A DNA stretch of 64,000 bases from Tridacna crocea (taxonomy: Eukaryota; Mollusca; Bivalvia; Cardiida; Cardiidae), in the NCBI GenBank assembly GCA_943736015.1, contig OX031062.1, positions 54,548,962 to 54,612,961 of the forward strand, written 5' to 3'. The notes beneath the pieces were generated by a model that searched no databases, was not told where the DNA came from, and saw nothing but the letters and a program-made list of their open reading frames with translations. The position numbers and the translations under genes are program-made. The stretch's first letter is position 1; every line of letters begins with the position of its first letter. Of this stretch, positions 1 through 64,000 are shown piece by piece.

Positions 1-87
1 GCTAGAAAAAGAGTCTTCACAGACTCGTATATAAGATTAGTATAGTGTAACTACCAGTAAATTCATTAATCTTCTGAATCATTACAG

Positions 88-319
88 GCAGACAGTACCA
101 ATGAGAGACAAAGAAGTAAAGCAAGATTACAGGTTTATGCCAGAACCCAACTTAATACCTTTGCATGTACACCAATCAGTCCCAGCTATTATAGATGATA
201 ATTCACCCACCGTTATTGTTGATGAGTTACAAAAGCAGCTTCCTAAGCTACCATCTGATTTACGAAAATATCTGATGTCAGAATTTGATTGTAGTTTGTT
301 CCAGGCGGGATTCATTGTG
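88..319 (+). CDS. GATB: GATB exon a (first in window)
   Basis: The acceptor is attacag ending at 87; the first base completes a codon from an upstream exon, then the frame reads Q-T-V-P-M-R-D-K-E. I end the exon at 319 (ATTGTG|gtattg), because this keeps phase 0 with the next exon and leaves 19 residues between RKYL and the NQG of the next exon, the same spacing as I recall in human GATB. The open frame runs on to 391 but the extra residues do not look like GatB. Confidence 0.88.
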
Positions 320-3300
320 GTATTGATTTCACAGTTTGTAGCTCCATTGGCCATAGACCAGCAAGCTTATGTCATTCCTCTTTGTCCGTAGTTTGTCCTT
401 CCATGTATATGTGTTTTAAACTTATTTTAAATTTCTTGTTCTCTGACACAACTCAACTGGTCCAATACCTACCAAACTTCACAAAAATGATCCTGTCAGG
501 CTCTCGAAAGAATTGATTCAAATCATTTGCTTCTGATAATCACTGTGGTTGCAATGGCAAAAATATTGAAAAAAGGAAAAAATGTTCTTGCCTGAGACAG
601 TAAGATCAAAGACAACTGAATTTGGCATGTAGCTTCCTCTACTGGACGTCTACCAAAGAGATTCAAACTATAGCTCTTTGGTAAAAATTTCCCCCAAACC
701 CAGGGGTTTCAAATTTTCAATAGGCCTAATGAAGTAAGAACTAGAAATCTTTTTCCTGACCATTAGGCCTAGGGCTACCAAAGCTTCATCTAGTGGAACT
801 CTACCAAGAATGACATTTTTATAGCCCTTGGGTTGAAATTGGCTTTACCTGGAGAGTCACAATCTATACAATGGCCTATAAACTTAAAACTTCAAGACAA
901 TTGTCTGTTTGCTAATCATGAGGCGTAGGACTACTAAATTTTGCATGAAGCTTTTTTCAGTTGACTTCTACTAAGGCTTTCAAATGTGGGTCAAATGATA
1001 GAATTTGTCTTGTAGGAGGGGGATTACATTTGTATTTCAAAAAGATCTTTAGATGTCCTGGTCTCAGATAATTTTCAGATTGCTCCAAAAAATGAAATAA
1101 GAAAAGCATCCCTTCATTTATTTGTGAGGGTTTTGACATCTTTTGTATGATACTCTGATAATATTGTGGACAATGCCAAAATTTGGTCATGTTCAGTCCT
1201 AAAGTAGGTCAATGCAAAAAAAAAAAAAAATTGAAAAACTTTGTGTGTTTTTCAGAGGCCATAAATTGCACTCTTCTTTATCAATTTCAGAATCAAGGTG
1301 TTGCAGACTATTTCATCAATTTAGCAAGAGAATGGAATTCAATAAGATTTAGGAATTTTTTCATCTATCATTATGTCAACAACTTAATACAACTTGATGT
1401 GGAGCCTGAATCATGGTAAACACTGCAATTTGCTTCCTTAACTCTTTACCAAACAACAAAATTACAGACTGGTTCACATTCAAAACATTTGCAGACGACA
1501 AAATAAATGTGACTGAAAAATTGAACTTCTGGTTTTGGAAGGGTAGAAAACATTGTTGAAAAAGGAGAAAATGCTGGTTACCAGCATTTTCTCCTTTTCC
1601 CACAATGTTTTCAAAAGACTTTATCTCAAGGTCATTAAAAGTCAGGATTGCGTGGTAAAGATTTAACTTTAACCACAGTTTGGAGATTCATAGTTTTCAC
1701 TTCCATTCTAGAAACCACCATTTACAAACATTTAGTATCTGCAAGTTTAAAAAAAATATAACTCATGATAGATATTAGTGAAACTGACTTTGACCACCAC
1801 TAACCCCAAATTAAATCCAATGCCATTATAATTCCAAATCCATTATCTTCTTTTCTGAAGCTGTTAGTTCATGAACAAAGGAATGTAGGATGACATCCGC
1901 TAATAAGTCCAATTCAATTGGTTTAAATGATGCCCAGAGGTTCAATCCAAGCTTCTCGTATGGAGACTTTTACCTTAAGTCAAACTGAAAAATTTTAGGT
2001 GGGCCGTATAAAGGCTAACTTTGCCCTTCTGTTTTTTTCTGTGGTGATATCCTGGTATGAAGCAGATCATTTCCCTTTTCTTCTTAACCCTTTTCCACAT
2101 GACAAATTGTTGAGTCTCTGAAAACCACAACAGCCTGCTGATTACAGTTGAGCTCTCTGAAAGTCCATATGTTCTTTCAAAGGGTAGAAACACTGGGAAA
2201 AGGAGAAAATGCTGGTTACCAGCATTTTCTCCTTTTTTCACAATGTTTTAATCCTTTACCACACAATACAGACCTTTGATGCTCCTGGAAAAGAAGCCTT
2301 TTGAAAATATTGTAGGAAAAGAAGAAAATGCTGTTAACCAGCATTTTCTCTTTTTCCAGCAATGTTTTCTACTCTACCAAAGAAAAATCACATCATTTGA
2401 GCCACAATGAAATTGTCACCTGCAAATGCCTTCAATTTGGACAAGGCTAAAATTTTGTCATATGGTAAAGGGTTATATGAGCACAAAAGTGATTAAATGT
2501 GGATTGTTTGTTAAAGGTTTAAGCGCATTATCTGTTCTTGGTTTTGAAAAAAAATGATTGTTATTATATGTGATAGTTGGGCAGGGTTACATGAACAGAT
2601 CACATTGATTCCTATTTTTTTGTTACAGTGAAATACCACCTTCAACCTTGAGCACACTTTACACATGGTTTTTGGAAGAGGATATTGGTAGATTTGGTAT
2701 GACAGAAGTACGTAAAGGAAAGAAAATTACATTTTATAGATTTGAAATGTCTTTTTAGTTTACCCGAGCATGAAATACAGAAGAGAGTTTTAGTGATTGT
2801 GGTGTGTCTTGCATGGGGTGTCCATCTTGACCTTTGATCTTGTATTTGCTTACCCTAGAGGCAACATTTTCTATCCAATGCCCATGAAATGTTATGAGAA
2901 GTTTGGTGTTAATGATACCTTGGCTAAGTTTGTAAGTAAGTCAAAAATAGGTCACAAGTTTAAATCTTATGCAAAAAAAAAAAAAGCACTTGTGCCTACC
3001 CAACAGGCCTTTTTTTTTCAGTCAAATGTTTATGTATTAATAACAAGTCTTACAACTTTAACTCTTTGACAAACGACAATATTTTAGGCTTGTCCAAATC
3101 GAAAACATTTGCAGATGACAAAACAAAGTGACTGAAAATTTGAAATTTGTTTTGTGAGGGGTAGAAAACATTGTGGGAAATGGAGAAAATGCTGGTTACC
3201 AGCATTTTCTCCTTTTCCCACAATGTTTTCTAAAGGCTTCCTCTCAGGGTCATCAAAAGTAGGGATTGTATGGTAATGGGTTAAAAGAACTTTGATTTGG

Positions 3301-5009
3301 TTCAAAAAGCAGGTCATCAGGTCAGTTTGAAAGCTCGCCTTACGACTGAGTAATAAAAGCTTTAATGTCAGTAAGATGCAATGGCTAATAATTCAGGTCA
3401 TGGTACATTTTAGGTTACAGATTAACATGTTCACGGGTAATATTTTCTAACCGCACTCTGTGAAAAGAGGGCATCCCCTTTATCCATGGTACCAAGCAAG
3501 CCATTATATACTTACAGATCCGTAATAGCCATCTTTTTAACAAAATCCTGAGGTAGACTGGTTCTTGGACAGACAGTAAATTGACCAATTGTGAAAAGTT
3601 TTGGCCCAGGGCAGACTGAGCAGGTTGACCTGGATTGATGTGTTTCATAAATGCACGAAGTCTCATTTTGACAGAGTGTTGCTCATTTTATCTTTTGCAG
3701 ATAATAAAATTACTGCTGAAAAATCCATCTGCAGATCCAAAGCAGCTTATGGACAAGGAGAACTTGTGGATGATCAAAGATGAAACAACTCTCAGAACAA
3801 TATGTAAACAAATACTAGAATCTCCAACTGCACAAAAAGCGGTAACTATTTTTTGTGTATGGGTGGAAGGTGGATGGTTATTTGAACTCTTTGAGTGCAA
3901 AATATATGAGCCATGCTCTGGTTAACCCTTTACTCCATAGATACTCATTTCTACGCATTTCTTGTAGGAGCAAAGTGAAATTGCTTGTGACGAGCAATTT
4001 CACCTTTTGCCACAATGTTTTCTACACTATCAAAGGGTGTCATATACACGTAAGAAACGGCTTCATACTTGCTGTTATTTAGGGTCAATTAGAGATACAT
4101 AGAAATGCCTTATGGGGTAAAGGGTTAAAGGGAGCTTCATGCATCTCCATAATCCATGATCCCAAGCAGAACCATCACATAATTACGAATCCATTTAACG
4201 CTTTACCACACAGTCCCGACTTTTCACGATCCCGAGAATAAAGCCTTTTGGAAACATTGTGGGAAAAGGAGAAAATGCTGGTTACCAGCATTTTCTCCTT
4301 TTCCCACAATGTTTTCTACTCTTCCCAAAACAATTTTCAGTTTTTGAGCCACATTTATTTTGTCGCCTGCAAATGTTTTCAATTTGGACATGTCTGCAAT
4401 TTTGTCATGTGGTAAAGAGTTATTCCTTTATTGAACAATCCCTGGTTTTTCGGACCCAGAGGAAGAAGCCTTCTGAAAACATCATAGGAAAAGGAGAAAA
4501 TGCTGGTAACCGGCATTTTTTTTTTCCTTTTCCCATGTTTTCTACTCTTCTAAAGTTAAGTTTCAAGTTGGGCAAGTCTAAAATTTTGTCGTTTTTGTAA
4601 AGAGTTAAACCATTTTCTTGTAACAACTGACTGAATTATGAGGTAGAGAAGTCCTTTGGCGTACAGAAAATTGAGCAATAGAGAGAATACTGGAATTAGC
4701 CTGTCTGTCCATGTGTCCGTCCGTCTGTGTGCCTGTCTGTGTACAAAATTTTGTCACAGCGCTGGCAGGGGTATAAATTCTTCGACAGCTTTAGTTTCAT
4801 TGGGATTCACACCTCCATTGATAGGGATTCACACCTTCGTTGCTTTTTTTCTCCCATTTCAGATCAAGAAATACGAGAAGGGAAAAACTAAAGATGGTAT
4901 TGGCAGTGTGGTGTACCTAGCAGACAAGGCAACAAATAAGAGGGGCCACACTTACAAGATGTCTGTGATATTCAAAGAACTTTTGGATGAGAACAAAGAA
5001 AGTTCCTGA
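88..5009 (+). CDS. GATB: Glutamyl-tRNA(Gln) amidotransferase subunit B, mitochondrial; C-terminal 240 residues in five exons
   Basis: GatB is the tRNA-binding and kinase/transamidase subunit of GatCAB, which converts Glu-tRNA(Gln) to Gln-tRNA(Gln) in mitochondria. Coding exons: 88-319, 1291-1415, 2629-2707, 3701-3841, 4863-5009; they total 724 nt and join in one frame (phases 0, 2, 0, 0). The first exon carries MRDKEVKQDYRFMPEPNL, the diagnostic GatB motif near the end of the catalytic cradle domain; the rest matches the helical and YqeY-like tail domains that contact tRNA (recalled human GATB ends with the same layout and ~240 residues after this motif). The 5' exons with the active site lie left of position 1. 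All five splice junctions inside the window are AG acceptors and GT donors. Introns 2 to 4 contain TTAA MITEs, one starting 22 bp after the 1415 donor. Converges on TMEM168. Recognition is from remembered homologues, not a search. Confidence 0.93.
1291..1415 (+). CDS. GATB: GATB exon b
   Basis: The acceptor is tcaatttcag (1281-1290) and the donor is TG|gtaaac (1416). It encodes NQGVADYFINLAREWNS and continues to ...DVEPES, with two bases of a split codon at the end. The NQG..DYF stretch corresponds to the NEVG..EFF segment of the GatB helical domain. Confidence 0.88.
1438..1666 (-). mobile_element. TTAA hairpin MITE type A, full length (229 bp)
   Basis: Reference description for the family. 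TTAA lies at both ends, with terminal inverted repeats of the form CCCTTTACCA (here CTCTTTACCA / TGGTAAAG). The centre is a palindrome with two 32-bp arms around one unpaired base; the two flanks of the hairpin differ, which gives each copy an orientation. There is no coding capacity. TTAA duplication with TIRs beginning CCC is the signature of piggyBac-type transposition, so this is probably a non-autonomous piggyBac-like element. It sits in the GATB intron, 22 bp after the 1415 donor. Confidence 0.85.
2084..2251 (-). mobile_element. TTAA MITE type A, truncated
   Basis: Left end and hairpin are present (TTAACCCTTTTCCAC..., stem to about 2246); the right flank is missing, replaced by the next copy, which starts at the shared TTAA 2248-2251. 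Confidence 0.75.
2248..2476 (+). mobile_element. TTAA MITE type A, full length
   Basis: Left terminus TCCTTTACCA, right terminus GGTAAAGGG before TTAT. The stem has several uncompensated changes, so it is an older copy. Confidence 0.8.
2629..2707 (+). CDS. GATB: GATB exon c
   Basis: A 79-nt exon after the acceptor tttgttacag, encoding (C)EIPPSTLSTLYTWFLEEDIG and on to ..MTE, resembling the P-x-x-L-x-x-L segment before the YqeY-like tail. The donor is gtacgt at 2708; the overlapping gtaaag at 2712 would add 4 nt and break the frame with exon d, so it is rejected. Confidence 0.83.
3058..3284 (-). mobile_element. TTAA MITE type A, full length
   Basis: TTAA at both ends, CTCTTTGACA / TGGTAATGGG termini, intact hairpin around 3168-3232; intronic in GATB. 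Confidence 0.85.
3701..3841 (+). CDS. GATB: GATB exon d
   Basis: A 141-nt phase-0 exon, acceptor tcttttgcag and donor GCG|gtaact. It encodes IIKLLLKNPSADPKQLMDKE and continues to KQILESPTAQKA, equivalent to the part of the GatB tail that reads EKQLELMQDQ in human, from memory. Confidence 0.9.
3922..4128. mobile_element. TTAA MITE type B, full length (207 bp)
   Basis: TTAA at both ends with longer TIRs (CCCTTTACTCCATAG / ...ATGGGGTAAAGGG). The hairpin is of the same size as type A but carries the B stem (GCAAAAGGTG-type right arm); flanks are unrelated to type A flanks. The left arm is partly eroded in this copy. Confidence 0.8.
4195..4423 (+). mobile_element. TTAA MITE type A, full length, centre base flipped
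   Basis: TTAA left end, TTAT right end, intact 65-bp hairpin. The centre base is T where most forward copies have A (see findings). Confidence 0.85.
4420..4608 (+). mobile_element. TTAA MITE type A, shortened, abutting the previous copy
   Basis: Begins at the same TTA as the end of the preceding copy; the right arm has a T-run in the stem and part of the right flank is missing; ends GTAAAGAGTTAA. Confidence 0.75.
4863..5009 (+). CDS. GATB: GATB last exon with stop codon
   Basis: The acceptor is tctcccatttcag. It encodes IKKYEKGKTKDGIGSVVYLA and ends ..KELLDENKESS followed by TGA at 5007-5009. The G-x-G-x-V-x-x-A pattern followed by a VIFKELL helix is the conserved C-terminus of GatB (human LIGLVRKA..IKEILEKKL, from memory). 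No clear AATAAA lies within the first 300 bp downstream. Confidence 0.9.
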   Translation: MKKYEKGKTKDGIGSVVYLADKATNKRGHTYKMSVIFKELLDENKESS

Positions 5010-5057
5010 TGTTGACAATTACTGAGAATGTCTTTTGGAAATATTGCTTGCTTGGCC

Positions 5058-5150
5058 CTTTCCTACACAATCTTGAGTTTTAATGGCCAAGAGGAGGAAG
5101 GCTTTTGAAAACATTGTGGGAGAAGAAGAAAATACTGGTAACATAGTTTG
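5058..5150 (+). mobile_element. TTAA MITE type A, left half only
   Basis: CCCTTTCCTACACAATC start, AAACATTGTGGGAGAAG left arm, then the similarity stops inside the right arm. It lies about 50 bp downstream of the GATB stop, so it probably falls in its 3' UTR. Confidence 0.6.
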
Positions 5151-5303
5151 TTCTTTGCAAAAGAGTTGAATATGAGTCATGTAGAGTGTTTGTATTGCGG
5201 AAAGAAGTGAATGTAATTGTACTGACAGAGCATTTTAGCAAGCTGGGAAGTCTTCAGTGAAAATATTGTGTATTGATGTTCACAGATAAAATTATTTAAT
5301 GTC

Positions 5304-5534
5304 TTGACCCTTCACCAAACAATCCCTGGTTTTCACGACTCAGAAGATAAAGTCCTCTGAAAACATTGTGGGAAAAGGAGAAAAATGCTGGTAACTAGCT
5401 TTTTTTCCTTTTCCCATTGTGTTTTCTTATGTTCCAAAGTCAATTTTCAGTTTTCAAGTCACATTTACTTTATGGTCTGTGAATGTTTTCGATTTGGACA
5501 TGTCTAAAATTTTGTCGTTTGGTAAAAGAGTTAA
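5304..5534 (+). mobile_element. TTAA MITE type A, full length, degraded
   Basis: Left end TTGACCCTTCACCA, right end GTAAAAGAGTTAA; imperfect hairpin. Confidence 0.75.
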
Positions 5535-6053
5535 TCTCATATGTTTTTGTTTCACTCGAAAAATACAAATTTTCATTCTGTGCATAGATAAATGACAGAG
5601 GTATCTAGTGTGTTCTACACGATATGTTAAAATGTGAAAATTATAAAGATGCAAGAAGACATGTTACTCATTTTCTGAACTCTCACTATGTTAAAGTACG
5701 GACAGTTTGAACAAATTAACTAGTCTCAAAGGTGTTCCAGCAACAAAGGTTCGACTGTATAGATGAAATGGTTAGCACCATCAATAACCTTGTTTATGAC
5801 AATTAAAGATATATCTTTGCAGCCAGAGGGGAAAAAACTGCTGTAAAGATTTGATGGACTGTAGTGTGGTTCAAAATCTAGTCACATGTGTAGAAACATA
5901 TAATTGATTTAGATGTGTAAGGGATAAATACATATATCAAAAATCTTCAAAAGCTGGAAATGCCACAAGACTGATTTCTTTGATGTCCTTTACAAAAGGA
6001 AATGTATTTTCTACAGGCTGTAATTTATGCAACCATCAGGAGCAATGTTTAGC

Positions 6054-6282
6054 TTAACCCTTTGCCAAACAATACCTGCTTTTTATGAACCTGGGACAAA
6101 AGCCTTTTAAAAACATTGTGGGAAAAGGAGAAAATGCTGGTAACCAGCATTTTCTCCTTTTCCAGCAATGTTTTCTACCCTGCTGGAAACAAATTTCAAT
6201 TTTTGAATTAAGATTATTTTGTCATCTGCAAGTGCTTTCAATTTGAACCAATCTAAAATTTTGTTGTTTTGTAAAGGGTTAA
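6054..6282 (+). mobile_element. TTAA MITE type A, full length (229 bp)
   Basis: TTAACCCTTTGCCA left end, GTAAAGGGTTAA right end, near-perfect hairpin. Confidence 0.85.
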
Positions 6283-6376
6283 AGATACATGTACAAGAAT
6301 GATTATAGTTAGATAAAATAATGATGAAGTGGGTGAAAAATGGCTGAAAATGATATAAATTTATTTAATGTATGGC

Positions 6377-6570
6377 TTGCAACATGCACAAAGGGGCATT
6401 CTAACAATTGCATTAAGTGTTGTCTTGGATCAGCCTTTGCAGCTAATCCAAGATGGTACTTTACGACTTTATTAGATTTTGTGCTACAGTAGACTTGTGC
6501 AAAACAGAAAATACATAAAAATGGAAAGTGTCGTTTCAGATTAGCCCATGCTAACTGCACAGCCTCATCA
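6377..6570. repeat. Degraded copy of the CGTCTCGGAT-type MITE
   Basis: The terminus resembles the element at 39971 (CAAAGGGGCATTC, then TTAAGTGTTGTCTTGGAT) and an inverted partner (AAGTGTCGTTTCAGATTAGC) lies near 6520-6545. An old, partial copy. Confidence 0.5.
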
Positions 6571-6884
6571 GAGACAAGATTTGATGGAAATATTTGAATT
6601 CCTTTTTTCACGTGTTGCAGGCTGTATAAAATACAACTTACAAGTTATTTATGTTTTTTCTCCCATCAGTTTGTATGACTCATGGCTTCCTGTTAGATAC
6701 TCTAATGCAAAGTGTAACCTTACTCCAATGGTATTTGTAATGATTGAATTAGAAAATGGTGTAATGGAATTAAATTGCCATGTCACCATGCAACCAAAAT
6801 AAAATATGAAAACACCATGTGATTTCTCTCCTTACTGCTGGAAGAAGTATGCCAGACATTTTCATATTGGTTTCTTGTAGCTAC

Positions 6885-7113
6885 TTAAGCCTTTACCAAA
6901 TGACAAGATTTTGGACTGGCCCAAATTGAAAGCATTTGCAAACAAATAAATAAATTTGAATAAAAGATTGAAATTTGATTTGGAAAGATTAGAAAACATT
7001 GTGGGAAAAGGAGAAAATGCTGGTTACCAGCATTTCCTCCTTTTCCCACAATGTTTTCAAAAGGCTTCGTTCTCAAGGATGTTAAAAGTCAAGATTGTGT
7101 GGCAAAGAATTAA
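6885..7113 (-). mobile_element. TTAA MITE type A, full length (229 bp)
   Basis: TTAA at both ends; the hairpin is intact apart from a changed base in the right arm (CATTTCCTCC). Confidence 0.85.
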
Positions 7114-7670
7114 CCAGCAAATCTAGCATGAATTTTAGGTTTCTTCTATTTGTCTTGATCACATCTAAAATGGGCTTGGTTTCATGATTAAACTTGAGTC
7201 CCTTATTTTACTCAAAATCACTAATAGACTTATTTTTCGACTTTAAGTCGAGTTTGTTACTTGAAACCAATTTCTCTAGCATGAACAGACCTAGGGAATA
7301 TTATCAAATCCTGAGCTGACACAATTTTTCAGTCTCAGCTCAGAAAAGTAATGGACTTGAGTCTATTGATTGAGCTATGATACTCGTACTACACTTTGTA
7401 AGATACACATGTCTCAAAAAAAGAATTCCAGTCAGAAACTGAGACCGTTGGTAGATTTGTGTAAAATAAAAGACAAGATTTTTCATGACACTGGGCCAAG
7501 TTACCTGTCATTTTCATACAAACTTATATATAAACATATTAACCCTCTTACCCCCCCCCCCCCACACAAAAAAAAAAAAAAAAAAAAATTAAGACTCTTC
7601 TAAACTGAAAGAGTATGAAGATAACAATTTTACATTTGATAAAAGGACATACATTTCTACAGTGGAATAG

Positions 7671-7735
7671 AAAACACTGTGGGAAAAGGAGAAATTGCTT
7701 GACACAAGCATTTTCTCCTTTTCCCACAGTGTTTT
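7671..7735. repeat. Orphan MITE hairpin with compensated arms
   Basis: Only the 65-bp palindrome of the TTAA MITE family is present; the usual type A flanks and TTAA ends are not recognisable. The outer stem carries a matched pair of changes (ACTGTG left, CACAGT right). Confidence 0.7.
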
Positions 7736-8244
7736 CTAGACTTATAATGCAGATACGTAAGAACACTGGTTTGTTTGGGATACGGTCAACTATTGCTTTT
7801 TTCATTGAAGTTGGTCTCGAATTTAGTCAAGTTGACTTGTGGTGGGAACTGCATTGGCTAAGTTGAGCCATAACCCTACAATGGTTAACATGGTCGATAA
7901 GTTAACCAAAAGTCAGTTAAAGAACTGAGGAAAATTAATATGAAAATTTTATTCATTTGTTTGTATGGTGTTTAACTCTGTTTTCAAGATTATTTCAGTT
8001 ATATTTTAGGCGCAAGTGCACTTCACTTTACTGGAGTTTCCTATAACTTAGCTTACGGTACCACAATGTTTTCCCAAAATCAGTTACTACTGGCTGCTTT
8101 CCTACCTAACCCCCATTGAAACAAAAGATCAGCATTGAAAGAGGAATGAATCTGATGCTTAATACTATCATTAATCCTCAGAAAGAAATTTGGGAAATGT
8201 TTGCTTGAAGACAAATGGGGCTCAATTGATAGAATTTGTCTTTG

Positions 8245-8374
8245 ATAGGGTAGAAAACATTGTTGGAAAAGGAGAAAATGCTGGTTACCAGCATTTTCTC
8301 CTTTTCCCATAATGTTTTCAAAAGGCTTCTTCTTCAGGGTCGTTAAAACTTGTGATTGTGAGGTAAAAGGTTAA
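8245..8374 (-). mobile_element. TTAA MITE type A, 5'-truncated
   Basis: Hairpin and right flank are present, ending GGTAAAAGGTTAA; the left flank before about 8245 no longer matches the family. Confidence 0.7.
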
Positions 8375-8565
8375 CTCTTGGGACTGGATCAAATACAAAG
8401 CATCTGCAGACAACATATTAGATCCTGTTAATAAGATGATTTCTGACTTTGATAGGGTAGAAAATATTGTGGGAAAAGGAAAAAAAGCTGCTTTTCCCAC
8501 CAATTTTTTTCATAGGCTTCTTTCTCATGGTCATTACAAGTTGGGATTGTGTAGTAAAGAGTTAA
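8371..8565 (-). mobile_element. TTAA MITE type A, hairpin collapsed
   Basis: Shares its first TTAA with the previous copy. Most of the palindrome is deleted (GGGAAAAGGAAAAAAAGC then CTTTTCCCACC), leaving a short stem. Confidence 0.7.
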
Positions 8566-8742
8566 TTCACTTTTTATGTTCACTTTCTCTCTTTATGTAA
8601 AAATATCCGATTTAATTATGCAAACTTAAATATTTGTGCAAAGTATATTCTATGTACAGTTCTGCCCATTAGTATAAATTAGATTTGATCAAGCAGTTTG
8701 AAGCTAGAAGTTTCAAAAACACCCTATAAACCACATCAGAGA

Positions 8743-8953
8743 TTAACCCTTTCCCAAACAATTCCTGGTTTTTATGGGTCTGGAATCTTTTGAAAACATT
8801 GTGGGAAAAGGTAACCAGCATTTTCTCCTTTTTCCACAATGTTTTCTACTCTATTATAATCAGAAATCATCTGTTCAACAAGAGTTGAATTGTCGTCTGC
8901 AAATGCTTTCAATTTGGTCTAGTCCAAAAGTTTGTCGTTTGGTAAAGGGTTAA
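8743..8953 (+). mobile_element. TTAA MITE type A with one arm deleted (211 bp)
   Basis: Both TTAA ends and flanks are intact, but about 18 bp of the left arm next to the centre are lost. It abuts the TMEM168 3' end. Confidence 0.8.
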
Positions 8954-8973
8954 TCATCTGTGATGGTAAAATT

Positions 8974-8983
8974 TTTATTTATT
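8974..8983 (-). terminator. Polyadenylation signal of TMEM168 (AATAAATAAA)
   Basis: Two overlapping AATAAA hexamers read on the minus strand 17-26 bp after the TMEM168 stop. Cleavage 10-30 nt downstream would fall at about 8945-8964, on the edge of the MITE at 8743-8953, giving a very short 3' UTR. Confidence 0.6.
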
Positions 8984-8999
8984 ATGAATTCAATTTTGA

Positions 9000-9544
9000 T
9001 CATGATCTAACAAGCTTAAAACCGTGACCAGTGGAAACTACTTTTGGGGGTAGCCATTGCATACGTTTTCTTCGAATAAACTGTCTGATCCCATCACAGC
9101 AACACAAACTACCTGTTCCAAAAAAGTTCACACCCTTGATGAGAGGTCTGGTAAAACTTGGAAAATTACTCTCCCAATGTTCTTCAATATCTTCCTTAGT
9201 AGGTAAATGGAATGTGAAGTTTGTCCAACATCTTGAAACTTTATAAACAGCTCTCACTATTCTATCTTTATGAGACCAAGGTGGATCCACCTCTCCATCA
9301 ATATTGTATTGAACCCAGTCATCTGTAAATGAACCTACATTCAACTTTTCACCAAATTCAGGATCCGGAGGCTTGGAAAACTTTAAAGTTTGAATGGCCA
9401 CATACTCATGGGAAACTTTTGACACTTCTTGGGCCCAGCGCCAAGAGTGTAGTGTGTCTAACACCAGTATAAGCCTTGAACCTGATTCTGAATTCTTCTG
9501 TGACCACCACTCAAGGATTGTGTCAAGTCTCAAATTTCCATTAC
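9000..9544 (-). CDS. TMEM168: TMEM168 exon 4 with stop codon
   Basis: The acceptor is gcttaattgcag. It encodes GNGNLRLDTILEWWSQKN to GHGFKLVRS, with TGA at 9002-9000. It contains the LRLDT.IEWW-type motif and the DDWVQYN / SRCWTNFTFHLPT blocks typical of the family's C-terminal domain. Confidence 0.95.
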
Positions 9545-12500
9545 CTGCAATTAAGCACAAAATTGTATAAATTTTCAGGATACAATGAGTTGTTTACTCT
9601 TAACAAAGATAACACATTTCTGACAGGTCCAAATCAAAAGCAGTTGCAGATGATAGACTGCCGACGAAGGTAGTCCATAAGTATGGAAAAAAAAATGTCC
9701 TTAATAGGGTAGAAAAGATTGTGGGAACAGGAGAAAATGCTGGTTATCAGCATTTTCTTCTTTTCTCTTAACCCTTTCCCAAACAATCCCTGGTTTTTAC
9801 AACCCAGAGATAGAAGCCTTTTGAAAACATTGTGGGAAAAGGAGAAAATTCTGGTAACCAGCATTTTCTCCTTTTCCCACAGTGTTTTCTACTCTACTCA
9901 AAACAATTTTCAATTTTAGAGTTACCTTTATTTTGTTATCTGCAAGTGCTTTTAATTTGGACAAGTCTAAAATTTTGTCGTTTGGTTAAGGGTTAAGGTC
10001 TTTCAAAAGCACTCTTGGTCAGTGTTGTTAAAAGTTGTTATTGTGAAGTGAAGGGTTTATTTCATTTATGAACTAAGTCAGTTAGTCTTACTATGGGCTA
10101 AACTCCTTACCAAGTGACAAAATTTTGGATTAGTCCATATCAAAAGCAATTGAAGACGACTAAATAAATGTGAATCAAAAATTGAAATTTGACTTTGAAA
10201 GGGTAGAAAACATAGTGGGAAAAGGAGAAAATGCTGGTTACCAGCATTTTCTCCTTTTCCCACCATGTTTTCAAAGGCTCTATTTCTCAGGGTCGTTAAA
10301 AGACGGGATTGTGTGGCAAAGAGTTAAATAATATACAAATGTAACTTTGCAAGTTTGTCAGCCATGTAACATTTTGGAGCAAGTCAATAAGAGACTACCT
10401 ACCTGTATGTACTAAAGGCTCACATGGCAATTCAACAATAGCTTAATTCTTGAACTCTGACCATCAAAAATTGCCAGGGGAGACACTCAATTCTAATTCT
10501 CCTATCATTCTTGTCTGGTCAAATTCTCTGGTATTTCTCTGTAGTTCACACCAATCATGTTTTCATTGGGTTGACTACCCAACAAATGACCAGGCATGAC
10601 CAACACGGCACAATCACAAAAGCTCAGTCTGAGCACTTCGAGTTTGGCTAAGAGTAATATGTAAAATGCTTTTACTGTACACTTACCAACAAGAGCCCAG
10701 TCGCCCGAGTCATGCACATCCCCACTATAGTATAGAATGTAAGTGTCATATCTTGGACCATGATTCGTCTTTCTATCAAAAAACTGCTTGACTTTGGATT
10801 CTAGATAATCTTCCATAAGACCACTGGATAAGAAGTCACAACCAAAGTTTTCAATCATGTTGAAGTTGAAAAACTGCTGCACCTAAAATTGGGCGCACAA
10901 GAAACAAAAAAAAAAATCAACATCTTTTTTTCTTAAAAGAAGGCATGTTTTGCTTTCTCACCTATTACCACACAATTCGTACTTTTGACAACCCTGAGAA
11001 AGAAGCCTTTAAAAACCATTGTGGGGAAAAGGAGAGCATGTCGGACTCATGACCTGGTGGTTGTGAGTTCGATACCCGGTTGAGGCAAACTTTCTTTCCG
11101 GCGTATTTTCGCCTCTCACCTCTGCTGAAGCAAGTGAGAAAAGTAGTTGTGGCTTTGGAAAGAAAGTTGTGTTAGTGCTGGTGTGAGAAAGCGAGAAAAC
11201 AAGGAAACAAATGTGCGTCACCTACCACCATGATATGACCCTAGCTGTTAAAGTGGCACTAGACCACAATACAACCAACCAACCAATCTATCCTTCACAA
11301 AATAAATTTTGATTTTTCAGTCACTTTCAATTTGTCGTCTGCAAATGCTTTTGATTTGAACAAGCCTAAAATATTGTCATTTGTTAATAGCAGAAGGGAA
11401 TTTCTATTTCATCATATAAAAAACTTCCATTGCAGCATAATTATTTGAATAATGTTCCACAAAATAAATAGTAATCATATGACATTCCTAAAGGCTTTTG
11501 CAAATGAAATACAAGCACAAGAATTGACAACAAGACTGCATGTGGGTGACAAAGCTAGACCACAGTTACTTTTTAGTGAAAAATTCTGTTAAAAAAGGGG
11601 CATAACCGTGGGTTCCCCCCTTCAATAGTTAACAACTTGTCCAAGTTTTTGCACCATGAGAAAGCAGACGCAGTTAGCAGTGCTAGTATGATAATTCCTA
11701 GACTATTTCCCCCAAAACGGTCAAGGTGATAAGCAGCTATAAACCTCATTACTGAAATACTATCAAAGATTTATTTTCACTTTTTAATCTTATTAAACTC
11801 TTTCTACTTATATCTTTATTACAAAGTATTCACCTACTCTAAGATGGTTTAGGTCACTCATTTAACCCTTTACCACATGACAAAATTTTATTTTTGTCCA
11901 AAATGAAAGTATTTGCAGACAACAATTTCAATGTTGCTCAAATGGTGCGAGTTTTCTTTCTGGTTACTGGCATTTTCTCCTTTTCCAACAATGTTTTCTA
12001 GAGGCTACTTTTCCAGGGTTATTAAAAGTCTTCATAGTGAGGTAAATGGCTAAATAACATGTCTCTCTACTGTATTTAATCAACAACTTACTGTTTCATG
12101 TATCAGTAAGCTTCTTTTTAATTCAATTAAATGTACTGTTAGTTACATAAAGTAAAGATAAAAAGGTTAGTTACTGTCAACATTTAAATTTTTATAAAAG
12201 TGCAAATAATCATCTTAACAATGTATGCAAAGAAGACAGGGAAAAAAATTAAACCTTGTTGAGGGAAGATGTTGCACGGGAATTAATATCTTGTACTGCA
12301 GCAGCTGAGAGCAGTTTAGTAACAGAATTACTCCCTTGTCTGAAATAGAGAGCAACAGCAAACAATTAGACAAAATGTTTCTTTCATTTTGTTCTATATA
12401 AAGCTAAAACAATATCTTACAGCAGCACAACATACTAGTATGACTTGTAATAGAGTACATAAAGCAAGTAATGAACTTAAGCTTAACCCTTTACCACACA

Positions 12501-15425
12501 ATCCCGACTTCACGACCCTGAGAAAGAAGCCTTTTCAAAATATTGTGGGAATAGGAGAAAATGCTGGTAAACAGCATTTTCTCCTTTTCCCACAATGTTT
12601 TCTTCCCTTCCAAAAACAAATTTCAACTTTTCAGTCACTTTTATTTTGGTGTTGGCAAATGCTTTGAATTGGGTCCAGTCTAAATTTTTTTCGTTTGGTA
12701 GAGTTAAAGGCACCCTAGCAGCCAAATGTAAACTTGTAACTTGTAAACAATCTAGGGGTCAAATTGCAGACAAATTTCAATAATACCATTAAAAGTATAT
12801 ACAGATGTAGTTATAGGTCTGATTATGTGCCATAGTACTGTCAATAAAGTTCCAGCTACTGGCAGAAAAAATATTTCTAAAACTGGAAAAAATTTACGGT
12901 ACCAACATTGTTCTAGTTTCACAATACACTTTTTTACCCCAGACTGCTACTTTGACAAATTGTACTGAAAGATATAGTCAAACTCATATTATGTATGTAT
13001 GACACCTTTTGATAGCACAGAAAACATTGTGACAAAAGGTGAAATTGCTTATCACGAGCAATTTCACCTTTTGCCACAATGTTTTCCAAGGGCTTCTACA
13101 AGCAGTGCATAGAAATGAGTCAAGGGTTAAATAAGATATTACCATTAAACATAATTTTATGCAAGTCTGTATCAAAAATGCATATGCAATTTCTTTGAAT
13201 TCTTAAAATCCAACCATTACAATAAAATCAAATCAATTTCAGAAATTTTGAAAAGTTTCTTTTTCTGCTGCTTTGCAAACATATTGGCAAGTAGAGATGA
13301 AACATTTTAGCACTTTTGGTGCAGTGACCAACCTAGGGAACATTTCTGCAAATTATTTGAAAATTCATCTATTAACCCATTACCACTCAATCCCTACTTT
13401 TGACGCCCCCAGAGAAAAAAGCCTTTTGAAAACACTGTGGGAAAAGGGGAAAATGCTGGTAACTAGCATTTTCTCCTTTTCCCACAGGGTTTTCTCCCCT
13501 TCCCAGGACAAATTTCTATTTTTCAGTCACCTTTATTTTGTCGTCTGCAAATGCTTTCAATTTGGACTAAGCCAAAATTTTCTCTTGTGGTAATGAGTTA
13601 ATATGGAAGAAGTCAATGAAAGATTTCCTTTTTTTGCTATGGTGGCAATCTTGCTCAGTGGAGTGTAACTTTTTTTACAGCTCCCGTGCAGGGTCATCAA
13701 AAGAACAATCCTGTGCCATGATTTCAAAATCCTTCCATTGCTCCACAAGAAGAAGTGATTAAAAGGTTCTTTTTTTTTTTAATTTTCCGTGTTCAGCTCT
13801 GGTACCTTGCAGTCAAGGACCTAAGACTAAGATGACCAGAAAATTACTCAAACCTACTCACTTTGTGCTCCACTGAGCTGAAAGCATATTATATAGAGTG
13901 CCAGACAGATGGATTGATTTTGATTTCAAAATTGAAAATATTAAATATTGTCAACTAAACCCTATTTTATGGGTACTATTAGAATCGTCTCATTGAGACG
14001 ATTCTAATGAGTGCCCATAACATAGGGTTGGGAAGAGAAATAATGGATTTAGAATATCATCACTCCCTCTTATCTGGAGCTCTGGCATATACATGTACTA
14101 TTTTATACTTGCCTTTGACCTGTATGAGGAGCAATAATTGCATATCCAATACATGTACCGCCAAGGTTATCTCCAAGTTCCCAAAACAAACTCAGTGTCA
14201 TTGCTTTAATTGGTATTATAACTTGAACTATTCCTTGACTGTATGGAGTCTGTGTTTGCCAACCTACTCCCATCAGCAGAACTGTTGTCAACAATGTGAG
14301 GAAAATTAGGCGCCGAGATATCAAACTAAAATGTCTGATGCCCTTTGATGCCATTATTCTGTTTAAGCTCTTGTGTTCACATGTTAAACTCAGGTAAGTT
14401 GTATTACACTCTGTGATTTTGCTCATTAACTTCCAGGTTGAGATGAGATATATGACTTGAAAACACAGCCAAAACACAGTTAACACAATATAAATTGGTA
14501 TTACAACAAACCACTCTTTGTGCTTAGTCAATAGTTGTCCAATTACAGCCACAAACACAAGATTGACCATAAAAAAGAAAAGAACTGAGGTTTTCCTTAA
14601 AAAATTGCTTTTATCAAAAAGTGCTTGCCAACGTTCCAGAGTTGAAAGACTTGAGAAATACAGATCTATGATGGGGTCGAATGCATGTCTCAAAATGAAA
14701 CAAACAAGTCCATACAAATTAACTTTGAGGGTTAGAGCTGGCAGAGAAAACAATGAAAATATCAAAATGAAGGAGATCAATGTTAAGATTCCTAAAAAGG
14801 ATTTCATTCTGATCGCTGTTAAGTTTAAAATAAAGGCTATAACAGACAGGAGAATTACAACGAAATCAACACCTATCACCAAAGAGCCAACTATTAAGCC
14901 TATACTTTCTAAGCTCTCTATTGGTGAAAACAAACTTGCTTCATATTGTTTCAGGTGTAAAAGTCTTTCACTGATGCTCCAAAAACACCCACAGATGGCA
15001 CTGGAAACAAATAGGATATCCATTGCTTCTTGCATTGTTTCAAACTGAAAGTCTCGTTGGTCTATAAAGATAATCACTCCCAAGATGCAGCCAAGCCATA
15101 TATGCAGTAATGCTCTTCCCAGTGCTTCCATGCTAAAGTAGTATTGCATCGCAAGTGATATACCGAACACAAACAATCCCAGAAGAGAGATAAGGAGCAC
15201 ATAAGTATTTTGAGTATTCATCCATTCTGTGTATAGTCCAAGACCAAGAGCTACCATAAGCACTAAATTTGACAGATGTCCTAAATAATGCATTGAGAGC
15301 TGCACACGTATATCCTTGAAGTTCATGATGATCCGGTACAGTGTTTTGTATCCCGCAGTGGCTAATCGTTTGGTGTAAAATTTCAAGGCTGATACTGGCT
15401 TCAACAGTTTTCGATACAGCATCAT
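9000..15425 (-). CDS. TMEM168: TMEM168-like multi-pass transmembrane protein, complete coding region, 712 aa
   Basis: Coding exons on the minus strand: 15425-14113, 12339-12255, 10882-10687, 9544-9000 (2,139 nt, 712 residues plus stop; human TMEM168 is 697). The N-terminal ~430 residues are strongly hydrophobic with about nine to ten membrane segments. The C-terminal ~280 residues are soluble. Motifs matching remembered TMEM168 include DPIIDLYFSSLSTLERW, SLNRIMASKGIRHF, GGTCIGYAI, GPRYDTYILYYSG and a terminal TGHGFKLVRS (human TGQGFKLVKS). The start ATG at 15425 is the first in a frame that has a TAG seven codons upstream; a second ATG follows directly. The family is a poorly characterised membrane protein, reported at the nuclear membrane in vertebrates; no enzymatic role is inferred. 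Introns 1-3 carry MITEs and one SINE. The first intron lacks a simple GT-AG solution (see findings). Confidence 0.95.
9589..9771 (-). mobile_element. TTAA MITE type A, truncated, in TMEM168 intron 3
   Basis: Left flank and hairpin are recognisable (GTGGGAACAGGAG left arm); the right flank is replaced by the next copy at the TTAA 9768-9771. Confidence 0.7.
9768..9996 (+). mobile_element. TTAA MITE type A, full length (229 bp)
   Basis: TTAACCCTTTCCCA left end and GGTTAAGGGTTAA right end; TMEM168 intron 3. Confidence 0.85.
10098..10327 (-). mobile_element. TTAA MITE type A, full length (230 bp)
   Basis: Left end mutated to CTAA, right end GGCAAAGAGTTAA; hairpin with one mismatch on each arm (ATAGTG / CACCAT). 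Confidence 0.82.
10687..10882 (-). CDS. TMEM168: TMEM168 exon 3
   Basis: A 196-nt exon: acceptor ccaattttag, donor GTTG|gtaagt. It encodes VQQFFNFNMIENFGCDFLSS through GPRYDTYILYYSGDVHDSGDWALV and the first base of a glycine codon. This is the start of the soluble C-terminal domain. Confidence 0.93.
10965..11390 (+). mobile_element. TTAA MITE type A split by a SINE
   Basis: Left part about 10965-11034 (TTACCACACAATTCG, then GGGGAAAAGGAG of the left arm); the SINE occupies 11035-11286; the right flank resumes at 11287 (CTATCCTTCACAAAATAAA) and fades near 11390. The whole right arm and centre of the hairpin are missing. Confidence 0.72.
11035..11286 (+). mobile_element. tRNA-derived SINE, 5'-truncated (same family as 29333)
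   Basis: Matches the SINE at 29333-29597 from its TCAGACTCATGACC region on, including the B-box-like GAGTTCGATACC and the ACAACCAACCAACCA tail. The A box end is lost. It lies in TMEM168 intron 2, on the strand opposite to the gene. Confidence 0.78.
11862..12053 (-). mobile_element. TTAA MITE type A, left arm deleted
   Basis: TTAACCCTTTACCA left end, right arm and right flank present, CTAA at the end; the left arm is mostly replaced by unrelated sequence. Confidence 0.7.
12255..12339 (-). CDS. TMEM168: TMEM168 exon 2
   Basis: An 85-nt exon on the minus strand: acceptor ctctatttcag, donor AACAAG|gtttaa. It encodes QGSNSVTKLLSAAAVQDINS and then RATSSLNK, which lines up with the LLPPEHVQELNLRSTGMLN segment of vertebrate TMEM168 (memory). 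Confidence 0.87.
12483..12707 (+). mobile_element. TTAA MITE type A, full length
   Basis: TTAACCCTTTACCA left end, TTTGGTAGAGTTAA right end; TMEM168 intron 1, about 140 bp upstream (on the gene strand) of exon 2. Confidence 0.83.
12995..13130. mobile_element. TTAA MITE type B, partial
   Basis: B-type hairpin (GACAAAAGGTGAAATTGC left arm, GCAATTTCACCTTTTGCC right arm) and right flank ending AAGGGTTAA. The left TTAA end is not recognised. Confidence 0.72.
13373..13601 (+). mobile_element. TTAA MITE type A, full length (229 bp)
   Basis: TTAACCCATTACCA left end, GGTAATGAGTTAA right end; hairpin with partly matched outer changes (ACTGTG / CACAGG). Confidence 0.84.
13893..14098. mobile_element. 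Second palindromic MITE (GAGACGATTCTAAT core)
   Basis: The core palindrome at 13978-14010 (ATTAGAATCGTCTCA then TGAGACGATTCTAAT) lies inside outer inverted repeats (about GCCAGACAGATGGA on the left, TATCTGGAGCTCTGGC on the right). It is related to the copy at 26216-26405. It runs up to the donor of TMEM168 exon 1. Confidence 0.6.
14113..15425 (-). CDS. TMEM168: TMEM168 exon 1 (coding start and all membrane segments)
   Basis: Encodes residues 1-437 and two bases of the next codon. It reads from MMLYRKLLKPVSALKFYTKR through a run of membrane helices to GYAIIAPHTGQR. I end it at 14113, before a GC donor (AAAG|gcaagt), because only this matches the frame of exon 2 when its first AG is used. An alternative GT donor ends the exon at 14120 and needs an acceptor 5 nt further inside exon 2. 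A stop at 14103-14105 follows if unspliced. Confidence 0.9.
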
Positions 15426-15553
15426 AAATGTAGGAATCCTCTACATCGATTTACTTGTCTTCTACTGTCATAACCTGTGGTAGTAAATAAAGAAAAGGGT
15501 TTGAAATGTACAAAAAATAAAAACATCCGAGTCAAGGTCTTTGAAAAGGGGGC

Positions 15554-15777
15554 TTAACTCATTACCAAACAACAAAATTTCAGGCTTGTCTAATTCGAAA
15601 GCATTTGTAGACAACAAAAGTGACTGAAAATTTGAAATTTGTTTTGTGAAGGGTAGAAAACATTGTGGGAAATGGAGAAAATGCTGGTTACCAGCATTTT
15701 CTCCTTTTCCCATTATGTTTTCTAAAGGCTTCTTTCTCAGGGTCATCAAAAGTAGGGATTGTGTGGTAATGGGTTAA
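15554..15777 (-). mobile_element. TTAA MITE type A, full length
   Basis: TTAACTCATTACCA left end, GGTAATGGGTTAA right end, intact hairpin; about 130 bp upstream of the TMEM168 start codon. Confidence 0.85.
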
Positions 15778-17949
15778 AGCATCTGCAAAAACTATAGAGC
15801 TATGTCAGCCTGCCCAGTTTGTGCAGACAGACATAAGTCAAAACCTTTGCTAATTTTGAGTTTTCTGCATATCTAAGGACCATACAACCACAGGATAATC
15901 CGATTCAGTCGGCTGCAGGACAAAATGGATTTTATCGATCCATGGTCATGTGATAACTGGCCTAGTATAATGCTAAGCGGAGAGGCGTCAAGCTCTTTTT
16001 GCCTGGGCACAACAAGTTTAACATACACTTGTTTTAACAATCTACCTTTGCAGTAGATTTCCTCTTGTTATATCCCTGTCACACTAAATTTGTTCTCACT
16101 CCATTCCAAAATTTTATGTCAAACAAGACTTAAACTAATTGTTCTGATGGAGTGGATGTATAAGCAACCTTTAATGATGTGTTTGCGAATCTAATGGACA
16201 GGTTGGGATGGGTGCCCCAGAACTTCGAGCCTGCTCAAATTTTTTTGCCATCCATCCAGATCTGTGTAATTAGGGGAAGTTACAATGTACTCAAAACAAG
16301 ATGGACGTTCTACAAATGGAACTGCTGTACTTCAATCTTAATAGACACAGTGCAGTCTGGCATCAATTAGCAGTGTGTTTTGCATTCTATCAAACAATAT
16401 TACTAGACCTGTCCCAACCACAGTCCATGTTACAATTTTGTTGACCAGAGGAAGACTTAATAAGAAGATTTTGTTGACCAGAGGAAGACTTTTTCAGAAC
16501 ATTGTTGGAAAATGATATGCCCAAGTTCTTTCTCTTGTTTTAAATTTTTGGCCAAATTGATTACCACAGCACCATAGAGGACTATCCTAAGACTTTAACG
16601 TTTCCAAAAGCATTTACAGAATGTTTACTGGTGAACAATTAGAGAGACACAGATAAGATGTTTAGTGTAGGTCTCTGACAATTACTAGCTCAAAATTCTA
16701 CATTTTGAATTCTATCTAGATCTACCACATTTCTTTTCCTTGAAAATAAATAAGACATAATTTGTTAAATATGTATTAAAAAACGGGGGGTCGAGTACTC
16801 CAGGGGACTCATTTTACTTTCGCCTCCAAGTTTCTGAATAAACAAATGGAGTTGGTTCAGCTGGTTACTGCAAATCAATGGCAATGTAAAAAGTAAAATG
16901 TATCAGTTTTTCTGCTTCCGATTTCGGCTTCAAAAAAAGTTAACCTTCGGTAAATTTTCCGCTGAGAAATTAGTACAGGAGGCCAAACCGGCAAAAGTGA
17001 ATGACTGGATTGTTCATGTTTACTACGGAAGTGTCAGATAGTATTAATGTCCGATACCATTCGGTAAACTTCGTAGATACGGATTTCACCGAGTTATGAC
17101 GAGTGTCCACCATCCGGTAAACTTCTACACTCATCACAACCCGGACGATTCCGTACCTAAATCTGCCGAATGTCAACCTTGAAAGATCCTGTATCGAATC
17201 CAAAACGACGAGTTTGATGAGTAGAGAGTCCCCTAGATAACTTTTCAAACCTTTCTTACAATTTGTTCCGTGGAAAATGCATCACCTGACTGTGACAAAA
17301 TGTAATTACAAAACCTAACTAACGAATATAGGTTCTACTTTAATAGGCCTAGGTGTTAGCTGAAAAGACAGACAGGTAGACAGACAGACGCGAGTCGAAA
17401 ATTGGATCTGATCCTTACAGAATAAAGAAATGGGTTCTTTTGGAAGATGGAGTGGCCTGAGGTTGATTTAAGATGCAGCTATCATCGAAATGTTGCAAAA
17501 CGTGGAAGATCTCCCGTCTGTCTGTCTGTCTGTCTGACCAACTATATACTAGATTAGCTTCATTCCTTTGTAAAGCGGGCTTGGGCTCGAGTGGTAAAGC
17601 ATGGCCTGCCGCTCGGTGGTATTTCACTCACAAGTACGAGTTAACCAGTCTGACTGTTCGCAGAGAGAGATCGATCGAGTCTGTAATAGGAAGCCCAGAC
17701 CCCAGCAGGTCTTCAACCTATACTCTCGTAAATTTCCCGGAATTCTTGGCTCTTGAATTTCTGAGAAAACATCCAATGTAAACCGTCTTTGGATTTCTAG
17801 GTAGATCTATTATGATACAAGGTTGGATGTGTCCTCTGTGTATATTTGGTTAGCCTACATTAAAATGCCGACGCTATAGTACTAACCTATAGCCGATAAG
17901 CGTTATAACATACGACAATTTAGCAAATGTAACTGGATGTGTTAAATGT

Positions 17950-18585
17950 AATGTGTGGTCATGTTAAATTGTGTTTGTGTGTCCGTCATGTATTAGTTAG
18001 ATTTCACCTTCATATGTCATTTTCCTTTTCATCCCATTTCACCTTCCAGGGCCTCATTCCAATCATTCTAATGCTATATAAATAAGGGCCTCATTTTTTT
18101 CTTTCATGCACGAGTTCCCCGTGCCTGTTTTGTATCTGTCCCGGCTCTGCTGACGCACTTCTGCGCAGTCGTTATTTAGCTCCTACTTTATTTAGGGAGC
18201 CGGATCGTCTACATTTCAGGTATGTGTAACTTCCATTTCACGTTTCTATTCATAACTCATTTCACTTTTCTTTCTTTCACTTTTCTTTCATTCGTTCAGC
18301 ATTTGATTTTATTGTACGTCCGTCTGTTGGCCAGGCTATCTGTTTTAGCCTGCCCTAATCATTGTCAATTATGTTCGAGTTCTGCATTATTACTAAGTCT
18401 GTCTGTTAGTCCTTCTGTCTATCAGACGTTACTGTTTTGTATATGTCACTATTTGTTTGAGTGTTTAATTTATGTAATAAATGAATTCATTTTTGAACCT
18501 TCCAGTCGTCAGGTTATTTAGATCCTGCGCCTATACTATAGCATTAAAATACATGTACTTTATATTGAGAGACGGGTCGTCTACA
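17950..18585 (+). mobile_element. Possible solo LTR: TATA box plus AATAAA within 400 bp
   Basis: TATATAAATAAG at 18075-18086 is followed by sequence without a coding frame and an AATAAA at 18476-18481, the U3-R-U5 spacing of an LTR. Candidate ends are TGTGGTCATG near 17955 and TCTACA near 18585, but I could not find a matching target duplication, primer-binding site or second LTR. It could equally be the promoter and first exon of an unrecognised transcript. Confidence 0.3.
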
Positions 18586-18862
18586 TGTCAGTTTTGCCCA
18601 GGACGAGAACCCAGAGTATTACTAGACTTGTGACACAAATTTTGATATTTGTTTAGTTCTTGAGTTAAAGGTAACCCTGAATATTGTTTGCGTACTTTGC
18701 GTACAGTGTTTTTTAGAGATCAATATAGATGACAAATATCATGACAAAATGACGCCCGGATATGTAACTCTTGGCCAATGGGACATAAAAATGGTAGATA
18801 GTGTTGGTGAAATAAAGATTTCAGCACGATTTGGCCTATCGTCGAGGATGGGAAAGGGGGAC

Positions 18863-19158
18863 TTAACCCTTTACCCCATAAGGCATTTCTATGGTATCTG
18901 TAACTGACCCTTAATAACAGCAAAATATAGCAAGGATAAAGCCGTTTCTTAAGTGTATGACACTTTTTGATAGTGTAGAAAACATTGTGGCAAAAGGTGA
19001 AATTGCTCGTCACGAGCAATTTCACCTTTTGCCACAATGTTTTCCAAAGGTTTCTACTGAAATAATGTTGAAAGCAGCGTAAAACACCATTCAAACAAAT
19101 TTCCAAAGGCTCCTACAAGCAATGCATAGAAATGAGTATCTATGGAGAAAATGGGTTA
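18863..19158. mobile_element. TTAA MITE type B, full length with a SINE-tail insertion
   Basis: TTAACCCTTTACCCCATAAG left end and ATGGAGAAAATGGGTTAA right end. The stem 18979-19043 is a perfect 32-bp B-type palindrome centred on one C. The right flank is interrupted by 42 bp of SINE tail (19058-19099). Confidence 0.85.
19058..19099 (+). mobile_element. 5'-truncated SINE tail with 17-bp target duplication
   Basis: TGAAATAATGTTGAAAGCAG followed by CGTAAAACACCATTC is the 3' end of the bivalve SINE also seen at 25923. It is bounded by TTTCCAAAGGTTTCTAC (19041-19057) and TTTCCAAAGGCTCCTAC (19100-19116), a duplication with two mismatches. Confidence 0.78.
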
Positions 19159-19409
19159 ACAGAGCCCTGAACTGAAGCTGGTCATTATCCTTCTGACTTC
19201 TTGGCAATTTGCAGCTCGAACTACAGCTTTGCCATTTGATTCTCCTCAGTCCTTCTTTGCTGGTATTTTTCCTACATCCAATGTTGAACTGCTGATCGGC
19301 GAAGGTCTGCTGGATCTGGCTAATCTCTGTCTGGTCCACAAATTCGTCGTGCGGTTTAAAAAGGAAATAATGCAGAGCCTGTCCGTATTTAAAATTTGCT
19401 GACGGCTAC
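19159..19409 (+). other. Unidentified segment open on both strands
   Basis: The plus strand is open for about 80 codons from the MITE edge to TGA near 19409 (…ALPFDSPQSFFAGIFPTSN…). The minus strand is also open over 19339-19091 (MDQTEISQIQQTFADQQFNI…), with protein-like stretches in shifted frames. There is no start/splice structure. Probably a fragment of a repeat or a decayed coding sequence; I do not recognise it. Confidence 0.25.
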
Positions 19410-19519
19410 TTTTCGTAAAAACCAGACAACACCACTTTGGACATCGTAAAATTCATCTGCTTTATTCTTTTTGCATTGGGTCCTTTGTGGCTTAACTTGG
19501 TAAAATATACGCTTTACGC

Positions 19520-20030
19520 TTTTAAACTTGAAATCGCGGGTTTGAGTCTGACTAGAAGCGCTGGGATTTCTTGGGAGTGTCCTTGGGGCAAAATACATCA
19601 GAGCCCAAGCATATTACTAGTGGTGAAACTCTAGACATACATGTACATGAGTATGCAAGCTGTCGCCTTGAAATGGATGGACTAATGTTGAAAACTAAGC
19701 TGATAAACACGATGCACCTGAGTTTTTCAATTGTGTAGATCAGTTGGTAGCGTACAGAACTTGACAACAGGAAGTTGCTGATTCTATTCCGGCTGGGCTA
19801 ATTTCTCTCCAATGATTGAGGATTGTAATTGCAGCCGGCTTCACTCCTCTCCAATTGCAGACCATCGTTTCGACAACGGTTATTTTTGAAAAGCATCCAA
19901 TGGTTTGGAAAGAATATTGTACGGAGTAATCATGGTGAAAGAAACTCTAGGAAAGCGTGAGTAGATGCACTGGCCGCCACGATATAACTACAATGGTGTG
20001 GAAAACGGCGTTTAACACCATACAATCAAT
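19520..20030 (+). repeat. SINE fragments
   Basis: Three diverged pieces: 19527-19680 (GGGTTTGAGTCTGACTAG B-box-like, then CAGAGCCCAAGCATATTACT as in the 25923 SINE), 19737-19860 (head with GTTGGTAGCG and a GATTCTATTCCGG B-box remnant), and 19971-20030 (CGCCACGATATAACTACAAT then AAACGGCGTTTAACACCA tail). Confidence 0.55.
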
Positions 20031-22607
20031 CCGTAAAACTTTCAGAAATTGAAAAGAACTTTACATACCTAAATGTAGCAGTACTGAACTCGTGGTTCGG
20101 TTATAAATTCGTTTCGGTTGGGGAAACTCGTGATGGAAGAACGGCATAAATGTTATTTTTTCTCATCAAAACGGTTAAATAGACTACATGTATATATATG
20201 ATTGATAAAGGAATTTGCAGTATGAATACTTCGTTTTATCGGAAGAATACATGACCAACAAGGTTCACTTATCACTTTGGCTGGACATTATTGTACATAA
20301 AAGATTCCGAAGCCAACAGTAGTCCTTCATTTGGACAAGCCTTAAGGAAGATATTCAATTCGTCCTCTATATTCCCCTCTGAACTATCGAAAAGGTGCTA
20401 GTATAAGATACATACTACATGTAGTTAAAACAATTACTGAGTGAAGAAAATTAGAGACACTCGGAAAACCTTTTCCTGCCCACGGACTTTCTCGAGAGAG
20501 CATATGAAGTAAAATAAAATAAAAAAAACGACCATAAACATGTAGGGATATAAATATAAAAGATAAAAGGCAGAATGACCTAACGGCACTTTAGTAATAC
20601 CCTTTTTATTATGTTGATGCAATAAACAGTGCGCTCTGTTAAAAATTAATCGAAAGAGACATGGCATATCTAAATTTAAAACTGATCACGTGATAGTCAT
20701 TCGTTTCGGATGTAGAAATTTGTAATGGAAAAAGCACTTCTATTTTTCTCTGCTTGTGAGTTGGATATATTCTATTTTGGATAGATAATTGACTTTGAGG
20801 TATGGACACCAGATTTTGTCGGAATAAATCATGATTTACAAGGTTAATTTTCGTAAAGTCTGAAAGTTATTGTAGAGAAGCGATTCTCGAACCCTCCGGT
20901 AGCCCATCATTAGAGGTGGAAGTCAGAGGGCTCCATTGTGAAGACATTTAGTTCGTTTTACATATTACATTTACTTAACAATAAGCTACCAAAGGTAACA
21001 GATGTAATTTTAAGCGTATCTCTGTTTTTCAAGCACTTGAATTTCTAACAGGGAATTTAAATACAAATTGACAGGAAGTCCCAAGTAATTGTACATGCGC
21101 AGGGGTAATCTATTCTTCTCCGTTGTCTGCGCAAGTCATATTCTTCGAAGATTTGTAGAATGCCATCTAGCGGGAGATAACGACACTGATCAAATTTCCA
21201 AATATGGTCATTTTTTTTTTCCTTCAGCGCTTTGCTCCCTGGTCATCCGGACTGGATATCCAATCACCGCACAGCATTGCTGTCACATGATCCTAATACC
21301 CAATCAGTGCCCATGTAGATTTCTTTCGGCTGCAATGGCTCATGGATGGAACAGGCAGCCCTGCATTTTCTTAGTGAAAAAGGGAAAATTTACGTAATAG
21401 GAATTGAATAAGGCTATTCTAGGTATGACTTATTGTAAATATTTAGATGTTACACAATTTACCGGTTTTTCTTTTTACTTTTTGACGTAAATTCTGTGTT
21501 AAAATGAATCTAAGAGCAGTGGCCGAACGTCCGATTTTGAATTTGACGCATTTGCATTTCAAATCTCCTTGTTTCCGTATTTATTATATATTCTTATTAA
21601 TCTTCCTGTGCAAAGTCAATATGATAAGCAACATATTTTACTGAAAAACGTGTTTGATCCTTTCTGTTTTTGGAAAATTATTCAGATGGCATGAAAGATT
21701 GGAATTGCTGGACTTCCTGAGCTAGGAAAATACGACCGGAGAGTTTTTAATTTTTTCAGCATCAAAACAATAATTCCACAATTTCTCGCTGTACAAGCAG
21801 AAGGTACAGATCCAAGATCAGACTGCATGTTCTGGTTTTTTTTTTTTTTCTATCGCAGAAAGAAAAGCTTATTTCTCAAGGGAATATGGGTTAGAATAAG
21901 GCGAGAGTTCAACGTCAGAACAACAGTGAGCGCTATCGGTGGCACTGGTAAACAAAATTCAGGAACGAACGGAAACATAAGCCGGCCTTTGTGGTATGAC
22001 AGAAATGCTATTCAATCAATTTTTGCCATCCTAATCTCTATAACCCCCCCCCCCCACTGTCTCTCTCTCTCTCTCGGTCTCTCTTTCGATAGCTGGAAAT
22101 ACAATCCGTTAATTCTTTTAAAAAGAATTTATTTGATTACAGATAATACCAACACATGGTGTAGATAAAAGATCAGACTGCAGTTTCTTTGTTGTATTAT
22201 CTTGATCTTTGCCTTTCGCAACTGCCAGTGTTTTTGCATATTGCACTGAGAGGGCTTTCCCCTTGGTACTTTTTTTCTGTAAAAGTAGAAAATATCATAC
22301 ACTGTAGACACAGATCAGATGAAGTGAAGCAAAAAGCGGTGTCTGATCTTGGTCAACAGTGCTTTTCCACTTGAATTGTTTTCATAGTCTGTGGAAAGGG
22401 GGTTTAATGCATCTACAAATTAGTACAGAGAAAGGTCAGACTGTGCAGACAAAGTAGATCGATCCGGATGTAAATATTTTGCTTTTTGGTACATGTCAGA
22501 GGACCATTCTACCTCATTATTCAGTTTGTTGTCAGACAAAATCGGTGTTATGGATCTACATGTATGACTTACGTGATGGCTTGCCAAGTTTAATGAACAG
22601 CTATGCA
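20031..22607. other. Low-repeat intergenic stretch, no gene found
   Basis: AT-rich with no supportable exon. It contains a C-run followed by a CT microsatellite (22046-22085) and scattered halves of the AGATCAGACTGCA repeat (about 21809-21835, 22165-22185, 22318-22365). Nothing else recognised. Confidence 0.5.
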
Positions 22608-23057
22608 TTAACTCTGTGACAAACGGCAAAATTTAACCCTTTTCCAAACAAGCCATGGTTTTTACGTGTCTGCAGTATAAGTCTTTTGAAAACAATGTGG
22701 GAATAGGAGAAATTGCTCGTAACGAGCAATTTCTCCTTTTCCCACAGTGTTTTCTACCTGTTTTAAGAAATTTTTGGCATTTTCTCCAAATCTAAAATTG
22801 TCGTATGCAAACTCTTTTGGTTTGGAAGAGTCCAAAATTTGTCATTTGGGAAAGGGTAAGACTTGTCCAAATTTAAAGCATTTGTAGAGGACAATAAATG
22901 TAACTCAAAAATTGAACTTTGTTTCCAGCAGGGTAGAAAACATTGTGGAAAAAGGAGAAAATGCTGGTTACCAGCATTTTCTCCTTTTCCCTCAATGTTT
23001 TCAAAAGGCTTTCATTACAGGGTTGTAAAAACCAGGGATTGTTTGGGAAGGGTTTAA
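22608..23057 (-). mobile_element. TTAA MITE type A (outer), split by another MITE
   Basis: Starts TTAACTCTGTGACAAACGGC, is interrupted at 22633-22859, and resumes GACTTGTCCAAATTTAAAGC through its own hairpin to GGGAAGGGTTTAA. Removing the inner copy restores a contiguous type A left flank. Confidence 0.82.
22633..22859 (+). mobile_element. TTAA MITE, hybrid stem (type A outer, type B inner), inserted in another MITE
   Basis: TTAACCCTTTTCCA left end; AAAGGGTAA right end. Stem 22689-22753: type A at the two outer diagnostic positions, type B (ATTGCTCGT / ACGAGCAAT) at the two inner ones. Confidence 0.82.
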
Positions 23058-23443
23058 ATCACTTTTGCCAGAGGTTGGCTTATTTGCCGAGAGCATGACC
23101 TACAACACAGTTGCAGTAAAAGCAGGTAGGTACCGTACTCTTGTAAAATATGCGTAAATAATTGTATTTTCATTATAAATTGCAGACAAGGGAGTGACAC
23201 CCCAAAAAAAAACATGGACCGAATCTGCCGGGGACCAAATCTGCAAGAATTCAGTTCCGACAAACAGCATGAAGTCTGAAAAACAGCAAATGCACGAACA
23301 TGAAGTACTTTATAAAGACCCTCAGCAGAAACTGTATGTACAAAACAGTTAAAAATGCAGAATTCATTCCTTCATAACCTAGCTGTTGCATTTTATTTTT
23401 TAATTGATATACACTTCTGATATAAACAAAATTGCTGCTGATT

Positions 23444-23671
23444 TTAACCCATTTCCAAACAATTCTTGATTTTCACGACCCTGAAAAAGAAGGCTTTTGG
23501 AAATATTGTGGGAGGAGGTGGAAAATGCTAGTAACTAGAATTTTTTCCTTTTACCACAATATTTTCAAACACCCTCAAGGAATTTCGCTTTTTGAGTCTG
23601 ATTAATTTTGTCATCTGCAGATACTTTCAATTTGGACCAGTCTGAAATATTGCCCTTTACAAAAGAGTTAA
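23444..23671 (+). mobile_element. TTAA MITE type A, full length with compensated changes
   Basis: TTAACCCATTTCCA left end, AAAGAGTTAA right end; stem with paired changes (ATATTGTGG / CCACAATAT and GCTAGT / ACTAGA). Confidence 0.8.
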
Positions 23672-23830
23672 TAGTGTAGATCTATACAGATCAAACTGCA
23701 TACCATCTGTGTCAGATCCACGATCTATATTTTATACTTCTTCTCATTGGCTATTCTGAAAAAAACATTCATGGAAAAGCATCAATACATAAATAGGCCG
23801 TTGAATTCGCTGAAAGTATACATTTCATCT

Positions 23831-24059
23831 TTAACCCATTACCACACAATCCCTACTTTTGAAGCCCCTGAGAAAGAAGCGTTTAGAAAACATTGTGGGA
23901 AAAGGAGAAAATGCTGGTTACCAGCATTTTCTCCTTTTCCCACAATGTTTTCTACCCTTCACGAAACAAATTTCAAATTTTCAGTCACTTTTATTTTGTC
24001 GTCTGCAAATGTTCTCGATTTGGACGAACCTAAAATATTGTCGTTTGGTAATGGGTTAA
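23831..24059 (+). mobile_element. TTAA MITE type A, full length (229 bp), centre base flipped
   Basis: TTAACCCATTACCA left end, GGTAATGGGTTAA right end; perfect hairpin with centre T instead of A for this orientation. Confidence 0.88.
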
Positions 24060-24064
24060 GCATT

Positions 24065-24315
24065 TTAACCCTTTACCAGGCAAGCATTATTCCTTTACCC
24101 ACAATGAAGACCTTTAATGCCCCTGAAAAAAAGGCTTTTGAAAACATTGTGGGAAAAAGAAAAAATGCTGATAACTAACATTTTCTCTTTTTCACACAAT
24201 GTTTTCTACCCTATCAAAGTAAGATCATTTCATATGAGCAACATTGCAACTGTTATTTGCAATTATGCTTTCATTTCTGACGGGTATAAAATTTTGTGGT
24301 GTGTTAAAGGGTTAA
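24065..24315 (+). mobile_element. TTAA MITE, diverged type A
   Basis: TTAACCCTTTACCA left end, TTAAAGGGTTAA right end, A-rich degenerate stem; 5 bp after the preceding copy. Two still more decayed copies follow at about 24400-24597 and 24597-24760. Confidence 0.75.
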
Positions 24316-24879
24316 AGATACATCTTTCAAGCCAGAGAGAAAAAAACACTCAAAATTTTATGGTGGGTAGCATGGTCCAGATATTGGTCAGCTGTGTAAA
24401 GATAGATGATAGTCCTGTGGAAGAAAGCTTTTGAGAACAATGCTATAAAATGAGAAAACCAGCATTTCCCCTTTTCCAAAAACGAGTTCTACCATTTCGA
24501 GAACAAGTCTATTCAGATCGATTGAACCATAATTGATTTGGTCCCTGCAAACGCTCAATACTAGTCTTTATGTTTTGTCTTTTGATAAAGTGTTAAACAT
24601 TCCTCTGGAAGAGCAGCTTTGGAAAGCACTTTGGAAAAGATGTAAATGCTGTAACCCATGTTTTCAACCATTTTAGAGATAAATGCCAGCATTTGTCTGC
24701 AAATGAATCATAATGAACCATTATAAAATTTTGTCATTTAGTTCACTGATAGGGTTTGATAAATACAAGCATGTTTATGTTTTTGGTGTCAAAGGTTTAT
24801 CTGTTAAAGTGATTGAAGCTATTGCTTTTAAAAGTAATGTAGATTATGATCAACCTGTAGATTGCTAAGCCTGAATCAA

Positions 24880-24975
24880 GCACCTTGTGTGGACAATTTA
24901 GATCAAAATCAGACTGCACAGAATGTGCAGTGCAGCCTGATCTTGGTTCTATACTGTCCAATAAGAGGTATGTTT
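24880..24975. repeat. AGATCAGACTGCACA inverted-repeat element, core
   Basis: ATCAGACTGCACAGAATG followed by TGCAGTGCAGCCTGATCTTG: the palindromic core of the family seen complete at 29685 and 43742. Confidence 0.55.
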
Positions 24976-25037
24976 TACCCAAAACCATCTTTGAAATAGC
25001 AACGTCAAGGTTTACACTATTGGCTTGAAAGTTTTGT

Positions 25038-25266
25038 TTAACCTTTTCCCAGACGGCAAATTTTGGACCAGACCAAATTCAAAGCATTTTGCCGATGACA
25101 AATTAACAGTTGCTTAAAAGATGATTTTTCTATATGATAGGGTAGAAAACATTGTGGGAAAAGGAGAAAATGCTGGTTACCAGCATTTTCTCCTTTTCCC
25201 ACAATGTTTTCAAAAGGCTTCTATTCCTTTCCCGTAAAAACCAGGGATTGTTTGGGAAAGGGTTAA
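25038..25266 (-). mobile_element. TTAA MITE type A, full length (229 bp)
   Basis: TTAACCTTTTCCCA left end, GGGAAAGGGTTAA right end, perfect hairpin. Confidence 0.87.
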
Positions 25267-25441
25267 TTCATTTAGCAGGTTCAGTTTAAGTTAATAGGAT
25301 TTAGTCATTGGTGTCCAAAAAGGAATGAATTCTGCATAAATAGATATACTACGAATTCTGAGATGCAAGTGTACTTTAAATAATTGACTTGTCCATAGTA
25401 AAGGGTGTAGAGTAAATGATGGTTTCCAGAACTTGAGATTT

Positions 25442-25595
25442 TTAACTTTTTCCCAAACAACAAAAGTTAGACTAGTCTAAATACAAAAAAAAAAATGCAG
25501 ACAGCAAATCTAAATAAAGTTCAGATGCTTAAAAGTGATTTTAATAGGGTACAAAACATTGTGGGAATAAGAGAAAATGTTGGTTTCCCACATGA
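25442..25595 (-). mobile_element. TTAA MITE type A, left half fused to the next copy
   Basis: TTAACTTTTTCCCA start, left flank and left arm up to AAATGTTGGTTTCCCACAT, where it passes into the next copy without its left end. Confidence 0.7.
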
Positions 25596-25783
25596 GAAAG
25601 AAGCCTTTAGAAAACATTGTGGGAAAAGGAGAAAATGCTGGTAACCAGCATTTTCTCCTTTACCCACAATGTTTTCTACCCTTCACAAAACAAATTTCAA
25701 ATTTTCAGTCACTTTTATTTTGTTGTCTGCAAATGCTTTCAATTTGGACCAATCTAAAATATTTTCGTTTGGTAATGGGTTAA
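25596..25783 (+). mobile_element. TTAA MITE type A, left end missing
   Basis: Starts within the left flank (GAAAGAAGCC), intact hairpin, right end GGTAATGGGTTAA. Confidence 0.78.
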
Positions 25784-25922
25784 AACAATAACTTGAGTTC
25801 TATTCATAAATGGATAATATAACCCTTAGGCTGCTAAGCCCTACTTACTTACCTTTTGCAGACAATGTAGATCGAGATCAGACTGCACAACAACCAGTTT
25901 AAATGTATAATGTAAGAATCCT

Positions 25923-26119
25923 ATGTTGTTCATTGGTAAAGTGTTGGACTTATAACCTGGAGGCATTGCTGGCTCCTCTGGGTTTTTCACAGGTGCACCC
26001 TTAGGCAAGACACCTCAGAGCCCAGCCTTGTACTGATGAAACCCAGAACAACATGAAAATGTGAGCTATCACTGTGATATGACTGAAAAAATGTTGAAAG
26101 CAGCATAAAACACCATTCA
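25923..26119 (+). mobile_element. tRNA-derived SINE with gatatgactgaaa-type tail
   Basis: Head with GGTAAAGTGTTGGAC (A-box-like), body CTTAGGCAAGACACCTCAGA, and the tail GATATGACTGAAAAAATGTT then GAAAGCAGCATAAAACACC. The same tail, in diverged form, recurs in reverse orientation all through 43-64 kb. Confidence 0.65.
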
Positions 26120-26215
26120 AATGAATGTTTCAGTTAATAATTCAATAGGATGAGGGTTAACAAAATCCTTTTACTTGGACTTGTCTATCCGTCTTTGTGG
26201 TATATCTATAGTCAG

Positions 26216-26405
26216 ACCTCCAGATAAGAGGGAGTAATGGTATTCTTATTCCATTATTTCTTTACCAAACCTATGCTGTGTGTACTCATTAGAATCATGT
26301 CGATGAGACGATTCTAATGACTACCCGTAACATAAGGTTTAGTGGGAGATACTTAGTATTTTAAATTTTGAAATCAAAATCACTCCCTCTAGCTGTAGCT
26401 CTGTA
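26216..26405. mobile_element. Second palindromic MITE, copy 2
   Basis: Outer inverted repeats CAGACCTCCAGATAAGAGGG and (reverse) CAGAGCTACAGCTAGAGGG. Core CATTAGAATCATGTCGATGA then GACGATTCTAATG. Ends are bounded by TATAGT on both sides, a possible target duplication. Confidence 0.65.
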
Positions 26406-26669
26406 TAGTGTTGTTATTTTTTCTGTTTTTGTTGTCTAGCCGGAGGAAGTGTAATCAAATGCAGTTCTCAGCTTCTGAAATCAAAATCTATTTGAACATG
26501 ATAACTTCATGGTTATTATTTTTTTTTTCTGTCTTTGATTTAATCATTAACCTTTATCGAAAAACATTTTAGATAGGGCTCATATTAACCTCTTTGACTG
26601 CTGAGCGTGACTCACTTACCTTTTGCAGTCAGTGTAGATCATGATCAGACTGCACACAATGTGTAGTCT

Positions 26670-26852
26670 GGGTCCGTATTTACCAACCATTCTTGAGAAC
26701 ATTTTTTGACTTATTCTCCAAAAGTTTCCAGGTTTGAAAGAAACACTGCTTCTTATTGGCTAAACCATCAGAAGTTGTGTTACTTTCAAACGTAGAAAAT
26801 TCTTGAGAATAGACAAAGAATATTCTTAAGAATGGTTGGTGAATACAGGCCC
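26670..26852. mobile_element. GGGCCCGTATTCACC fold-back element, copy 1 (183 bp)
   Basis: Nearly full-length inverted repeat: GGGTCCGTATTTACCAACCA at the left, TGGTTGGTGAATACAGGCCC at the right; the central loop is shortened (GGCTAAACCATCAG). The most diverged of the three. Confidence 0.85.
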
Positions 26853-26853
26853 A

Positions 26854-27051
26854 GGGCCCGTATTCACCAACCATTCTTAAGAACGTTCTTTGTCTTATTC
26901 TCCAGAATTTTCTGCATTTGTAAGTAACACAAGTTCTGATTGGCTAAACCATTCGGTTTAGCCAATCAGAAGTTGTGTTTCTTACAAATATAGAAAACTT
27001 TGGAGAATAAGACAAAGAATATTCTCAAGAATGGTTGGTGAATACGGGCCC
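26854..27051. mobile_element. GGGCCCGTATTCACC fold-back element, copy 2 (198 bp)
   Basis: Inverted repeat over the whole length; inner stem GATTGGCTAAACC / GGTTTAGCCAATC around the 4-base loop ATTC. Confidence 0.9.
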
Positions 27052-27052
27052 A

Positions 27053-27250
27053 GGGCCCGTATTCACCAACCATTCTTAAGAACGTTCTTTGTCTTATTCT
27101 CCAGAATTTTCTGCATTTGTAAGTAACACAAGTTCTGATTGGCTAAACCGAATGGTTTAGCCAATCAGAAGTTGTGTTTCTTACAAATATAGAAAACTTT
27201 GGAGAATAAGACAAAGAATATTCTCAAGAATGGTTGGTGAATACGGGCCC
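27053..27250. mobile_element. GGGCCCGTATTCACC fold-back element, copy 3 (198 bp)
   Basis: Reads identical to copy 2 except that the 4-base loop is GAAT, the reverse complement of ATTC. Confidence 0.9.
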
Positions 27251-27375
27251 AGATCTTGTATTTACACTGTCTGTGAAGGAGATACTATATCCAGAAACAT
27301 GATTCTGAAAAAGCAATATTTCTAAAGGGTTTCAGTATCGAATTGAAAATTTCATGTTAGTTATTTAGCAGGAAA

Positions 27376-27504
27376 ACGTTTAAAAAATGCAGATGACAAT
27401 TCAAAATGTCATTCCTGGTTTGGTAGATGTACTTGTTTTTGAAAGGGTGGAAAACTTTTTTGAAAAAAGGTAGGAAATGTTAATTATTAGCATTTTCTCC
27501 TTGT
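27376..27504 (-). mobile_element. Decayed TTAA MITE, interrupted
   Basis: Traces of the left flank (AATGCAGATGACAA), GGGTGGAAAACTTTTTTG and AGCATTTTCTCCTTG; cut off by the Helitron-like element starting at 27505. Confidence 0.5.
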
Positions 27505-29061
27505 TATCCCCCGCCGAAAGGCGGAGGGATATAGTCTTAGCGTTGTCCGTCCTTCTGTCTATCCGTCCGTCCATCTGTCTGTCCGTCCATCCAATACCAT
27601 TGGATGGAATTTCAACAAACTTTATACATGTGTACAATAACCCATTCTGCCGAGACACTTTTTTTGTTTTTTTGATTCGATGCAAAATTGACTGAGAGCG
27701 ATTTTAAGTTTCACTTAAGTTACACTTAAGTACACTTTTGATGTTTGGAGTCTTGTCTTCAAAACTATACAAAGTTTTTACATTGAACTTTTTTACACAT
27801 CTGTCAACCTCCACAAGGAAATGCAGGAAAAAAAGTGTCACCTAGATTGACTGTACAACACCACAGTTATATGCCCTTGTTTTTGTAATAAGGTGTCGTG
27901 GAAAAATGGGGCTTCATGTTATATTTCATTCCATTTCTTGTGAGGGCAACTCCTCCCACATTTCTTGATGGAATTGAATAGAATTTTCACAGAATATTTC
28001 TCGTCATGTGACCTATTGCATATTGTCAACATTTTGCGATTTGTAGCTGCATCATGAAAAAAGGGGGCTTCATGTTTTATTTCATTTTTTTCTTATGAAT
28101 GCAACTAGTCCAATATTTCTTGACAGAATTGAATAGATTTTTCACAGAATGTTTCTCATCATCTGACCTATCGCATATTCTCAAGGTTTTGCGATATGTA
28201 GCTGTGTCATGAAAAAAGGGGGCTTCATGTTTTATTTCATTCTGTTTCTTGTGAAGGCAACTCCCCCCACATTTCTTGGCAGATTTGAATGGAATTTTCA
28301 CATTAGTACGTGACCTAACGCAACGCCTCCCACATTTCTCGGCTGATTTGGATGGAATTTTCACATGATCATGTGACCTACGGCATATTGTCAAGGTTTT
28401 GGGATTTGTAGCTGCATCATGGAATAAAGGGGCTTCATGTTATAATTTCATTTTTCACCAGTATCTCTTTAATTACTGGACATATCTCAACAGATTTGGA
28501 CGAGATTTTCACAGATCATGCGACATAGCGCATGTTCTCGGGGTTTTGCAATTTATCACTGTATCATGGAAAAAGGGGGCTTCATGTCAAATTTAGTTTT
28601 TTATCAATATATCTCCAACTTTTGCCTATAGTTTCATAGAACTTCATATTTTTATTGGTTGATCAAAGCCAGTGACCAATGAGTCGATTGTGCATTCGTC
28701 TCTCCATGCATCAGTCTGTTCGTAAACCTTTTAGATCACAAGTAATACCATATATCCATTCAGCTACCCAGGCAGGTGCTACAAATTTCAACACTTTAGT
28801 CTCTAACTACCTGCTTGAAATGGCAGCGGTGTGCCGGCTTATATTGTGAGAGGGATATCTTCTAAAGTCCTTGAAAAATATTGATGAAACTTCATGCATG
28901 TTTTCCATTGGATAGTCCTGTAATGAAATGCTGTGCCATTGAACAAGGGAGCTTCATGTGTAATTTCATCATGGATCAATAATAAAAAGGCCACATGTAC
29001 ATGCAAAACACAATGCCTCTTATATGTTTGTATCAAAAAAGGTCTTGCTTGGTGGGGGATA
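27505..29061 (+). mobile_element. Helitron-like/pearl-type non-autonomous element with tandem core
   Basis: Starts with a hairpin (TATCCCCCGCCGAAAGGCGG), then a GTCCGTCC-type microsatellite (27546-27593), then about five imperfect core repeats marked by CATGAAAAAAGGGGGCTTCA-like motifs at about 27899, 28056, 28210, 28420 and 28567. It ends with GGTGGGGGATA, inverted relative to the start. The layout matches the bivalve pearl/HINE class; no transposase is present. Confidence 0.65.
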
Positions 29062-29332
29062 TCATTTCAACAAAATTGCTTGTCCCACATTTTCAAATGC
29101 TCCAGGGCAAAAGCTTGATTGTTTGGAAAAGGATCCAATAGGAATTTACAGCCAATGTTAAAATTGCTATTACAGCAATTTCAAAGTTCTCTTTTGCCAG
29201 AAAGCCTTAGGTAACTGTTCAGTGCAAAACGAAGATCAAACTGCACTTTTTTTGGAGTCTGATATTGTCTACACTGTCCAAAAGGGCATTGCGTTGTGCC
29301 TATTTGTTAATTCATTGCATGCCAAGGACAGC

Positions 29333-29597
29333 CCCCGCCCGGGTGGCTCAGTGGCGAGGGTGTCAGACTCATGACCTGGTGGTTGTGAGTTCGATACCCG
29401 GTTGAGGTGAACTTTCTTTCTTGCGTATTTTCCCCTCTCAACTCAGCTGAAGCATGTGAGAAAAGTAGTCGGTGGCTTTGGAAAGAAAGTAGTGTTAGTA
29501 CTGGTATGAGAAAGCCAGGAAACACATGTGCGTCACCGACCGCCATGATATGACCTAAGCTGTTAAAGTGGTGTTAAACCCCAATACAACCAACCAA
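29333..29597 (+). mobile_element. Full-length tRNA-derived SINE with 11-bp target duplication
   Basis: tRNA-like head with A box TGGCTCAGTGG (29344-29354) and B box GAGTTCGATAC (29387-29397), a ~190-bp body and an ACAACCAACCAACC tail. Flanked by CCAAGGACAGC at 29322-29332 and 29598-29608. Confidence 0.88.
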
Positions 29598-29684
29598 CCA
29601 AGGACAGCATCAGATAGATTTTGCTGAATAGATCAAGATCAGACTTAACGGAACAGGCAGTCTCATCTTGGATCAGCACTAATC

Positions 29685-29890
29685 TTAACCCAATTTGTCG
29701 CTTATCGCGACTCTTACCTTTGGTTGACTGAAGATCAAGATCAGACTGCACAGACATGCAGTCTGATCTTGGATCTACACTGTTCAATGACGAGATATTT
29801 TTCTTATAAAAGCGTTGAAATAGCGTCATTTGGCTTTTCACTATCGGATTGAAATTTTTCATTAAATTCATTCAGCAAGATAAGGGTTAA
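29685..29890. mobile_element. AGATCAGACTGCACA-type TTAA MITE, complete (206 bp)
   Basis: TTAA at both ends (29685, 29887), TAAGGGTTAA right end. The core palindrome AGATCAGACTGCACAGACAT then GCAGTCTGATCTTG lies at 29737-29776. Same end rule as the hairpin MITE but unrelated interior. Confidence 0.7.
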
Positions 29891-30258
29891 TCAATTCCGG
29901 TAAAATTGGCCTTGAAATTATTATTCAGGCATTTTCATTTAGTGGTCGTTATTCTAATTTCCCACGAATACCCGTGCATATCAATTGAAACAGTCAGAGT
30001 TCAGCAGATCTCAGAGGTCACGTGTACACGTACATGCAGGAAACTTTATGTAAAGAAAAATATTCATGTTGAAGAATATGAGAAGTTGCCTCAACGTTTT
30101 TCAAGTTTTTTTTCCCATCTCTACACAAATATGTCAGAAGCCGATTGAGAACGAAATCGACAAGGTCAAATTCCGTTTGGTGACACTTCCGACTGCATGT
30201 CATGTTGAGCCAATCCCTTGCACCTGTTGTTTTGACTCGTTTATCCACCTGACGATTA

Positions 30259-30460
30259 TTAACCCTTTACCAAACAATGTTGACTAAGCCTTTTAAACAC
30301 ATTGCGGAAAAAGGAGAAAATTCCGGTAACCAGCCTTTTCTCTTTTTCCCACGATGTTTCTACCCAACCAAGAACATTTTCCATCATTTTAGCCATATTT
30401 AAATTGTAGCCTGCGATTGCTTTGAATTTGGACAAGTCTATATTTTCGTCGTGTGGTTAA
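30259..30460 (+). mobile_element. TTAA MITE type A, old copy
   Basis: TTAACCCTTTACCA left end, GTGTGGTTAA right end; left flank partly deleted. A more decayed copy (about 30457-30697) and a fragment (about 30693-30775) follow directly. Confidence 0.72.
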
Positions 30461-30995
30461 CCTACCAAACAATCTCGTATATTTACGACCTTGAAGAAGA
30501 CTTGTGTGAAAACATTGATTTCAAAAGGAAGAGACGTACTTAACAAGGATTTTTTCCTTTTCTCCCGATGATACCAGCCCCGGCTTTTCAAAGACGAAAC
30601 CTACAATTTAAACCACACTTGATTCGTTTCTCGCATATGCATGCATTCTGATCGGATAAGTCTAAAATTTTGCTCTTTGGTACAGTAAAGTTATTAACCC
30701 TCAACCATACAAAGCCATGTTTTAAACTACCTTGATGAAAACATTGAGGGGAAAGGAGACAATGCTGCTTTCAAAGATAAGACATGTAGTCACATTCATC
30801 TTGAAATTCGTAAATGAGCCGTGCTGTGTGAAAAGGGGGGCTTAATGCACCTGCCAAACTATAGACCCATGTCAGCGTAGTCCGCTTTTCGCTATTGGTC
30901 ATTTTTTTTATGCCCAAGGACCAGTCGATCCTTTAATAAGGCTGCTTCTTAAAAAAGCAGCTAAAATCATTTCTGGATCATAATAATGCGATAGC

Positions 30996-31224
30996 TTAAC
31001 CCTCTACCAAACGACAAAATTTTAGACAGTTCCAAATTGAAAGCATTTGCAGATGATGAAATAAACGTTACTCAAAAATTGAAATTTGTTTCCAGTAGGG
31101 TAGAAAACATTGTAGGAAAAGGAGAAAATGCTGGTTACCAGCATTTTCTCCTTTTCCCGCAATGTTTTCAAAAGGCTTCTATCTCAGGGTCATAAATACC
31201 AGGGATTGTTTGGGAAAGGATTAA
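30996..31224 (-). mobile_element. TTAA MITE type A, full length (229 bp)
   Basis: TTAACCCTCTACCA left end, GGGAAAGGATTAA right end, near-perfect hairpin. Confidence 0.86.
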
Positions 31225-31285
31225 TTTGTATCATGCATCACGTAGATGCATTATGCCTCCTTTTGCCAGAGCGGAGCGCAAATGC

Positions 31286-31511
31286 TTTTAAATCTTTACC
31301 AAAACATCACACGTCTCAACTACCGTGAAGACGAAAGTTATTGAAAACATCGTGGGCAAAGGAAAAACTGCTGACAAACAGCATTTTCTCCACGTCCCAT
31401 GATGTTTCTGCCCTTCCTAAGAATTATGTCATTATTAGAGAAACTTTTGATTTGTCGTCTGCTAATGCTTTCAATATGAACAAGTCTTAAGTCGTTTGGA
31501 AAAGAGTCAGC
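31286..31511 (+). mobile_element. TTAA MITE type A, decayed
   Basis: AATCTTTACCA left end, stem with several mismatches, right end TTTGGAAAAGAGTCA; followed by an isolated left-end fragment at 31517-31551. Confidence 0.65.
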
Positions 31512-32527
31512 TCATTAACCCATTACCACACAATCCCTACTTTTGACGACGCAAAAAATACGAACATTTTATTCTTAACAACCCAAAGTAAAACGGGCCC
31601 TACTGCTAACTATTAAGAATACAGGAAAATAAGTGTTCATGCAATGAGCAAAGTCTACTTTCTTGTAATGACTTGTACAACCGTTTGATAATATAAAGAA
31701 AAATAAAAGATCAAATAGCAAAAACATATTTTTGATAGACATATATATATATGATATGGTTAAAGTAGTATATAACCTTGTTCTGTCCATTCTCTCTTCG
31801 TTAACTCGTAGCTTATCGTCAGAAATCAAGTGATTTAATTTCGTAGCCTACAATTAGGACGATTTTGAATTCATCACATACATCTGAAGGAAAAAAAGAC
31901 ATTTTTAACAACTTGTGGTATAAGTGTTTTATACAGAATTATCATGGGATCAATTTTTCATACATGCGTGGCCTTTATTAAACCCCCACATACGAAAGTT
32001 TGTCGAGGAATACTTGAGTAACCTTGTCTGTCCGTCTGTCTCGCCTTTTTTGTACGTGCGTTGTCCGGAACATAACTTCAAAATAATAAAATATGTCGGC
32101 TTCAATCTGCCTATGCAGATAGATTACATTGGCGACACATGCTTATATAATTCTGTCATCAATATTTCTTAAGTTTTTGCCTTTTATCATTTTACAATTT
32201 GAATTTTTGACCGGAGCATACTCATAAAAGCCATCGGGTTCAAAGTTCATAGATCACATTAAAGACACTACAGTGCAAAAGATCCATAACTTTACATATT
32301 TGTTATCCGGAGCCTGAATTGTAACGTAGCAAGTTGTCGACGTCAGTGCAGATAGATCACACAGAGGCAAAGTACAGTGCACAAGACACATGACTCTGTC
32401 TTTATCATTTCTTTGCCATTAAAAGAATGTCTGGAGCATAACAACAAAAGCTATTGACTTGAAACAAGATCTGTAACTCTGTTATCAGTATGTCTCTTTG
32501 TTACATTGTATTCTACATTTCTTTTTT

Positions 32528-34089
32528 ATGCTCCCCGAAAATTTTTGGGGGAGTATATAGTCGCCACACTGTGCGTACGTCCGTTCCTCCGTCCGTCCGA
32601 AGCCATTTCACAACCCCTGGACCAAATTTTATGAAACTTCATATCTGAACTCTTGAGACAATACGCAAATACCTCTTTCCCGGTTTCTCAATTTGAGGTT
32701 GTGTCACGGAAAAAGGGGGCTTCATGTAAAAAATCCGTCCGAGGCCATTTCTCCACAACCCCTGGACCAAATTTTATGAAACTTCATATCTGATCTCCTT
32801 GGAACAATACGCAAATATCTCTTTCCCGGTTTCTCAATTTAAGGCTGCGTCACGGAAAAAGGGGGCTTCATGTAAAAACTGTTCTTCACTAATATCTCCT
32901 ACATCAGTGCTCAAAACTTGGTGAAATTTCAAATCTGAAGTCGTTGGAGCGTTGCCCAGATACCTCTTTCCCGGTTTCTCAATTTGAGGCTGCGTCACGG
33001 AAAAAGGAGGCTTTATGTACAAAATTGTTTTTCTCTGATATCACCAACATTAGTGCTCAAAAGATCATGAAATTTCAAATCGGAACTCGTTGGAACATTG
33101 CTCAGATACCTCTTCTCCGGTTTCTCAATTTCAGGCTGCGTCACGGAAAAAGGGGGACTTCATGTAAAAAAAACAACAAAAAAACGTTTTATGATACCTC
33201 TTTCCCCGGGAAAAGGAGGCTTGATTTAAAAAATTATGTTTCTCTATCACCTACATTAGTGCTCAAAAGCTCATGAAATTTCAAATCTGAACTCGTTGGA
33301 ACATTGCCCAGATACCTCTAATCCGGTTTGTCAATTTCAGGCTGCATCACGGAAAAAGGGGGCTTCATGTAAGAAATCGTTTTATGTATCTCCTAGATTA
33401 CTGCTAAAAAATTCATGAAATTTTGAATTTGAATTATTATTCAAAATGCCACAAACCACACGCCATTTGTATTTATTCCAATTATGCAATATTGTCTTAA
33501 GGGAAAAAGGGGGCTTAACCCTTTACCAAACAATCCCTGGTTTTTACGACACCGAGATAGAAGCCTTTTAAAAACATCGTGGGAAAAGGAGAAAATGCTG
33601 GTAACCAGCATTTTTTCCTTTTCCCACAACGTTTTCTGCCCTGCTAGAAACACATTTCAGTTTTTCAGTTAAGTCTATTTTGTCGTCTGCCTGGGCTTTC
33701 AATTTGGACCAGTCTAAAATTTTGTCGTTTGGTAAAGGGTTAAAGGAGGCTTAGTGGGCTTAGTGTCCTCTACAAGTTTGTGATGGCTAGTAGACCAAAA
33801 GTATTTTTCCATGTTTCAAGACGTTTTAGGAGAAAAGGGGGGCTTCATGGTAGAGTTAAGTCAGTTTTTCTCCATTATCTTGCTGGTCAAAATTTCGCAT
33901 TTCAATTACTATCTTCCCCAAAAGAATTTTGCTGTCAGTCTGTCCATTCGTTTGTCGAGCTCTTTTTCAGTTTGTGTTTGTGCATTTTTCTCCCGGTAGA
34001 TATGTCGATTATTATCATCGTAACATTTGCCTTTGGATTATTTTTTCCAATCTCATACATTTTATGACAATCACTTGTTCGGGGAGCAT
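32528..34089 (+). mobile_element. Helitron-like element (inner), ~146-bp tandem core
   Basis: Start ATGCTCCCCGAAAATTTTTG and end TTCGGGGAGCAT are inverted repeats. The core unit contains CACGGAAAAAGGGGGCTTCA at 32705, 32851, 32996, 33142 and 33348 (spacings 146, 145, 146, 206). A TTAA MITE is inserted in the last unit. Confidence 0.7.
33515..33743 (+). mobile_element. TTAA MITE type A, full length (229 bp), inside a Helitron-like element
   Basis: TTAACCCTTTACCA left end, GGTAAAGGGTTAA right end. Host element sequence continues on both sides (GGGAAAAAGGGGGC / AAAGGAGGC). Confidence 0.88.
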
Positions 34090-34312
34090 AGCCCGTCTCT
34101 GACGGCTCCCAAAGTATTACAGCTACTGACTTTATACTTCAAGTACAGATAGATAGTATTTAGGAAAAGTGAAGTGCACAAGATCCGCAATCCTGTCTTC
34201 AGAATCTCTGACTTATAGACAATTTTTTTGTTTTGGTCCAAAGCATGTTTTTCAAAGTTTGCAAGCTATTGCCTCAAAACTGCAAGTACAAATAGGTCAC
34301 TGAGGACCAGCG

Positions 34313-34622
34313 CAGCCCGATAAGCTCAATAGGTAGAGCGTAAGACTCGTGAACGTAATGTTTTGGGTCATTTGAGGTTGTGGGTCTGATCCCCACGGCT
34401 GGCTATCTGAAATTACTTATCGTACTTCAGATGAGACGTAAAACGGGGTCCCGTGTGACGATGCTGTACACCGAGCACATAAAAGAACCAGGCGTTACTT
34501 AGGATGGGTGTCGTCCTGTATCTGCACTATCCTGCGTAACAATACTAACAGCCTTCAGGGAGCGTCGTCCATACGGGCAACCGGTGGCGACGATAAATAA
34601 AACGCAAATTCAACCAATCAAG
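34313..34622 (+). mobile_element. tRNA-derived SINE of a third family (310 bp)
   Basis: Head GATAAGCTCAATAGGTAGAG (A box) and GGTTGTGGGTCTGATCCCCA (B box). The body has ACGGGGTCCCGTGTG and CACATAAAAGAACCA, which I associate with a conserved SINE domain of invertebrates. AT-rich tail near 34600. Confidence 0.7.
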
Positions 34623-34951
34623 CACAGCACACAAGATCCATAACTCTCGTTAGCTTTTTGAATTCTTGGCCTTTGTTAGTGTACATTTTGGGTACAAACA
34701 GGGGCAGTCATTCAGCGACAAGGAACTCCGTGAGGGTATTTTGTCCGCCTGCGAAAGTTCTAGTTAATATTGAATAAAAAAGTAAAGTTTACATTTCTAG
34801 CACTTGATTTCTGGCGTAATTAATATTGTGCATGCCTGTTTCACAGTTCATTTTTTTTTCTGTTAGTTTTTATAGTTTGTGTTAGATTTTCAGCAAGGAC
34901 TCCAGGTGAAAGAGCGGGATACCATAACCAAAGGTAAGTGAAGTCATTTCT

Positions 34952-35140
34952 TTAACCCTTTTCTGAACAGCCCAGTATATATCCCTTTCGGCAGCACAGG
35001 CGAAAACAGTGACATAAATTGACGTCATAGATCAAGATCAGACTGCACAGAAGGTGCAGTCTGATCTTTGATCTATACCGCCCGCTTGTGTAGCCAAATA
35101 TATAAAGAATCAAAATCATTTTAAGTTTCAATAGATTGTA
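34952..35140. mobile_element. AGATCAGACTGCACA-type TTAA MITE
   Basis: TTAACCCTTTTCTGAACAGC left end; core palindrome AGATCAGACTGCACAGAAGG then TGCAGTCTGATCTTTG at about 35035-35074; right end uncertain. Confidence 0.55.
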
Positions 35141-35379
35141 TTAAATAGATTGTATTTAATGCCGTCGAAAGAGATAAATGAATTTTTTATGCTGCCCGAA
35201 GGGGGAGCATATGGTTGCCGCTTCATCTGTTCGTCCTTCCTTCCGTCTGTCCGTCCGTCTGTGTGCCTGTCTGTTCGTCGCCTCCGTCGGCCATTTTTCC
35301 ATAACACCTGGTCCAGATTGGATAAAATTTTATATATGAACTCTTTAAGATATTAAGATGTGTTCTCCCCCCTTTTTTA

Positions 35380-37073
35380 GCTCACTTGAGCACGAAGTGC
35401 TCATGGTGAGCTATTGTGATCGTGCTGTGTCCGTCGTCCTTCGTCAACTTTTTACCTTGTGTACGCTCTAGAGGCCACATTTTCGATCCGATACTCATGA
35501 AATTGGTCAGGATGTTTGCCTCTATGAAATCTCGGACGAGTTCGAAAATGGGTCATGTCGGGTCAAAAACTAGGTCACTAGGTCAAGTCTTAGAAGAACA
35601 TTATGTACGCTCTAGAGGCCACATTTTCAGTCGGATACTCCTGAAAGTTCGTCAGAATGTTTGTCTTGATGATATCTCGGACGAGTTCGAAAATGGGTCA
35701 TGTCGGGTCAAAAACTAGGTCACTAGGTCAAATTTTAGAAAAACCTTGTATACGCTCTAGAGGCCACATTTTCAGTCCGATACTCATGAAAGTTGGTCAG
35801 GATGTTTGCCTGGATGATATCTTGGACGAGTTTGAAAATGGGTCATGTCGGGTAAAAAACTAGGTCACTAGGTCAAATTTTAGAAAAACCTTGTGTACGC
35901 TCTAGAGGCAACATTTTCAGTCCGATACTCATGAAAGTTGGTCAGGATGTTTGCCTGGATGATATCTCGAATAAGATCGAAAATGGGTCATGTTGGGTCA
36001 AAAACTAGGTCACTAGCTGGAATTTTAGAAAAACCTTGTGTACGCTCTAGAGGCCACATTTTAGTCCAAAACTCTTTGTCAGAATGTTTGTCTTGATATC
36101 TCCGGTCATGTTGGGTCAAAAACTAGGTCACTAGGTCAAATCTTAGAAAAACCTTGTGTACGCTCTAGTGGCCACATTTTCAGTCCAAAACTCTTGAAAG
36201 TTGGTCAGAATATTTGCCTTTATGATATCTTGGACGAGTTTGAAAATGGGTCATGTGGAGTCAAAAAGTAGGTCAGCAGGTCAAATGTTAGAAAAAAATT
36301 TTGTAGGCTCTAGCCACATTTTCAGTCTAAAACTTGTAAGTTGGTCAGAATGTTTGCCTTGATGATATATTAGAGGAGTTTGAAATGGGTCATTGGGGGT
36401 TAAAAACTAGGTCACCAGGTCAAATCTTAGAAAAACCTAGTATATGCTCTGGATGCCACATTTTCAGTCTAACACTCTTGAAAATTAGTCAGAATGTTTA
36501 CCTTTATAATATCTTGGATGAGTTTGAAAATGGGTCATGTTGGGTCAAAAACTGGGTCAATAGGTCAAATGTTATAAACACCTTTTGTATGCTCTGGAGG
36601 ACATATTTTCAGTCTGATACTCCTAAAACTTGTTCATAATATTTGTCTTGGTGATACCTTGAATGAGTTTGAAAATGGGTCATGTGGAGTCAAAAACTAG
36701 GTCAATGGGTCAAATATTAGAAAAACCTTGTGTACACTCTAGAAGCTACATTTTCTGCCTGATACTCTTCAGACATGGTCAGAATGTTTGTTTTGGTGAT
36801 GTCCCAAAAGAGTTTGATATTGGGTAATTGTCGGGTCCAAAACTAGGTCACATGGTGAAATCTTAGAAAAACCTTTTGTACGCTGTAGAGGCCACATTTT
36901 CAGTCCAATACTCATGAAACTTGGTCAAAATGTTTGTCTTATTGATATCTCAAAAGTGTTGGATGATGGGTAATGTCTGATAAAAAACTAGGTCACTGAG
37001 AAACTAGATTGTTCATGTTTTGTCAATATACTCAGGTGAGCGATTTCAGGGCCATCATGGGCCTCTTGTTTAA
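35380..37073 (+). mobile_element. Helitron-like element with 11 tandem ~144-bp units
   Basis: Start hairpin AGCTCACTTGAGCACGAAGT then GCTCATGGTGAGCT. Units begin with TACGCTCTAGAGGCCACAT-like motifs at 35461, 35605, 35749, 35895, 36040, 36158, 36303, 36440, 36587, 36731 and 36878. The end ACTCAGGTGAGCGATTTCAG then GGCCATCATGGGCCTCTTG is the typical terminus of this class in bivalves. Confidence 0.78.
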
Positions 37074-37769
37074 ATTTGAGGCTTTGTCATGGAAAAAGGG
37101 GATTTCTTGTAAAAATTTCAATTTTTACTTACATGTATATCTCTTTTACTTTTCCATCAAAATTTCATGAAACATCACATTTATATTGTTTATTAAAAGT
37201 TTCACCATGTGCACTTGCTTTTTTATCTGTGCAAAACCATGTTACCGGATAAGGATGCTTAATGTCATAACTTGGAAATTAAACATTTCCCAATTTCTTC
37301 AAGACTATGCAACATATATGTTGATGGTCAACGACCACCAACCATGATTTCATTCCACAACTCCTGGACCAAACTGGATGAAACTTTAATATATGAACTC
37401 CATAGGATATTGCGCGGATGTATATTTACCGGTTTTGAAATTTGAGGCTGTGTCTTGGAAAAAGAGGGTTTCTCTTAAAATTCCAATATTTACTACTATC
37501 TTCAACAGTTTTCGTCAGAATTTCATGAAACTTCTCAATTAGATTGATTATTAAAATTTCATCGTGTGCCCTTTTTTCATATAAGTCACCGGAGGCGACG
37601 TATATTGGCGTCATCTTCTCCACCCTTCCCTTCGCCCGTTCATAAGTACATTTCTTGTGAACGCAATTCCAGCCACATTTCCGGACGGATTTGAATAAAA
37701 TTTTCACAATGTTTCTCATGTGACCTATCACATACATGTATAGTCAAGTCTTACGAACATGGCTTGAAA

Positions 37770-37915
37770 GCTCGAAAAAATGCATAGCTTAAATACAAAT
37801 CGCCACTGGCGGGATACGAACCCATGACGAACAAATATCCTCATTTTTCCAGGTTTAAAAGACCAATATCATAAACACTGAGCTAGAGAGACATTTCTCC
37901 AACGTAGTTGTTAGG
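37770..37915 (-). mobile_element. tRNA-derived repeat, copy 1
   Basis: On the minus strand: CTCAGTGTTTATGATATTGG (A-box-like), then TCATGGGTTCGTATCCCGCC (B-box-like). Same unit as 39385-39530. Confidence 0.6.
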
Positions 37916-37989
37916 TCTTGTATTTAAATCTGGACAAAGCAATGCATGAAAGGGTGGTCTCCCGTAACAACCCTCTAAAAGTCATCATT

Positions 37990-39270
37990 ATGCCCCCCTT
38001 TGAAGAAAGGGGGGTATATTGCTTTGCACTTGTCGGTCGGTCCGTCGGTCGGTCGGTCAGTCCGTGGGTCGGTCGGTCGGTCCGTAGACCACATTTTTGT
38101 CCGGAGCATAACTCAAAAAGTATTTCAGGTATCATCTTGAAATTACATAGGTGAATAGCTCTCATTTAGGAGAAGTGCAGTGCCAAAGAATCATAACTCT
38201 GCCCATCATATTTTTGGAGTTATTGCCCTTTGTTGATTTTCATACTTAATTTTTGTCCGGAGCATAACTCAAAAAGTATGTCAGGTATCATCTTGAAAAC
38301 TACACAGGTGGATAGATCTCATTAAGGAGAAGTGCAGTGCACAAGAATCATAACTCTGCCCATCATATTTATAAAGTTATTGCCCTTTGTTGATTTTCAT
38401 ACTTAATTTTTGTCCTGAGCGTAACTCTAAAAGTATATCGGGTATCATCTTGAAACTTGATAGGTGGATAGATCTCATTAAGGAGAAGTGCAGTGCACAA
38501 GCACCATAACTCTGCCTATCAAGTTTTTGGAGTTATTGCCCTTTGTTGATTTTCATACTTAATTTTTGTCTGGAGCATAACTCTAAAAGTATTTCAGGTA
38601 TCATCTTGAAACTACACAGGTAGATAGACGTCATTAAGGAGAAGTGCAGTGCACAAGTAGCATAATTCTGTCCATCATATTTTTGGAGTTATTGCCCTTT
38701 GTTGATTTTCATACTTAATTTTTGTCCTGAGCGTAACTCTAAAAGTATTTCAGGTATCACCTTGAAACCTCATAGGTGGATAGATCTCATTAAGGAGAAG
38801 TGCAGTGCACAAGAACCATAACTCTTCCTATCAATTTTTTAGAGTTATTGCCCTTTGTTGATTTTCATACTTAATTTTTGTCCGGAGCATAACTCTAGAA
38901 GTATTTCAGGTATCACCTTAAAACCTCATAGGTGGACAGATCTCATTAAGGAGAAGTGCAGTGCACAAGCACCATAACTCTGCCTATCAATTTTTTGGAG
39001 TTATTGCCCTTTGTTGATTTTCATACTTACTTTTTGAGTTATGCTCCGGAAAAAAATTATATGAGGTAAAACCATGAAACTTTAAAAGTTGATAGTTCAC
39101 ATAAATGGGAAGTGCAGTGACCAAGAATTGTTAAGTTATCATGAATAATTTTTTAGTAATTACCCTTTGTTCGTTTTTACACTTTGAACTTAACAGTTTA
39201 TAATCACATGTTATATTTAGAATTGGATGCCATTAGGGGGGCATACATGTTTTACAAACGTCTCTTGTTT
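37990..39270 (+). mobile_element. Helitron-like element with six 156-bp units
   Basis: Start hairpin ATGCCCCCCTTTGAAGAAAG, GGTCGGTCC microsatellite (38032-38090), core units with TTTTTGTCCGGAGCATAACT-like starts at 38094, 38249, 38407, 38563, 38719 and 38874 (spacing 155-158), and an end TTAGGGGGGCATAC inverted to the start. Confidence 0.75.
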
Positions 39271-39384
39271 ATAGATGATTCAAAGCCTTATAAGCCAGAA
39301 AGTCAGTTTTTAGGACAACAAATGGGATTAATGGCTCAATGGGCAATCCCTGACGAGCCCCCATCTTACGAATATGAAAGTTCG

Positions 39385-39530
39385 CAACAAATGCATAGCT
39401 GAAATAAAAACGGCCTGTGGCGGGATTCAAACCCATGACGGGCAAATATCCTCATTTTTAGTGGTTTAAAAGACCAATACAATAACCACTGAGCGAAAGA
39501 GACATCTATCCAACACAGTTGATATGCAAG
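39385..39530 (-). mobile_element. tRNA-derived repeat, copy 2
   Basis: On the minus strand: TCGCTCAGTGGTTATTG (A box) and CATGGGTTTGAATCCCGCCA (B box), about 75 bp apart, too far for a functional tRNA. Confidence 0.65.
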
Positions 39531-39970
39531 CGTCACACTGTCCAAGAGTTATGCCCCTTCTTTATTTAATTATTGATTAATTATTGATTATTATAAATGA
39601 ACATCGGCAAATGCAGTTCGGCACAGTTTGGCACACGAGACCAAACACAAGTAGCTTGTTTCACCCCCACCCTCCTCTCCCGTGACCAACTATTTACCGA
39701 TAGCCTTCACTTTTTTAAAAAGAAACCTGTTCGGGGAGTATATCAGTCTACTACGGCCCTTGTGTCGCTTAGTTAAGAATTAAACCTTTTTGTAATGGTC
39801 TCAGCAAACCGAAAAGAGCTCAATTTTTATATTGTTGGTTTTGAGATGGTGGTATGTGCAGGTGGGTGGTAGGGTATGAGGGCGATATAAATGAGCCATG
39901 CTGAGGAGAGAGGGGCTTAATGCGTCTACGTGAAGCATTTTATCAATCAAGCCATCTTAATTAGCTTGGA

Positions 39971-40220
39971 GCACGCAAAAAGGGGCATTCGGACATTTGC
40001 GTAAAGTGTCGTCTCGGATCAATCTACGCAGTCTGCGCAGACGTATCCGAAACGAATCTTTCCGTTTTTATGTAATTTTCTGTTTTGCGAAAGTGTACTG
40101 TAGGACAAAATCCGATGTAGACCTAAAGTGTCGTCTCGGATTAGCCTGCACGGACTGCGCAGGCTAATCCGAGACGCCACTTTACGCAAATGTCCGAATG
40201 ACCCTTTTCTTGTTGCATGC
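39971..40220. mobile_element. MITE with CGTCTCGGAT inverted repeats (250 bp)
   Basis: Left: GCACGCAAAAAGGGGCATTC then TTTGCGTAAAGTGTCGTCTC; right: GAGACGCCACTTTACGCAAA then GAATGACCCTTTTCTTGTTG. Internal second palindrome around CAGTCTGCGCAGACG. Confidence 0.78.
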
Positions 40221-40230
40221 CATTATTATA

Positions 40231-40362
40231 ATTATCATTCATAATAGCCACATTTTTGAACAACCGATTAAACCCATGAGGTAGGCTGGTCTGTGGATTA
40301 TCATTCATAATAGCCACATTTTTGAACAACCGATTAAACCCATGAGGTAGGCTGGTCTGTGG
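40231..40362 (+). repeat. Exact tandem duplication of 66 bp
   Basis: 40231-40296 and 40297-40362 read identically (ATTATCATTCATAATAGCCA … GGCTGGTCTGTGG). A diverged relative lies near 3525-3575. Confidence 0.92.
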
Positions 40363-40535
40363 AAATACAGAACAGTTACCAAAAAGGAAAAGTTTCGGCC
40401 GAGGTCAGCGTGCACAGATTGCGTAATCTTATCTGGGTCGATACTTTTCGCAAATACTTTAGCCTCCTTTTCACAAAGCATGGCTCGAGTTGGTCTTTGT
40501 GATAAAGGGGAGAAGTGAATTCCAGCATATTTTTT

Positions 40536-40735
40536 TTCTAACCATTTTTGAACAACAATATTTTAAAGCATTTACAGACAATAAGACAAATATGAACCAG
40601 AACTTGAAATTTTGGACGGTAAAAAACCTTGTGGGAAAGGAAGTAAATGCTGGTAATGAGGATTTTCTCCCTTTTCCACGATGTTTAAAATCCGTCTTTA
40701 GGATAGTTTTTTAAACTGGGGATTACTCCTTAACC
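40536..40735 (-). mobile_element. TTAA MITE type A, decayed
   Basis: CTAACCATTTTTGAACAACA left end; stem traces GTGGGAAAGGAAGTAAATGC / GATTTTCTCCCTTTTCC; ends at the TTAA starting 40731. Confidence 0.6.
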
Positions 40736-40963
40736 ATTTGTCAAACAATTATGAGTCATAATGACCATAAAAAAACGGTTTTCAGGAACAGTTGGAAATG
40801 AAAAAAAAAAAATAGCAGTAACAAGCATTTTCTCCTTTTCCCACATTGTTTTCTACCCCATTAAAACAGGTTCCATTACGTGAACTGCATTTGAATGGTC
40901 GTCTATAAATGCTTTGAAACTGGACTAGTCCAAAATTTTGTCGTTTTGTAATGAGTGACAAAG
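40731..40963 (+). mobile_element. TTAA MITE type A, decayed
   Basis: TTAACCATTTGTCAAACAAT left end; left arm mostly replaced by an A-run, right arm intact; GTAATGAGTGA right end. A right-half fragment follows at 40964-41101. Confidence 0.65.
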
Positions 40964-41100
40964 TTCAGCATATTCTCCTTTTCCCAGTGTTTTCTACCCT
41001 TCACGAAACAAATTTCAAATTTTCAGACACCTTTATTTTGTCGTCTGCAAATGCTTTGGCTTTGGACAAACTTAAAATTTCGTCGTTTGTTAATGAGTTA

Positions 41101-41325
41101 AGCCGCCTTCTCAGAGAGCATGGCTAAAATATAAAATTCTTTCTGTCTAACGTTAGGCTAAATCATAGCGTAGAATTATCCTTTGATATTCAGAAAATTC
41201 AAAGATATCGAAAGGTTTCGGCCCAGGTCAGTCTGCGCGGACTACGCAGGCTGACATGGGTCGATATTTTTCGCAAATGCATTGAGCTCCCTTTTCACAG
41301 AGCATGGCTCAAATATATCTTGTCC
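41101..41325. repeat. GAGCATGGCT-bounded repeat with a CTGCGCGGAC palindrome
   Basis: CAGAGAGCATGGCT near the start, CACAGAGCATGGCT near the end, and a core CAGTCTGCGCGGACTACGCA then GGCTGACATG. Similar termini occur at 15780, 22385, 30820, 39895 and 40455, so this is a dispersed family. Confidence 0.5.
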
Positions 41326-42298
41326 GACTTTGAAGGGATTAATGAGGGTCGATTGGATTGAAAGTTAATAACGGACAGAAAGTTGAACGTATATTTTTGG
41401 ATGTTGTTCAGTGGATATAAGGAAAGATTCAAACCTAGAAATAAGATGCTGGTTTCGAAAAAGTGGAAGAGTTTCAGATCTATGAAAAATTCGAAAGTAG
41501 ATTTCCTTGAAAAATACTTTTAGTTCGTTTTAGAGAAGAGAATAAAAATCCTTGTAGTAAAACTGGTTGAATTTAGCGGAGCTTAGCTGTAATTTAATCG
41601 TTCCTTGGATACTGAAAGTGATGACAGTGATGATAGTGGTGATGGTGACGGCGAATTTGGTGGTGGAGAAATTTTCTCTGAATTATATCGCGGGAGCCAT
41701 CGCACCTATCCATGCTTTATTGGTGTACATAGTAGGTAGCATATCCCAGATATTCCAAATATTGCTTGATATTACAGGTCAATGGGTGCTTTACTATATA
41801 ACTTTCGTAGAACCAATCATAGGGGATGAGAAAAGAATCAGTCCTGTCGCATTGATTGTCATCGAACCACGGATAGAAAAGGGAACGATTAGGATGTCGA
41901 ACTTGCTACTTCCCTAGGTTAAAGCCAATCACTTTACCGACTGAGTATTCGAGCTTGTCAATGTTTTTAGAGAGAATTCCTTACCAGTACTTTACATAAT
42001 ATTACAAGAACATCGGCTTCTTTCCGACATACTTGCTGGGGAATCGAACCTGCAACCCCGAAGGCCACCGACTAAGGGACCGAACTTGACAATGTTTTAG
42101 AGAGAGAGAGAGAGAGAGGGGCTGGCCCATTTTCAATAAATAATGAAATATTAGGAGTTATATTGAAGTTTTGTTTTTGTAATTGGATCTTTGAGACGGC
42201 TATGTTAATGGAAAAGAAAGTTACGCTCACGTTTTGTGTTTTCATGACCTTGGAGAGAAATACAAAGACAAATTATACATAATTTCAGCCACATGTAA

Positions 42299-42460
42299 TT
42301 AACCTTTTCGGAGCCACAGGCGAAATCAGTGGCTTTCACGGACGGCATAGATCAAGGTCAGACTGCTTGTGTAGCTAAATGTATGCAATCAAAATCTTTG
42401 TAAGTTACTGTGGATTGTTTTTAGAGCCGTCCAAAGAGGTTGAGTAAATTTATTTGACGC
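42299..42460. repeat. AGATCAGACTGC-type TTAA repeat, partial
   Basis: TTAACCTTTTCGGAGCCACA left end and TAGATCAAGGTCAGACTGC; the second half of the palindrome is missing. Confidence 0.45.
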
Positions 42461-42468
42461 TGAAAGAC

Positions 42469-42697
42469 TTAGCCATTTCCCAAACAACCCCTGGTTTTTA
42501 CGGATCAGGAATAGAAGCCTTTTGAAAACATTGTTGGAAAAAGAGAAAATGCTGGTAACCAGCATTTTCTCCTTTTCCCACAATGTTTTCTACCTTATCA
42601 TATACAAAAATCATCTTTTTAGCAACTGTTAATTTGTCGTCTGCAAAACGCTTTCAATTTGGTCTGGTCCAAAATTTGCCATTTGGGAAAGGGTTAA
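42469..42697 (+). mobile_element. TTAA MITE type A, full length (229 bp), last copy in the window
   Basis: TTAG left end, GGGAAAGGGTTAA right end, near-perfect hairpin. No member of this family is found to the right. Confidence 0.86.
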
Positions 42698-43099
42698 TTG
42701 TCTCCAGAGTGTTTTCTTTTACGGATGAATCTAAACATTTGATGCCAAAGTTCAACCGATTGTCATGGGCTAAGGCTTGTAAGTTTATAAAGAAGACTTG
42801 GAAAGTGGAAAATATACTTTGGATTGCGCTTCAGTCATTTCTAGTCAAATCTCAAAATAAGGTGCCAATGTGGAAATGCTATCAAAGAGTTTCAGATCAA
42901 AGAGAGGGAAATGATTTGAATCTAGAACAACATATTTTTTCCCAAATTCTTTAAGAGTTCTCGAGAAGTTAACGCAAAGCAAAGGAGCTCTGATTTTCAT
43001 CATTGCTTTGATGATGATGATGATGCTGGTGGTTTTGATGATATTTAATTATTGCTTTGTTGATGATGATGATGATAATGGTGGTGGTAGTTTTCATGG

Positions 43100-44842
43100 T
43101 TGAGTTTGAAGTGATGATGGTTGTGCTGATTCATGATTTATTGGTAGCGATAGATGCATTTGCTTTTTCTTTGTATTTTAACGCCGAATTCAACATTATT
43201 TAGGTATTATCCCGACGCTCAGTGCACCTACCCATGCTTTAATGAAGCTTCTTTTACCAGTACTTTGCACATTATCATTTCCGAAATGCAGGGTCATGAA
43301 TCATGTTTGCACGACTGTGGAGAGAATGACATGGTTGCAGTAGAAAATAGTTTAAATAGTGCTCAACAAGCTTAACTACGGAAGAGTCTTGGCATTAGTC
43401 GTCAGAGTTCAAATGGATTGAGAGTAGAAATAGCAGTCGAAACCGGTAAGAAGACACGGGAAGTTTAATGTGTATACTGAAATAATGTTCAGTGATTTCG
43501 AAATAGATTCAAAACTGAAAATGAGATGAACATGATTTTGGACATAAGTTTGAAAGAGCGACAAATCAGTTGAAGAAATGGAATGGAATGGAATGGACAA
43601 CGAATTTTTTCTCTCATAGCTTGGATGATGATGATGATGATGATGATTGTTATAGTGGTGGAGCGAGCTTTATCTGTTACTTTTGTGTTTAATGCCGTTT
43701 TGACTGTACATAAGGTAAAAGGCCCCGCCATTGCGTCTATCTTAACCCTTATCCTGCCATGGAACTAAAGGTAAATTTTCAATTCGATATTGATAACCTA
43801 GATATTGCTGCTTCAAAGTTTTGTTTTGGGGGATACTATCTCTTTATCGGACAGTGTAGATCAAGATCAGACTGCACGTTTTGTGCGCAAAAGGTCAGCG
43901 GGTCGCGCCTAGCAGCCAAGGGGTTAAATGCCTTCCTGTGTTTGTTTTTGACCAGTACTACACACAAAGTTTTTTTCCCAAGCCACTGGCTGCTTTCCGA
44001 CATAACAATTGTCAACAGTGACTAGCGATGTGTAAAGAATGACATGTAGCAGTGACCATCACCACGCCTCGGAGCCACTGGTTTCTTTTCCACACAACAA
44101 TCGTCGAAACAATGACCAGCAGTAAAAGAGAAGAATGAATCCTTTCGCGATAACTATCATCAAACCTGGGATAGTAGTTATTCGAGCGTGTGATTGTTGA
44201 CGCCCTCGTCTCAAAACACGACTAAGCCATCGAAATCGTCATTAACGATTGATTGATGGATTGTATGTGTTAAACCATTTTCAACAATATTCTAGTATCA
44301 CGATATTCAGCCCAAGCCACTGAAAGCTTTTCCGCATAACTAATGTCCTAATTGCTTTAGAGAGGTTAGAGAGGAAATAATTCTGTCGCAATTAGTATCA
44401 TCAAACCTTGGAAAGAAATGACCGAGCAGGGGATTCGAACCAGCTAACACATGTCTGAAGTTATGTAGGCTATCGACCGAATTGATATTCGAATATCTCT
44501 GTAGCCAAAGGTCAAGATGAAGTGTCGGTTTAGAAATGCTGTGACAGATTTTCAGATTAATCGGAGAAAGTGAACTGATTTGAATCGATTTTTCTTTCCT
44601 CATTTCTTTTAGAGTTTGCTTGAACTTAACATAAAACTATGTTTCTTATATGCTTTTTAATCACTGCTCTGATGATGATGATGATGATAGTATTGATAAT
44701 CGAGTTGGTAGTGATGATGGTATTGTCGATTCCTGATTTATTGGTGGAGATAGATGTGTTTGTTTTCTTGGTGTTTCAACGCCACTTTCAAGATTACTTG
44801 CATGATATCCCGGCGGTCAGTGTACCTTCCCATGCTTTATTA
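43100..44842 (-). repeat. Diverged SINE-like segments flanking the large tandem array
   Basis: On the minus strand these read as the bivalve SINE body and tail: tail motifs (reverse of TTTTAACGCCGAATTCAACA at 43178, GTTAAACCATTTTCAACAAT at 44270, TTTCAACGCCACTTTCAAGA at 44774), the inner motif reverse of CAGTGCACCTACCCATGC (43219), and a tRNA B box, reverse of GGGGATTCGAACCAGC (44435-44450). No gene seen. Confidence 0.6.
43742..43927. mobile_element. AGATCAGACTGCACG-type TTAA MITE, complete (186 bp)
   Basis: TTAACCCTTATCCTGCC left end and GGCAGCC-like AGCAGCCAAGGGGTTAA right end; half palindrome AGATCAAGATCAGACTGCAC at 43859. Confidence 0.65.
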
Positions 44843-45999
44843 CTGTCGCAATGAGTATACCAAACCTTGGAAAGAAATGGTCGAGCATGGCATTCCAACC
44901 AGCTTACCCATGTCTCAAGTTCTGTATTCTACCGACTGAAATGCTGTCCATGTCTGGAGTCAAACGTTAAGATGATTTGTCGATTTGGAAATGCGGCGAA
45001 AGATTTTCAGGTAAATCAAAGGGAACTGATTTGAATCGAAAAATATGTTTTGCTGAACTCTTTTAGAATTTGCTAGAATTTAACACAAAGCTATGGATTT
45101 TATTATGCTTTTTAATCATTGCTTTGATATTGATGATGATGATTATAATAATGGTGATGGTAGTTTTTGATGGTTGAGATGGTAGAGATGTTGGTAGGTC
45201 CGATAGCGGATTTATTTGTGGAGATAGATGTGTTTGTTTTCTTGGTGTTTTAACGCCACTTTCAACATTACTTGCATGATATCCCGGCGGTCAGTGTAAC
45301 CTACCCAGGCTTTATTGAAGTTTCTTCTACCGGTACTTTGGACACCACACCACTGTCTGCTTTCCCACATAAACAGGTCGAACTGTTGATCGGTTTTAAG
45401 AAAAGAGTGAATCATGTGGCATTGAACATATAAAAAAGATCTTCAAAAGAAATTGGAACAGCTTTAGTTAGGGAGTCGAACCATCAACCCGAAATGTTTC
45501 GTTGGGATTGGGAACGGTACTAACGGAGCCTCTGGATTCTAAGATAGCTAGATAGATAGAAAGAGACATAGAGAGAGAAACAACGAGAAAATGACAGAAC
45601 TTGAACATTACTTGAATGTTAATAACGGAGCCTCTGGACTTTAAGAGATATGAAAAGAGAGAAACAGTAAGAGAGCGGTGGAGGTTGAGAAAGCTTTTGA
45701 TTTTGACATTTTTACTTTATAGTGGAAACATTGTATTGTGTGGATAAGAATTTGTTGAATTTGTTAAGGCTAATGATGGAAAAGCGAAATATCTAAACTG
45801 TGCTAGATTTTAATAGACATGCGATGAAAATGTTAGAGGGTAAATATAAAAGCCACTTGCTTCTTTTCCACATAACGTCAGTCAATGCCTTGAATGTCTA
45901 TAGCTATAGCAATAATAAATATAACCTGCATTGAAGGAAGGATCCATAAAATGAGACATCCATGTTGTTATAAACGATGGTGATTTACAGGGCTGGCTG

Positions 46000-47550
46000 T
46001 AAGGGGAGGTGGAGGCCAGGGAAAATTCATCAGATTTTGGTAAAAATGGTATTTGCTTTATTGCTTTTAGTCTATCTAGTTTTGAATTGGAAATTCTGTG
46101 AACGATTTTCAGATGAATCCATCAGAGGAAACTGGTGTGAATCAAGAAAGGTTTTGTTTCTTGTTTTTTTCCTGAACTCTTTTAGAGTTTGTGACAACTC
46201 AGTAGAAAGCTATGGATATGGAGTTTACAATGATAATGACGATTTTTCTTATGATGGTGGTGGTAGTTTTGATGGTTGAGTTGATAGTGATGATGATACT
46301 GCCGATTCATGACTTACTAAGTGTTTATATTCAAGTCGCCAACTTGATTATTACTTACGTAATATCCCGGCGGTAAATGCACCTACCCATGTTTTATTGA
46401 AGTGTCTTTTACCAGTACTTTGCACATTGTCTGTTTTAAAGCACTGTCTACTTTCCCACATAAACAAATCGAAACGCTGATCGGCGATACAGAAAAATGT
46501 ATTCTGTCGCACTGAACATATGAACAGATATTAACAAAGAAATTGGAACAGTTATTGATGGGGGTGGAACCAGCAACGCGAGAACTTTACGTCTGGAATG
46601 TTAAGAGTCTTAATGATTTTAAGAGATATGAAGACAGATTGTGACAGAGAGACAGAGAGTGCGTTACAGTTAGTTTGAGAGAGCTTTTGATTTTGACTTT
46701 ATTTTATAGTGGAAAGGTTGTATTGTGTTGATGAAGAAATTGTTGAATTTGTAAGGCTGATGACAGAAAAGCGAAATATCTAAACCGTGCTCGATGTTAA
46801 TAGACATGTGTTGAAAGTGTTAGAGGGTAGAAGCCACTCGCGTCTTTTCCACATAACGTCAATGCCTTGATTATCTATAGCTATAGCTTTAATAAATGTT
46901 ACCTGCATTGCAGGAAGGATCCATTAAATGAGATATCTATGTTGTTATAAACGATGGTGATTTAAAGGGCTGGCTGTAAGGGGAGGTGGAGGCCAGGGAA
47001 AAATTCATCAGTTTTTGGTAAAATTTGTATTTGCTTCATTGCTTTTAGTCTATCTCGTGTTGATTTAGTAGAGATGGATGTGTTTGTTTTCTTGGTGTTT
47101 TAACGCCGACTTGCACATTACTTGAATATTCATAACGGAGCATCTGGGTTGTAAGAGATGTGAAAACAGAGAAACAGTAAAAGAGAGGCTGAGTTTGTGA
47201 GGGAGTGAATTTGAGAAAGCTTTCGATTTTGACATTTTAACTTACTGTGTGGATAAAGAAATTATTGAACTTGTAAGGCTAATGACAGAAAAGTGAAATA
47301 TCTAAACAGTGCTAGATTTTAATAGACATGTGATGAAACTGTTACAGGGAAAATAGTATGAAACGCACATAACGTCAATGCCTTGAATTTCTATATCTTT
47401 AATAAATGTTACCTGCTTTGAAGGAAGGATCCATTAAATGAGATATCCATGTTGTTATAAACGATGGTGATTTACAGGGCTGGCTGTAAGGGGAGGTGGA
47501 GGCCAGGGAAATTTCATCAGTTTTTGGTAAAATTTGTATTTGATTTATTG
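46000..47550 (+). repeat. Internal direct repeats within unit 1 (GGCTGGCTGTAAGGGGAGGT)
   Basis: The block around GGCTGGCTGTAAGGGGAGGT occurs at about 45990, 46970 and 47481, i.e. spacings near 980 and 511 bp. The first and third copies are the substrates of the deletion in unit 2. Confidence 0.8.
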
Positions 47551-49029
47551 CTTTTAGTCTATCTAGTTTTGAGTTGGAAATGCTGTGAAAGATTTTCAGA
47601 TTAATACATGAGAGGAAACTGGTGTGAATCGAGAGTTTTTGTTTTTTCTGAACTCTTTTAGAGTTTGTGACAACTGTAGAAAACTATGGGTATGGAGTTT
47701 TTAATGCTTTTTAATCAATGCTTTGATAATGATGATGATGACAATTATTATTGTAATGGTGGTGGTAGTTTTGATGGTTGAGTTGATAGTGATGATGATA
47801 CTGCCGATTCCTGATTTATTGTTGGCAATAGATGTGTTTATTTTCCAGTTGTTTTTACGCCGACTTGAATTTTACGTAATATCCCTGCGATAAATGCACT
47901 ACCCATGCCTTATTGAAGTTTGTTTCACCAGGACTTTGCACATTATCTGTTTTTAACCACTGTCTGCTTTCCCACATAAAAAAATCGAAACGCTGGTCGG
48001 CGTTACAGAAAAATGTATTCTGTCGCACTGAACACATGGAAAGATCTAAACAAAGGAATTGGAACAGCCTTTGATAGGGAGTCAAACAACCTATCCGAGA
48101 GCTTTACGTCTGGATTATTAAGAAGCCTCATGATTTTAAGAGATATGAAGAAAGAGAGATTGTGACAGAGAGACAGAGAGTGTGAGGAATTGAGTTTGAG
48201 AGAGCTTTTGATTTTGACTTTATTTTATAGTGAAAAGGTTGTATTGTGGATGAAGAAAATGTTAATTTTGAAAGGCTAATGACGGAAAAACGAAATATCT
48301 ATACCGTGTTAAGAGTTTTAAAAAAGGGATGTGCTGAAAATATTTAGAGGGTAAATATCGGAACTAGTATAAAATCTGCTCGCCCCTTTTCCACATAACC
48401 ATCGTTGAAACGATGAACAGCAGTGAGACGGAAGATTTGCAGTTAATTTCATCAAATAAGGGAAAATAATCTTCCGTGCTAGAGCTGTGGATAAACGACT
48501 GATATACCAGACTAGTCTTTTACAATTGGTAGTTTGAGAGGTTGATTGTATGTGTTTAACAGCGTTTTCAACAATATATTCAAGTTATATTACGGCTGCC
48601 AGTACACTTACTCATGTTTTCCTGGAGTTCAGTAACCAGTACTTCGCACAATGTTCTTCCCAAACCACTGACTGCTTTTCCACATAACTATTATCAAACC
48701 TGCTGAGAGGTTAGAGAAGAATTAATTCTGTCGAAATGAGTATCATCAACTCCCAGAAAAGCATGTCCGAGCAGGGGATCTAAACCAGCTAACCCGTGTC
48801 TCAAAGTTCAGTTCGCTACGGACTCAATTGCTATTTAATCATTTGTGGTGTTAAACGTCAATATAGTGTTGATTTGGAAATGCTGTGATAGTTAGAGTAA
48901 GATTAATAAAAAATATAGAACTATTTTTAATCGCGAAATATCTATATCTTCAAAACGTTTGAAATACTTTCAGTCCAAGGTAGTAGGTGTTTGGTCAGTA
49001 TCATAGTTTTATATTTTGGTCCAGCTAGC

Positions 49030-50000
49030 TCCCGGTCAGTACTGGTCATCAGTCCTTGCTATGTAGCCCTAGCCCCTGAGAGAAGTCAACAGACGCTTGA
49101 GATTCAGCTAAGTCCTTCAGTTGAATACCCTGTACTCTCAGTCCGTGAGATCAGCCATTCCCCCTAAAAGAACTTTCCAGTAGGACTTACCGTTATTGAA
49201 CCATGTGTTTTCCTCTCTGCATATGATGTTACTTTGGTTGGTGAAATGGAAACGGATGCCCAGATTCTGGAAATTATTTTGATTTTAACTGAATGCCGTT
49301 AACTCTTACCCACAGTCTGTTCGATGAAGCTTAGTCCATGACATGTACCTCGTATCCGAGAAGGAGTTCTTCATTTCTATTGATTTATATGTATGCCTTT
49401 AAAATGGAACCCTTGATTGTTGGAAGTGACCGTTATGCACCGAAACTGTATATCTACATTAATGTGATAGCCCGGATTCCTGAGCTTGTACCCCCAGTCT
49501 GTGCTGTCATATCCGTAGTCTTTGACGCAAACCTTAAACTATCACAACGAGTTTTTGAGATTGTATCCTCTGTTCGTGGAATGTTCCCTCAGTGGTTTTT
49601 ATTTCCTCTTAGACTTTAAACTCGTGCCCATAGTCCGTTGGATGTACCCTGAGGCACTAAACAACTGACCTTACTCGAATGCTTTCATTTGCCCTTTTTG
49701 CAGATACCCTCAGTCCCTGAGACGTGTCCTAAATCTGTGAGATATACTGTAAGGGAGTAACTGTGCCCTGAGACCCGAAACCTGTGTCGTAAGGCTGTAC
49801 CCCATGCCCGTGTGACGTACTCAAGGATTTTAAGATGTGTCCTCAGTCCATAGGATATTCCCACATTACGTGTCTCGTCTTCTAAGGATTTGAGATCCTT
49901 CTCTTAGTTAGTGAGATGTATCCTCAGGCCATGAAACCGTGATTTTACTTCCAGCCTGCCATCTTTCACCATCACTCGGTAAGATGTTCCCATTGTCCCC
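49030..50000 (+). repeat. Degenerate ~21-bp minisatellite (unit 1; copies at about 54550 and 61570)
   Basis: Recurrent CCTCAGTCCGTGAGATGTGT-like words (e.g. 49137-49152, 49688-49706, 49827-49855, 49905-49925) with variable spacing; clearly related but strongly decayed. Confidence 0.55.
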
Positions 50001-50357
50001 TCTTTGCACTCTTAGACTGTGACTTTGCATCCAGAAGTACGCATAAACCCTGAAAACGTGTCCCTTCCTTTGTCAACCTTATGCCGTGTGCCTCTACTCA
50101 AGATAAAAAATTTCTGTAAGTTCCACTGATAAAAGCTTGAGCTCCATATTTACAACTGCGTCTAGACTTTTGATTTACCTTTAGTCGATTAGCTTGTGCA
50201 ACTTTTCCCCACTTGGTGAACCGTTTTCGCAATTCTAGAGCTCTTGACCTAAGTTTATTGAATTAAGTTATCAGTCTATGGTGCTATGCCCTTACTCTCT
50301 GGGGTTTTAAATGTGCCCTGTCTATTCTTTGACAAACGGTTTTATCCCAAAACCATT

Positions 50358-50920
50358 TGTCCTCTTTCTCTTTTACTCTGTCGCTCTTACTCTCTCCCTT
50401 ACTTTGTCGTTCTGTCTATCCCTCTCTCTGGGATGTCTCTCTTTCTCTCTTCAATCCCTGTATATCTCCGTCATTCACTCATTCTTTCTTTTCTTATGTT
50501 TCTCTCGCTATCTCTGTCTATTTCTAACGTTTTCTTCCTATCTGTCTGTTTCTCTCTTATTCTGCCTAACCAATTTCCTGTCTTCTCCTGACTCCCTTTT
50601 TCTTTCGATCTGACTCCCTCTCTCATTCCTCTCTCTGTCTGTCTCTCTGTATCTTGTCACTGTCTCTCTCTGTGTCTATTTTTCTCTCAGCATCTGTCTG
50701 TCTGTCCTTTCCCTCTCTCTCCCTTGCTTTATCTTTTTCTTTCTCAGGCTCTCTCTGGCTCAATCGTTCTGTCTCAGCCTCCCTCTGGCTCTATCTCTCT
50801 GCCTATCTCATGCTCTATCTCTCTGCCTCCTCTAGGCTCCATCTGTCGGGCTCTCTTTCCTAATCTCTGTCTTGCTCTTTTTCTCTCTGTCTGTCTCTCT
50901 GTGTCTCTGTCACTAACCAG
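50358..50920 (+). repeat. Polypyrimidine tract, unit 1
   Basis: About 560 bp composed overwhelmingly of C and T on the plus strand (TCTCTGTCTGTCTCT-type words). It gives long spurious Ser/Leu-rich frames on the plus strand and Arg/Glu-rich frames on the minus strand. Confidence 0.92.
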
Positions 50921-51853
50921 AATATCATAGATTACCTCATCTTATTACTTTCCTCAAATTCACAGACTGCAGAGTTTTTCTCTTTTCTTCCAAAACTGCA
51001 TTTTCTATTTTATATTTATCCTCCTTCAGTTCCATTCAGTCCTTTTTACCCTCTGCCTATATGAAATATCGTTTGTTAGCATGTTACCTCGGACCATAAG
51101 CTTGAATGTTAAATGCTTTGAAATAGATGTAGATCAATAATTAATTACTATTCTGAAATGGGTCTTTTGCTATTAAATGTCACTGTCGTTCCTGACACAA
51201 TTGAAACGTAATGGTTAGATCATACAGTTACTGAATCGCCCTGTGCATTAATATACACGATCACTCTCAATGCGATATCGACCTCGGCTTTTAATTTTTA
51301 TCATGCCGAATAAACGAATGTTTGCACCATATGATTAAATGAAACTTGTAAATATCGGATGTTCTAACGCATGACCATTTGCGATATTATATGTGTGTAT
51401 GGTGTTTCAGATCGTATTCAATATTATGTTGGTGAAATCAAGGGGGTCAGTGCATCTCTCCATGTATTCATGGGATTCTTAAACCTGTAGTTTATACTCT
51501 AGCTGCTGGCTTTTTTTCAACATAATCATCGTCGAAACAATGAGCAACAGTTAATCGGTCCGCAATGACTATCAATAAACCTGGGGAAGTAATTTTCCGA
51601 GCTGGTGATTGGCTACTTCCTTGTCCCGAAAATGACTAAGCTACTGAAATCGTCATTAGCGATTGATTTATGATATTGTGTAACTCAGTTTTTAACATTT
51701 TCTCAGTTATATCGCGGCGGCCAGTGCAACCACCCATACTTTTCTGAAGTTTCACTAACCATTTCTTTGCACGCTTTTCTCCCCAAGCCACTGACAACCT
51801 TTCCACAGAACTATTGTCAAAATCGCTTTTAAGAGATCAGAGAAGAATTAATC

Positions 51854-54800
51854 CTGTCGCAATGAGTATACCAAACCTTTGAAAGAAATGGTCGAGCATG
51901 GCATTCCAACCAGCTTACCCATGTCTCAAGTTCTGTATTCTACCGACTGAAATGCTGTCCATGTCTGGAGTCAAACGTTAAGATGATTTGTCGATTTGGA
52001 AATGCGGCGAAAGATTTTCGGGTAAATCAAAGGGAACTGATTTGAATCGAAAAATATGTTTTGCTGAACTCTTTTAGAATTTGCTAGAATTTAACACAAA
52101 GCTATGGATTTTATTATGCTTTTTAATCATTACTTTGATATTGATGATGATGATTATAATAATGGTGATGGTAGTTTTTGATGGTTGAGATGGTAGAGAT
52201 GTTGGTAGGTCCGATAGCGGATTTATTTGTGGAGATAGATGTGTTTGTTTTCTTGGTGTTTTAACGCCACTTTCAACATTACTTGCATGATATCCCGGCG
52301 GTCAGTGTAACCTACCCAGGCTTTATTGAAGTTTCTTCTACCGGTACTTTGGACACCACACCACTGTCTGCTTTCCCACATAAACAGGTCGAACTGTTGA
52401 TCGGTTTTAAGAAAAGAGTGAATCATGTGGCATTGAACATATAAAAAAGATCTTCAAAAGAAATTGGAACAGCTTTAGTTAGGGAGTCGAACCATCAACC
52501 CGAAATGTTTCGTTGGGATTGGGAACGGTACTAACGGAGCCTCTGGATTCTAAGATAGCTAGATAGATAGAAAGAGACATAGAGAGAGAAACAACGAGAA
52601 AATGACAGAACTTGAACATTACTTGAATGTTAATAACGGAGCCTCGGGACTTTAAGAGATATGAAAAGAGAGAAACAGTAAGAGAGCGGTGGAGGTTGAG
52701 AAAGCTTTTGACTTTGACATTTTTACTTTATAGTGGAAACATTGTATTGTGTGGATAAGAATTTGTTGAATTTGTTAAGGCTAATGATGGAAAAGCGAAA
52801 TATCTAAACTGTGCTAGATTTTAACAGACATGCGATGAAAATGTTAGAGGGTAAATATAAAAGCCACTTGCTTCTTTTCCACATAACGTCAGTCAATGCA
52901 TTGAATGTCTATAGCTATAGCAATAATAAATATAACCTGCATTGAAGGAAGGATCCATAAAATGAGACATCCATGTTGTTATAAACGATGGTGATTTACA
53001 GGGCTGGCTGTAAGGGGAGGTGGAGGCCAGGGAAAATTCATCAGATTTTGGTAAAATTTGTATTTGATTTATTGCTTTTAGTCTATCTAGTTTTGAGTTG
53101 GAAATGCTGTGAACGATTTTCAGATGAATCCATCAGAGGAAACTGGTGTGAATCGAGAGTTTTTGTTTTTTCTGAACTCTTTTAGAGTTTGTGACAACTG
53201 TAGAAAACTATGGGTATGGAGTTTTTAATGCTTTTTAATCAATGCTTTGATAATGATGATGATGACAATTATTATTGTAATGGTGGTGGTAGTTTTGATG
53301 GTTGAGTTGATAGTGATGATGATACTGCCGATTCCTGATTTATTGTTGGCAATAGATGTGTTTATTTTCCAGTTGTTTTTACGCCGACTTGAATTTTACG
53401 TAATATCCCTGCGATAAATGCACTACCCATGCCTTATTGAAGTTTGTTTCACCAGGACTTTGCACATTATCTGTTTTTAACCACTGTCTGCTTTCCCACA
53501 TAAAAAAATCGAAACGCTGGTCGGCGTTACAGAAAAATGTATTCTGTCGCACTGAACACATGGAAAGATCTAAACAAAGGAATTGGAACAGCCTTTGATA
53601 GGGAGTCAAACAACCTATCCGAGAGCTTTACGTCTGGATTATTAAGAAGCCTCATGATTTTAAGAGATATGAAGAAAGAGAGATTGTGACAGAGAGACAG
53701 AGAGTGTGAGGAATTGAGTTTGAGAGAGCTTTTGATTTTGACTTTATTTTATAGTGAAAAGGTTGTATTGTGGATGAAGAAAATGTTAATTTTGAAAGGC
53801 TAATGACGGAAAAACGAAATATCTATACCGTGTTAAGAGTTTAAAAGGGATGTGCTGAAAATATTTAGAGGGTAAATATCGGAACTAGTATAAAATCTGC
53901 TCGCCCCTTTTCCACATAACCATCGTTGAAACGATGAACAGCAGTGAGACGGAAGATTTGCAGTTAATTTCATCAAATAAGGGAAAATAATCTTCCGTGC
54001 TAGAGCTGTGGATAAACGACTGATATACCAGACTAGTCTTTTACAATTGGTAGTTTGAGTGGTTGATTGTATGTGTTTAACAGCGTTTTCAACGATATAT
54101 TCAAGTTATATTACGGCTGCCAGTACACTTACTCATGTTTTCCTGGAGTTCAGTAACCAGTACTTCGCACAATGTTCTTCCCAAACCACTGACTGCTTTT
54201 TCACATAACTATTATCAAACCTGCTGAGAGGTTAGAGAAGAATTAATTCTGTCGAAATGAGTATCATCAACTCCCAGAAAAGCATGTCCGAGCAGGGGAT
54301 CTAAACCAGCTAACCCGTGTCTCAAAGTTCAGTTCGCTACGGACTCAATTGCTATTTAATCATTTGTGGTGTTAAACGTCAATATAGTGTTGATTTGGAA
54401 ATGCTGTGATAGTTAGAGTAAGATTAATAAAAAATATAGAACTATTTTTAATCGCGAAATATCTATATCTTCAAAACGTTTGAAATACTTTCAGTCCAAG
54501 GTAGTAGGTGTTTGGTCAGTATCATAGTTTTATATTTTGGTCTAGCTAGCTCCCGGTCAGTACTTGTCATCAGTCCTTGCTATGTAGCCCTAGCCCCTGA
54601 GAGAAGTCAACAGACGCTTGAGATTCAGCTAAGTCCTTCAGTTGAATACCCTGTACTCTCAGTCCGTGAGATCAGCCATTCCCCCTAAAAGAACTTTCCA
54701 GTAGGACTTACCGTTATTGAACCATGTGTTTTCCTCTCTGCATATGATGTTACTTTGGTTGGTGAAATGGAAACGGATGCCCAGATTCTGGAAATTATTT

Positions 54801-57373
54801 TGATTTTAACTGAATGCCGTTAACTCTTACCCACAGTCTGTTCGATGAAGCTTAGTCCATGACATGTACCTCGTATCCGAGAAGGAGTTCTTCATTTCTA
54901 TTGATTTATATGTATGCCTTTAAAATGGAACCCTTGATTGTTGGAAGTGACCGTTATGCACCGAAACTGTATATCTACATTAATGTGATAGCCCGGATTC
55001 CTGAGCTTGTACCCCCAGTCTGTGCTGTCATATCCGTAGTCTTTGACGCAAACCTTAAACTATCACAACGAGTTTTTGAGATTGTATCCTCTGTTCGTGG
55101 AATGTTCCCTCAGTGGTTTTTATTTCCTCTTAGACTTTAAACTCGTGCCCATAGTCCGTTGGATGTACCCTGAGGCACTAAACAACTGACCTTACTCGAA
55201 TGCTTTCATTTGCCCTTTTTGCAGATACCCTCAGTCCCTGAGACGTGTCCTAAATCTGTGAGATATACTGTAAGGGAGTAACTGTGCCCTGAGACCCGAA
55301 ACCTGTGTCGTAAGGCTGTACCCCATGCCCGTGTGACGTACTCAAGGATTTTAAGATGTGTCCTCAGTCCATAGGATATTCCCACATTACGTGTCTCGTC
55401 TTCTAAGGATTTGAGATCCTTCTCTTAGTTAGTGAGATGTATCCTCAGGCCATGAAACCGTGATTTTACTTCCAGCCTGCCATCTTTCACCATCACTCGG
55501 TAAGATGTTCCCATTGTCCCCTCTTTGCACTCTTAGACTGTGACTTTGCATCCAGAAGTACGCATAAACCCTGAAAACGTGTCCCTTCCTTTGTCAACCT
55601 TATGCCGTGTGCCTCTACTCAAGATAAAAAATTTCTGTAAGTTCCACTGATAAAAGCTTGAGCTCCATATTTACAACTGCGTCTAGACTTTTGATTTACC
55701 TTTAGTCGATTAGCTTGTGCAACTTTTCCCCACTTGGTGAACCGTTTTCGCAATTCTAGAGCTCTTGACCTAAGTTTATTGAATTAAGTTATCAGTCTAT
55801 GGTGCTATGCCCTTACTCTCTGGGGTTTTAAATGTGCCCTGTCTATTCTTTGACAAACGGTTTTATCCCAAAACCATTTGTCCTCTTTCTCTTTTACTCT
55901 GTCGCTCTTACTCTCTCCCTTACTTTGTCGTTCTGTCTATCCCTCTCTCTGGGATGTCTCTCTTTCTCTCTTCAATCCCTGTATATCTCCGTCATTCACT
56001 CATTCTTTCTTTTCTTATGTTTCTCTCGCTATCTCTGTCTATTTCTAACGTTTTCTTCCTATCTGTCTGTTTCTCTCTTATTCTGCCTAACCAATTTCCT
56101 GTCTTCTCCTGACTCCCTTTTTCTTTCGATCTGACTCCCTCTCTCATTCCTCTCTCTGTCTGTCTCTCTGTATCTTGTCACTGTCTCTCTCTGTGTCTAT
56201 TTTTCTCTCAGCATCTGTCTGTCTGTCCTTTCCCTCTCTCTCCCTTGCTTTATCTTTTTCTTTCTCAGGCTCTCTCTGGCTCAATCGTTCTGTCTCAGCC
56301 TCCCTCTGGCTCTATCTCTCTGCCTATCTCATGCTCTATCTCTCTGCCTCCTCTAGGCTCCATCTGTCGGGCTCTCTTTCCTAATCTCTGTCTTGCTCTT
56401 TTTCTCTCTGTCTGTCTCTCTGTGTCTCTGTCACTAACCAGATATCATAGATTACCTCATCTTATTACTTTCCTCAAATTCACAGACTGCAGAGTTTTTC
56501 TCTTTTCTTCCAAAACTGCATTTTCTATTTTATATTTATCCTCCTTCAGTTCCATTCAGTCCTTTTTACCCTCTGCCTATATGAAATATCGTTTGTTAGC
56601 ATGTTACCTCGGACCGTAAGCTTGAATGTTAAATGCTTTGAAATAGATGTAGATCAATAATTAATTACTATTCTGAAATGGGTCTTTTGCTATTAAATGT
56701 CACTGTCGTTCCTGACACAATTGAAACGTAATGGTTAGATCATACAGTTACTGAATCGCCCTGTGCATTAATATACACGATCACTCTCAATGCGATATCG
56801 ACCTCGGCTTTTAATTTTTATCATGCCGAATAAACGAATGTTTGCACCATATGATTAAATGAAACTTGTAAATATCGGATGTTCTAACGCATGACCATTT
56901 GCGATATTATATGTGTGTATGGTGTTTCAGATCGTATTCAATATTATGTTGGTGAAATCAAGGGGGTCAGTGCATCTCTCCATGTATTCATGGGATTCTT
57001 AAACCTGTAGTTTATACTCTAGCTGCTGGCTTTTTTTCAACATAATCATCGTCGAAACAATGAGCAACAGTTAATCAGTCCGCAATGACTATCAATAAAC
57101 CTGGGGAAGTAATTTTCCGAGCTGGTGATTGGCTACTTCCTTGTCCCGAAAATGACTAAGCTACTGAAATCTTCATTAGCGATTGATTTATGATATTGTG
57201 TAACTCAGTTTTAAACATTTTCTCAGTTATATCGCGGCGGCCAGTGCAACCACCCATACTTTTCTGAAGTTTCAGTAACCATTTCTTTGCACGCTTTTCT
57301 CCCCAAGCCACTGACAACCTTTCCACAGAACTATTGTCAAAATCGCTTTTAAGAGATCAGAGAAGAATTAATC
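51854..57373 (+). repeat. Large tandem repeat, unit 2 (5,520 bp)
   Basis: Colinear with unit 1 but lacks about 1.49 kb corresponding to roughly 46,060-47,550. The junction lies at 53,025-53,190 and is a patchwork of the two parental repeats. It shares point variants with unit 3 against unit 1 (e.g. GCCTCGGGACT at 52640 and 58160; unit 1 has GCCTCTGGACT). Confidence 0.93.
55879..56440 (+). repeat. Polypyrimidine tract, unit 2
   Basis: Near-identical copy of the tract in unit 1, at the same relative position. Confidence 0.92.
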
Positions 57374-60300
57374 CTGTCGCAATGAGTATACCAAACCTTG
57401 GAAAGAAATGGTCGAGCATGGCATTCCAACCAGCTTACCATGTCTCAAGTTCTGTATTCTACCGACTGAAATGCTGTCCATGTCTGGAGTCAAACGTTAA
57501 GATGATTTGTCGATTTGGAAATGCGGCGAAAGATTTTCGGGTAAATCAAAGGGAACTGATTTGAATCGAAAAATATGTTTTGCTGAACTCTTTTAGAATT
57601 TGCTAGAATTTAACACAAAGCTATGGATTTTATTATGCTTTTTAATCATTACTTTGATATTGATGATGATGATGATTATAATAATGGTGATGGTAGTTTT
57701 TGATGGTTGAGATGGTAGAGATGTTGGTAGGTCCGATAGCGGATTTATTTGTGGAGATAGATGTGTTTGTTTTCTTGGTGTTTTAACGCCACTTTCAACA
57801 TTACTTGCATGATATCCCGGCGGTCAGTGTAACCTACCCAGGCTTTATTGAAGTTTCTTCTACCGGTACTTTGGACACCACACCACTGTCTGCTTTCCCA
57901 CATAAACAGGTCGAACTGTTGATCGGTTTTAAGAAAAGAGTGAATCATGTGGCATTGAACATATAAAAAAGATCTTCAAAAGAAATTGGAACAGCTTTAG
58001 TTAGGGAGTCGAACCATCAACCCGAAATGTTTCGTTGGGATTGGGAACGGTACTAACGGAGCCTCTGGATTCTAAGATAGCTAGATAGATAGAAAGAGAC
58101 ATAGAGAGAGAAACAACGAGAAAATGACAGAACTTGAACATTACTTGAATGTTAATAACGGAGCCTCGGGACTTTAAGAGATATGAAAAGAGAGAAACAG
58201 TAAGAGAGCGGTGGAGGTTGAGAAAGCTTTTGACTTTGACATTTTTACTTTATAGTGGAAACATTGTATTGTGTGGATAAGAATTTGTTGAATTTGTTAA
58301 GGCTAATGATGGAAAAGCGAAATATCTAAACTGTGCTAGATTTTAACAGACATGCGATGAAAATGTTAGAGGGTAAATATAAAAGCCACTTGCTTCTTTT
58401 CCACATAACGTCAGTCAATGCATTGAATGTCTATAGCTATAGCAATAATAAATATAACCTGCATTGAAGGAAGGATCCATAAAATGAGACATTCATGTTG
58501 TTATAAACGATGGTGATTTACAGGGCTGGCTGTAAGGGGAGGTGGAGGCCAGGGAAAATTCATCAGATTTTGGTAAAAATTGTATTTGCTTTATTGCTTT
58601 TAGTCTATCTAGTTTTGAATTGGAAATTCTATGAACGATTTTCAGATGAATCCATCAGAGGAAACTGGTGTGAATCAAGAAAGGTTTTGTTTCTTGTTTT
58701 TTTCCTGAACTCTTTTAGAGTTTGTGACAACTCAGTAGAAAGCTATGGATATGGAGTTTACAATGATAATGACGATTATTCTTATGATGGTGGTGGTAGT
58801 TTTGATGGTTGAGTTGATAGTGATGATGATACTGCCGATTCCTGACTTATTGTTGATATGTTTATATTCAAGTCGCCAACTTGATTATTACTTACGTAAT
58901 ATCCCGGCGGTAAATGCACCTACCCATGTTTTATTGAAGTGTCTTTTACCAGTACTTTGCACATTGTCTGTTTTAAAGCACTGTCTACTTTCCCACATAA
59001 ACAAATCGAAACGCTGATCGGCGATACAGAAAAATGTATTCTGTCGCACTGAACATATGAACAGATATTAACAAAGAAATTGGAACAGTTATTGATAGGG
59101 GGTGGAACCAGCAACGCGAGAACTTTACGTCTGGAATGTTAAGAGTCTTAATGATTTTAAGAGATATGAAGACAGATTGTGACAGAGAGACAGAGAGTGC
59201 GTTACAGTTAGTTTGAGAGAGCTTTTGATTTTGACTTTATTTTATAGTGGAAAGGTTGTATTGTGTTGATGAAGAAATTGTTGAATTTGTAAGGCTGATG
59301 ACAGAAAAGCGAAATATCTAAACCGTGCTCGATGTTAATAGACATGTGTTGAAAGTGTTAGAGGGTAGAAGCCACTGGCGTCTTTTCCACATAACGTCAA
59401 TGCCTTGATTATCTATAGCTATAGCTTTAATAAATGTTACCTGCATTGCAGGAAGGATCCATTAAATGAGATATCTATGTTGTTATAAACGATGGTGATT
59501 TAAAGGGCTGGCTGTAAGGGGAGGTGGAGGCCAGGGAAAAATTCATCAGTTTTTGGTAAAATTTGTATTTGCTTCATTGCTTTTAGTCTATCTCGTGTTG
59601 ATTTAGTAGAGGTGGATGTGTTTGTTTTCTTGGTGTTTTAACGCCGACTTGCACATTACTTGAATATTCATAACGGAGCATCTGGATTGTAAGAGATGTG
59701 AAAACAGAGAAACAGTAAAAGAGAGGCTGAGTTTGTGAGGGAGTGAATTTGAGAAAGCTTTCGATTTTGACATTTTAACTTACTGTGTGGATAAAGAAAT
59801 TATTGAACTTGTAAGGCTAATGACAGAAAAGTGAAATATCTAAACAGTGCTAGATTTTAATAGACATGTGATGAAACTGTTACAGGGAAAATAGTATGAA
59901 ACGCACATAACGTCAATGCCTTGAATTTCTATATCTTTAATAAATGTTACCTGCTTTGAAGGAAGGATCCATTAAATGAGATATCCATGTTGTTATAAAC
60001 GATGGTGATTTACAGGGCTGGCTGTAAGGGGAGGTGGAGGCCAGGGAAATTTCATCAGTTTTTGGTAAAATTTGTATTTGATTTATTGCTTTTAGTCTAT
60101 CTAGTTTTGAGTTGGAAATGCTGTGAAAGATTTTCAGATTAATACATGAGAGGAAACTGGTGTGAATCGAGAGTTTTTGTTTTTTCTGAACTCTTTTAGA
60201 GTTTGTGACAACTGTAGAAAGCTATGGGTATGGAGTTTTTAATGCTTTTTAATCAATGCTTTGATAATGATGATGATGACTATTATTATTGTAATGGTGG

Positions 60301-63300
60301 TGGTAGTTTTGATGGTTGAGTTGATAGTGATGATGATAGTGCCGATTCCTGATTTATTGTTGGCAATAGATGTGTTTATTTTCCAGTTGTTTTTACGCCG
60401 ACTTGAATTTTACGTAATATCCCTGCGATAAATGCACTACCCATGCCTTATTGAAGTTTGTTTTACCAGGACTTTGCACATTATCTGTTTTTAACCACTG
60501 TCTGCTTTCCCACATAAAAAAATCGAAACGCCGGTCGGCGTTAAAGAAAAATGTATTCTGTCGCACTGAACACATGGAAAGATCTAAACAAAGGAATTGG
60601 AACAGCCTTTGATAGGGAGTCAAACAACCTATCCGAGAGCTTTACGTCTGGATTATTAAGAAGCCTCATGATTTTAAGAGATATGAAGAAAGAGAGATTG
60701 TGACAGAGAGACAGAGAGTGTGAGGAATTGAGTTTGAGAGAGCTTTTGATTTTGACTTTATTTTATAGTGAAAAGGTTGTATTGTGGATGAAGAAAATGT
60801 TAATTTTGAAAGGCTAATGACGGAAAAACGAAATATCTATACCGTGTTAAGAGTTTAAAAGGGATGTGCTGAAAATATTTAGAGGTTAAATATCGGAACT
60901 AGTATAAAATCTGCTCGCCCCTTTTCCACATAACCATCGTTGAAACGATGAACAGTAGTGAGACGGAAGATTTGCAGTTAATTTCATCAAATAAGGGAAA
61001 ATAATCTTCCGTGCTAGAGCTGTGGATAAACGACTGATATACCAGACTAGTCTTTTACAATTGGTAGTTTGAGTGGTTGATTGTATGTGTTTAACAGCGT
61101 TTTCAACAATATATTCAAGTTATATCACGGCTGCCAGTACACTTACTCATGTTTTCCTGGAGTTCAGTAACCAGTACTTCGCACAATGTTCTTCCCAAAC
61201 CACTGACTGCTTTTCCACATAACTATTATCAAACCTGCTGAGAGGTTAGAGAAGAATTAATTCTGTCGAAATGAGTATCATCAACTCCCAGAAAAGCATG
61301 TCCGAGCAGGGGATCTAAACCAGCTAACCCGTGTCTCAAAGTTCAGTTCGCTACGGACTCAATTGCTATTTAATCATTTGTGGTGTTAAACGTCAATATA
61401 GTGTTGATTTGGAAATGCTGTGATAGTTAGAGTAAGATTAATAAAAAATATAGAACTTTTTTTAATCGCGAAATATCTATATCTGCAAAACGTTTGAAAT
61501 ACTTTCAGTCCAAGGTAGTAGGTGTTTGGTCAGTATCATAGTTTTATATTTTGGTCTAGCTAGCTCCCGGTCAGTACTGGTCATCAGTCCTTGCTATGTA
61601 GCTCTAGCCCCTGAGAGAAGTCAACAGACGCTTGAGATTCAGCTAAGTCCTTCAGTTGAATACCCTGTACTCTCAGTCCGTGAGATCAGCCATTCCCCCT
61701 AAAAGAACTTTCCAGTAGGACTTACCGTTATTGAACCATGTGTTTTCCTCTCTGCATATGATGTTACTTTGGTTGGTGAAATGGAAACGGATGCCCAGAT
61801 TCTGGAAATTATTTTGATTTTAACTGAATGCCGTTAACTCTTACCCACAGTCTGTTCGATGAAGCTTAGTCCATGACATGTACCTCGTATCCGAGAAGGA
61901 GTTCTTCATTTCTATTGATTTATATGTATGCCTTTAAAATGGAACCCTTGATTGTTGGAAGTGACCGTTATGCACCGAAACTGTATATCTACATTAATGT
62001 GATAGCCCGGATTCCTGAGCTTGTACCCCCAGTCTGTGCTGTCATATCCGTAGTCTTTGACGCAAACCTTAAACTATCACAACGAGTTTTTGAGATTGTA
62101 TCCTCTGTTCGTGGAATGTTCCCTCAGTGGTTTTTATTTCCTCTTAGACTTTAAACTCGTGCCCATAGTCCGTTGGATGTACCCTGAGGCACTAAACAAC
62201 TGACCTTACTCGAATGCTTTCATTTGCCCTTTTTGCAGATACCCTCAGTCCCTGAGACGTGTCCTAAATCTGTGAGATATACTGTAAGGGAGTAACTGTG
62301 CCCTGAGACCCGAAACCTGTGTCGTAAGGCTGTACCCCATGCCCGTGTGACGTACTCAAGGATTTTAAGATGTGTCCTCAGTCCATAGGATATTCCCACA
62401 TTACGTGTCTCGTCTTCTAAGGATTTGAGATCCTTCTCTTAGTTAGTGAGATGTATCCTCAGGCCATGAAACCGTGATTTTACTTCCAGCCTGCCATCTT
62501 TCACCATCACTCGGTAAGATGTTCCCATTGTCCCCTCTTTGCACTCTTAGACTGTGACTTTGCATCCAGAAGTACGCATAAACCCTGAAAACGTGTCCCT
62601 TCCTTTGTCAACCTTATGCCGTGTGCCTCTACTCAAGATAAAAAATTTCTGTAAGTTCCACTGATAAAAGCTTGAGCTCCATATTTACAACTGCGTCTAG
62701 ACTTTTGATTTACCTTTAGTCGATTAGCTTGTGCAACTTTTCCCCACTTGGTGAACCGTTTTCGCAATTCTAGAGCTCTTGACCTAAGTTTATTGAATTA
62801 AGTTATCAGTCTATGGTGCTATGCCCTTACTCTCTGGGGTTTTAAATGTGCCCTGTCTATTCTTTGACAAACGGTTTTATCCCAAAACCATTTGTCCTCT
62901 TTCTCTTTTACTCTGTCGCTCTTACTCTCTCCCTTACTTTGTCGTTCTGTCTATCCCTCTCTCTGGGATGTCTCTCTTTCTCTCTTCAATCCCTGAATAT
63001 CTCCGTCATTCACTCATTCTTTCTTTTCTTATGTCTCTCTCGCTATCTCTGTCTATTTCTAACGTTTTCTTCCTATCTGTCTGTTTCTCTCTTATTCTGC
63101 CTAACCAATTTCCTGTCTTCTCCTGACTCCCTTTTTCTTTCGATCTGACTCCCTCTCTCATTCCTCTCTCTGTCTGTCTCTCTGTATCTGTCACTGTCTC
63201 TCTCTGTGTCTATTTTTCTCTCAGCATCTGTCTGTCTGTCCTTTCCCTCTCTCTCCCTTGCTTTATCTTTTTCTTTCTCAGGCTCTCTCTGGCTCAATCG

Positions 63301-64000
63301 TTCTGTCTCAGCCTCCCTCTGGCTCTATCTCTCTGCCTATCTCATGCTCTATCTCTCTGCCTCCTCTAGGCTCCATCTGTCGGGCTCTCTTTCCTAATCT
63401 CTGTCTTGCTCTTTTTCTCTCTGTCTGTCTCTCTGTGTCTCTGTCACTAACCAGATATCATAGATTACCTCATCTTATTACTTTCCTCAAATTCACAGAC
63501 TGCAGAGTTTTTCTCTTTTCTTCCAAAACTGCATTTTCTATTTTATATTTATCCTCCTTCAGTTCCATTCAGTCCTTTTTACCCTCTGCCTATATGAAAT
63601 ATCGTTTGTTAGCATGTTACCTCGGACCGTAAGCTTGAATGTTAAATGCTTTGAAATAGATGTAGATCAATAATTAATTACTATTCTGAAATGGGTCTTT
63701 TGCTATTAAATGTCACTGTCGTTCCTGACACAATTGAAACGTAATGGTTAGATCATACAGTTACTGAATCGCCCTGTGCATTAATATACACGATCACTCT
63801 CAATGCGATATCGACCTCGGCTTTTAATTTTTATCATGCCGAATAAACGAATTTTTGCACCATATGATTAAATGAAACTTGTAAATATCGGATGTTCTAA
63901 CGCATGACCATTTGCGATATATGTGTGTATGGTGTTTCAGATCGTATTCAATATTATGTTGGTGAAATCAAGGGGGTCAGTGCATCTCTCCATGTATTCA
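57374..64000 (+). repeat. Large tandem repeat, unit 3 (at least 6,627 bp, cut by window end)
   Basis: Retains the 1.49-kb segment missing from unit 2. The sequence at 64000 corresponds to about 51,470 of unit 1, so roughly 385 bp would complete it; the array may continue. Confidence 0.92.
62893..63453 (+). repeat. Polypyrimidine tract, unit 3
   Basis: Near-identical copy, with a few private changes (e.g. ATCTGTCAC in place of ATCTTGTCAC near 63187). Confidence 0.92.

Follow-up and report, generated by a model that had tools for sequence, protein, structure and literature searches.

Mirrored substitutions between palindrome subfamilies of a piggyBac-type MITE in Tridacna crocea are consistent with copying between hairpin arms

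Overview

In a 64,000-nucleotide stretch of Tridacna crocea DNA (the window; contig OX031062.1, positions 54,548,962 to 54,612,961), type A and type B hairpin stems are housed in the same kind of piggyBac-type MITE and differ by mirrored substitutions. Templating of one arm by the other, in subfamilies of one such MITE, fits these differences best, and we give this reading about an even chance of being right. Types A, B and C would then be subfamilies of a single 229-bp TTAA (piggyBac-type) element built around a 67-bp palindrome. The palindrome may fold, so that one arm templates the other by replication template switch or arm-to-arm conversion, in lineages that are still spreading; a mutation in one arm would then be erased or copied across, leaving mirrored differences, and the same kind of event could invert the whole palindrome and flip its centre base. 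The window copies are listed in Table 1.

Table 1. MITE copies and palindromes in the window
Feature	Position	Strand	Basis
Type B MITE, left arm partly deleted; palindrome remnant 3967-4022	3922..4128	+	
Type A MITE: 55 bp of TTAA and left flank, 67 bp of palindrome (4250-4316), 107 bp of right flank ending in TTAT	4195..4423	+	sequence
Type A palindrome; position 2 changed one-sidedly; centre T (flipped)	4250..4316	+	
Decayed palindrome with C-like flanks: pair 8 paired C:G, pair 31 T:A, pair 26 mismatched	7670..7736	-	
Type B palindrome, one-sided change at 55 (G13.T55), decayed around centre	13020..13086	-	
Type B MITE, TTAA at both ends; additional bases in left (P) flank of the copy	18863..19159	-	sequence
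Type B palindrome: pairs 14 C:G, 21 T:A, 26 T:A, 31 C:G	18978..19044	-	
Type C (intermediate) palindrome carrying only two of the four swaps (pairs 26 and 31); pair 8 mismatch	22688..22754	+	
Intact type A palindrome, flipped centre (T)	23886..23952	+	
Intact type A palindrome, common centre	25145..25211	-	
Span containing all 44 listed window palindrome matches (E up to 0.05), many partial or decayed	1546..42590	both	

Samples and thresholds

The analysis rests on one assembly. For the pair counts we used 162 of 261 matches, namely those that were gapless with at least 52 of 67 positions matching the A/B template. Removal of duplicates left 158 copies for the private changes, and 157 copies had full flanks; 150 remained after removal of near-duplicates, and 140 entered the flank tree. 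Locus L001 was left out because it lies inside the window. Loci L029-L038 entered the family X set, the right-flank-found set and the palindrome scan, and not the pair counts. Of 159 copies found by their flanks, 34 held less than 90% of the palindrome and were omitted when identities were compared, which used the remaining 125. For the second palindromic family (family X), 42 of 81 matches, those reaching 75% of a template, were used.

The element and its abundance

The A1, A2 and B consensus sequences represent one element type of 229 bp, flanked by TTAA and composed of a left flank, a palindrome and a right flank of 55, 67 and 107 bp, the flank lengths counting the TTAA in. The element is short, non-coding (as judged by the ORF list only) and high in copy number, as MITEs are: 174 matches were found within 200 kb of arbitrary genomic sequence, and the 31-base core has 245,726 exact sites in the whole genome. 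Of the 154 assessable copies, 103 had TTAA at most 3 bases from its expected spot on the left and 89 on the right, and 71 had it on both sides; in six offset controls both ends had TTAA in 0-2 copies. The majority left end CCCTTTACCACACAAT fits short terminal inverted repeats starting CC[C/T]T, and the majority right end CTCTTTACCAAACGAC deviates from this start at base 2, where the majority letter has a share of 0.52.

The genome holds 118 PF13843 matches; both ends were recognised in two of the six examined (CCCATTTATGCCT, CCCTTTATATAC), neither matching the MITE ends. The palindromes near the piggyBac gene of locus L034 are weak, decayed copies and, similar ones being common throughout, were treated as background. 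Viral and prokaryote contig collections contained no copy of one exact 31-base pattern. Scanning the window for tRNA genes and Rfam families, and three of its 14 listed ORFs for Pfam domains, gave no match.

The CMITE elements of Acropora corals are also TTAA/piggyBac-type MITEs. They are about 100 bp long, of which the interior takes up 75 bases, their number in A. millepora is estimated at 1,600, and a role in transposition was proposed for the interior (PMC2872659). They share with the T. crocea element the TTAA target, CCCTTT-type ends, several families with differing ends and an internal region conserved above the ends, whereas the T. crocea element is 229 bp long. This likeness is one of described features, and the portion of PMC2872659 available to us neither describes the CMITE interior as palindromic nor reports mirrored changes.

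Mirrored differences between the subfamilies

The intact type A palindromes (23886-23952 and, on the opposite strand, 25145-25211) and the type B palindrome at 18978-19044 are 67-bp odd palindromes, perfect except for the centre base. An earlier note on this DNA had described four mirrored differences between the two types, all of them complement swaps, and we confirmed these at positions 14, 21, 26 and 31, whose exact partners lie at 54, 47, 42 and 37 (arm positions 12, 19, 24 and 29 in the note, whose frame is two bases shorter); the types also differ at the centre base, 34. The chance that eight changes among 66 positions land as four mirror pairs is 7e-6, with the pairing requirement not yet included. 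Pairing, said to be fully kept, is so in the intact A and B palindromes, but the A copy that the note named (4195-4423) has an extra one-sided difference at position 2. The picture of two types and four swaps is right for A against B but incomplete, since the copy at 22688-22754 has only the swaps at 26 and 31, and subfamilies are further set apart by a paired transition at pair 8. Among the 162 gapless copies, five pairs had common alternative paired states, comprising the four swaps and one transition, and at any other pair an alternative paired state occurred in at most 5 copies. Clustering on the flanks alone gave a B cluster of 15 copies, all B-type or decayed B, and the consensus of this cluster differed from A at nine positions, eight of which form the four mirrored pairs.

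The flanks had been described as unrelated, which did not hold: those of the A1, A2 and B consensus sequences have identical lengths, near-same ends and similar stem-adjacent bases. Their middle parts are near chance similarity, the comparison of the left middle flanks was not best at offset 0, and a gapped alignment of the A1 and B right flanks gave 53 identical positions, compared with 53.6 in shuffled sequence. Such middle flanks would be expected if two unrelated hairpins had converged by chance, but of 66 palindrome positions A shares 57 and C shares 59 with B, ends and lengths are the same, and type C is intermediate, so that we regard chance convergence as scarcely credible.

Conservation of the palindrome and the case for selection

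Palindrome identity exceeded flank identity in 119 of the 125 right-flank-found copies in which 90% or more of the palindrome was present. The A1, A2 and A4 palindromes are identical at 66 of 66 positions and their flanks differ; the 55/67/107 spacing is equal in the A1, A2 and B consensus sequences despite diverged flank sequence. Both the conservation and the constant spacing favour the main rival of templating, selection alone, in which a dyad-symmetric site (for example one for paired transposase C-terminal domains) or a required hairpin is maintained and compensatory mutation equalises the half-sites in active copies. It is also favoured by the restriction of clear mirroring to differences between subfamilies, and by the report that piggyBac and piggyBat transposases bind palindromes via two cysteine-rich domains (PMC11707139). 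The T. crocea palindrome resembles these sites in being palindromic DNA within piggyBac-type ends, but the bound sites given in the part of PMC11707139 available to us are 14-19 bp long and near the tips, whereas the present palindrome is 67 bp long and interior. One-sided subfamily changes, which speak against templating, were also found, namely C>T at 55 in 7 of 12 B copies and T>A at 61 in all four members of a small cluster. The resulting G.T mismatch, common to 7 of 12 B copies, was thus no bar to their spread, which argues against selection alone, and recurrent A to T flips at the unpaired centre are not predicted by it. We consider selection alone a real possibility that nevertheless falls clearly short of an even chance. 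In family X, too, one-sided differences count against templating: the X1 and X2 consensus sequences contain mismatched pairs, and X3 has an extra base in one arm.

Private changes

Private changes in the sample copies were mostly confined to one arm, with 635 one-arm changes. Paired private doubles numbered 20 compared with 14.4 expected (P 0.11), an excess that was not significant, and unpaired private doubles were also over-represented (27 vs 18.6, P 0.04). Since private changes are not significantly mirrored, pairing appears to be kept in spreading lineages and not in dead copies. The note had suggested selection or copying that acts on the paired hairpin as such. This is supported at the subfamily level (mirrored differences, conserved palindrome, type A centre inversions), but individual copies do not show it. 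We infer that templating, rather than selection alone, was the cause, and that it acted mainly in source lineages.

Footprints of template switching in publications include arm homogenisation and spacer or loop inversion (PMC8794818, PMC8604942). The T. crocea palindromes share with these cases mirrored stem changes and a spacer inverted between perfect arms; the parts of the two reports available to us concern rRNA, microRNA or yeast coding loci, whereas here the palindrome belongs to a transposon, has a one-base spacer and occurs at hundreds of thousands of sites. Between subfamilies the two arms showed mirrored changes (the five diagnostic pairs), which did not reach significance within single sample copies; spacer inversion was present as type A centre A to T flips, with one complement centre in 13 B copies. 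As far as the available part of PMC8794818 goes, loop inversion was enriched by itself but not when combined with compensatory change, which counts against templating.

Inversion of the centre base

A new observation is that type A centre flips from A to T are recurrent, as if the whole palindrome had been inverted in place. The centre base of oriented A copies was A in 88, T in 11, G in 3 and C in 0 (two of the 11 T copies duplicate others by their flanks), and orientation from the right flank alone gave A 92, T 9, G 4 and C 0. Genome-wide, type A copies anchored by the left flank had A in 30,400, T in 3,395 and C in 472. The background at A/T sites is about 1.9 complement changes per other transversion, and therefore centre T is 3.8 times the prediction based on C. 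On the flank tree (140 copies; about 170 sites per copy), 14 centre-T tips required 14 changes. Centres of B copies were G 9, A 2, T 1 and C 1 (n=13), showing no clear flip, and 13 are too few to exclude one.

The centre flip alone does not prove copying between arms. Crossing-over of opposite-orientation copies through their common palindrome would reshuffle arms and flanks and could produce both the centre flips and the subfamily differences. Element copies are dense and in both orientations, and one of the 14 centre-T matches listed for C1:0-5.2 Mb had the P flank on both sides (hand comparison), but the A-left/B-right signature at all four pairs was found in 0 of 162 copies, and we judge crossing-over improbable.

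Under templating, it is possible, with slightly less than an even chance, that near-perfect palindromes, in the hundreds of thousands, fold in germ-line DNA and are copied anew there, being inverted in place and having their arms rewritten from each other, so that the MITE interior evolves by hairpin templating and stays perfect without selection on each copy. On the same tentative reading, as many as one in ten of the flank-anchored type A copies would have a flipped centre, roughly a quarter of them through ordinary substitution. If true, the element would offer a natural record of template switching on a genome scale. A single palindrome is repeated hundreds of thousands of times with flanks that fix its orientation, so rates of inversion and arm-copying would be directly measurable. 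This bears on why some piggyBac-type MITEs keep their interior conserved, and on the persistence of perfect stems, an old question mostly argued from RNA genes.

Complement swaps

The A/B swap pattern is a coincidence by our reading, and the swap rule looks like chance. A mechanism specifically flipping base pairs (G:C to C:G, A:T to T:A) in hairpin stems would account for swaps at all four A/B differences and at four of the five diagnostic pairs. Odds of 1 in 81 had been put on the former, which is correct if all rates are equal; under the measured spectrum (complement share 0.232) we obtained P 0.003 for 4/4 and P 0.012 for at least 4/5, both values concerning a pattern picked after the fact. 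G:C swaps are also the rarest private class at G/C sites (40/404), yet two of the four A/B swaps are G:C. Against such a mechanism, the fifth diagnostic pair, pair 8, is a transition, with six changes on the flank tree. We know of no process that flips base pairs specifically in hairpin stems. Swaps made up 1 of 10 paired differences in family X for X1-X3, 1 of 4 for X1-X2 and 0 of 8 for X2-X3. Double changes at pair 31 were paired in 30 cases among the 50 sites listed of 551, compared with 22.4 expected if the arms were independent (P 0.013), which would favour templating; only 2 of these 30 were swaps. Because of the X1-X3 and pair 31 counts, the swap rule fails as a mechanism; we consider a specific flipping process very improbable, and the special meaning that had been attached to complement swaps is not borne out. 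In a rough hand estimate, which was not used as evidence, pair 31 doubles exceeded independence, paired and unpaired alike.

Mirrored stem differences between subfamilies

Subfamilies A and B of the TTAA-flanked piggyBac-type MITE were compared in a 67-base frame centred on position 34. Apart from the centre, each is a perfect palindrome, and their stems differ at four mirrored pairs (14, 21, 26 and 31, with partners 54, 47, 42 and 37), all complement swaps, and at the centre base. The chance that eight changed sites among 66 fall into four mirror pairs is P = 7e-6, and the earlier note's description of mirrored stem differences, every one a complement swap, is borne out. The A reference sequence is present unbroken in the window at 23886 and 25145; the A copy at 4250, named in that note, has one extra one-sided difference at position 2.

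Among 162 gapless copies, the four pairs are of type A in 91, B in 12 and C (pairs 26 and 31 swapped) in 4, and in the remaining 55 one or more of these pairs are mismatched or in some other state. A frequent second paired state was found at pairs 8, 14, 21, 26 and 31 (13-20 copies each; pair 8 is T:A in 102 and C:G in 20), followed by A:T at pair 1 (5 copies). When copies were clustered by flanks only, every member of a B cluster of 15 was B-type or decayed B; three tighter clusters (42, 15 and 7 copies) with differing flanks have one identical A palindrome. Compared with this palindrome, the B cluster (12) differs at the four swap pairs and one-sidedly at position 55 (7 of 12), the C cluster (5) at 8, 26 and 31, and a cluster of 4 one-sidedly at position 61 (4 of 4); a looser cut gave clusters of 3-7 copies with additional unpaired consensus positions. 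These cluster consensus differences indicate that the larger subfamilies differ mostly by mirrored changes, yet one-sided ones occur too.

The host element and its flanks

The window (C7:54548962-54612961 within the 1.05-Gb eukaryotic assembly) holds 44 palindrome matches, and 174 were found across 20 arbitrary 10-kb stretches, with one or more in 17 of them. A 31-base core pattern, in which the centre is left unspecified, as are three of the swap pairs, has 245,726 exact sites genome-wide, and the same pattern read backwards has none. By hand count, the 100 core sites listed comprise 80 A, 10 B, 3 C and 7 with other one-armed changes.

The palindrome is housed in a MITE of 55 bp (TTAA and flank), 67 bp (palindrome) and 107 bp (flank and TTAA), the same in the consensus sequences of A1, A2 and B (A1, A2 and A4 are A-type groups); C has one base fewer on the right, and A4 extends three bases further. 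Both expected ends, CCCTTTACC-like in sequence, carry TTAA in 71 of 154 copies and in 0-2 in six offset controls. The same genome, also rich in TTAA MITEs, has 118 piggyBac-type transposase (PF13843) matches, many with long stop-free frames.

In gapped alignments, A1 and B are identical at 35 of 52 left and 57 of 93 right positions. Without TTAA, the left flank (31 identical) is above the shuffled value (25.5, s.d. 2.1), the right flank of A1 is not above chance (53 versus 53.6), and those of A2 and C are slightly above (59 versus 54.0 and 59 versus 53.5). Without gaps, the right-flank middle at offset 0 matches B at 29 (A1) and 30 (A2) of 80 positions, where 20 other offsets give 15-29 and 14-27. 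In the left-flank middle 12 and 11 of 29 positions match, with one other offset higher (13 or 12). The palindrome retained 57 of 66 positions between A and B. The flanks had been called unrelated, which does not stand; mostly because of the equal 55- and 107-bp lengths, the ends and the stem-adjacent bases, we read the flanks as probably of common origin, their lengths unchanged and their sequences now close to saturated with changes.

Changes in single copies

Private changes were scored against the nearest subfamily in 158 copies, giving 729 changes (52% transitions, 23% complement changes and 25% other transversions). They left 635 pairs changed in one arm, 20 changed in both and paired, and 27 changed in both and unpaired, where right-arm shuffling expects 14.4 paired (P = 0.11) and 18.6 unpaired doubles (P = 0.04). 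Both-changed pairs numbered 47 at the mirror position versus 24-42 at ten shifted positions. Dead copies thus show no visible maintenance of pairing. The suggestion that selection or a copying mechanism acts on the hairpin as a paired structure is half right: it fits the mirrored subfamily differences, not the private changes of single copies.

Both sides of pair 31 are altered in 551 A cores genome-wide. The 50 of these sites listed all lie on contig C1 and include two separated by 120 bp; the double change is paired in 30 (21 A:T, 7 T:A, 2 C:G) versus 22.4 predicted from independent arms (P = 0.013), a modest excess in which swaps are the rarest paired class (2 of 30).

Recurrent flip of the centre base in type A

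In-place inversion of the palindrome alters the centre base alone, so that it becomes its complement. Oriented A copies have A in 88, T in 11 (two being duplicates of others by flanks), G in 3 and C in 0; orientation by the right flank only gave A 92, T 9, G 4 and C 0. Genome-wide counts of type A centres, anchored with five left-flank bases and made for three bases only, gave A 30,400, T 3,395 and C 472. When the arm background at A/T sites (2.01% complement, 1.06% other transversion) was applied to the C count, T was about 3.8 times the number predicted. On the flank tree, 14 T-centred copies require 14 changes, so the A-centre flip is recurrent and not one subfamily's inheritance. In the stretch of C1 common to both listings, compared by hand, 1 of 14 T matches is accounted for by an artefact, an element flanked on either side by one and the same flank. 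Type B centres (G 9, A 2, T 1, C 1 in 13 copies) give no support so far for a flip. The recurrent type A flip is a stronger finding than the swap pattern.

At G000:C1:1811218-1811294, the palindrome seemingly has the left (P) flank on both sides, perhaps from exchange between inverted copies.

The swap pattern and a second palindrome family

With the measured spectrum, at least four swaps among five diagnostic pairs has P = 0.012, for a pattern picked post hoc. The flank tree needs six changes at pair 8, the transition, and 1, 1, 2 and 2 at the swap pairs. Another abundant palindrome, the repeat X of about 65 bp, has 81 matches in the window and the loci searched and several mirrored subfamilies (arm consensus from 42 of the 81, in groups of 2-18). 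Ten mirrored pairs separate X1 from X3, of which one is a swap, four are transitions and five are other transversions; one more differing pair is incompletely paired. X1 and X2 differ at four paired (one swap) and three incompletely paired positions, X2 and X3 at eight paired (no swap) and two incompletely paired. Mirroring thus recurs in X and the swap pattern is absent there. Given also pair 8 and the few swaps among pair-31 doubles, a special complement-swap rule is most likely a coincidence. X1 copies are frequently paired, about 120 bp apart.

Template switching, binding and known relatives

Footprints of template switching between inverted repeats, as described in yeast genes (PMC8604942) and RNA stems (PMC8794818), include homogenised arms and an inverted spacer. 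The chief alternative is that selection acts on a symmetric binding site, and piggyBac-type transposases do bind shorter palindromes via paired domains (PMC11707139). Among 125 copies holding at least 90% of the palindrome, it is more conserved than the flanks in 119 (mean identity 0.941 versus 0.867), matching an earlier result that the authors of PMC8604942 cite from their own work, in which non-coding sequence containing short inverted repeats was better conserved than the sequence around it; part of this gap may come from unresolved flank subfamilies. Template switching and binding-site selection may both be at work.

No palindromic piggyBac-type MITE of this kind was found in the titles and abstract openings listed, mostly outside subscription journals. 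By term search, "palindrom" is absent from the main text of a bivalve transposon survey (PMC10294476), where MITE and PiggyBac are present, and "mollus" and "bivalv" from a cross-genome hairpin survey (PMC13155455). The nearest described element found is the coral CMITE (PMC2872659), which has TTAA sites and CCCTTT-type ends; its interior, of unknown origin, is more conserved than these ends.

Other repeats and an open frame

Further features of the window are collected in the table.

Positions of X copies and other features in the window
Feature	Position	Remarks
X1 pair	40000-40064 and 40124-40186	
X2	41209-41273	
X3	24891-24959	
Two further palindromes	26767-27252	tandem copies; one also in stretches L015, L021, L024
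Tandem arrays	35454-36997 and 38093-39171	145-bp and 156-bp units
Large repeated blocks	~45600-63600	some ~5.5 kb start-to-start; several copies of same sub-repeats
440-aa open frame	14103-15425, minus strand	many hydrophobic segments; nothing matched in Pfam at E 0.001

In another stretch searched (L022), one palindrome series occurs twice, at 558-2976 and 7893-9945, about 7.4 kb apart, as a local duplication.
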